Shown here: one piece after another, positions 1 to 35,682 of the stretch
Layout of the letters: every line of letters begins with the position of its first letter
Position numbering within the stretch: position 1 is the stretch's first letter
Position numbers and translations under genes: made by a program
Notes under the pieces: generated by a model
What the model saw: the letters and a program-made list of their open reading frames with translations, nothing else
Told to the model about the DNA's origin: nothing
Database searches by the model: none
NCBI RefSeq assembly: GCF_004025965.2
Contig: NZ_SAYU02000043.1
Location: forward strand, 1 to 35,682
DNA length: 35,682 bases
Direction of reading: 5' to 3'
Source of the DNA: Phycicoccus flavus
GTDB taxonomy: Bacteria; Actinomycetota; Actinomycetes; Actinomycetales; Dermatophilaceae

Positions 1-342
1 AGGCGGCCCCCGGCGGTCCGCTCAGCGAGGGCCCGGGGGGTCGGCCCGTTCGCCGACGGTCGTGACACCGAACCTGCAGGTCGACGCAGCAGCTTCCCTG
101 TCATCACGCAACGTCCGTGGCGCGCGTGTCCCTCGCGCTGCGTCCGCCCCGTGGCACGCCGCGCTCCCGCGCTCCTCGGCTCGTCCTGCCGGTCCGTGTC
201 CCCGGGGTCCGGGTCCATCGGCGAGGCTCCCACCGTCGGCGACCCGGGGGGCGACGAGACCTCGTCCTCGGCGGCGACCCCACGACCCGGGAGCCGGCGG
301 CCGCACCCCTCCGGTCGTCGACCGGCACGCGCACCAGGACGA
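1..342. other. No supported gene at left edge
   Basis: This stretch is very GC-rich and every frame is open or nearly so, so an open frame means little here. I recognise no protein in any frame. A minus-strand frame from an ATG at 104 stays open to the edge, and a plus-strand frame entering from the left stops at about 65. Either could be the end of a neighbouring gene, but neither has a convincing ribosome binding site or a familiar sequence. Confidence 0.4.
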
Positions 343-1458
343 TCAGCGTGCGGCGGACGCCCAGCGGACCTCGGCGTCGCGGCCGGTGTAGGTGCCGTAG
401 CGCCGGGCCTCGGCCTCCAGGGCGCGTCTCTCGGCCGCCGAGAGCCGCCCGTAGGGCGCCACCTCGAAGGTGACCCGGCCCGGACGCGTGGTGCGGGCTG
501 CGGTGCCGGCGATCTGGGCGTCGACGACGGCGAGACCCATCGACGGCTCGCGCCCGGCCGGGTGCCGGCCGGCGGTGTCGACGACGCGGCGCGAGTCCTG
601 GTAGCCGCGGTACCACTCGTCGAGGAGGTGCAGCAGGTGCGCCTGCGGCTCCGACGACGGGGGCGGCGGCTCCTGGTCCGGCAGGTGCCAGAAGGAGCGC
701 CCGTCGTGCTCGAACGAGGCGAGGTCCGCGCCCGCGGACGCCAGACCGCGACGCACGTCCCCCAGCGTCAGCGTCGCCCAGTACGCGAGGTCGCGCTCGG
801 TGACGGGACCGTGCCCGGCGACGTACCGCCGGACGAGGGCGTCGAGGGCCTCGTCCCGGTCGGCGTACGGCGAGGCCGGCAGGTCATCGCCGAGCACCCG
901 GTAGGTGTGCGTCCCGACGCCGTCGTCCGGGACGGGCCGCCCGCCGGCGACGAGCAGCCCGAGCTCGAGGTGCACGAGCAGCACCATGAGCTGCGTGCCG
1001 GACACCTCGTGCCCCGCCGCCGCGACCGCCCGCGCCAGCCCCTCGCGGGTGAGGTCCGGCGCGTCCGTCAGAGCACGGACGACGACGTCCGTGAGGGTCG
1101 TGACCGCTGCCGCGTCCAGTCCGAGGTCGCGGTCCAGCTGGCGCGCCGCCTGCCGGCGCACCCGCGGCCCGGTGAGCTCGAGCAGCCAGCGCAGGTCCTC
1201 GCGGTGGACGAGGTGCCACGTGGGCCGCAGCACGTGGGTCCGCACCAGCTCTCCGGAGGCGAGGAGCCCCCGCAGCCCCGCCGGCGTGAGCCCGCGGGTC
1301 CGGGAGGCCAGCGCCCAGCCGGTCTGCTCGGGGTTCTCGGCCTGGACGGCCAGCAGCGACCGCACCGCGGACGCGGCGTCGGGCGCCGACGCGCCGTCGA
1401 GGAGCAGGGTGCGGAAGCGCCACCGGGCGACGGCGCGGTCGTCGATCCCGGCGCTCAC
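343..1458 (-). CDS. Winged helix DNA-binding domain protein (AlkZ/YcaQ-like, HTH_42 type)
   Basis: This 371-residue protein matches the actinobacterial winged helix DNA-binding domain family (Pfam HTH_42), which is related to the YcaQ/AlkZ DNA glycosylases. Family features visible here are the N-terminal helical part with LLAVQAENPEQTGWALASR, the LVRTHVLRPTWHLVHREDL segment around residues 90-110, and a C-terminal part with GRVTFEVAPYGRL. Members of the wider family excise bulky lesions or unhook cross-links. For this subgroup a glycosylase role is only inferred. The GTG start follows the purL stop by 13 bp on the same strand, so it may be co-transcribed with purL. Family assignment is good; function is uncertain. 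Confidence 0.85.
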   Translation of the reverse strand: MSAGIDDRAVARWRFRTLLLDGASAPDAASAVRSLLAVQAENPEQTGWALASRTRGLTPAGLRGLLASGELVRTHVLRPTWHLVHREDLRWLLELTGPRVRRQAARQLDRDLGLDAAAVTTLTDVVVRALTDAPDLTREGLARAVAAAGHEVSGTQLMVLLVHLELGLLVAGGRPVPDDGVGTHTYRVLGDDLPASPYADRDEALDALVRRYVAGHGPVTERDLAYWATLTLGDVRRGLASAGADLASFEHDGRSFWHLPDQEPPPPSSEPQAHLLHLLDEWYRGYQDSRRVVDTAGRHPAGREPSMGLAVVDAQIAGTAARTTRPGRVTFEVAPYGRLSAAERRALEAEARRYGTYTGRDAEVRWASAAR

Positions 1459-1471
1459 GACCGCCCCGCCC

Positions 1472-4400
1472 TCAGCCCACGAAGACGCGGGCGTTGCGGA
1501 ACATCCGCAGCCACGGGCTCTCGTCGGCGACGGCCCCCGAGGTCCACGACAGCTGGACGTTCCGGGACACCCGCTCGGGGTGGGGCATCATCGCCGTGAA
1601 CCGGCCGTCGGTGGTCGTCACGGCGGTGAGGCCGCCCGGCGAGCCGTTGGGGTTGTGCGGGTGGCTGCACGCCGGGGCGCCGTGGTGGTCGACGAACCGC
1701 GCCACGGCCTGCACCGCCGAGGCGTCCCCACGGCGGGCGAAGTTGGCGAAACCCTCGCCGTGCGCGACGGCGATCGGGATGCGGCTGCCGGCCATCCCCG
1801 CGGTGAGCACCGACGGCGAGTCCAGCACCTCGACGAGGGTGAGCCGCGCCTCGTACTGCTCGGACCGGTTACGGGTGAAGCGCGGCCACGCCTCGGCACC
1901 GGGCACGAGGTCCGCCAGCGCGGCGAACATCTGGCAGCCGTTGCAGATGCCGAACCCGAACGTGTCGTCGCGGTGGAAGAAGTCGTGGAAGGACTCGATG
2001 AGGCGCGGGTTGAAGAGCACCGCGCGGGCCCAGCCCTCGCCGGCGCCGAGGGTGTCGCCGTACGAGAACCCGCCGGCGGCGACGAGGCCCTGGACGTCGG
2101 CGAGGTCGGCCCGGCCGGTCTGGAGGTCGGTCATGTGCACGTCGTAGGCGTCGAACCCGGCCCGGTCGAGCATGAACGCGGTCTCGACGTGACTGTTGAC
2201 GCCCTGCTCCCGCAGCACCGCCACCTTGGGCCGCACCCCCGTGCCGACGTACGGCGCCGCGACGTCCTCGGTGGGGTCGAAGGTCGGGGCGAGGTGCAGC
2301 CCGGGGTCGTCGTCGGCGCCGACCGCGGCGTGCTCCTCGTCGGCGGTGCCGGGGTTGTCGCGCAGCACCGAGATCCGCCAGGAGACCTCGTCCCAGGCCT
2401 GCGCGAGGTCGCGCAGGGGCTCGTCGAGCACGGTCCCGTCGTCGCCGACGGCCACCCGCACCCGCCGCTCGGAGACGGTGTGCCCGAGGACGGAGACGAG
2501 GTCGTCCAGGCCGTGCTCGCCGAGCACCCAGCGCACGTCGTCCAGGTGGGCCTCGGGGACCCCGAGGACGACACCGAGCTCCTCGGCGAAGAGCGCCGCC
2601 ACCGAGGGCACCTGCACGCTGACGCCGAGGCCGCCGGCGAAGGACATCTCCGCCAGGGTCGCCCACAGCCCGCCGTCGGACCGGTCGTGGTAGGCGAGGT
2701 CGAGGCCGCGCTCGCGCAGGTCGCGCAGGGCGGCGGCGAGGGAGACGAGCCGCGAGGGGTCGTCGAGGTCCGGGACCTCGCGCCCGAAGGCGCCGGACAC
2801 CTGCGCGAGCATCGACCCACCGAGCCGGTCACGGCCGGCCCCGAGGTCGACGAGCAGCAGCGTGGACCCGTCGCGCAGCTGGGGGGTCCACGTGCCGCGC
2901 ACGTCCGGCAGCGACGCGAAGGCCGTGACGACGAGCGAGACCGGTGAGGTCACCTGCTTGGCGTCGCCGTGCACGTCGGTCCAGCGGGTGCGCATCGACA
3001 GGCTGTCCTTGCCGACCGGCACCGACACCCCGAGCGCGGGGCAGAGCTCCATCGCCACGGCCTGCACCGTGGCGTACAGGGCGGCGTCCTCGCCCACCTC
3101 GCCGCAGGCCGCCATCCAGTTGCAGGACAGCTTGACCCGGCGCAGGTCGGCGACGGGGGCCGCGAGCAGGTTAATCAGCGCCTCGCCGACCGCCATCCGC
3201 CCGGACGCCGGGGCGTCGACCGACGCCAGCGGCATGCGCTCCCCGGAGGCCATGGCCTCGCCGGCGAACCCGACGTGGTCGGCCAGTGTGACGGCGACGT
3301 CGGCCACCGGCACCTGCCACGGCCCGACCATCTGGTCACGGTGGGTGAGCCCGCCGACGGTGCGGTCCGCGATGGTCACGAGGAAGCGCTTGGACGCGAC
3401 GCTGGGATGCCGCAGCACCGCGTAGGCGGACTCGCGCAGGTCGAGGGCGGTCTCGTCGAGGTGGTCGCCCTCCCAGTGCACGGAGGCGACGTCGCGGGTC
3501 ATCCGCGGGGGCTTGCCGAGCAGGGTCTCCATCGGCATGTCGATGGGCCGGTCGGCGTCGCCGTCGCCGTCCTCCGGGCCGTCCGCGAGGACGAGCATCC
3601 CGTCGTCCCGGGCCTCGCCGACGACGGCGTACGGGCAGCGCTCGCGCTCGCACAGGGCGGCGAACCGGGCGAGCGCGTCGGGGGCGACGGCGACGACGTA
3701 CCGCTCCTGGGACTCGTTGCACCACACCTCCTTCGGCGCCAGGCCGGACTCCTCCAGCGGCACCGCCGACAGGTCGAAGCGGGCGCCGAGCCCGGCGCCG
3801 TCGACGAGCTCCGGGAAGGCGTTGGAGAGGCCGCCGGCGCCGACGTCGTGGATGGCGAGGATCGGGTTGTCGTCCGGGCCGAGGCTCCAGCAGTGGTTGA
3901 CGACCTCCTGGGCGCGGCGCTCGATCTCGGGGTTGCCGCGCTGCACGGAGTCGAAGTCGAGGTCGGCGGAGTTGGCGCCCGCGGCCATCGACGACGCCGC
4001 GCCGCCCCCCATGCCGATCCGCATGCCCGGCCCGCCGAGCTGCACGAGCAGCGTCCCCGCGGGGAAGACGACCTTCTCGACGAGGTCGGCGCTGATCGTC
4101 CCGAGCCCGCCGGCCGACATCACCGGCTTGTGGTACCCGCGGCGGACGCCGTCGACGGTCTGCTCGAAGACCCGGAAGAACCCACCGATCCCCGGGCGGC
4201 CGAACTCGTTGTTGAACGCGGCGGCCCCGACCGGCGCCTCGAGCATGATGTCCAGCGGCGTCGCGAGGTGGGACGGGGCGCCGTACTCCTCGCGCTCCCA
4301 CGGCTCGTCGGTGCCGGGCAGGTGGAGGTTGGAGACGGCGAACCCGGTGAGGCCGGCCTTGGGCTGCGACCCGCGCCCGGTGGCGCCCTCGTCGCGGATC

Positions 4401-5377
4401 TCGCCCCCGGCGCCGGTGGCCGCGCCGGGGAACGGGCTGATGGCCGTCGGGTGGTTGTGGGTCTCGACCTTCATGAGGACGTGGACCTCGCCCTCGCGCC
4501 CGCGGTAGGCGCTCGGGCCGTCGACCGACTCGGGGAGCCAGCGGGTGCGGGGCCCGCCGACCATCACCGAGGCGTTGTCGGAGTAGGCGACGACGGTGCC
4601 CTCGCCGCCGACCTCCTCGGTGTGCCGGATCATCCCGAACAGCGACCGGGGCCGGGCGTCGCCGTCGACGACGAAGTCGGCGTTGAAGATCTTGTGGCGG
4701 CAGTGCTCGCTGTTCGCCTGGGCGAACATCATGAGCTCGACGTCCGTCGGGTTCCGCCGCAGCGCGGTGAAGGCGTCGACGAGGTAGTCGACCTCGTCGC
4801 CGGAGAGGGCCAGCCCGAACTCGCGGTCCGCGGCCTCGATGGCCTCGCGCCCGCGGGCGAGCACGTCGAGGTGGACCATCGGCTCGGCCGGACGGGTGTC
4901 GAAGAGGCCGGCGGCGGCCTCGCGCTCGGGCAGCGCCGACTCGGTCATCCGGTCGTGGAGCACGTCGGCGGCCGCGCCCCACTGCCGCTCGGTCAGCGGC
5001 TCGCGGGAGGCGATGAGGTACTCGGTGACCCGCTCGACGCGGCGGACGTCGACGCCGCAGCTGTGCGCGATGTCGGTCGCCTTCGACGCCCACGGCGACA
5101 GCGTGCCGAGCCGCGGGGCGACGACCACGAGCGTCTCGTGGTCCGCGGGCGCGGGCTCGGCCGCGGGCTCGCCGTAGGTGAGGAGCCGGGTGACGGTGTC
5201 CTGCGCGGCCTCGTCCAGCGGCCCGTCGGAGAGCACCCAGTGCACGTGCCGGGCGGTGACGCCGGTGACCTGCGAGGCGACCACCCGCAGCCGGGCCAGG
5301 ACGCCGGCGGCGCGGAAGGTCGAGAGCGCGTTGCCCCCGGGGACGACGGTCAGCACGCGGTCGTGCGACGGGGCCAT
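1472..5377 (-). CDS. purL: Phosphoribosylformylglycinamidine synthase, single-chain type
   Basis: This enzyme converts FGAR, glutamine and ATP to FGAM, the fourth step of de novo purine synthesis. At 1301 residues it is the large one-polypeptide form. It has an N-terminal PurS-like region, a synthetase core with [12 protein letters not shown] near residue 222 and [20 protein letters not shown] near 303, and a C-terminal class I glutamine amidotransferase. In that last domain the nucleophile Cys lies in GICNGCQMF near 1144, and the His-Glu pair lies in MPHPERV near 1262. The ATG at 5377 has GGAG about 11 bases upstream. Many actinobacteria use separate PurS, PurQ and short PurL proteins, so the fused form is a lineage marker here. 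All visible catalytic motifs are intact. Confidence 0.97.
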
Positions 5378-5462
5378 GGGCGTGAGGTCTCCGGTCGAGG
5401 TGCGCCGGGCGGCGCGGGGGTGGGGCGGGCGGGCCGAGGGCCGGCGAGGTGCCGGGATCAGG

Positions 5463-6116
5463 CTACCGGCGCCAGCGCGCCGCGAGGTCGGCGCCGTCCG
5501 CGGGCGCCCCCGGCAGCGGCCCGGCCGCCGGCGCCTTGAGGCCGTGCAGCAGCAGCGCGAGGTAGCGCTGCCGCAGCTCCTCGACCCGCGCCGCGTCCGG
5601 GACGTCGACGAGCATGACGACCTCGAGCAGGAGGACGACGTCGGCGGCGGTCACGTCCTCGCGCAGCGCCCCGGCCTCGCGGACCCGGGCGTCCAGGGCG
5701 ACCCACAGCCGGTCGGCGCGCGCGGCGAGGCGGTCGAGGTCGTCGTCGGGCTCGAAGGTGCCGGCCAGGCGCTGCGCCAGCGCCTGGCTGCCGCCCTCCA
5801 CGACCGCGGCCAGCGTCGCGGTGTAGGCGGTCCAGGGGTCCCGCTCGTCGGCCAGACCGTCCTCCAGTGCGGCGGCGAAACGCTCCAGGCCGTCCCGGGC
5901 CAGGGCGCGCAGGAGGGCGTCCTTGCCCGGGTAGCGGCGGTAGAGCGCGCTGATGCCGACGCCGGCCCGCTTCGCCACGGCGGCGACGGGGGCACCGGGG
6001 TCCTCGAGCAGGACCGCCCGGGCCGCGTCGAGGATGCGGCGGTCGTTGCGGGCGGCCTCGCGGCGGCGCCCGTCGAGCGGGACCTCGGGCGCGGGCTTCG
6101 TCGGGTCGTCCGGCAC
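5463..6116 (-). CDS. TetR family transcriptional regulator
   Basis: This is a 217-residue one-component regulator. Its N-terminal helix-turn-helix is typical of Tet[22 protein letters not shown], then [20 protein letters not shown] at about residues 45-65. The rest is a helical ligand-binding domain without recognisable ligand residues. The GTG start at 6116 is chosen because the TetR reading frame begins there. The nearby ATG at 6120 is in another frame that encodes no known protein. The gene is divergent from a VOC-family gene, and the 82-bp gap holds a clear palindromic operator over a TATAAT box. It therefore probably represses that gene and itself. The ligand is unknown. Confidence 0.92.
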
Positions 6117-6134
6117 GCATCCGACCCTAGCAGT

Positions 6135-6178
6135 GGAACAACTCGTTCCGTTCCGCTATAATCGGAACGGAACATTCC
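6135..6178 (+). promoter_or_regulatory. Palindromic operator over the VOC gene promoter
   Basis: A perfect 11-bp inverted repeat, GTTCCGTTCCG at 6145-6155 and CGGAACGGAAC at 6163-6173, flanks a 7-base centre that contains TATAAT (6157-6162), a consensus -10 box for the plus strand. Extra half-sites lie outside it: GGAAC at 6135-6139 pairing with GTTCC at 6145-6149, and GGAA-CA-TTCC at 6169-6178. A protein bound here would cover the -10 box and block transcription. Inference: this is the operator of the adjacent TetR protein. No good -35 is visible. Confidence 0.85.
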
Positions 6179-6198
6179 GCTACACGAGAGGGTCTGTC

Positions 6199-6582
6199 AT
6201 GGACATGCGACTCGAGGTCATCGGCATCGGCGTCTCGGACGTCGACGCCGCACTCGCCTTCTACACCGAGCAGGTCGGCTTCCGCCTCGACCACGACGTC
6301 GCCCCCGCGCCGGGCATGCGGGTCGTGCAGATGACCCCGCCCGGCTCGCCGACGTCGGTCGTCATCGGCGAGGGCATGCCGCTCGGCGAGCCCGGGGCCA
6401 GCCAGGGCATGCAGCTCGTCGTCGACGACCTCGACGCCCTGCGCACCGAGCTCGCCGGCCGCGGGGTGGACATCAGCGACGTGCAGCAGCTCGGGCCCGA
6501 GGGGCAGCCGGGCAGCCGTTTCGCCTTCTTCCGCGACCCGGACGGCAACGGCTGGTCGGTCCAGGAGCTGCGGCGCGACTGA
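6199..6582 (+). CDS. VOC family protein (glyoxalase/bleomycin-resistance fold)
   Basis: This 127-residue protein has the vicinal oxygen chelate fold. The opening beta-alpha unit is MRLEVIGIGVSDVDAALAFY, and the family's closing segment FFRDPDGNGWSVQEL sits at the C terminus. Members include glyoxalases, dioxygenases, isomerases and drug-binding proteins, so the substrate cannot be read from sequence. The ATG at 6199 has GAGAGGG about 6 bases upstream, and the upstream extension of the frame lacks coding character. It is transcribed away from a tetR gene under a palindromic operator, so it is probably an inducible detoxification or resistance function. Confidence 0.9.
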   Translation: MDMRLEVIGIGVSDVDAALAFYTEQVGFRLDHDVAPAPGMRVVQMTPPGSPTSVVIGEGMPLGEPGASQGMQLVVDDLDALRTELAGRGVDISDVQQLGPEGQPGSRFAFFRDPDGNGWSVQELRRD

Positions 6583-6608
6583 CGCCGCGCGACGACGTCG
6601 TCGGCGTG

Positions 6609-6624
6609 TGTACCATCTGGTACA
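6609..6624. promoter_or_regulatory. Operator TGTACCA-TC-TGGTACA at an SRPBCC-tetR start codon
   Basis: TGTACCA (6609-6615) and TGGTACA (6618-6624) form a perfect 7-bp inverted repeat with a 2-base centre. Its last base is the A of the ATG at 6624. Within it, TACCAT (6611-6616) fits the actinobacterial -10 pattern TANNNT and would start transcription at or next to that A, giving a leaderless message. A second perfect palindrome, CGACGACGTCGTCG, lies just upstream at 6590-6603, though it is built of simple CGA repeats. The likely ligand is the TetR protein encoded by the second gene of the pair. Confidence 0.75.
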
Positions 6625-7055
6625 TGACCGAGGTGACGCGCCCGACCGACCTGCCCTCCGACGCCCTGTGGCCGGTGCTCGCCGACGTCCGCCACTGGGC
6701 GGACTGGCTCACGACCGTCGACGCTGTCCGCGCGGTCGACCCGGACCGTCCGGACGGCGTCGGCGCGTCCTACGCGGTGGACCAGCCGCGGCTCCGGCGC
6801 GCGACGTGGACCGTCACCGCGTGGGAGCCCGGCCGGGGCTTCACCTGGGAGTCGCGCAGCCCGGGGGTGACGAGCACCGGCAGCCACGAACTGCTGGCCG
6901 GACCGGAGGGGACGACGATCCGGCTCGCCCTGGTCTGGACCGGTCCGCTGGCCGGGCTGGTCCGTCGGGCGCTCGGTGCACGGGCGCGGGACTACGTGAC
7001 GCGCGAGGCCGAGGCGCTGGAGGCCACGGCGCGGGCCCGCAGCACCGACGCGTGA
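6624..7055 (+). CDS. SRPBCC family protein (polyketide cyclase/START-like)
   Basis: This 143-residue protein has the helix-grip fold signature of small SRPBCC proteins. It opens with LPSDALWPVLADVRHWADWL, and has ATWTVTAWEPGRGFTWESRS in the middle and a C-terminal helix (RALGARARDYVTREAEALEA) that would close the hydrophobic pocket. Such proteins bind or act on small hydrophobic molecules; the ligand here is unknown. The ATG at 6624 is taken rather than an upstream in-frame start because a palindromic operator and -10 box end exactly there. Its stop overlaps the next gene's GTG by 4 bases, so the two are translationally coupled. Confidence 0.85.
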   Translation: MTEVTRPTDLPSDALWPVLADVRHWADWLTTVDAVRAVDPDRPDGVGASYAVDQPRLRRATWTVTAWEPGRGFTWESRSPGVTSTGSHELLAGPEGTTIRLALVWTGPLAGLVRRALGARARDYVTREAEALEATARARSTDA

Positions 7056-7612
7056 CCCCGCGCGAGGAGCTGCTCGGACGCGCCGTCGCCTGGTTCGCCG
7101 AGCACGGCGTCGGCGACACGAGCCTGCGCACCCTCGCCGCCGGGATCGGGACGAGCCACCGGATGCTCAACTACCATTTCGGCTCGCGCGCCGGGCTGCT
7201 CGGCGCCGTCGTCGAGGCCGTCGAGCGGGCCGAGCAGGACGCACTGCTCGAGCTCGTCGCCGCTCGGGCCGACCCCTTCGAGGCCGGCGCGCTGTTCTGG
7301 TCCCGGGTCGCCGACCGGGCCGCGGTCTTCGCGCCGCTGTTCTTCGAGCTGTCCACGCACGCGATGCGCGGCGAGCCGCACGCCGAGCCCCTGCGGCACT
7401 GGCTCGGCGAGGGCTGGCTCCCGGCCTTCACCGAGGCCTACTCGTCGATGGGCCTGGCGCCGGAGCGCGCCCGCGTCGTGGCCCTGCAGTCGTTGGCCCT
7501 GGCGCGGGGGCTGCTGTTCGGGGTGGCCGTCACCGGCGACCGCGCCGCCGCCGACCGGGCGATGGCCGCATGGACCGCGACGGTCCGGCGCGAGGTGCAG
7601 GAGGGGTCGTGA
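7052..7612 (+). CDS. TetR family transcriptional regulator
   Basis: This is a 186-residue regulator. The TetR-type helix-turn-helix lies at about residues 25-50 (TSLRTLAAGIGTSHRMLNYH, then FGSRAGLLGAVVEAV), followed by a helical sensor domain. The GTG start overlaps the SRPBCC stop (GTGA). The two genes form one transcription unit behind the palindrome at 6609-6624, which suggests autorepression of a two-gene unit in which the SRPBCC protein may bind or modify the inducer. That link is inferred from gene order only. Confidence 0.92.
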   Translation: MTPREELLGRAVAWFAEHGVGDTSLRTLAAGIGTSHRMLNYHFGSRAGLLGAVVEAVERAEQDALLELVAARADPFEAGALFWSRVADRAAVFAPLFFELSTHAMRGEPHAEPLRHWLGEGWLPAFTEAYSSMGLAPERARVVALQSLALARGLLFGVAVTGDRAAADRAMAAWTATVRREVQEGS

Positions 7613-7642
7613 AGGTCGTCGTCGGCGGGGCCGGCCGGGGAG

Positions 7643-7664
7643 CGCCCCGCGAGCGCGAGGGGCG
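7643..7664. terminator. Hairpin between converging tetR and purC
   Basis: CGCCCC (7643-7648) and GGGGCG (7659-7664) form a 6-bp GC stem with a 10-base loop in the 69-bp gap between two converging genes. There is no U tract, as is usual in high-GC genomes. It could stop transcription from both sides. Confidence 0.45.
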
Positions 7665-7681
7665 TCGACCCGGGGTCCCGC

Positions 7682-8653
7682 TCAGAACCGGCGGCCGGTG
7701 AGGCGCTCGTAGGCCTCGACGTACTTGGCCCGGGTGCGCTCGAGGACCTCGTCGGGCAGGGGCGGCGGGGCCTCGCCGGAGGTGCGGTCCCACCCGCTGG
7801 CCGGCGAGGTCAGCCACTCGCGGACGAACTCCTTGTCGAAGCTCGGCTGCGGGTGGCCGGGCTCCCACTGGTCGGCCGGCCAGAAGCGCGAGGAGTCCGG
7901 GGTCAGGACCTCGTCGGCGAGGACGAGCTCCCCGTCCTCGAGGCCGAACTCGACTTTGGTGTCGGCGACGAGGATGCCGCGGCCGGTCGCGATCTCGTTG
8001 CCGCGCCGCAGGATCGCGGTCGTGAGGTCGCGGGCCCGGGCGGCGAGCGCCGGCCCTACCGCCGTCTCGACGTCGGCGTAGGACATCGGCTCGTCGTGCG
8101 CGCCCTGCTCGGCCTTGGTCGACGGCGTGAAGAGCGGCTCGGGCAGGCGGGAGCCGTCGGTGAGGCCGTCGGGCAGCCGCAGCCCGCTGACGTGGCCGTC
8201 GGCCCGGTACTCGCGGAGCCCGCCGCCGGTGAGGTAGGCGCGGGCGACGCACTCGACGGGCAGCATCTCGAGGCGGCGCACGAGCACCGCCCGGCCGGCG
8301 ACCGCGTCCGGGACGTCGGTGGAGACGACGTGGTGGGGCACGAGGTCCGCGAGCTGCTCGAACCACCAGAGCGACAGCTGCGTGAGGACCGCGCCCTTGT
8401 CCGGGACCGGGGTCTGCAGGACGAAGTCGAACGCGCTGATCCGGTCGGACGCGACGAGCAGCAGCACGTCGGGGCGCAGGTCGCCGCTGGCCGGGTCGAC
8501 CGGGGCGTAGAGGTCGCGCACCTTGCCGGAGTACACGTGCGCGTACCCCGGCAGCTCGGGCGCCCCGGCGGCCGCGGCGCCCTCGGCGGCGCCGACGGTC
8601 TCGGCGGCGTCGGCGGCGGTGTCGTCCCGGGCGGGCTCGTGCGCGTCGGCCAT
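7682..8653 (-). CDS. purC: Phosphoribosylaminoimidazolesuccinocarboxamide synthase
   Basis: SAICAR synthase joins CAIR with aspartate using ATP in purine synthesis. The 323-residue protein shows the family motifs YSGKVRDLY near residue 42, ASDRISAFDFVLQTPVPDKG near 67, VECVARAYLTGG near 123, and a C-terminal LTSPASGWDRTSGEAPPPLP. About 30 Ala/Glu-rich residues precede the conserved domain. The ATG at 8653 is chosen because further upstream the frame runs into a non-coding hairpin repeat array that begins only 22 bases before this codon. Any promoter must lie in or beyond that array, so the message may carry an unusually structured leader. Confidence 0.96.
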   Translation of the reverse strand: MADAHEPARDDTAADAAETVGAAEGAAAAGAPELPGYAHVYSGKVRDLYAPVDPASGDLRPDVLLLVASDRISAFDFVLQTPVPDKGAVLTQLSLWWFEQLADLVPHHVVSTDVPDAVAGRAVLVRRLEMLPVECVARAYLTGGGLREYRADGHVSGLRLPDGLTDGSRLPEPLFTPSTKAEQGAHDEPMSYADVETAVGPALAARARDLTTAILRRGNEIATGRGILVADTKVEFGLEDGELVLADEVLTPDSSRFWPADQWEPGHPQPSFDKEFVREWLTSPASGWDRTSGEAPPPLPDEVLERTRAKYVEAYERLTGRRF

Positions 8654-8675
8654 GACGCGATCCTCCCACCCCCAC

Positions 8676-8898
8676 GTCCCGACTTTCCCGCCCCATCCGG
8701 CAACCGGGGGGTTCGCGGGGGTTTCCCGACCTTGCGAACCCCTGGTTTCCCGCCCCATCCGGCAACCGGGGGGTTCGCGGGTGTCTCCCGACCTTGCGAA
8801 CCCCGACTTTCCCGCCCCATCCGGCAACCGGGGGGTTCGCGGGGGTTTCCCGACCTTGCGAACCCCTGGTTTCGCGGATGGGGCGGGAAAGTCGGGAC
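8676..8898. repeat. Tandem 62-bp hairpin repeat array, 3 units plus inverted end (array 1)
   Basis: Three units of exactly 62 bp start at 8684, 8746 and 8808, differing at only a few positions. Each contains a hairpin: GGGGTTCGC and GCGAACCCC, at 8708-8716 and 8734-8742 in the first unit, with a 17-base loop. The array is closed by a reversed copy of its own beginning: 8676-8699 is a perfect 24-bp inverted match of 8875-8898. A period of 62 is not a multiple of three, which argues against coding. There are no variable spacers, so it is not a CRISPR. It occupies nearly all the gap between divergent purC and marR, and is related to the array at 22026-22500. Confidence 0.95.
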
Positions 8899-8906
8899 CA
8901 GCGCGG

Positions 8907-8935
8907 TTGATATAGATAGGCTATCTATCTATAGT
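8907..8935 (+). promoter_or_regulatory. marR promoter with operator between -35 and -10
   Basis: TTGATA (8907-8912) and TATAGT (8930-8935) are each one base from consensus and are spaced by exactly 17 bp. The spacer holds an 8-bp inverted repeat, ATAGATAG (8912-8919) and CTATCTAT (8921-8928), with a 1-base centre. Transcription would begin near 8942, at or just before the ATG at 8944. An operator here is what an autorepressing MarR protein would use. This AT-rich island stands out sharply from its surroundings. Confidence 0.85.
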
Positions 8936-8943
8936 TGAGGGTG

Positions 8944-9405
8944 ATGAGCACCGACGACCTCGCCGACGACCTGCTGCGGTCGGCCGCCCGCCTCTCCCGC
9001 TGGGCGAGCCGCCACGCTGACCTCGGCCTGCCGTGGGCGCAGACCCGGGTCCTCGCCCTCGTCGACGAGCTCGGCCCGACCCGCGTCACCGTCCTCGCCG
9101 CCGCCGACGACACGAGCCAGCCGACGATGACCGCCCAGGTGCAGCGCCTCGAAGCCGACGGCTACGTGACCCGCACCGCCGACCCCGCCGACGGACGGGC
9201 CATCCTCGTCGCCCTCTCCCCCGCCGGCACCCGCGCCCTCGTTGACGCCCGGCGCGCCCGCGCCCGGGCCCTGGAGCCGGTGCTCGCCGGATCCGGCGTC
9301 GACCCGGCACGGCTGCGCGCCGCCGTGGACCTGCTCTCCGGGCTCGTCGACGCCACCCGCGCCGCGGACCCCGACCCGGCCGGCGTCGGCCCGCGCACCC
9401 CCTGA
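8944..9405 (+). CDS. MarR family transcriptional regulator
   Basis: This 153-residue regulator has the winged helix of the MarR family: a recognition region with DDTSQPTMTAQVQRLEADGY at about residues 57-76, and a wing with TRTADPADGRAILVALSPAG. Flanking helices form the dimer interface. The ATG at 8944 is preferred to GTG 8941 and TTG 8935, because the -10 box predicts a message starting at about 8942; this would be a leaderless start. An MFS transporter gene follows 41 bp downstream on the same strand, so the regulator probably controls itself and that exporter. Confidence 0.92.
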   Translation: MSTDDLADDLLRSAARLSRWASRHADLGLPWAQTRVLALVDELGPTRVTVLAAADDTSQPTMTAQVQRLEADGYVTRTADPADGRAILVALSPAGTRALVDARRARARALEPVLAGSGVDPARLRAAVDLLSGLVDATRAADPDPAGVGPRTP

Positions 9406-9446
9406 CCCAGCCCCCACCACCCCACCTCGAGAGGAAGCACCAGCCC

Positions 9447-10670
9447 ATGTGGCGTCAGCCCAAGACCGTCTGGAGCGTCGCGTTCGCCTGCGTCGTCGCC
9501 TTCATGGGGATCGGCCTCGTCGACCCCATCCTCAAGCCCATCGCCGACCAGCTCGACGCCACGCCCTCGCAGGTGTCGCTGCTCTTCACGAGCTACATGG
9601 CCGTCATGGGCGTCGCCATGCTCGTCACCGGCTGGGTCTCGAGCCGGATCGGCGCCAAATGCACCCTGCTCGTCGGGCTGGCCATCATCATCGTCGGGGC
9701 CGGGCTCGCCGGGCTGCAGGACAGCGTCGGCGCCATCGTCGGCTTCCGGGCCGTGTGGGGTCTCGGCAACGCCCTCTTCATCGCGACCGCGCTGGCGACG
9801 ATCGTCAACGCCGCCCGGGGCTCCGTGGCGCAGGCGATCATCCTCTACGAGGCGGCGCTGGGCCTCGGCATCGCCGCGGGGCCGCTCGTCGGCGGGGTGC
9901 TCGGCAGCATCTCGTGGCGCGGGCCGTTCTTCGGCGTCAGCGCGCTCATGCTCCTCGCCCTCGTCGCGACCTGGGTGACGCTCCCCGCCGCGAACGAGAA
10001 GCCGCACCCGACGCCGATCAGTGCGCCGCTCAAGGCACTGCGGCACCGCGGGCTGCTCACCGTCGGCGTCACCGCGCTGCTGTACAACTTCGGCTTCTTC
10101 ACCCTCCTCGCCTTCACCCCGTTCCCGCTCGACATGTCCGCGCACGGCACCGGGCTCGTCTTCTTCGGCTGGGGCCTGTTCCTCGCCGTCGCGTCGGTGT
10201 GGATCGCGCCGTTCGTGCAGCGGCACGTGGGGACCTTCGCCGGCATGGTGGGGGCCCTGCTCGGCTTCGCCGTCGTCCTCGCCGTCATGGCCGTCTGGAC
10301 CGAGCACAAGCCGGTGCTCGTCGCGGGCGTCGTCGTCGCCGGCGGGCTGCTGGGCATCAACAACACCCTCATCACCGAGACCGTCATGAAGGTCTCGCCC
10401 GTCGAGCGCGGGGTCGCCTCGGCCGCCTACAGCTTCGTGCGCTTCTCCGGCGGGGCGGTCGCCCCCTGGCTCGCGGGCCGGCTCGGCGAGGAGTCCATCC
10501 ACGTGCCGTTCTGGGTCGGCGCCTCCGCGGTCGTCGTCTCCGTCGCCGTCCTCGCCACCGGGCGCTCGTTCCTGCGCACCGCCTTCGCCGCCGAGGACGA
10601 GGAGGCCGGCGAGGCCGAGCCGCTCGCCACCCGCGAGGAGGCCGAGGGCGTCACCGTCGCCTCGGCCTGA
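9447..10670 (+). CDS. MFS transporter (drug exporter type)
   Basis: This 407-residue integral membrane protein shows about 12 hydrophobic segments and the arrangement of drug:proton antiporters. TM1 holds VVAFMGIGLVDPILKPIADQ, a motif A variant VTGWVSSRIGAKCTLL lies in loop 2-3, and there is a motif C-like YEAALGLGIAAGPLVGGVLG in TM5. GAGAGGAAG lies about 9 bases before the ATG. It follows a marR gene and is probably co-transcribed with it, which fits inducible efflux. Substrates cannot be predicted. The C-terminal tail is acidic (EDEEAGEAEP). Confidence 0.9.
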   Translation: MWRQPKTVWSVAFACVVAFMGIGLVDPILKPIADQLDATPSQVSLLFTSYMAVMGVAMLVTGWVSSRIGAKCTLLVGLAIIIVGAGLAGLQDSVGAIVGFRAVWGLGNALFIATALATIVNAARGSVAQAIILYEAALGLGIAAGPLVGGVLGSISWRGPFFGVSALMLLALVATWVTLPAANEKPHPTPISAPLKALRHRGLLTVGVTALLYNFGFFTLLAFTPFPLDMSAHGTGLVFFGWGLFLAVASVWIAPFVQRHVGTFAGMVGALLGFAVVLAVMAVWTEHKPVLVAGVVVAGGLLGINNTLITETVMKVSPVERGVASAAYSFVRFSGGAVAPWLAGRLGEESIHVPFWVGASAVVVSVAVLATGRSFLRTAFAAEDEEAGEAEPLATREEAEGVTVASA

Positions 10671-10703
10671 CGCCCCGGGCCCGGTCCGGACCCACCCGCG
10701 CGG

Positions 10704-11159
10704 TCAGCCGTCGCGGGTGACCGGGGGCCAGCGCCGCGGGCCCGGCCCCTCGGCGGCCAGCTCGTCGTCGTGGTTGTAGACCGGGCACGAGGTGAGCGAC
10801 AGGCAGCCGCACCCGATGCAGGACGACAGCCCGTCGCGCACCCGGGTCAGCGCCTCGATGCGCGCCGTGAGGTCATCGTGCCAGCGCCGGGACATCCGCT
10901 CCCAGTCGCGGGTGGTCGGCGGGCGGTCGGGCGGCAGGGCCGCGAGTGCGTCGGCGATCTCGGCGAGGCTCAGCCCGAACCGCTGGCCGGCCCGGACCAC
11001 CGCGATCCGGCGGAGCACGTGCCGCTCGAAGCGCCGCTGGTTGCCGCCGGTCCGCACCGACGACACCAGGCCCTTCTCCTCGTAGAAGCGGACGGTGGGG
11101 ACGCTCACCCCGGAGCGGGCGGCGACCTCGCCGATGGGGAGCAGGTCGTGACGGTCCAC
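10704..11159 (-). CDS. soxR: Redox-sensitive transcriptional activator SoxR
   Basis: This 151-residue MerR-family regulator has the SoxR iron-sulfur signature CIGCGCLSLTSC, with cysteines at 114, 117, 119 and 125, which hold a [2Fe-2S] cluster. The N-terminal MerR helix-turn-helix (LPIGEVAARSGVSVPTVRFY) is complete and is followed by a dimerisation helix. Oxidation of the cluster by redox-cycling compounds turns the bound protein into an activator. The start is GTG at 11159. The gene is divergent from an MFS exporter, and a recognisable SoxR box lies between them, so the exporter is the likely direct target. Actinobacterial SoxR typically senses redox-active metabolites. Confidence 0.97.
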   Translation of the reverse strand: MDRHDLLPIGEVAARSGVSVPTVRFYEEKGLVSSVRTGGNQRRFERHVLRRIAVVRAGQRFGLSLAEIADALAALPPDRPPTTRDWERMSRRWHDDLTARIEALTRVRDGLSSCIGCGCLSLTSCPVYNHDDELAAEGPGPRRWPPVTRDG

Positions 11160-11179
11160 GCCCGCAGGCTAGCCCCGGC

Positions 11180-11210
11180 TTGACCTCAGGTGCGCTTGAG
11201 GGACGAGAGT
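11180..11210 (+). promoter_or_regulatory. SoxR box within a long-spacer MFS promoter
   Basis: CCTCAGGTGCGCTTGAGG (11184-11201) is an 18-bp near-palindrome whose half-sites match at 7 of 9 positions. It closely resembles the CCTCAAG...CTTGAGG operator known for SoxR. It overlaps a -35 TTGACC (11180-11185). The -10 candidate GAGAGT (11205-11210) is 19 bp further on, the stretched spacing typical of MerR-family targets. Transcription would start at about 11217, the GTG of the MFS gene. Confidence 0.88.
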
Positions 11211-11216
11211 CGGGCG

Positions 11217-12647
11217 GTGACCGCCACGAGTTCCCCGACCGCCCCCCGCGAACGGCTGCTGGACCGGCGGTACCTGCCCGTGGTCGTCGGCGTCGTCGCG
11301 CTCGTGACGCTGGCCGCCTTCGAGAACCGCGCGGTCATGACGATCCTCCCCGTCGTCGTCCGCGACCTCGACGGCTGGGCGCTGTTCGGGGCCTCGACCG
11401 GCGCCTCGCTCGTCACCTTCACCGTCGCGACCGCCTGGTCGGGGTCCTGGACCGACCGCCTCGGCCCGCGGCCGGTGCTGCTCGCCGGCCTCGGCCTGTT
11501 CGTCGCGGCCCAGGTCGTCTCCGCCCTCGCGCCGACCATGCCGCTCTTCGTCGCGGGTCGGGCCCTGTCCGGCGCGGCCGAGGCCCTCGTCGACACCACC
11601 CTGCTCGTCCTCGTCGCCCAGGCCCTGCCGGAGTCGCTGCGGGCCAAGGTCTTCGCGTCCTTCGCCGCCGCCTGGATCCTGCCCTCGCTGCTCGGCCCCG
11701 GACTCGCGGGCGCCATCGAGGGGCTCGCCGGCTGGCGGTTCGTCTTCCTCGGCCCGCTGCTCGTCGTGCCCCCGGCCCTGGTCCTGCTGCGGGTCGCCCT
11801 GCGCCGGGGCGGCGGCCCGGCCGCGACGAGCGCCGACGACCCCGGCGCCCGGGGCCGGCTCGGCGCCGCCGTCCTCCTCGCGGCCGGGCTCGCCGTCACG
11901 ACGTTCTCCGCCCCGCTCCTCGACTCCACCGCCACGCGGGTCGCCGGGCTCGCCGTCGTCGGTGCCGGCGCCGTCGTCGTCGTCCTCGCCGCCACCCGCG
12001 CCCTGCCCGCCGGGACGGCACGGCTCGCCCCGGGCGTCCCGGCGGTCGTGGGCCTGCGCCTGCTCACCTCGGCCGCCTTCACCGGCGTGGGGTCCGTCCT
12101 GCCGCTCATGCTCGTGACGACCCACGACGTGTCGACGACCGTCGCCGGTGTCTCGCTCTCGGTCACGGGGGTCATGTGGGCGTTCGGGTCCTGGCTCAAC
12201 AGCACCGGCCGCGTGCAGGACGGCGTCACCGCGGCCGTCCGCACCCGGGCCGGCGGCCTGCTCATCGCGGTCGGGGCCGCGGGGCCGGTCCTCCTCGCGC
12301 TCGACCTGCTCCCGGTCGCCGCCGGGATGGTCGGCTGGGCCCTGGCCGCCACGGGCATGGGCATCCTCTCCCCCACCCTGTCGACCGAGCTGCTCGAGCA
12401 CGCGCCGCGGGCCGAGCGCGGGCGGGCGAGCGCCGCCCAGGGCCTGGCCATCTCGACCGGGGTGGCGCTGCAGACCGGGCTCGTCGGCGCCGTCGTCGCG
12501 TGGTTCGGGCCGGCGATGGACGGACCGCGCTTCGCCGCCCTCATGACCAGCGGGGCGCTCGTCGCCCTCGTCGTCGCGGCCGGCGCGTCCCGGATGGCGC
12601 CCGCCCGGGCCCGGCAGCGGGGCGACGCCGCGCCGCGGCCTGCGTAG
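11217..12647 (+). CDS. MFS transporter, predicted SoxR target
   Basis: This 476-residue protein has about 14 hydrophobic segments. TM1 has VVVGVVALVTLAAFENRAVM, motif A is SWTDRLGPRPVLLAGLG, and RALSGAAEALVDTTLLVLVA follows. A GTG at 11190 is also in frame, but it lies inside the SoxR box. The GTG at 11217 coincides with the predicted transcription start and is chosen, giving a leaderless message. Regulation by SoxR suggests export of redox-active compounds or antibiotics. The substrate is unknown. Confidence 0.88.
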   Translation: MTATSSPTAPRERLLDRRYLPVVVGVVALVTLAAFENRAVMTILPVVVRDLDGWALFGASTGASLVTFTVATAWSGSWTDRLGPRPVLLAGLGLFVAAQVVSALAPTMPLFVAGRALSGAAEALVDTTLLVLVAQALPESLRAKVFASFAAAWILPSLLGPGLAGAIEGLAGWRFVFLGPLLVVPPALVLLRVALRRGGGPAATSADDPGARGRLGAAVLLAAGLAVTTFSAPLLDSTATRVAGLAVVGAGAVVVVLAATRALPAGTARLAPGVPAVVGLRLLTSAAFTGVGSVLPLMLVTTHDVSTTVAGVSLSVTGVMWAFGSWLNSTGRVQDGVTAAVRTRAGGLLIAVGAAGPVLLALDLLPVAAGMVGWALAATGMGILSPTLSTELLEHAPRAERGRASAAQGLAISTGVALQTGLVGAVVAWFGPAMDGPRFAALMTSGALVALVVAAGASRMAPARARQRGDAAPRPA

Positions 12648-12650
12648 CGT
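12645..12650 (+). promoter_or_regulatory. -10 box of a leaderless LLM oxidoreductase gene
   Basis: TAGCGT fits TANNNT and is followed by exactly 6 bases and then ATG at 12657, so transcription should start on the A. The first three bases are also the TAG stop of the upstream MFS gene. No clear -35 is visible. Confidence 0.6.
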
Positions 12651-12656
12651 GGGGTC

Positions 12657-13580
12657 ATGGACCTGCGCATCTTCACCGAGCCCCAACAGGGCGCCACCTA
12701 CGACGACCTCCTCGCCGTGGCCAGGGCCGCAGAGGACCTCGGCTACGACGCGTTCTTCCGGTCCGACCACTACCTGCGGATGGGCGACGGCGACCCCGGT
12801 CCCGGCCCCACCGACGCGTGGACCACCCTCGCCGGCCTGGCCCGCGAGACCCACCGGATCCGGCTGGGCACGCTCGTCACGTCGGCGACCTTCCGGCTGC
12901 CGGGGCCGCTCGCCGTCACCGTCGCCCAGGTCGACGCCATGAGCGGCGGGCGCGTCGAGCTGGGGCTCGGTGCCGGCTGGTTCGAGGCCGAGCACGCCGC
13001 CTACGGCATCCCCTTCCCGCCGCTGAAGGAGCGCTTCGACCGGCTCGAGGAGCAGCTGGCCGTCGTCACCGGGCTCTGGCGCGCCCCGGCCGGGTCGCGC
13101 TGGGACCACGACGGCTCGCACTACCCGGTGAGCGACTCGCCGGGCCTGCCCAAGCCGGTCCAGGAGGGCGGCGTGCCCGTCATCGTCGGCGGGGGCGGCA
13201 AGCGCCGCACGCCGAGCCTCGCGGCCCGCTACGCCGCCGAGTTCAACGTCCCCTTCTCCTCGGTCGAGGACACCGCCCGGCTCTTCGCGCGGGTCGACAC
13301 CGTCTGCGACGAGCACGGCCGCGACCCGATGAGCCTCGTCCACTCCGCGGCCCAGGTCGTCTGCATCGGCCGGGACGACGCCGCCGTCCGCCGCCGCGCC
13401 GAGGCCATCGGCCGCGACCCGGACGAGCTGCGCCGCAACGGCGTCGCCGGAACCCCGGAGGAGGCCCGCGACCGGCTCGGCCGGCTGGCGGAGGCCGGCG
13501 CGGCCCGGGTCTACCTGCAGATGCTCGACCTCGCCGACCTGGACCACCTGGCCGACGCCCACGCCGCCCTCACCGCCTGA
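12657..13580 (+). CDS. LLM class F420-dependent oxidoreductase
   Basis: This 307-residue luciferase-like TIM-barrel protein resembles the actinobacterial F420-dependent group. It opens with MDLRIFTEPQQGATYDDLLA, has YDAFFRSDHYLRMGDGDPGP around residues 30-50 and the family segment GRVELGLGAGWFEAEHAAYG near 98-118. VPVIVGGGGKRRTPSLAARY follows near 178. Such enzymes reduce or oxidise diverse substrates with F420, or less often FMN. F420 use is inferred from family resemblance. It follows the MFS gene by 9 bp but has its own leaderless promoter. It converges on purD with a 17-bp gap. Confidence 0.9.
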   Translation: MDLRIFTEPQQGATYDDLLAVARAAEDLGYDAFFRSDHYLRMGDGDPGPGPTDAWTTLAGLARETHRIRLGTLVTSATFRLPGPLAVTVAQVDAMSGGRVELGLGAGWFEAEHAAYGIPFPPLKERFDRLEEQLAVVTGLWRAPAGSRWDHDGSHYPVSDSPGLPKPVQEGGVPVIVGGGGKRRTPSLAARYAAEFNVPFSSVEDTARLFARVDTVCDEHGRDPMSLVHSAAQVVCIGRDDAAVRRRAEAIGRDPDELRRNGVAGTPEEARDRLGRLAEAGAARVYLQMLDLADLDHLADAHAALTA

Positions 13581-13597
13581 GCGGTCGGGACCGACGG

Positions 13598-14884
13598 TCA
13601 GGACGGGACGGCGACCTCGCCCCGCTCGGCCGCCGCGGCGATGTCGCGGCGGTGGTGCGAGCCGGGGAGCCCGACGGCGTCGACCGCCGCGTAGACCGCG
13701 GAGCGGGCGTCGGCGAGCGTCGCCCCCGACGCGACGACCGACAGCACCCGGCCGCCGGACGCGACGAGCAGTCCGTCGTCGTCGTACGCGGTCCCGGCGT
13801 GCAGGACGTAGGCGCCCGGCGCCCCCGGCACGTCCTCGACGCCCGTCACCGGTCCCCCGGTCACCGGCGCCCCGGGGTAGTTCTCGGCGGCCACGACGAC
13901 CGTGACGGCCGTGTCCGCCGACCAGCGCAGCGGCTCGACCTCGGCCAGCCGTCCGGTGGCGGCGGCGAGCAGCAGCCGGCCGAGCGGCGTGCGCAGCCGG
14001 TCCAGGACGACCTGGGTCTCGGGGTCGCCGAAGCGGACGTTGAACTCGACGACCTTCGGCCCGCGGGCGGTGAGGGCGAGCCCGACGTAGAGGACCCCGG
14101 CGAACGGGGTGCCGCGCCGGGCCATCTCGTCGACCACCGGCTGCGCGACCCGCGCCACGACGTCGTCGACGAGGCCCTCGGGCGCCCAGGCCAGCGGGCT
14201 GTACGCGCCCATCCCCCCGGTGTTCGGGCCGCTGTCGCCCTCCCCCACCCGCTTGAAGTCCTGCGCCGGCGCCAGCGGCAGCACGGTCTCGCCGTCGCAG
14301 ACGCAGAACAGCGAGACCTCGGGGCCGTCGAGGAACTCCTCGACGACGACCCGCCCGTCCTCCTTGGCCAGGCACGCGGCGGCGTGCTCCAGCGCCTCGT
14401 CCCGGTCCTCGGTGACGACGACCCCCTTGCCGGCCGCGAGCCCGTCGTCCTTGACGACGTACGGCGCGCCGAGGGCGTCGACGGCGTCCCGGACCTGCGG
14501 CAGGGTCGTGCACACGTGGGCGAGCGCCGTCGGCACCTGGGCGACGCCCATGACCTCCTTGGCGTAGGCCTTGCTGCCCTCGAGGCGGGCCGCGTCGGCG
14601 GACGGTCCGAAGCACGGGACGCCGGCGTCCCGGACGGCGTCGGCCACCCCGGCGACGAGCGGCGCCTCGGGCCCGACGACGACGAGGTCGACGTCGTGGC
14701 GGCGCACGAGGTCCAGCACGCCGGCGGCGTCCGCGGGACCGCCCGGGAGCGGCTCGCAGTGCGCGACGGTGGCGATGCCGGGGTTGCCGGGCGCGGCGAG
14801 GACGGCGTCGACCGACGGGTCCAAGGCGAGCGACCGGACGAGGGCGTGCTCGCGGGCACCGGACCCGAGGACGAGGACCTTCAC
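13598..14884 (-). CDS. purD: Phosphoribosylamine-glycine ligase
   Basis: GAR synthetase catalyses the second step of purine synthesis, joining phosphoribosylamine and glycine with ATP. The 428-residue ATP-grasp protein begins [20 protein letters not shown]. It shows [20 protein letters not shown] near residue 138 (ATP-grasp lysines), [18 protein letters not shown] near 216, and [14 protein letters not shown] near 279. The GTG at 14884 is chosen because it starts the conserved Rossmann-like strand and is preceded by a -10 box at leaderless distance; further upstream the frame loses similarity. It is unlinked to purL and purC here, so it is transcribed on its own. Confidence 0.97.
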
Positions 14885-14891
14885 GCCGGCC

Positions 14892-14897
14892 AGCCTA
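14892..14897 (-). promoter_or_regulatory. -10 box of purD
   Basis: On the minus strand TAGGCT fits TANNNT and is followed by 7 bases and then the GTG at 14884. A leaderless purD message is predicted. Confidence 0.55.
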
Positions 14898-14963
14898 GGG
14901 GAGCGGCCCCGCCGCGCTGCGCCGCGCGCATGTTGCGCCATCCGAGACGAAGCGCCTCCAGCG

Positions 14964-14979
14964 GTCACGATTCCGTCAC
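14964..14979 (+). promoter_or_regulatory. Direct repeat GTCAC-N6-GTCAC
   Basis: Two GTCAC half-sites (14964-14968 and 14975-14979) are 11 bp apart, one helical turn. This is the spacing used by OmpR-family response regulators. It lies in the 284-bp gap between purD and the osmoprotectant-binding protein gene. In related actinobacteria the MtrA regulator binds GTNAC-type direct repeats and controls osmoprotectant uptake, so MtrA is a candidate. The match is short and could be chance. Confidence 0.35.
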
Positions 14980-15168
14980 ATCACCGGCGGGGACGCGGAC
15001 ACGAAGGGGCGCGAGGGCCGATGGTGGGTGCGGCAGTCCTCCGCGCCCCGGTCCGGTGGACGCACCCGACGTGTGCTCTCGCCCACCGTGGACGACGCTC
15101 AGCGGGAGGCGCGGCGCTGCCTGGCACGACATCGTTCGACGTTCCGACGACACGAAGGTGACGCATCC

Positions 15169-16131
15169 ATGACAACACGCAAGCCCATCTCTCTCGCGGC
15201 GGCGGCGCTCGTCGCCGGACTGGCCCTCACCGCCTGTGGCAGTGACAGCAGCGGTGGCGGCGGTGGAGGAGGCGGTGGCGGCGACGCCAAGGCCCTCGAC
15301 GGCGTGAGCATCACCGTCGGCTCCAAGGACTTCACCGAGAACATCCTCCTCGGCAAGTTCCTCGTCAAGGCGATGGAGGCCCAGGGCGCCAACGTCACCG
15401 ACAAGACCAACCTCGGTGGCTCGGCCGTGAACCGCGAGGCGCTGCTGGCCGGTCAGGTCAACGTCTCGCCCGAGTACAACGGCACCGGCTGGACCGTGTA
15501 CCTCAAGCACGACGACCCGGGCAACGACCCCAAGGCGCTGTACGAGAAGGTCGCCAAGGAGGACCTGGAGAAGAACAAGCTCAAGTGGGTCGGCACCTCC
15601 CCCTTCAACGACACCTACGGCTTCGCCGCCAACGGTGACCTCGCGAAGAAGGAGGGCGGCTTCGACTTCCAGAAGATGGCCGACTACCTCAAGGCGAACC
15701 CGAGCTCCACGGTGTGCATGGAGACCGAGTTCCCCGACCGCCCCGACGGCCTCGTGCTGTTCGAGAAGGCGACGAAGTACAAGGTCCCGCAGAGCCAGAT
15801 CAAGATCCTCGACACCGGCCTCATCTACACCGAGACCGCCAAGGGCTCCTGCGACTTCGGCGAGGTCTTCACGACCGACGGACGCATCACGGCGCTCAAC
15901 CTCGAGCTCGTCAACGACCCCGGCGTGATGATCCTGTACAACGTCTCCTACGTCTTCCAGGACGAGGTGTACCAGAAGAACGCGCAGGCCTACGACGACA
16001 TGGTCAACAAGATCCTCGCGCCGCTGGACAACGCCAAGATGGCCGAGCTCAACGCGAAGGTCGACGTCGAGGGCGACTCCGCGGACAAGGTCGCGGAGGA
16101 CTACATCGACGAGATCGGCCTCAACGGCTGA
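15169..16131 (+). CDS. Osmoprotectant ABC transporter substrate-binding lipoprotein (OpuCC/QAT type)
   Basis: This 320-residue exported lipoprotein has a basic N terminus, a hydrophobic stretch and the lipobox LTAC with Cys 23. A ten-glycine linker follows at about 29-38. The mature part has the glycine betaine/choline-binding signature VGSKDFTENILLGKFLVKAM and VSPEYNGTGWTVYL. It should capture quaternary ammonium compounds outside the membrane and deliver them to the permeases encoded convergently at 16722-19547. AAGGTG lies 8 bases before the ATG. The gene stands alone on the plus strand, so it can be expressed at a different level from its permeases. Confidence 0.93.
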   Translation: MTTRKPISLAAAALVAGLALTACGSDSSGGGGGGGGGGDAKALDGVSITVGSKDFTENILLGKFLVKAMEAQGANVTDKTNLGGSAVNREALLAGQVNVSPEYNGTGWTVYLKHDDPGNDPKALYEKVAKEDLEKNKLKWVGTSPFNDTYGFAANGDLAKKEGGFDFQKMADYLKANPSSTVCMETEFPDRPDGLVLFEKATKYKVPQSQIKILDTGLIYTETAKGSCDFGEVFTTDGRITALNLELVNDPGVMILYNVSYVFQDEVYQKNAQAYDDMVNKILAPLDNAKMAELNAKVDVEGDSADKVAEDYIDEIGLNG

Positions 16132-16164
16132 TCCTCCTCGGCGTCCCGCACGGACACCGGCGAG

Positions 16165-16195
16165 CGGCGGCGGACCCCCCTGGGGGCCGCCGCCG
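16165..16195. terminator. Terminator between substrate-binding protein and converging operon
   Basis: CGGCGGCGG (16165-16173) pairs with CCGCCGCCG (16187-16195). An inner CCCCC/GGGGG stem continues it past a single bulged A at 16174, leaving a 2-base CT gap at the tip. This is one of the strongest hairpins in the window and lies 33 bp after the stop. It should work in both directions. Confidence 0.85.
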
Positions 16196-16282
16196 TTCGC
16201 GTGCCCGGGGCCGGGTGGGTCCCGCCCCGGGTCCGTCCCGCGCCGGTCGAGCCGCGCGACGGCGACGCCGGGCCGGCGGTCG

Positions 16283-16729
16283 TCAGCGCAGCGGGACGCG
16301 GCCGATCTCGGCGATGCGGGACGCGAGCCGGCTGGGGAACATCGTGCGCTGCGTGCCGCCCTCGGCCAGCCCGACCGTCACGGTGTCGTGGAACGGCCCG
16401 GGCTTCTCGACGTGCGCGACCTCGGCCCAGCCGAGCCGTCGGCCGCGGCGGGGTTCGTCCAGCCCGAAGGCATCGGCGACGTACTCGCGCCGCAGCTGCC
16501 ACCAGGCGACCACCTGCAGCCCGCCCAGCAGCACCGGGAAGGCGAGGAGGCGCGGGTCCGGCGACCCGTCCCCGATCAGCCCCCCGACCACCTGCACGAG
16601 CGCCAGGAGCACGACGGCGGCGACCAGCCACCGGTAGAGCCGGGGCAGCCGCACCCGGACGACGAGGCGCTCGCCGTCGTCGGCGACGTCGTAGCGGTCG
16701 TCGCCGCGCCCCTCGTCGGGGTCAGACAC
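16283..16729 (-). CDS. Small membrane protein with PH-like C-terminal part
   Basis: This 148-residue protein is not firmly recognised. An acidic N terminus is followed by two hydrophobic segments (YRWLVAAVVLLALVQVVGGL and LLAFPVLLGGLQVVAWW, about residues 32-75). A soluble C-terminal part, with RRLGWAEVAHVEKPGPFHDT and VTVGLAEGGTQRTMFPSRLA, looks like the bacterial PH-type domain of short actinobacterial membrane proteins. Its GTG overlaps the stop of the upstream permease, so it is the last gene of the osmoprotectant transport operon. A role in that transport is inferred from position only. Confidence 0.8.
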   Translation of the reverse strand: MSDPDEGRGDDRYDVADDGERLVVRVRLPRLYRWLVAAVVLLALVQVVGGLIGDGSPDPRLLAFPVLLGGLQVVAWWQLRREYVADAFGLDEPRRGRRLGWAEVAHVEKPGPFHDTVTVGLAEGGTQRTMFPSRLASRIAEIGRVPLR

Positions 16730-17588
16730 CCTTCGGACGGAGGTAGGTCTCCGCCAGGGCCCCGATCCAGTCGAAGGTCAGCGCGACGATGGCCACGAGA
16801 GCGGCCCCGATGATGAGCACGGGGTCCTGCTGCAGCTTCAGGCCGCTGTTGATGGTCACGCCGAGCCCGCCGCCGCCGATGAGGAAGGCCAGCGTCGCCA
16901 TGCCGATGTTGAGGATCATCGCGACGCGCACGCCGGCGAGGATGACCGGCACCGCGAGCGGCAGCTCGATCTTCGTCAGGGCCTGCATACGGGTGAGCCC
17001 CATGCCCCGGCCGGCTTCGATGATGTTCCGGTCGACCCCGTCGAGGCCGACCATCGTGTTGCGCAGCACCGGCAGCAGCGCGTACAGCGTGAGCGCCCAG
17101 ATGACCGTCCACTTGCCCTGGCCCAGCAGCGACAGGAAGAGGATGAGCAGGCCGTAGGCGGGCAGGGCCTGGCCGGAGTTCGCCACTGCGACGATCGCCG
17201 GGCCGTAGCGGCGCAGCGGCGGCCGGGTGAGCATGATCCCCAGCGGGATGGCGACGACGACGACGAGCAGCGTCGACCAGAACGCGATCTGCAGGTGCTG
17301 GAGGGTCTGCGGCCACAGCTTGGTGCCCCACTCCAGCGAGGACCGCAGCTGGATGACCGCGTCGTTCAGGCCCAGGCTCTGGTAGTAGAGGTAGACGACG
17401 AGCGCGAGAAGCGCGATGCCGACGGGCGCGAGCTTGAGGCCGAGGTGGTTGGCCCGGGCCCGTCGCAGCCACGACGCCTCGTGGGAGGGGCCGCCGGTGG
17501 CGGGCCGGTGGCCCTCCTGCAGCTCCGGGTTGTCCGCGTCCTGGCCCTCGTACCCGATGCGCCCCTGGGCGCCGGTCGCCGCCGTCAT
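16722..17588 (-). CDS. Osmoprotectant ABC transporter permease (second)
   Basis: This 288-residue permease has about six membrane segments after a hydrophilic N-terminal tail of some 45 residues. The BPD-type inner-membrane domain carries the coupling-helix region EAGRGMGLTRMQALTKIELP, then LAVPVILAGVRVAMILNIGM, which contacts the ATPase. It pairs with the permease at 18888-19547 to form the pore of a quaternary-amine importer. Its start overlaps the ATPase stop by 4 bases. Family assignment is secure; the exact substrate among betaine, choline, carnitine and proline is not. Confidence 0.93.
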   Translation of the reverse strand: MTAATGAQGRIGYEGQDADNPELQEGHRPATGGPSHEASWLRRARANHLGLKLAPVGIALLALVVYLYYQSLGLNDAVIQLRSSLEWGTKLWPQTLQHLQIAFWSTLLVVVVAIPLGIMLTRPPLRRYGPAIVAVANSGQALPAYGLLILFLSLLGQGKWTVIWALTLYALLPVLRNTMVGLDGVDRNIIEAGRGMGLTRMQALTKIELPLAVPVILAGVRVAMILNIGMATLAFLIGGGGLGVTINSGLKLQQDPVLIIGAALVAIVALTFDWIGALAETYLRPKGV

Positions 17589-18814
17589 GTCGTCTCCAGC
17601 TGCTCGTAGTGCTCCCGGGCCTCGAGCCTCGCCCGGCGGATCGCCTTGTTGAGGTGGGTGAGCCGCACGACCCCGTAGAACGAGCCGTCCTCGCGCACGA
17701 CCGGGGAGACGGCGGCCTCGCTGATGAGCATCTGCTCGAGGGCCTCGAAGAGCGTCGCCCCGATGGAGACCTTGGCGAGGACCTCGGTACCGGACTCGGC
17801 GGTGACGTCGTTGCCGCTGTCGAGCTCGGAGACCGGGACCCAGCGGATGGGGTGCTCGTCGCCGTCGAGCAGGAGCACCCAGTCGGTCTGCGCCTCCTGC
17901 GCCCGGGCCCGCGCCTCGGCGGGACGGTCGGTGAGGTGCATCGTCGGGTACGGGTCCAGCTGGACGTCCTCGCGGACGGTCTCGAAGTGCAGGCCCTTGA
18001 GGGTCGAGCCCTCGCCGATGAAGTCGCGGACGAACTCGTCGACGGGGAAGGCGAGGATCCGCTCGGGGGTGTCGACCTGGCGGATGACGCTCTGCTCGCC
18101 GAGGATCGCGATGCGGTCACCCATCTTGATCGCCTCGTCGATGTCGTGGGTGACGAAGACGATCGTCTTGCGGATCTCGGCCTGGACCCGGAGGAACTCG
18201 TTCTGCAGCCGGTCCCGGGTGATGGGGTCGATGGCGCCGAACGGCTCGTCCATGAGCATGATCTCGGGGTCCGCCCCGAGGGCGCGGGCGACGCCGACGC
18301 GCTGCGCCTGGCCGCCGGAGAGCTCCTTGGGGTACCGGTCGCGGTAGACCTCGGGGTCGAGCCCCACGACGGACAGCAGCTGGTCGCTGCGCTCCGCGAT
18401 CTTCTTCTTGTCCCACTTGAGCATCTTCGGCACCGTGGCGATGTTCTGCGCGATGGTCTGGTGCGGGAAGAGGCCGATCTGCTGGATGACGTAGCCGATG
18501 CGGCGCCGGAGCTTGTCCGGGTTGGCCTTGGTCACGTCCTCCTCGTCGAGGAAGATCCGCCCGCCGGTGGGCTCGATCATCCGGTTGATGAGGCGCAGCG
18601 TCGTGCTCTTGCCGCAGCCGGACGGCCCGACGAGGACGAGGATCTCGCCCTCGAGGATGTCGAGGGAGAGGCTGGCCACCGCCGGCTGCTTGGTGCCGGG
18701 GTACCTCTTCTCGACGTGCTCGAGGCGGATCTTCGTCGCGCGGTCCTCCGGACGGGTCGAGCCGCGGCTCGTCGACTCGTTCGTGTCGAGGTGGATGTTC
18801 GCGGTGTCGCTCAT
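17585..18814 (-). CDS. Osmoprotectant ABC transporter ATP-binding protein with CBS region
   Basis: This 409-residue ATPase is of the OpuCA/ProV type. The Walker A motif is GPSGCGKST at about residue 64, the Q-loop is IQQIGLFPHQT, the signature is LSGGQAQR near 165, and Walker B is IMLMDEPFGAIDPITR near 185, with the switch His in VTHDIDEA. The C-terminal third (about 300-400) is CBS-like and includes SEAAVSPVVREDGSFYGVVR. In OpuA-type systems such domains sense ionic strength, so osmotic gating is inferred. A 73-bp gap separates it from the upstream permease gene, and it overlaps the downstream one. Confidence 0.95.
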   Translation of the reverse strand: MSDTANIHLDTNESTSRGSTRPEDRATKIRLEHVEKRYPGTKQPAVASLSLDILEGEILVLVGPSGCGKSTTLRLINRMIEPTGGRIFLDEEDVTKANPDKLRRRIGYVIQQIGLFPHQTIAQNIATVPKMLKWDKKKIAERSDQLLSVVGLDPEVYRDRYPKELSGGQAQRVGVARALGADPEIMLMDEPFGAIDPITRDRLQNEFLRVQAEIRKTIVFVTHDIDEAIKMGDRIAILGEQSVIRQVDTPERILAFPVDEFVRDFIGEGSTLKGLHFETVREDVQLDPYPTMHLTDRPAEARARAQEAQTDWVLLLDGDEHPIRWVPVSELDSGNDVTAESGTEVLAKVSIGATLFEALEQMLISEAAVSPVVREDGSFYGVVRLTHLNKAIRRARLEAREHYEQLETT

Positions 18815-18887
18815 GCGTCTGTCTCTCGTTTCGTCCCGGGTCGGGAGGGCCGTGCGGCGAGTCGGGTCGTGGCGGGTGACGAGCCGC

Positions 18888-19547
18888 TCACATCCGTTGT
18901 CCCTTGGTGGTCGTGACGCGCTGGAAGGTGGCCCACACCAGGTCCAGGACGAGACCGAGGACGACGGTGAAGACGACCCCCGTCCACACCGACTCCAGGC
19001 TGTTGGGCAGGCCGAGGCGGGTGAGGCCGCTCTGGATGTACGTGCCGAGCCCGTCGCCGCCGACGAGGACGGCGATGGCGGCGATGCCGACCGTGATGAG
19101 GCTGGAGATGCGGATCCCGGCCATGATGATCGGCCACGCCAGCGGGATGCGGATCTGGAAGAGCTGGGACATGGTGCTCATCCCCATGCCCTTGGCCGAC
19201 TCGACGACCGCGGGCGGCACCGAGTCCAGGCCGGTGACGGTGTTGCGCAGGATCGGGAGCAGCGCGTAGAGGAAGAGCGCGAGCATCGCCGGGGTGTTGC
19301 CGATGCCGACGATGGGGATGAAGATCGCGAAGAGCGCGAGGGAGGGGATGGTGAGGAAGATCCCGGTGATGCTCAGCGACAGCGCGCGCACCGTGGGGCG
19401 GCGCTGGGCGTAGACCCCCAGCAGGACCGAGAAGATCGTCGCGGCGATGACGACGGTGAGGGTGATCTTGGCGTGGTCCCAGGTGTCGGCGAGGATCTCG
19501 TCGGGCCGTCCCGAGATGTAGTCGAACCAGCTGATGATTCCGTCCAC
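18888..19547 (-). CDS. Osmoprotectant ABC transporter permease (first)
   Basis: This 219-residue permease has about five to six membrane segments and a BPD-type domain with ESAKGMGMSTMSQLFQIRIP, then LAWPIIMAGIRISSLITVGI, as the coupling region. The GTG at 19547 (VDGIISWFDY) is preferred because GAGGAAGG lies just upstream and homologues begin near this point. An in-frame GTG at 19580 would add 11 residues but has no ribosome binding site. It is the first gene of the minus-strand transport operon and diverges from helD. Confidence 0.92.
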   Translation of the reverse strand: MDGIISWFDYISGRPDEILADTWDHAKITLTVVIAATIFSVLLGVYAQRRPTVRALSLSITGIFLTIPSLALFAIFIPIVGIGNTPAMLALFLYALLPILRNTVTGLDSVPPAVVESAKGMGMSTMSQLFQIRIPLAWPIIMAGIRISSLITVGIAAIAVLVGGDGLGTYIQSGLTRLGLPNSLESVWTGVVFTVVLGLVLDLVWATFQRVTTTKGQRM

Positions 19548-19651
19548 GTAGCCTTCCTCGAACGCTCGGGGACCGACCACCTCGTGCGCCGTGACGCGGC
19601 CGGGAAATCCTGTCTATCAGACGAGTAATGCCCACGTCACCGGTTGCCGGG

Positions 19652-19663
19652 CCCCACGTGGGG
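19652..19663. promoter_or_regulatory. Palindrome CCCCACGTGGGG between transport operon and helD
   Basis: A perfect 12-bp palindrome lies in the 227-bp divergent region, about 105 bp from the permease start and 112 bp from the helD start. It may be an operator or a weak hairpin. The protein that might bind it is unknown. Confidence 0.35.
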
Positions 19664-19723
19664 GATTCGTGGCCGTGCCGTGACCCGCGGGCGTCCCCGT
19701 CGGGGCCGGTGCGGGCCCCGGTC

Positions 19724-19729
19724 TAGACT
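19724..19729 (+). promoter_or_regulatory. -10 box of helD
   Basis: TAGACT fits the actinobacterial -10 pattern. It predicts a transcription start near 19736 and a leader of about 40 bases. That leader contains AAGGAG at 19758-19763, 11-12 bases before the GTG at 19775. Confidence 0.55.
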
Positions 19730-19774
19730 TGTCCGTTCCGCCGGACGCCGAGCCATGAAGGAGACCGCGGCTTC

Positions 19775-22015
19775 GTGACGACCCACCCTGAGGGCAGCCC
19801 CACCACCTCCCCGGGACCGTCCCCGGACGTCGACACCGCCCCCGAGGTCGCCCGTGAGGTGGCGGCCGAGCAGGCCCACGTCGACCGGGTCTACGAGGAG
19901 CTCGCGAAGGCCTCCGTGCGGGCCGGTGACGTCGAGGCCGAGGGGCTGGCGCGCGGGCGCACCGACCGCACCGGTGACGTGCGCGACGAGGAGATGACCG
20001 GCCTGTTCGAGCGCGACGCGCTCGTGTTCGCCGCCACCCGGCGCCGGGCGATGATCGACACGCAGTACGAGGGGCTCGTCTTCGGGCGCCTCGACCTCGG
20101 CACCGAGGACTCCACCGCCGCCGAGCGCGAGGTCCGGCACATCGGACGGCTCGGGGTGCGCGACGACGACTACGAGCCGCTCGTCGTCGACTGGCGGGCC
20201 CCGGCCGCCGCAGCCTTCTACCGCGCCACCCCCGTCGACCCCATGGGCGTCGTCCGGCGGCGGGTGCTGCGCTGCCGCGGGTCGCGAGTCGTCGGGGTCG
20301 AGGACGATCTCATGGTGCCACTTGCCCCTGAGGACATCGTCGTCGTCGGCGACGGCGCCCTCATGGCCGCCCTGACCCGCTCTCGCGGCCGGCAGATGCG
20401 CGACATCGTCGCCACCATCCAGGCCCACCAGGACGAGGCGATCCGGGCGCCGTCGCGCGGGGTCACCGAGATCAGCGGCGGGCCGGGCACCGGCAAGACG
20501 GTCGTCGCCCTGCACCGGGCCGCCTACCTGCTGTACGCCGAGCGACGCCGCTTCGAGCACGGCGGGATCCTCGTCATCGGCCCCTCCGCGGCGTACACGG
20601 CGTACATCGAGCGGGTGCTGCCGAGCCTCGGCGAGGAGTCGGTCGCGCTGCGCGCCCTCGGCGACGTCGTCGACGGCGTCACCGCCACCCGCCCGGACAC
20701 CCCCGAGGTCGCAGCGGTCAAGGGCTCGCTGCGCATCCGGCGGCTGCTCTCGCGGGTCGCCGCCCGCCCGCCGGTGGGCGCGCCGGACACCTTCCGCGCC
20801 TTCGTCGCCGGGCAGGCCGTGCGGCTGGACCACGACGCCCTGCGACGGGTCCGCGCCGAGGTCCTGCGCGGCCACCAGCACAACCTCGCCGCTCAGGCCG
20901 CCCGCTCCGCCCTCAGCGAGGCCGCGTGGCGGTCGGTGGGCCGCCAGGGCGACCGCGACGACTTCATGGACGCCTTCGACGCCTCCCGTGACGTCGACGA
21001 CTTCATGGCCTCCTGGTGGCGCCAGCTGGACCCGCGCGAGCTGCTGCTGACCCTCACCGACACCGACCACGTCTACGCGGTCTCGCGCGGCGTGCTCGAC
21101 CACGAGGAGGGCGCGGCGATCGCCTGGTCCTTCCGCGAGGCGCTGGAGACCGGCGCGTGGTCGGTCGCCGACATCGCTCTGATCGACGACCTCCTCGCCC
21201 GCCTGGGGCCGGTGCAGGACGCCGAGCGGGAGGAGACCGGCTTCTACGACATCGAGGAGCTCGACGACCTCTCCGCGTACGGCGTCACCGACGTGCGGGC
21301 CGGGCTCGGCCGGGCGACGCCGTCGACCCGGGCCGTCATCACGCCGGCGGACGCGCGCGGCCGGCTGCTCGCCGGGCGCCTGGAGCGGGCGTCGGGCTAC
21401 GCGCACGTCCTCGTCGACGAGGCGCAGGACCTCTCGCCCATGCAGTGGCGGATGGTGGCGCGGCGGGGCCGGTCGGCGTCGTGGACGGTCGTCGGCGACG
21501 CGGCGCAGGCGTCGTGGTCCGACCTCGACGAGGCGGGCCGGGCCCGTGAGGAGGCCTTCGCCGGGCTGGAGCGGCGCGCCTTCCACATGGACACGAACTA
21601 CCGCAACGCCCGCGAGATCTTCGACCACGCCCGCGACGTCATCCTGCCGCTCGTGCCCGACGCCGACATCCCGCTCGCGGTGCGCGAGACCGGGGTCGAG
21701 CCGGTCGACCGGGTGGTCGAGGGCTCGCTCATGCACGAGACGTCCGACGCCCTGGAGCAGGTGCTGCGGGAGGTCGACGGCTCGGTGGCGGTCATCACCC
21801 CGCGGCGCTGGGCCGACCGGCTCGCCGCGCTCGACGGCGCGGGCGACGGGCGGGTGCAGCTCGTCGACCCGTTGTCGACCAAGGGCCTGGAGTGGGACGC
21901 GACCGTCGTCGTCGACCCCGACGCCATCGTCGAGGAGTCACCGGGCGGCGTGCGCGTCCTCTACGTCGTCCTCACCCGCGCGGCCCACCGGATGCACGTC
22001 CTGCGCCCCACCTGA
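19775..22015 (+). CDS. helD: HelD-family RNA polymerase recycling ATPase (UvrD/Rep-like)
   Basis: This 746-residue superfamily 1 ATPase has Walker A GGPGTGKT at about 235-242 and Walker B VDEAQDLSPMQW near 547. FHMDTNYRNAREIFDHARDV lies near 607, and a C-terminal DPLSTKGLEWDATVVVDPDA and YVVLTRAAHRMHVL complete the UvrD-like motifs. The N terminus has a charged helical arm (VAREVAAEQAHVDRVYEELA), typical of HelD, which reaches into the RNA polymerase secondary channel. HelD frees stalled polymerase from nucleic acid, and some actinobacterial relatives protect against rifamycins. A resistance role here is not shown. The gene ends just before the repeat array at 22026. Confidence 0.92.
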   Translation: MTTHPEGSPTTSPGPSPDVDTAPEVAREVAAEQAHVDRVYEELAKASVRAGDVEAEGLARGRTDRTGDVRDEEMTGLFERDALVFAATRRRAMIDTQYEGLVFGRLDLGTEDSTAAEREVRHIGRLGVRDDDYEPLVVDWRAPAAAAFYRATPVDPMGVVRRRVLRCRGSRVVGVEDDLMVPLAPEDIVVVGDGALMAALTRSRGRQMRDIVATIQAHQDEAIRAPSRGVTEISGGPGTGKTVVALHRAAYLLYAERRRFEHGGILVIGPSAAYTAYIERVLPSLGEESVALRALGDVVDGVTATRPDTPEVAAVKGSLRIRRLLSRVAARPPVGAPDTFRAFVAGQAVRLDHDALRRVRAEVLRGHQHNLAAQAARSALSEAAWRSVGRQGDRDDFMDAFDASRDVDDFMASWWRQLDPRELLLTLTDTDHVYAVSRGVLDHEEGAAIAWSFREALETGAWSVADIALIDDLLARLGPVQDAEREETGFYDIEELDDLSAYGVTDVRAGLGRATPSTRAVITPADARGRLLAGRLERASGYAHVLVDEAQDLSPMQWRMVARRGRSASWTVVGDAAQASWSDLDEAGRAREEAFAGLERRAFHMDTNYRNAREIFDHARDVILPLVPDADIPLAVRETGVEPVDRVVEGSLMHETSDALEQVLREVDGSVAVITPRRWADRLAALDGAGDGRVQLVDPLSTKGLEWDATVVVDPDAIVEESPGGVRVLYVVLTRAAHRMHVLRPT

Positions 22016-22025
22016 CCCAACTTCC

Positions 22026-22500
22026 TCGCCTGATCCCGGAACCCATTCTCGCCTGATCCCGCAACCTTCACCTTCGCCGGGGTTCGGTTCCCCCGCGAAC
22101 CCGAGCTTTCTCGCCTGATCCCGGAACCTTCAGCCTCGCCGGGGTTCGGTTCCCCCGCGAACCCGAGCCTTCTCGCCTGATCCCGCAACCTTCACCTTCG
22201 CCGGGGTTCGGCTCCCCCGCGGACCCGAGCTTCCTCGCCTGATCCCGCAACCTTCGCCTTCGCCGGGGTTCGGTTCCCCCGCGGACCCGAGCTTCCTCGC
22301 CTGACCCCAGAACCTTCACCCTCGCCGGGGTTCGGTTCCTGCGCGGACCCGAGCTTCCTCGCCTGACCCCGGAACCTTCGCCTTCGCCGGGGTTCGGTTC
22401 CCCCGCGGACCCGAGCTTTCTCGCCTGATCCCGGAACCTTCAGCTTCGCCGGGGTTCGGTTCCTGCGCGAACCCGAAGGTCGGTGGATCAGGCGAGAAAG
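22026..22500. repeat. Tandem 62-bp hairpin repeat array, 7 units plus inverted end (array 2)
   Basis: Seven consecutive units begin TCGCCTGA at 22049, 22111, 22173, 22235, 22297, 22359 and 22421, every 62 bp with no slippage. A partial unit precedes them at 22026. Each has a hairpin GGGTTCG - 9 bases - CGAACCC (22080-22086 and 22096-22102 in the first unit). In four units the second arm is CGGACCC, which still pairs as G-U in plus-strand RNA. The array ends with GGATCAGGCGAGAAAG (22485-22500), the exact reverse complement of the unit start at 22416-22431. It fills the gap between the converging helD and purA genes and may act as their terminator. It is neither CRISPR nor coding. Confidence 0.95.
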
Positions 22501-22505
22501 TGGAG

Positions 22506-23936
<1,431 letters not shown>

Positions 23937-23947
23937 TCAGGTGGTCC

Positions 23948-24730
23948 TCACCGGTGCCGACCGGCGAGGACCCAGCCGAGCTGGAAGCGGGTGTCGACGC
24001 CGTTGACGGACATGAGCCGGGCGACGCGACGGCGCACGGTGCGCAGGCTGACACCGAGGTGCCGGGCGATCGCCTCGTCCTTGAGGCCGAGCTCGAGCAG
24101 CTCGACGAGCCGTGGGTCGCTGCTGCCGTCGTTCTCGACGGTGGGCGCGGGCACCCCGTGCTTCCACGCCAGGTCGAAGTAGGCGGTGTACAGCCGCACG
24201 ACGAGGGGGTCGCGCAGCAGCACGTACCCGCCGTCCAGGTCGTCCCAGCCGGCCAGGGCGACGACGGCGGTCTCGCCGAAGACCGCGAACTCGGTGCCCG
24301 TCGTCGGCAGGATGCGCTGGTCCTCGCCCGCCTCGGCCCAGATCGCGAGCCACTGCTGGCCGCGCGGTGTGGTGAGGACCTCGGCCGGATAGACGGCGCG
24401 CTGCTCGTCCCCGCGCTCGATGCGGCTGCGGTTGGCCCGCATCGTCGTCTCGTCCAGCGCCGGCCCGACCTCGACGGTCATGACGAAGTTGCGGACCATG
24501 CCGGTGCTCTCGCTGAGCAGCTGGTTGATGACCGACGGCGCGACGACCTGGGACACCGACTCCCCCGCGGAGGGGCGCGCCCCGAGCGAGCGGTCCGCCA
24601 CCCGTCCGATGAGCTCGCGGATCCGCTCGAGCTCACGACCCCGCTCCGCGAGCCGCCGGTGCTCGTGCCGGAGGTGCTCCTCCAGCGCGATGAAGGCGCC
24701 GTCGTCGGCGGCCTCGTCGGATGTCGTCAT
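23948..24730 (-). CDS. LuxR-type regulator with TrmB/PLD-like sensor region
   Basis: This 260-residue protein begins with a charged helix (EEHLRHEHRRLAERGRELER). A middle domain with VLTTPRGQQWLAIWAEAGED, TEFAVFGETAVVALAGWDDL and VVRLYTAYFDLAWKHGVP resembles the phospholipase D-like sensor part of TrmB regulators. The C-terminal LuxR/GerE helix-turn-helix is LLELGLKDEAIARHLGVSLR, then TVRRRVARLMSVNG. There is no receiver domain. This build is common in actinobacteria and the ligands are mostly unknown. The ATG at 24730 is the natural start. A palindrome 45 bp upstream may be its own operator. No clear target gene is adjacent. Confidence 0.85.
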   Translation of the reverse strand: MTTSDEAADDGAFIALEEHLRHEHRRLAERGRELERIRELIGRVADRSLGARPSAGESVSQVVAPSVINQLLSESTGMVRNFVMTVEVGPALDETTMRANRSRIERGDEQRAVYPAEVLTTPRGQQWLAIWAEAGEDQRILPTTGTEFAVFGETAVVALAGWDDLDGGYVLLRDPLVVRLYTAYFDLAWKHGVPAPTVENDGSSDPRLVELLELGLKDEAIARHLGVSLRTVRRRVARLMSVNGVDTRFQLGWVLAGRHR

Positions 24731-24920
24731 CGGCCGTTCCTGCTTCCCCTGTCACGGCCGGTCTGGCCATTTGCTGCCACTGGCATCGAAGTGTCCCATG
24801 CGGGGCGACCGCCGATGCACCATGGGGGTGCCAACCGAGGTTGCAGGGGACCATCGGGTGCGCGCGTTTCTTGGCGAGAGAGAAGCGCCACCCAGTGCCC
24901 GTTGGTCTTGCCTTGGTTGA
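24731..24920. other. Upstream region of the LuxR-type regulator
   Basis: This part of the 253-bp intergenic region contains no recognisable gene. It has the palindrome TGCCACTGGCA (24775-24785) and CAACCGAGGTTG (24832-24843 approximately), plus the inverted pair GCATCG/CGATGC. These could be operator sites for the regulator encoded at 24730. Confidence 0.4.
24775..24785. promoter_or_regulatory. Palindrome TGCCA-C-TGGCA
   Basis: Perfect 5-bp arms around one base lie 45 bp upstream of the LuxR-type gene's ATG. LuxR-type helix-turn-helix dimers bind sites of this sort, so autoregulation is possible. Confidence 0.4.
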
Positions 24921-24955
24921 GAGAGGGGCCCGGGCGTACACCGCCCGGGCCTCTC
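24921..24955. terminator. Strong terminator downstream of the DUF3151 gene
   Basis: GAGAGGGGCCCGGGCG (24921-24936) pairs with CGCCCGGGCCTCTC (24942-24955) around a 5-base loop, with only two extra G residues on the left arm. It lies 28 bp beyond the stop of the minus-strand gene ending at 24984. Confidence 0.88.
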
Positions 24956-24983
24956 GTCTCTCCCCCTCGTGCCACGCCGCCGC

Positions 24984-25388
24984 TCAGAGACCGAGCTCTC
25001 GGCCCGCCGTCGCGCTCGAGGCACGGAGGAACTCCTGGCAGCGGTGCCGCTCGTCCTCCTCCCCGATGGCACCGGCGGCGCGCGACAGGGCCGCGAGGGC
25101 GCGCAGGAACCCGCGGTTCGGCTCGTGCTCCCACGGCACCGGGCCCTGACCGCGCCAGCCGGCGCGTCGGAGGGCGTCGAGACCGCGGTGGTAGCCGGTG
25201 CGGGCGTAGGCGTACGCCTCCACGGGGCGGTCGTCCGCGAGGGCGTCCTCGGCGAGGACGGCCCAAGCCAGCGACGAGGCGGGGGCGGACGCAGCCACCT
25301 GGTCGGGGGCCACCCCCTGCTCCAGTGCCGCCGCCGTGGGGTCGTCGGGCAGGTGGGTCGGGGGGATGCCGAGCAGGTCGCTGTCCAT
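24984..25388 (-). CDS. DUF3151 domain-containing protein
   Basis: This 134-residue protein is a typical actinobacterial DUF3151 member: LGIPPTHLPDDPTAAALEQG at the N terminus, ASSLAWAVLAEDALADDRPV near residue 36, YAYARTGYHRGLDALRRAGW near 59, and VPWEHEPNRGFLRALAALSR near 84. The helical pattern suggests a TPR-like fold. The molecular role is unknown. In many actinobacteria it is found near purA or fba, as here. The ATG at 25388 is chosen because the conserved region begins there and a -10 box sits at leaderless distance. Confidence 0.93.
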   Translation of the reverse strand: MDSDLLGIPPTHLPDDPTAAALEQGVAPDQVAASAPASSLAWAVLAEDALADDRPVEAYAYARTGYHRGLDALRRAGWRGQGPVPWEHEPNRGFLRALAALSRAAGAIGEEDERHRCQEFLRASSATAGRELGL

Positions 25389-25394
25389 GGCGAC

Positions 25395-25400
25395 AGCGTA
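25395..25400 (-). promoter_or_regulatory. -10 box of a leaderless DUF3151 gene
   Basis: TACGCT on the minus strand is followed by exactly 6 bases and then the ATG at 25388. A leaderless message is predicted. Confidence 0.6.
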
Positions 25401-25879
25401 GGCACGGGCCCCGTCAGCCCGCCCGCTCCGCCGTTCGGCCGAGGCGAGGTCGGCCGACCGGTCGCAACCGGACGTCATTTCCGGCCGATCTCGCCACGCG
25501 CCCAATCCGCTGTCCCTTAAATGATCACACCAGCCAGCGACAACATTAATTCCACACCTGATCCACCGCCAATTCCACCGCGGTGGAGATCCGTTATTCC
25601 GTCCCGAGAAATACATTTCCACGGGGGGCGCGCGAGCGTTCGTCGACTCTCCGGGGCCGGCTGCTCGGGGCCCTCGGCCCTGCCCGGGCTGGAGAACATG
25701 CCAGTTCACGACGTCGCCGAGGACGCGAATTTCATCCCGGGAGAAATCCCGGAAAGGCCGGACATCGCATGACGACCACGCATTCACCGACGGACCTCCC
25801 GTCCGTCTACACCCCATCGCCGACCGTCGGCGCACCACCACCGAGAACACGAGCCGAGGCTCATCGACAAAGGAGAGAA
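25401..25879. other. AT-richer non-coding leader with palindromes upstream of the roadblock-like gene
   Basis: This gap of nearly 500 bp has visibly lower GC at about 25500-25620 and 25720-25780 than the rest of the window. It holds the palindromes GGTCGGCCGACC (25448-25459) and TCCACCGCGGTGGA (25574-25587), and a bulged inverted repeat, ATTTC..CCCGGG..GAAAT, at 25729-25747. Open frames exist, but their codons (AGA, ACA, CGA, CAA) are unlike the neighbouring genes. A 24-codon frame, ATG 25698 to TGA 25772, is possible but unsupported. The region may be a long regulatory leader or a remnant of transferred DNA. Confidence 0.5.
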
Positions 25880-26239
25880 ATGGCCGACTACGAAAGCATC
25901 CTGGAAGCGATCCAGAACGACGTGACGGGGTTCATCGGCGCGACGATCGTCGACCTGGACTCCGGGATGTCGCTGGCGTCGCGCTCGGCGGTGGCGGACT
26001 TCGACCTCGACGTCGCCAGCGCCTACAACAGCGAGATGGTCAAGGGCAAGTTCAAGACCATGGAGGCGCTGCGCCTCAAGTCCGACCTCGAGGACATGCT
26101 GCTCACGCTCAGCGACCAGCTGCACCTCATCAAGGTCCTGGACAACCGCGCCTCCTTCATCTACGTGGCCGCCAACCGGCAGACCACCAACCTGGCCTTG
26201 CTGCGTCGGTCGGTGAACGAGCACACCCTGGGCCACTGA
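25880..26239 (+). CDS. Small roadblock/LC7-like protein
   Basis: This 119-residue protein opens with MADYESILEAIQNDVTGFIG and has ATIVDLDSGMSLASRSAVAD, LSDQLHLIKVLDNRASFIYV and NLALLRRSVNEHTLG. The strand-helix order and the self-reference to a stored signal (DLDSGM) fit the roadblock/LC7 fold of small-GTPase partners. No GTPase gene is nearby. The ATG at 25880 has AGGAGAG just upstream and codon use becomes typical exactly there; an in-frame ATG at 25769 is rejected for atypical codons. Optimal codons and a very stable terminator suggest high expression. Its function is unknown, and the family call rests on visual resemblance. Confidence 0.75.
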   Translation: MADYESILEAIQNDVTGFIGATIVDLDSGMSLASRSAVADFDLDVASAYNSEMVKGKFKTMEALRLKSDLEDMLLTLSDQLHLIKVLDNRASFIYVAANRQTTNLALLRRSVNEHTLGH

Positions 26240-26294
26240 GAGACCGGCCCGTCCGGTCCGCTCGCGTCGCCGCACCGGGCGTCGGCGCAGACGA

Positions 26295-26336
26295 GCGCTC
26301 CGTCCCCGCGGTTCCGGACCCGCGGGGACGGGGCGC
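26295..26336 (+). terminator. Very stable terminator of the roadblock-like gene
   Basis: A 17-bp stem with one T-G pair runs from 26295-26311 to 26320-26336 around an 8-base loop. The core is CCGTCCCCGCGG/CCGCGGGGACGG, continued by GCGC/GCGC. It lies 56 bp beyond the stop codon. Confidence 0.9.
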
Positions 26337-26352
26337 TGTCGGCCGTCTCGGC

Positions 26353-26358
26353 TAGGGT
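26353..26358 (+). promoter_or_regulatory. -10 box of the serine hydrolase gene
   Basis: TAGGGT fits TANNNT just after the preceding terminator. It predicts a start near 26365 and a leader of about 38 bases that contains a GGGGGTGG ribosome-binding-like run. Confidence 0.45.
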
Positions 26359-26402
26359 CGTCCGCGTCCGACGGCGACACGGCACGGGGGTGGACGACGA
26401 CA

Positions 26403-27590
26403 GTGGGAGCGTTCTCGGCATCCCGCCTGCCCCGGGTCCGGGCGGTGCTGGCCCGGTTGGTGGACACCGGCACGGTGCCCGGTGCGGCGGCCGTGCTCGC
26501 CCGCCGGGGACGGGTGCACGTCGAGTCCGTCGGCCACCTGGCCCACGACGGTCCCGGGGCCGGGGCCGCGATGACCGCCGAGTCGGTCGTGCGGATCGCG
26601 TCCATGACCAAGCCGGTCGTCGCCGCCTGTGCGATGACGCTCGTCGAGGACGGCACCCTGCGCCTGGACGACCCCGTCGGCGACCTGCTCCCGGAGCTCG
26701 CCGAGCCGCGGGTCCTCGTCCGTCCCGACGGCCCCCTCGACGACACCGTGCCCGCGCACCGGCCCATCACCCTGCGCGACCTGCTGACGTTCACCCTCGG
26801 CACCGGCATGGTCCCGGCCGAGCCGGGGACGGTGCCGATCGCCGACGCGCTGGACGGGCTCGGCGAACCCGCCCTCGACGAGTGGGTGGCGCGGCTCGGC
26901 CGCCTCCCCCTCGTCCACCAGCCCGGCGAGCGCTGGATGTACGACACCGGAGCCGACGTCACCGGGGCGCTCGTCGCCCGGGCGACGGGCCGCACCTTCG
27001 GCGAGGCGCTGCGCGAGCGCGTGCTGGACCCCCTCGGCATGGCCGACACCGGCTTCAGCGTCCCCCCGGAGTCGCGGTCGCGGTTCGCCACGGCGTACGG
27101 GAGGGGCGAGGGCACGGACGGCCGCCCCGTCGTCGCCGACACGCCCGAGGACGGTGAGTGGAGCACGCCGCCGGCCTTCGAGGGCGGCGGGGGCGGGCTC
27201 GTGTCCACCGGCGCCGACTTCCTCGCCTTCGCCTCGGCCCTCCTGGCCGGCGGGACGCACGAGGGCACCCGCATCCTCTCCCGGCCCTCGGTGACGCTCA
27301 TGACGTCCGACCACCTCACCCCGGAGCAGAAGGCGGTGTCCGGCTTCTGGCCCGGCTACTTCGCCACGACGGGGTGGGGGTTCGGGACCGGGATCGTCAC
27401 CCGCCGCACCGAGATCGGCCCGTCGGTCGGCAGCTACGGGTGGAACGGCCTGTGGGGCACCGCCTGGTACACCGACCCCTCCGAGGACCTCGTCGCGGTC
27501 CTGCTGCTCCAGCGGGCACACCTCGGCAGCCCGGGCACGCCGCTGCGCCAGGACTTCTGGACCGCCGTCTACCAGGCGCTCGAGGACTGA
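26403..27590 (+). CDS. Beta-lactamase family serine hydrolase
   Basis: This 395-residue protein has the class C beta-lactamase/esterase fold. The SxxK motif is SMTK at residues 67-70 (nucleophile Ser 67, base Lys 70), and a YDT triad stands at 180-182 in place of YxN. GWGFGTGIVTRRTEIGPSVG lies near 324 and GWNGLWGTAWYTDPSEDLVA follows. Without a signal peptide it is probably cytoplasmic, more like EstB-type esterases or peptidases than a resistance enzyme. The GTG start follows a GGGGGTGG run. The gene converges on fbaA across a terminator. The substrate is unknown. Confidence 0.9.
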   Translation: MGAFSASRLPRVRAVLARLVDTGTVPGAAAVLARRGRVHVESVGHLAHDGPGAGAAMTAESVVRIASMTKPVVAACAMTLVEDGTLRLDDPVGDLLPELAEPRVLVRPDGPLDDTVPAHRPITLRDLLTFTLGTGMVPAEPGTVPIADALDGLGEPALDEWVARLGRLPLVHQPGERWMYDTGADVTGALVARATGRTFGEALRERVLDPLGMADTGFSVPPESRSRFATAYGRGEGTDGRPVVADTPEDGEWSTPPAFEGGGGGLVSTGADFLAFASALLAGGTHEGTRILSRPSVTLMTSDHLTPEQKAVSGFWPGYFATTGWGFGTGIVTRRTEIGPSVGSYGWNGLWGTAWYTDPSEDLVAVLLLQRAHLGSPGTPLRQDFWTAVYQALED

Positions 27591-27603
27591 GCCGCAACGC
27601 CGA

Positions 27604-27644
27604 CGGCCCCGGCGACCACCCGTGGCGGGCGGTGGCCGGGGCCG
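27604..27644. terminator. Terminator between serine hydrolase and fbaA
   Basis: CGGCCCCGG (27604-27612) pairs with CCGGGGCCG (27636-27644), and an inner ACCACC/GGTGG adds to the stem. It sits in the 70-bp gap between two converging genes. Confidence 0.8.
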
Positions 27645-27660
27645 GCGGGGAGGGCGTGGG

Positions 27661-28692
27661 TCAGGCGGGGTGGGTGCCCGCGGACCGCAGGTTCTCGCAG
27701 GCCTCGACGACGCGCTGCGCCATCGCGGCCTCGGCGACCTTGCCCCAGGCGCGCGGGTCGTACTGCTTCTTGTTGCCGACCTCGCCGTCGATCTTCAGGA
27801 CGCCCTCGTAGTTCGCCATCATGTAGCCGGCGACCGGCCGGGTGAAGGCGTACTGGGTGTCGGTGTCGACGTTCATCTTCACGACGCCGAAGTCGACCGC
27901 GTCCGAGATCTCCTGCGGCAGCGAGCCGGACCCGCCGTGGAAGACGAGGTGGAACGGCTTGGCGTCCGCGTCGAGGCCGAGCTCCTTCGCCGCGGCCTCC
28001 TGGGCGGCCTTGAGGACCTCGGGACGCAGCTTGACGTTGCCCGGCTTGTAGACGCCGTGCACGTTGCCGAAGGTCAGGGCCGTCATGTAGTAGCCCTTCT
28101 CCCCGCCGCCGAGCGCGCGCACCGTGGCGACGGCGTCCTCGGGCGTGGAGTACAGCTTCTCGTTGATCTCGTTCTCGACGCCGTCCTCCTCGCCGCCGAC
28201 GACGCCGACCTCGATCTCGAGGATGACCTTGGCCGCGGCGCACTGGGCCAGCAGCTCCTCGGCGATCTGCAGGTTCTCGTCCAGCGGCACCGCGGAGCCG
28301 TCCCACATGTGCGACTGGAAGATCGGCAGGCCGCCGGCCTTGACCCGCTCGGCGCTCGCGGCGAGCAGCGGCCGGACGAAGGAGTCGAGCTTGTCCTGCG
28401 GGCAGTGGTCGGTGTGCAGGGCGATGTTCACCGGGTAGTTCTTGGCGACCTCCTCCGCGTAGGCGGCGAGCGCCTTGGCGCCGGTGACCATGTCCTTGAC
28501 GGTCGAGCCGGAGGCGTACTCCCCGCCGCCGGTCGAGACCTGGATGATGCCGTCGGAGCCGGCCTCCGCGAAGCCGCGGATCGCGGCCGTGACGGTCTGG
28601 CTCGACGTGATGTTGATGGCCGGGTAGGCGAACGAGCCGTTCTTGGCCCGGTCGAGCATGTCGGCGTAGACCTCGGGCGTTGCGATGGGCAC
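27661..28692 (-). CDS. fbaA: Class II fructose-bisphosphate aldolase
   Basis: This zinc-dependent aldolase splits or forms fructose 1,6-bisphosphate in glycolysis and gluconeogenesis. The 343-residue protein shows IALHTDHCPQDKLDSFVRPL at residues 90-109, with the catalytic Asp 95 and zinc-binding His 96. It also has EIEVGVVGGEEDGVENEINE near 172, TFGNVHGVYKPGNVKLRP near 219, FHLVFHGGSGSLPQEI near 257 (a zinc His and the phosphate site), and VVKMNVDTDTQYAFTRPV near 281. The GTG at 28692 has GAGGAG about 6 bases upstream. All active-site motifs are present. It stands alone between terminators. Confidence 0.97.
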   Translation of the reverse strand: MPIATPEVYADMLDRAKNGSFAYPAINITSSQTVTAAIRGFAEAGSDGIIQVSTGGGEYASGSTVKDMVTGAKALAAYAEEVAKNYPVNIALHTDHCPQDKLDSFVRPLLAASAERVKAGGLPIFQSHMWDGSAVPLDENLQIAEELLAQCAAAKVILEIEVGVVGGEEDGVENEINEKLYSTPEDAVATVRALGGGEKGYYMTALTFGNVHGVYKPGNVKLRPEVLKAAQEAAAKELGLDADAKPFHLVFHGGSGSLPQEISDAVDFGVVKMNVDTDTQYAFTRPVAGYMMANYEGVLKIDGEVGNKKQYDPRAWGKVAEAAMAQRVVEACENLRSAGTHPA

Positions 28693-28785
28693 GATGTTCT
28701 CCTCGTGACGTGGATGTGCCGTACGTCACCGATCCTTCCACGGTTGCTCGGGCGGGCGGGTGGCGCGTCCGACCCGTGGTGCGGC

Positions 28786-29445
28786 TCAGGGGGAGGCCGG
28801 GCCGGCCGCGAGGTCCGGGCCTCCCGCCGGCTCGCCGCAGAACACCACCCCCCAGGCGCTGCACCCGACGCGAGTGCGGGTGGCACCGACCTCGGTGGTG
28901 ACGAGCACCCAGTGCGACGAGGCGTCCAGGGTGCTCGGGCGCTCGCCGTCGAGGACCCGCGTCCACCCGGGCCGGCCGGGGCTGTCGACGACCCGGGGGC
29001 ACCCGCCCTTCCACGGGTCCTCGGCGGTGAGACCGTCGGCCGTACCGCGGTGGACCGACACCCAGCCGCGGGCCGGGTCGATGTCGACCGGCGTCCCCTC
29101 GCCGGTGCAGCCGGCGGCCGGTCCGTCGGTGACGGGGACGAGGGCGTAGGCGTGCACGACGCACACCTGCTCGTAGTCCTGGACGACCCAGCCGGCGTCG
29201 ATGCTGTCGTCCGTGCAGGTCAGCTCCTGCCAGCGGTGCCGCGGCGGGCCGACCTCCAGGGCGCCGACGACCCGGCCGGTGACCTCGGTCGCGGTGTCCC
29301 TGGCTGCGGGAAGGGCCGCGACGAGCTCGGCCCGGGCGTCGTCACGGGCCTGGCCGATCTGGACGGTGCGGACCAGCCCGTGCCCGACGTAGAGGACGAG
29401 GGGGACGACGACGAGGACGGTGAGGACACGCAGGACCCATCTCAT
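28786..29445 (-). CDS. Membrane-anchored or exported hypothetical protein
   Basis: I do not recognise this 219-residue protein. One hydrophobic N-terminal segment (WVLRVLTVLVVVPLVLYVGH) should anchor it or serve as a signal. The outside part has about seven cysteines (for example LTCTDDS, EQVCVVH, AAGCTG, KGGCPRVV, VGCSAWGVVFCG), suggesting disulfide bonds. Its ATG at 29445 is about 11 bases after GGAGG. It diverges from the acyltransferase gene across 86 bp. Coding is supported by length, composition and the clear membrane segment. Confidence 0.75.
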   Translation of the reverse strand: MRWVLRVLTVLVVVPLVLYVGHGLVRTVQIGQARDDARAELVAALPAARDTATEVTGRVVGALEVGPPRHRWQELTCTDDSIDAGWVVQDYEQVCVVHAYALVPVTDGPAAGCTGEGTPVDIDPARGWVSVHRGTADGLTAEDPWKGGCPRVVDSPGRPGWTRVLDGERPSTLDASSHWVLVTTEVGATRTRVGCSAWGVVFCGEPAGGPDLAAGPASP

Positions 29446-29531
29446 GACGGACCACCCTCCCGGCCGACCGGGGTCGCGGCATCGGTACCGCTACTCAGGC
29501 GAGGAGGCACCGGCGTCGGGATCCTCGGTGC

Positions 29532-30827
29532 ATGCAGACGCTCTCGCCCGCGGCCGTCGCCGCCGCGACCCCGGCCACCCGCAACCGCGTCGTCGACCTC
29601 CTACGGGTCGCCGCGCTCACCGTCGTCGTCCTCGGGCACTGGCTCATAGCCGCGCTCGTCGTGCGCGAGGACGGCACGCTCGACGCCGGCGCGGTCCTGG
29701 ACCGGGCGTCGTGGACGCATCCCATGACGTGGGTCTTCCAGGTCATGCCGGTCTTCTTCGTCGTCGGCGGCTACGCCAACGGGCTGTCCTGGCGGGGGGC
29801 GCGGGAGCGCGGGTCGGCGTGGCCGGCCTGGCTGCGGACCCGTCTGCGCCGCCTGCTCGTGCCCGTCGTCCCGCTGCTGCTGTTCTGGGTCGGCCTGGTC
29901 GTCGTCGCCTCGGCCCTCGGGACCGACCACCGATCGCTACGACTGGCCTCGCAGGTGGCGCTCGTCCCCACCTGGTTCCTCGCGGCCTACGTCGTCGTCT
30001 GCGCCCTGGCGCCACTGACGCTGCGGCTGTGGAAGCGGTACGGGTGGGGCAGCGTCGTCGGGGGTCTCGCGCTCGGCGGGGTCGTCGACCTCGTGAGCCT
30101 CACCGTCGGGCCGTGGTGGGTCGGGTTCGCGAACTACGTCGTCGTGTGGGGCGCGGTCCACCAGCTCGGCTACGCGTGGCTCGACGGGCGCCTCGGCGGG
30201 ACGCGCCGCCGGCTCGGGGTCGCCGCGCTCGGCGCCTCCGGGCTCGTCGCCCTCGTCGCGCTCGGGCCCTACCCGGTCTCGATGATCGGGCTCGACGGCG
30301 CGGCGGTGAACAACTCGTACCCGACCCGGGTGACCCTCGGGTTCCTGGGACTGCTCCAGGCCGGTCTCGTCCTCGCCGCCGAGCCGCTGCTCCAGCACTG
30401 GATGCGCCGGGCCCGGGCCTGGACGGTCGTCGTCGTCCTCGGCCGCCGGATGATGTCGGTCTACCTGTGGCACCTCACCGTCATGTGCCTCGTCGTCGGC
30501 GGGTCGCTCCTGCTCGGCGGGTTCGGGCTGCACGCCGAGCCGCTGTCGTCGGGGTGGTGGTCGACCCGGCCGCTGTGGTGGCTCGCCCTCGGCCTGCTCA
30601 CCGCGGGGGTGGTCGCGCTCGTCGGGCGGTTCGAGGACGTGCGGCGCGTGACCGGACGCATCCGGCCGTGGCGCCCGGTGCTGGCCGCGGTCCTCGCCTG
30701 CGGCGGGCTCGGCGTCATGGCCGCCCGTGGCCTCGTCGGTCCCGAGGGACTCACCTGGTGGTGGGCACTGCTCCCGGTCCTCGGCAGCGCGGCGCTGGCC
30801 ACTCCCGCGACCCGTGGGGCACGATGA
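29532..30827 (+). CDS. Acyltransferase-3 family membrane protein
   Basis: This 431-residue protein has about ten to eleven membrane segments and the acyltransferase-3 start RVVDLLRVAALTVVVLGHWL, where the Arg and the membrane-border His (residue 36) are the usual functional residues. FQVMPVFFVVGGYANGLSWR near 73 and the late RRMMSVYLWHLTVMC near 308 also fit. The family O-acylates sugars, peptidoglycan or lipids on the outer face. The acceptor here is unknown. The hydrolase gene begins 4 bp after its stop, so the two are probably co-transcribed. Confidence 0.9.
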   Translation: MQTLSPAAVAAATPATRNRVVDLLRVAALTVVVLGHWLIAALVVREDGTLDAGAVLDRASWTHPMTWVFQVMPVFFVVGGYANGLSWRGARERGSAWPAWLRTRLRRLLVPVVPLLLFWVGLVVVASALGTDHRSLRLASQVALVPTWFLAAYVVVCALAPLTLRLWKRYGWGSVVGGLALGGVVDLVSLTVGPWWVGFANYVVVWGAVHQLGYAWLDGRLGGTRRRLGVAALGASGLVALVALGPYPVSMIGLDGAAVNNSYPTRVTLGFLGLLQAGLVLAAEPLLQHWMRRARAWTVVVVLGRRMMSVYLWHLTVMCLVVGGSLLLGGFGLHAEPLSSGWWSTRPLWWLALGLLTAGVVALVGRFEDVRRVTGRIRPWRPVLAAVLACGGLGVMAARGLVGPEGLTWWWALLPVLGSAALATPATRGAR

Positions 30828-30831
30828 GGCG

Positions 30832-31677
30832 GTGCCCACCGTCGAGCTCCCGGCCGGCCCGCTCCAGTACGGCGACACCGGTGGCGAGGGACCTGTCCTC
30901 GTCCTCTGTCACGGGGTGCCGATGGACGGACGGTGCTGGCGCCGTGTCGTCCCCCTCCTCCCGGGGTTCCGGGTCCTCACCCCGACCCTCCCCCTCGGGG
31001 GCCACCGCCTCCCGATGCGCCAGGACGCCGAGCTGGGGCAGGCGGGGGTGGCGACGGTGCTCGCCGACTTCATCGACGCCCTCGGGCTCGAGGACGTCAC
31101 CCTCGTCCTCAACGACTGGGGCGGCGGACAGCTGATCATCAACGCCGGCCGGACCGAGCGGGTCGGCCGGCTCGTCCTCGCCACGTGCGAGGCGTTCGAC
31201 AACTTCCCTCCCGCGGCGGCCCGGCCGATGGTCCTGCTCGCCCGGTCACGACTCGCGTGGTGGCTGTTCCTCCAGACCATGCGCCTCGGGGCGGTGCGCC
31301 GGATGCGGTCCGGGTACGGGGGCATCTCGGTGGCGGGCGACATCGACGACCTCGTGCGTGACTGGTTCGGGCCGGCACTCGGCGACCGGCGGGTCCGGCG
31401 CGACTTCGCCCGCTTCGTCCAGGGGTCGCCACCGCCGGCCGAGATGCTGCGGCTGTCCGACCAGTGGCGACGGTTCGACCGTCCGGTTCTCGTCCTCTGG
31501 GGTGCGGACGACCGGCTCATGCCTCCCGAGCACGCTCAGCGACTCGTCGACCACTACCCGGACGCGCGGCTCGTCGTCCTCGAGCGCTGCTCCACCCTGG
31601 TCGGCGAGGACCGCCCCGAGGAGGTCGCCCGGCTGCTGACCGAGTTCGCCACGCGGGACGTCGTCTCAGCCTCGTAG
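30832..31677 (+). CDS. Alpha/beta hydrolase, Asp-nucleophile type, unusual histidine site
   Basis: This 281-residue alpha/beta hydrolase has the oxyanion motif LVLCHGVPMDG near 24-33 and the nucleophile elbow LVLNDWGGGQ with Asp 95, as in haloalkane dehalogenases and epoxide hydrolases rather than GxSxG esterases. The acid may be in LVLWGADDRLMPP. Where the catalytic His usually sits (GHxxxxExP), it reads CSTLVGEDRPEEV without His. It may be catalytically altered, or may use another residue. The GTG at 30832 follows the acyltransferase stop by 4 bp. Its 3' end overlaps the converging sigma factor gene by 12 bp. Confidence 0.88.
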   Translation: MPTVELPAGPLQYGDTGGEGPVLVLCHGVPMDGRCWRRVVPLLPGFRVLTPTLPLGGHRLPMRQDAELGQAGVATVLADFIDALGLEDVTLVLNDWGGGQLIINAGRTERVGRLVLATCEAFDNFPPAAARPMVLLARSRLAWWLFLQTMRLGAVRRMRSGYGGISVAGDIDDLVRDWFGPALGDRRVRRDFARFVQGSPPPAEMLRLSDQWRRFDRPVLVLWGADDRLMPPEHAQRLVDHYPDARLVVLERCSTLVGEDRPEEVARLLTEFATRDVVSAS

Positions 31678-32907
31678 GGAGTCGCGGCGGGCGGTGAGGT
31701 GGGACCGCTCCACCTCGTTGCCGCAGCGCGCGATGGCCAGGGTCAGGGCCTCGGCCGCCGCGACGTGGTCGCCCCGCCGCGCCAGCAGCTCGCCGCGGAC
31801 GGCGGGCAGCCGGTGGCTCGACGGCAGCGCGTCGTCCAGTCCCTCGAGCGCGGCGAGACCGGCGTCCGGGCCGTCCCGCTCGGCGAGCGCCACGGCGGCC
31901 GCGAGCCGGGCGGCGGGCGAGGCGTCGAGCCGCACGAGCCGGTCGTAGGCGGTGCAGACCAGCGCCCAGTCCGTGTCGGCGGCGGTCGGGGCGAGGGCGT
32001 GCGCGGCCGCGACGACGGCCTGGAGGCGGTAGGACTCGGTGAGCGGGTCGGGGTCGGGCGGCAGGCCGTCCAGCAGGGCCAGCGCCTCGTCGACCTCGTC
32101 GCGGTGCCAGCGCGCGCGGTCCTGGTCGGCGAGCAGGACGAGCTCGCCGGCCGGCCCCACCCGCGCGTCCCGCCGCGAGTGATGGAGCAGGACGAGGGCC
32201 AGCAGGGCGCGCAGCACCGTCGCCTCGGGCCGGAGCGCGCGGGTCACCCGCACGAGCCGGACGGCCTCGCCGGCGAGGTCGGCGCGCAGCAGGTCCGGTC
32301 CGGAGCCCGGCGCGTAGCCGGCGGTGAAGGCGAGGTAGGCGGTGCGGGCGACGGTGCGCAGGCGGCCGGGCAGGTCCTCGGACCCGGGTACGCCGTAGGG
32401 GATCCCGGCGGCGACGATCTTCTTCTTGCCCCGGGTGAGCCGGGCCGCCATCGTCGCCTCGCCGACGAGGAAGAGGCGGGCGATGTCGGCGGTGGAGACG
32501 CCGACGACGAGGCGCAGGGCCAGGGCGCTCGCGACGTCGGGGGCCAGGGCGGGGTGGCAGCACAGGAGGACCAGGCGCAGGGTGTCGTCCTCGACGAGAC
32601 CGCCGGGGTCGGCCATCGCCGGTCCCGGCCCGCGGCGCTCGGCGTCGACGACGAGCAGCGGCTCGGTGCGCTGGGCCATCGCCTCGGCCCGCAGCCGGTC
32701 GAGGACGCGGCGCCGGGCCGCGGTGTGCAGCCAGGCCGCGGGCGAGTCGGGGACGCCGTCGGCCGGCCACCGGCGGGCGGCCGACTCGACGGCGTCGCCG
32801 AGCGCGTCCTCGACGAGGTCGAGGCGGCGGAAGCGGCCGAGGAGGAGGGCGACGAGGCGTCCCCACTCCTCGCGCACGACCGCCGCCAGCGCCTCGTCCG
32901 GGCTCAC
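31666..32907 (-). CDS. ECF42-like RNA polymerase sigma factor with C-terminal extension
   Basis: This 413-residue sigma factor has region 2 with FRRLDLVEDALGDAVESAAR near residue 28 and SPAAWLHTAARRRVLDRLRA near 58. Region 4 has LALRLVVGVSTADIARLFLV, then GEATMAARLTRGKKKI, near 130-165. A long helical TPR/DUF6596-like C-terminal extension (about 190-413) contains AYLAFTAGYAPGSGPDLL. ECF42 sigma factors have this build and are linked to DGPF (YCII-related) proteins, two of which are encoded just upstream. There is no anti-sigma factor gene, and in this group the extension is thought to control activity. The GTG start overlaps the upstream stop (GTGA). The signal is unknown. Confidence 0.93.
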   Translation of the reverse strand: MSPDEALAAVVREEWGRLVALLLGRFRRLDLVEDALGDAVESAARRWPADGVPDSPAAWLHTAARRRVLDRLRAEAMAQRTEPLLVVDAERRGPGPAMADPGGLVEDDTLRLVLLCCHPALAPDVASALALRLVVGVSTADIARLFLVGEATMAARLTRGKKKIVAAGIPYGVPGSEDLPGRLRTVARTAYLAFTAGYAPGSGPDLLRADLAGEAVRLVRVTRALRPEATVLRALLALVLLHHSRRDARVGPAGELVLLADQDRARWHRDEVDEALALLDGLPPDPDPLTESYRLQAVVAAAHALAPTAADTDWALVCTAYDRLVRLDASPAARLAAAVALAERDGPDAGLAALEGLDDALPSSHRLPAVRGELLARRGDHVAAAEALTLAIARCGNEVERSHLTARRDSLRG

Positions 32908-33269
32908 GCCTGCTCGTACCCCTCGATCCGCATCACCGGCCGGATCTCGACCGTGTACGCGCTCGGCAGGAGGCGTGCGGCGGCGATGGCCGTGTCGAGG
33001 TCGGGCAGCTCGACGTCGTAGTAGCCGCCGATCTGCTCGGCGGTCTCGGCGAACGGCCCGTCGGTGACGGTCCGCTCGGCGCCGACGCCCTTGCCGACGG
33101 TGGTCGCGACGTCGGCGTCGCACAGGGCGCCGCTCGCCAGTCGCCGGCCGTGCTCGGCGACGTGGGCCTCGAAGGCGTGGTGGGCGTCGAAGTACTCCTG
33201 GCGCTCCTCCTCGTTCGCCTGCTCCCATGCCTCGGGCTCGTAGGCGATCAGCACGACGTAGCGCTTCAC
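32904..33269 (-). CDS. DGPF/YCII-related protein (second)
   Basis: This 121-residue ferredoxin-like protein of the YCII/DGPF family begins VKRYVVLIAYEPEAWEQANE and carries the signature VTDGPFAETAEQIGGYY near residues 71-87, with the literal DGPF motif. Such proteins accompany ECF42-type sigma factors. Their biochemical role is not established, although the YciI relatives are small hydrolase- or dehalogenase-like enzymes. Both ends overlap neighbours as GTGA, so three proteins are made from one coupled message. The GTG at 33269 is chosen for that reason. Confidence 0.92.
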   Translation of the reverse strand: MKRYVVLIAYEPEAWEQANEEERQEYFDAHHAFEAHVAEHGRRLASGALCDADVATTVGKGVGAERTVTDGPFAETAEQIGGYYDVELPDLDTAIAAARLLPSAYTVEIRPVMRIEGYEQA

Positions 33270-33628
33270 GACTCCCGGTCCTCGGGCTGCACGGTGCGGC
33301 GGACCTCGACGGTGTCGCCGACGGCCGCGATGATGCGGCAGCAGTCGAGCAGGTCCTCGAGGTCCTCGGACTCCACCTGGTAGAAGCCGCCGACCTGCTC
33401 GGTGGTCTCGGCGAACGGGCCCTCGGTGACGGCGCCGCCGCCGGCCGGGACGCGCCGCGCCTCGCTCGTGGCGTGCAGCTCGGCCCCGCCGGTGATCGTG
33501 TGCCCGCGGCGCCCGAGCTCCTCGCCGAAGCGGGTGTACTCGGCGTAGCCCGCGGCCCGCTGCTCGGCGTCCATCGTGGTCCACCAGCGGTCGGCGTCGC
33601 CGACGATGAGGACGACGTACTCGGTCAT
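33266..33628 (-). CDS. DGPF/YCII-related protein (first)
   Basis: This 120-residue DGPF-family protein begins MTEYVVLIVGDADRWWTTMD and carries VTEGPFAETTEQVGGFYQVE near residue 67, with EGPF in place of DGPF. It is the first gene of the sigma factor operon. The ATG at 33628 has GAGGAG 7 bases upstream, and a predicted ECF-type promoter lies about 50 bp further. It is clearly a diverged paralogue of the following gene, so the two may form a heteromer. That is inference. Confidence 0.92.
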   Translation of the reverse strand: MTEYVVLIVGDADRWWTTMDAEQRAAGYAEYTRFGEELGRRGHTITGGAELHATSEARRVPAGGGAVTEGPFAETTEQVGGFYQVESEDLEDLLDCCRIIAAVGDTVEVRRTVQPEDRES

Positions 33629-33677
33629 CTCGTGCTCCTCGCTGTCCGGGCCGCGCGGCGCGCGACCTCACCCCGAT

Positions 33678-33704
33678 GACGCGCGACGGGGGCCGTTCTC
33701 GACA
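33678..33704 (-). promoter_or_regulatory. Predicted ECF-type promoter of the DGPF-sigma operon
   Basis: On the minus strand TGTCGA (33704-33699) is followed after 17 bp by CGTC (33681-33678), predicting a start near 33670 and a leader of about 42 bases. A TGTC-type -35 with a CGTC -10 is the form used by related ECF groups such as ECF41. TGTCGA is the -35 I recall for ECF42, from memory and unchecked. This suggests the sigma factor drives its own operon. Confidence 0.7.
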
Positions 33705-33738
33705 GGTCTACCGGACATCGTCCGCCGGGGAGGGGGGA

Positions 33739-34800
33739 TCAGGCGGCGAGGGCGTCGGCGAGGAGGCGCAGGGTGGCCTCGCGGGCCGGGGAGCGGTCCG
33801 TCGGGGTGCCCGCGGTCGCGCCCGCGACGGGGCTGACCATCACCTCGTCCACCCCGAAGGTCGACGCGAGGTCGCGGATCCTCCCGGCCGCCTGCTGCGG
33901 GTCGCCGACGACCCAGCGCGCGGCCATGTCGTCGACGAGCGGCTGGTGCGCTGCGGCGACGGGAGCGGCCTCGGCGTCCTCGACGAGCGCCTGCGGCAGC
34001 AGCGGCTGCCCGGTGCGCAGCGCCACCATGGAACGGACCATGGGCTGGACCAGCCGCTGCGCCTCCTCCTCGGTGTCGGCGACGACAACGTTGACGGTGA
34101 GGAAGGTCCGCGGCTCGGGGTGCTCCGCCGACGGCTGGTACCCCTCGCGGTAGAGGGCGAGCGCCTCGGCGGTGCCGCGGCCGGAGAAGTGGTGCGCGAA
34201 CACGTACGGCAGCCCGCGCGACGCCGCGAGCCGGGCCGAGAAGTCGGAGGAGCCGAGCAGCCACACCGTCGGGACGGACGCCGCCTGCGGGGTGGCGCGC
34301 AGCACGTGCTGGCCGGTCGTCAGCTGCACCCCGACGCCGTCGGGCGACATCATCGCCAGGACGGTGTCGACGTGCTCCGGGAAGCGCTCGGCGGCGTCGG
34401 CCTCGACCCCGCCGCCGCCGTGCCGCAGCGCCCACGCGGTGACCGGGTCGGTGCCCGGCGCCCGGCCGAGACCGAGGTCGACGCGGCCGGGGAAGGCGGC
34501 CTCGAGCAGGGCGAACTGCTCGGCGACGACGAGCGGCGCGTGGTTGGGGAGCATGACGCCGCCGGAGCCGACCCGGATCCGCTCGGTCGCCGCCGCGATC
34601 ATCGCCGCGATGACCGGCGGGTTCGTCGACGCGATGCTCGGCATGTTGTGGTGCTCGGCCAGCCAGTACCGCCGGTACCCGTGATCGTCGGCGACCTGCG
34701 CGAGGGCGCGGGTGGCGGCCAGCGCCTCGGTGGTGCCCTGGTCCGCGCGGACGGGGACGAGGTCGAGGACGGAGAGGGCGGGGGCGGCGGGGGTGCTCAC
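33739..34800 (-). CDS. LLM class flavin-dependent oxidoreductase
   Basis: This 353-residue luciferase-like monooxygenase is of the alkanal monooxygenase-like group. It shows SVLDLVPVRADQGTTEALAA at the start, YRRYWLAEHHNMPSIASTNP near 42, VGSGGVMLPNHAPLVVAEQF near 77, and PGRVDLGLGRAPGTDPVTAW near 104. It should bind FMN in a TIM barrel; the substrate is unknown. The GTG at 34800 starts the conserved region. It lies downstream of the methyltransferase gene on the same strand, with a 28-bp gap, so the two may be co-transcribed. Confidence 0.92.
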   Translation of the reverse strand: MSTPAAPALSVLDLVPVRADQGTTEALAATRALAQVADDHGYRRYWLAEHHNMPSIASTNPPVIAAMIAAATERIRVGSGGVMLPNHAPLVVAEQFALLEAAFPGRVDLGLGRAPGTDPVTAWALRHGGGGVEADAAERFPEHVDTVLAMMSPDGVGVQLTTGQHVLRATPQAASVPTVWLLGSSDFSARLAASRGLPYVFAHHFSGRGTAEALALYREGYQPSAEHPEPRTFLTVNVVVADTEEEAQRLVQPMVRSMVALRTGQPLLPQALVEDAEAAPVAAAHQPLVDDMAARWVVGDPQQAAGRIRDLASTFGVDEVMVSPVAGATAGTPTDRSPAREATLRLLADALAA

Positions 34801-34828
34801 CCCAGGGCCAGCGGAGATCCCGCTCCCC

Positions 34829-35494
34829 CTATTCCGCGACGCCCGGCCGGCCGGGCACCTGGTCGAAGACGTGACGGCGCACCCAGGCGTGCATCGCCAC
34901 GGCCGCGGCCGCCCCGGCGTTGACCGAGCGGGTCGAGCCGAACTGGGCGATGTGCAGGACGACGTCGCACGCCTCCTGCATGGCCGGCGTCAGCCCGGAG
35001 CCCTCCTGGCCGAGGACGAGGACGCACGCCCGCGGCAGGTCGTGGGTCTCCAGGGCCACCGAGCCGGGCAGGTTGTCGATGCCGACGAGCGGCAGCGCCG
35101 TCCCGTCCGGCCCGGCCGACGACGCCCAGGCCACGAGCGCCGCCACGTCGGGGTGGTGGTGCTCGTGCTGGTAGCGGTCGGTGACCATCGCCCCGCGCCG
35201 GTTCCAGCGGCGCCGGCCGACGATGTGGAAGGCGGCGGCGTTCATCGCGTTCGCCGTCCGCACGACCGACCCGATGTTGAGGTCGTGCCGCCAGTTCTCG
35301 ATGGCGACGTGGAAGGGGTGGCGGCGGGTGTCGAGGTCGGCGACGACGGCCTCCATCCGCCAGTACCGGTAGCGGTCGGCGACGTTGCGGCGGTCGCCGA
35401 GGCGCAGCAGCTCGGGGTCGTAGTGCCCGCCGTCGGGCCAGGGCCCCTCCCACGGTCCGACGCCGACCTCGCGCCCGTCGTCCTCGGCCTCCAT
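34829..35494 (-). CDS. SpoU/TrmH family RNA methyltransferase
   Basis: This 221-residue SPOUT methyltransferase uses SAM to methylate ribose in RNA. The three family motifs are NIGSVVRTANAMN near residue 76 (motif 1, catalytic Arg), LVLGQEGSGLTPAMQE near 155 (motif 2) and STRSVNAGAAAAVAMHAW near 190 (motif 3, SAM knot). The target, rRNA or tRNA, cannot be told from sequence. The ATG at 35494 begins the first hydrophilic segment and lies 8 bases after a -10 box; an upstream in-frame extension has no support. It diverges from a dedA-type gene. Confidence 0.93.
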   Translation of the reverse strand: MEAEDDGREVGVGPWEGPWPDGGHYDPELLRLGDRRNVADRYRYWRMEAVVADLDTRRHPFHVAIENWRHDLNIGSVVRTANAMNAAAFHIVGRRRWNRRGAMVTDRYQHEHHHPDVAALVAWASSAGPDGTALPLVGIDNLPGSVALETHDLPRACVLVLGQEGSGLTPAMQEACDVVLHIAQFGSTRSVNAGAAAAVAMHAWVRRHVFDQVPGRPGVAE

Positions 35495-35502
35495 GCCGCG
35501 AC

Positions 35503-35508
35503 AGCGTA
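35503..35508 (-). promoter_or_regulatory. -10 box of the SpoU methyltransferase gene
   Basis: TACGCT on the minus strand is followed by 8 bases and then the ATG at 35494. The message should have no leader or only one or two bases. Confidence 0.5.
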
Positions 35509-35562
35509 GGTGAGCACAGGCAACCCACAGGTCGCGCACACCCCGAGGGGGCACCGGAGCCG

Positions 35563-35568
35563 TAGCCT
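35563..35568 (+). promoter_or_regulatory. -10 box of the DedA-family gene
   Basis: TAGCCT fits TANNNT and is followed by 7 bases and then GTG 35576 and ATG 35579. A leaderless message is predicted. It lies in the short region shared with the divergent methyltransferase gene. Confidence 0.5.
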
Positions 35569-35578
35569 TTCCGATGTG

Positions 35579-35682
35579 ATGCACGCACTCGGCCCGCAGT
35601 GGATGGACCCGCAGTACCTCCTCGACACCTACGGGACGGCGTTCTTCTTCATCGCGCTCGCCATCGTCTTCGTCGAGTGCGG
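35579..35682 (+). CDS. DedA/VTT family membrane protein, 5' part only
   Basis: Only the first 34 codons are inside the window. They read MHALGPQWMDPQYLLDTYG, then TAFFFIALAIVFVECG, matching the start of actinobacterial DedA-family proteins: a MDPQxLL helix, then a first membrane segment ending in ECG. The family acts as lipid scramblases or transporters in the membrane. GTG 35576, directly before the ATG, is an equally possible start. The gene continues past the right edge. Confidence 0.8.
   Translation, partial: MHALGPQWMDPQYLLDTYGTAFFFIALAIVFVEC

Follow-up and report, generated by a model that had tools for sequence, protein, structure and literature searches.

Two hairpin arrays of Phycicoccus flavus belong to a dispersed palindrome population whose ends bracket an AbiEi-Vsr-like gene

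Introduction

Small repeats of the REP-like kind are common in bacteria, and two arrays of a hairpin-forming unit in the soil actinobacterium Phycicoccus flavus raise the question of what such arrays are built from and what spreads them. We analysed a window of 35,682 nucleotides (contig NZ_SAYU02000043.1), the genome that holds it (handle G000; other G and L numbers denote genomes and loci) and a set of relatives, using sequence patterns and protein searches. The arrays in the window are local pile-ups of a short dispersed hairpin element, and inverted, often palindromic ends bracket an AbiEi-Vsr-like gene family in many actinobacteria.

Results

The sequence-only reading had described ten units with a 62-bp period, each array being closed by the reversed unit start. 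Both observations held, with three units in array 1, seven in array 2, and an inverted arm at the end of each. Array 1 lies between divergent and array 2 between convergent genes, as called by a simple GC-codon ORF caller:

8676..8898, + strand: array 1, B type; three 62-bp units in direct orientation, with starts at 8684, 8746 and 8808, closed by an inverted arm (8876-8890)
8808..8890, + strand: complete 83-bp palindrome of B type, running from the arm through an inner hairpin to the inverted arm, with an arm spacing of 68 and pairing at 33 of 38 symmetric positions
22022..22500, + strand: array 2, A type; truncated first arm at 22022, seven direct 62-bp units at 22045-22478 (last start 22417), inverted arm at 22485-22499
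22417..22499, + strand: complete 83-bp palindrome of A type, with an arm spacing of 68 and pairing at 30 of 38 symmetric positions
7682..8653, - strand: SAICAR synthetase (Pfam PF01259), host gene left of array 1
8941..9405, + strand: MarR family (Pfam PF01047 for 8944-9405), host gene right of array 1
19859..22015, + strand: UvrD-like helicase (Pfam PF00580 for 19775-22015), host gene left of array 2
22506..23807, - strand: adenylosuccinate synthetase (Pfam PF00709 for 22506-23900), host gene right of array 2

Relative to dinucleotide shuffles, folding of the last unit together with its inverted arm gave z values of -9.6 in array 1 (8802-8899) and -7.9 in array 2 (22416-22502). The two strands of the window hold 7 exact arm matches, compared to 0 in 50 mononucleotide shuffles. 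Searches of the window with Rfam at the gathering threshold and for tRNAs returned no known RNA and no tRNA, respectively. Of two further element types, C had no copy in the window at up to 4 mismatches, and D had a single match at 3 mismatches, which we took as chance.

Across the P. flavus genome, the arm matched 140 times at up to 3 mismatches, while reversed-pattern controls matched 0 times. As the 45 stretches that we read were drawn from about 100 listed of these 140 matches, the counts that follow are a partial census. The arm occurs in three forms, namely 83-bp palindromes, 62-bp arrays and single ends. Among the matches listed, inverted arm pairs had a spacing of 68 in 19 of 20 cases and 50 of 51 clusters lay outside called genes; the inner part of the palindromes formed on average 16.9 of 23 pairs (9.5 when shuffled). 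The earlier view of the two arrays as one family is borne out by the genome-wide matches and by array L066, in which the A and B subfamilies stand together. The pure tandem-repeat reading was dropped after the genome scan had revealed dispersed pairs and singles, and the arrays seem to be a by-product; the element's basic form is the 83-bp palindrome found dispersed, or one end of the kind that stands beside the AbiEi/Vsr-like nuclease gene.

Uniformity within a locus and divergence between loci, as claimed earlier, stood on average. In the 62-bp arrays of P. flavus, the 47 bp between arms were 85% identical within an array (47 same-type pairs) versus 66% between arrays (229 pairs), whereas the 15-bp arms were 93% and 92% identical, indicating a real average contrast; arrays L066 (0.65) and L076 (0.49) were much less uniform. 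In array L043, the units measure about 96 bp and neighbouring host DNA was duplicated into them. Because some arrays have thus duplicated adjoining host DNA as well, either local tandem duplication or the homogenisation proposed before is the likely cause of the uniformity. Within the element, both positions had changed in 13 of 38 pairs, and none of 500 shuffles reached the covariation score. We do not lean on this signal, because double-change pairs were ordinary in number (319 of 500 shuffles had as many) and because much of it reflects the A/B subfamily split.

In P. flavus, element ends flank, in inverted orientation, genes whose protein product resembles the AbiEi antitoxin at its N-terminus and Vsr/homing endonucleases at its C-terminus. 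Pfam assigned AbiEi_4 and DUF559-like domains, the N-terminus being an AbiEi-like winged helix, and found no transposase domain. Fold matching, which rests on the VIA listing, so that a family absent there may still match, placed in the protein the AbiEi antitoxin fold and the core Vsr/homing endonuclease fold with its acidic active-site residues; the latter are invariant, and the nuclease role is putative. PADLOC returned AbiEi models only, NCBIfam and PHROGs searches gave no match, and a sequence search of solved structures gave weak alkylhydroperoxidase-type matches only. Databases file the protein as an antitoxin or an unknown domain. One of the places taken by the inverted ends is just behind the stop codon. 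Genes beside loci L048 and L040 resemble malate dehydrogenase, a membrane protein and a chlorite-dismutase-like protein (judged partly by eye; L040 borders a contig end on one side), and we noticed no AbiEii partner beside the gene copies read in this genome, neighbours again being judged partly by eye. Four element families were examined in P. flavus, and each matches the inverted ends around one such gene of this genome. Furthermore, a third dispersed family, predicted from a flank palindrome of a third paralog, was found at 55 places.

The association extends to relatives. Strong inverted flanks were present at 46 of 79 relatives' genes (the best 80 of at least 434 confirmed relatives, minus one locus short of flank), compared to 4 of 913 neighbour genes. 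A second set showed inverted flanks in 19 of 29 loci (29 of 30 were scored; L245 was not located); it overlaps the first, with at least four identical flanks, seen by eye, under two handles (L112/L228, L117/L233, L138/L242 and L121/L239). Among the matches listed, the flank element of the gene was present at two or more distant places in at least 14 of 20 genomes; Janibacter terrae (G150) had at least 15 places apart from the gene. A further scan gave at least 150 rows, with 17 candidates scored per genome. Of 11 protein pairs with at least 60% identity, 8 shared elements, in a comparison over 38 loci with a score of at least 20. The protein alignment A2 comprised 5 plus 60 sequences, with L134, L160 and L180 left out of 63 usable loci. 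As the search patterns for relatives contained EFDG..KY and ED.LR.LGY, these residues are conserved partly by construction; the ES.GE motif was missing by pattern in L160, L168, L174 and L188.

At orthologous sites in genus mates, the element was absent from all 20 gaps read, which were chosen for close-lying flanks (longer gaps, such as those of G106 and G134 at the purA site, were left out). At the array 2 site, P. flavus has an intergenic gap of 490 bp, versus -4, 34 and 54 bp in the three relatives examined there. Two close relatives hold other palindromes at the same orthologous site. The flanks of these empty sites are too diverged to place the junction or the exact target site.

Y1/HUH transposases of the RAYT type (PF01797) were absent in 19 of 21 genomes, P. 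flavus among them, and present in two; as a positive control, the same search matched in 5 of 14 control genomes. A RAYT/HUH partner was hence rejected for these 19 genomes. A Pfam search of 93 neighbouring genes found no transposase among the 25 families listed of 155.

Discussion

The arrays are probably part of a REP/REPIN-like system of dispersed palindromes in which a Vsr-type nuclease takes the place of RAYT as the partner. As in REP/REPIN systems with RAYT (TnpA-REP; "REPtrons"), short extragenic palindromes occur in tens of copies, inverted doublets form hairpins next to singles and tandem clusters, and a dedicated gene is flanked by the same ends, with close gene relatives sharing the element. 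Unlike in REPtrons, the bracketed gene encodes an AbiEi-like plus Vsr-like protein and no HUH/Y1 transposase; unlike REP elements, the 19 aligned 83-bp elements contain no GTAG or CGTC on either strand (0 of 19). Terminal inverted repeats around a gene also recall IS elements and MITEs, and TIRtrons, as described in the sections of PMC3733652 available to us, likewise place a gene between terminal inverted repeats and have repeats of these termini dispersed in the genome; the TIRtrons of those sections carry tyrosine (HUH) transposases, whereas the gene here lacks a Pfam transposase domain. Compared to the homing endonuclease I-Bth0305I and the Vsr mismatch nuclease, the present gene is free-standing and has inverted ends of its own, of which dispersed copies exist, and its nuclease-like part is joined to an AbiEi-like N-terminus; the AbiEi of AbiE type IV toxin-antitoxin systems differs from the bracketed protein, which carries a nuclease-like domain.

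Alternatively, the palindromes could be binding or regulatory sites (operators, terminators or nucleoid sites) of an AbiEi-type regulator that plays no part in moving them, their copies being multiplied by other means under selection. The winged helix at the N-terminus and the very stable hairpins would suit such a role, as would the preference of clusters for gaps between convergent genes (17 of 45 classifiable clusters versus 41 of 225 adjacent gene pairs in the same stretches; Fisher p 0.005), expected of terminators. We nevertheless consider it unlikely, given that the gene has inverted ends on either side, even directly after its stop codon, that the protein combines a nuclease fold of the Vsr kind with acidic residues that do not vary, and that close relatives differ by gain or loss of elements, two of them carrying other palindromes at the site.

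A still more doubtful idea is that these are ordinary REP/MITE repeats moved by an unlinked transposase, with the nuclease genes as frequent landing sites or passengers. Similar small palindromes elsewhere have been proposed as RAYT or IS derivatives in the portions of PMC3116915 and PMC3733652 consulted, and a Y1 transposase does occur in two of the 21 genomes. Against this stand the 19 genomes without one and the lack of a transposase among the neighbour families listed; moreover, random landing would neither pair each paralog with its own repeat family nor make close protein relatives share elements. Finally, a tandem-repeat family locked at 62 bp by helical phase (six turns per unit) and homogenised locally, as the sequence-only reading had proposed, is scarcely credible: 62 bp does recur in at least nine P. 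flavus arrays, rather than at two loci only, with the inner uniformity given above, but the same arm has other direct spacings in at least 11 stretches of this genome (73-74, 84, 86, 94, 96-97, 107, 135, 138, 158-159, 163, 169-174 and 178 bp), B-type arrays of G007 have a period of 60-61 bp with one spacing of 83, and 56 of the counted arms, as well as the pairs, fall outside 62-bp arrays among the matches listed; helical phasing was rejected on the spread of periods.

Under the REP/REPIN-like reading with a Vsr-type partner, the nuclease-like protein may be what spreads the repeats. We infer that its winged-helix AbiEi-like part would recognise the conserved arms of its own ends, and that the Vsr/homing-endonuclease-like domain would nick or cut the hairpin or cruciform made by these ends. 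Repair or replication could then copy an end, or a two-end palindrome, into new intergenic sites, while the gene itself would mostly stay put. Tandem duplication across the hairpin would subsequently enlarge arrays of the window's type in place, each step of 62 bp corresponding to one arm plus one inner hairpin.

In the sources consulted on REP-like repeats, each seen in part, the HUH transposase RAYT is the only dedicated enzyme described. The chances seem to us evenly balanced that the genes filed as "AbiEi antitoxin / DUF559" in high-GC actinobacteria drive dispersed palindromes as a second, independently evolved REP-type mobile class. If so, a Vsr-fold, homing-endonuclease-like enzyme with an AbiEi-like reader would spread hairpin DNA, several gene-element pairs would exist side by side in one genome, and mobile DNA would include an enzyme class without an HUH, DDE or recombinase domain. 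Overall, the finding makes the question of who moves REP-like repeats without RAYT directly testable, offers a hypothesis for the function of a widespread uncharacterised protein family, and would account for hairpin arrays of the kind described here.

A dispersed family of palindromic elements

The two arrays of the window, which the sequence-only reading had taken for one repeat family with a 62-bp period, are built as follows:

8676-8898: array 1, three direct 62-bp units, then an inverted final arm
22022-22500: array 2, seven units preceded by a truncated arm and closed by an inverted one

Each unit consists of a 15-bp arm (A type, TTTCTCGCCTGATCC; B type, TTTCCCGCCCCATCC) followed by 47 bp with an inner hairpin, and the fold of the last unit plus inverted arm gave z scores of -9.6 (array 1) and -7.9 (array 2). 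Divergent genes for SAICAR synthetase and MarR enclose array 1, while convergent genes for a UvrD-like helicase and adenylosuccinate synthetase enclose array 2. Adjoining array 1, an AT-rich partial palindrome immediately upstream of the MarR gene (8909-8934) looks, from its sequence, like a candidate operator of that regulator.

Upon searching the whole Phycicoccus flavus genome (4.26 Mb, 153 contigs) with the 22-bp unit start at up to three mismatches, we found 140 matches versus none for the reversed pattern. A census of arms (up to two mismatches) in the window and in 45 stretches around places among the matches listed yielded 20 inverted pairs, 23 units of 62-bp arrays and 56 other arms. 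As arm spacing within the inverted pairs was 68 bp in 19 cases and 67 bp in one, the complete element is an 83-bp palindrome, in which a mean of 16.9 of the inner 23 symmetric pairs were formed versus 9.5 in shuffles. Direct arm spacing of 62 bp occurred 23 times, in nine arrays, and spacings of 73 to 178 bp occurred at eleven other stretches; the array at locus L066 mixes A and B units. Five contigs (C33, C39, C46, C130 and C139) have an element within ~400 bp of a terminus, which suggests that assembly broke at the repeats and that real copy numbers may be higher.

By site, 51 clusters fell between tandem genes (23), convergent genes (17) or divergent genes (5), at contig ends (5) or within a called gene (1), with convergent gaps over-represented (17 of 45 clusters versus 41 of 225 adjacent gene pairs in the same stretches, p = 0.005). 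The main rival explanation, that the palindromes act as regulator sites or terminators, is compatible with mobility.

Among 149 genomes drawn from the family, five contained the exact arm: P. flavus (104), G007 from another genus (29, with only the B type among its matches listed), G044 (3), G134 (1) and G135 (1). At six element sites, 20 orthologous gaps in genus mates spanned -4 to 94 bp and held no arm even with two mismatches allowed, compared to 114 to 490 bp for the element-bearing P. flavus counterparts. Where P. flavus has an A-type element at locus L042, the orthologous sites of G120 (L212) and G146 (L213) hold unrelated palindromes, as if the same safe sites were used by different element families.

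Element ends bracket an AbiEi-like gene

Two inverted element pairs in P. flavus each enclose a gene:

L040:2543-3472: B-type ends, 309 aa
L048:3303-4232: A-type ends, 309 aa

In both proteins Pfam identified an N-terminal AbiEi_4 domain and a C-terminal DUF559/MTES_1575 (Vsr-like REase) match under cut-off; sections of PMC3710099 place the MTES_1575-named REase in giant HEPN fusions. The same gene type is enclosed likewise in G007 (locus L079) and adjoins the single exact arm of G134. Of the 56 other A/B copies, gene flanks included, 34 finish with the tail seen on the gene-flanking ends; none of the 43 units in pairs or arrays does so. B-type single ends (e.g., L040 2353 and L038 2992) carry a 3' tail, CCCTTGC, complementary to the hairpin-loop GCAAGGG, which could possibly form a pseudoknot or alternative pairing.

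P. flavus has four long and two partial paralogs, and the third and fourth showed, by eye, their own palindromic inverted flanks. The dispersed palindrome predicted from the third paralog's flank was found at 55 places (two at the gene; control 0), with nine pairs 60-61 bp apart among the 50 places listed. Allowing up to two mismatches, the pattern from the fourth paralog's flank matched 16 times; four of these matches lie at the gene and some of the others are weak. A possible decayed gene-element pair lies at C123:21290-21803 (L104), where 39 C-terminal residues match the nuclease and a C-type palindrome sits ~370 bp away.

Gene-element pairing in relatives

We compared 500 bp upstream with the reverse complement of 500 bp downstream in the best 80 of 434 confirmed relatives (79 scored), from Phycicoccus, Knoellia, Janibacter, Intrasporangium, Serinicoccus, Terrabacter, Ornithinimicrobium, Kribbella, Jiangella, Rhodococcus, Marmoricola, Hoyosella, Actinotalea, Flexivirga and others. 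Strong local similarity (score of at least 20) was found for 46 of 79 genes versus 4 of 913 neighbour genes at the same loci (Fisher p = 9e-53). With direct orientation the counts were 41 of 79 versus 8 of 913, in keeping with palindromic ends. In the 46 genes the aligned ends, many visibly self-complementary, were 26 to 155 bp long and lay 14 to 470 bp upstream of the start codon on one side and 1 to 173 bp past the stop on the other; the 155-bp end in Kribbella sandramycini (L151 9756-9910) contains tandem sub-repeats. A second set, drawn from 12 genomes and sharing some loci with the first, gave 19 of 29 versus 0 of 35.

Upon querying 20 genomes with their 20 flank elements joined, 147 of the 150 matches listed were to the genome's own element; the remaining three comprised a nearly own match in G152 and two matches in G134, including one 84 bp from a G134 paralog. 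After dropping each gene's two flanks and double-strand duplicates, at least 99 own-element places were left. Among the matches listed, distant places numbered two or more in 14 of the 20 genomes and one in G161, with none for G134, G154, G162, G165 and G166. Element sharing tracks protein similarity in close pairs (8 of 11 pairs at ≥60% identity, 0 of 58 at 40 to 60% and 4 of 634 below 40%), with a Pearson correlation of 0.62 (0 of 2000 permutations as high) and a Spearman correlation of only 0.18.

Seemingly stable genes and spreading ends

The A-type gene adjoins malate dehydrogenase in P. flavus, G134 and G001, and in Phycicoccus sp. CSK15P-2 (L111) ~1.3 kb separates the two; a chlorite-dismutase-like gene adjoins a family member in P. 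flavus (L040) and G128 (L227), with neighbours matched by eye. The genes look to stay in place while their ends spread, resembling the REP transposase that PMC8266576 terms domesticated. The REP-associated transposase family PF01797 was not found in 19 of the 21 genomes searched, including P. flavus, G007 and G134, and was present in G160 and G162; the search was positive in 5 of 14 control genomes. The 25 listed of 155 Pfam families from 93 neighbouring proteins included no transposase, and AbiEi_4 occurred in two of these proteins, as expected from the L040 and L048 genes. Among the top-ranked titles and abstract openings listed by searches of open full-text literature, we found no AbiEi/DUF559 genes tied to REP-like repeats.

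Genes and elements thus form matched pairs, copies are dispersed, and presence differs between species. Protein-driven spread of hairpin ends is the reading we favour as fairly probable, with confidence slightly reduced by the low Spearman correlation and by five genomes in which no distant copy was listed. The AbiEi-like winged helix would read the conserved arms, the Vsr-fold domain would cut the hairpin, and copying would then follow. Arm conservation was equal within and between arrays, unlike that of the inner part, as would be the case for arms serving as the recognition site. Following such spread, arrays would expand through local duplication.
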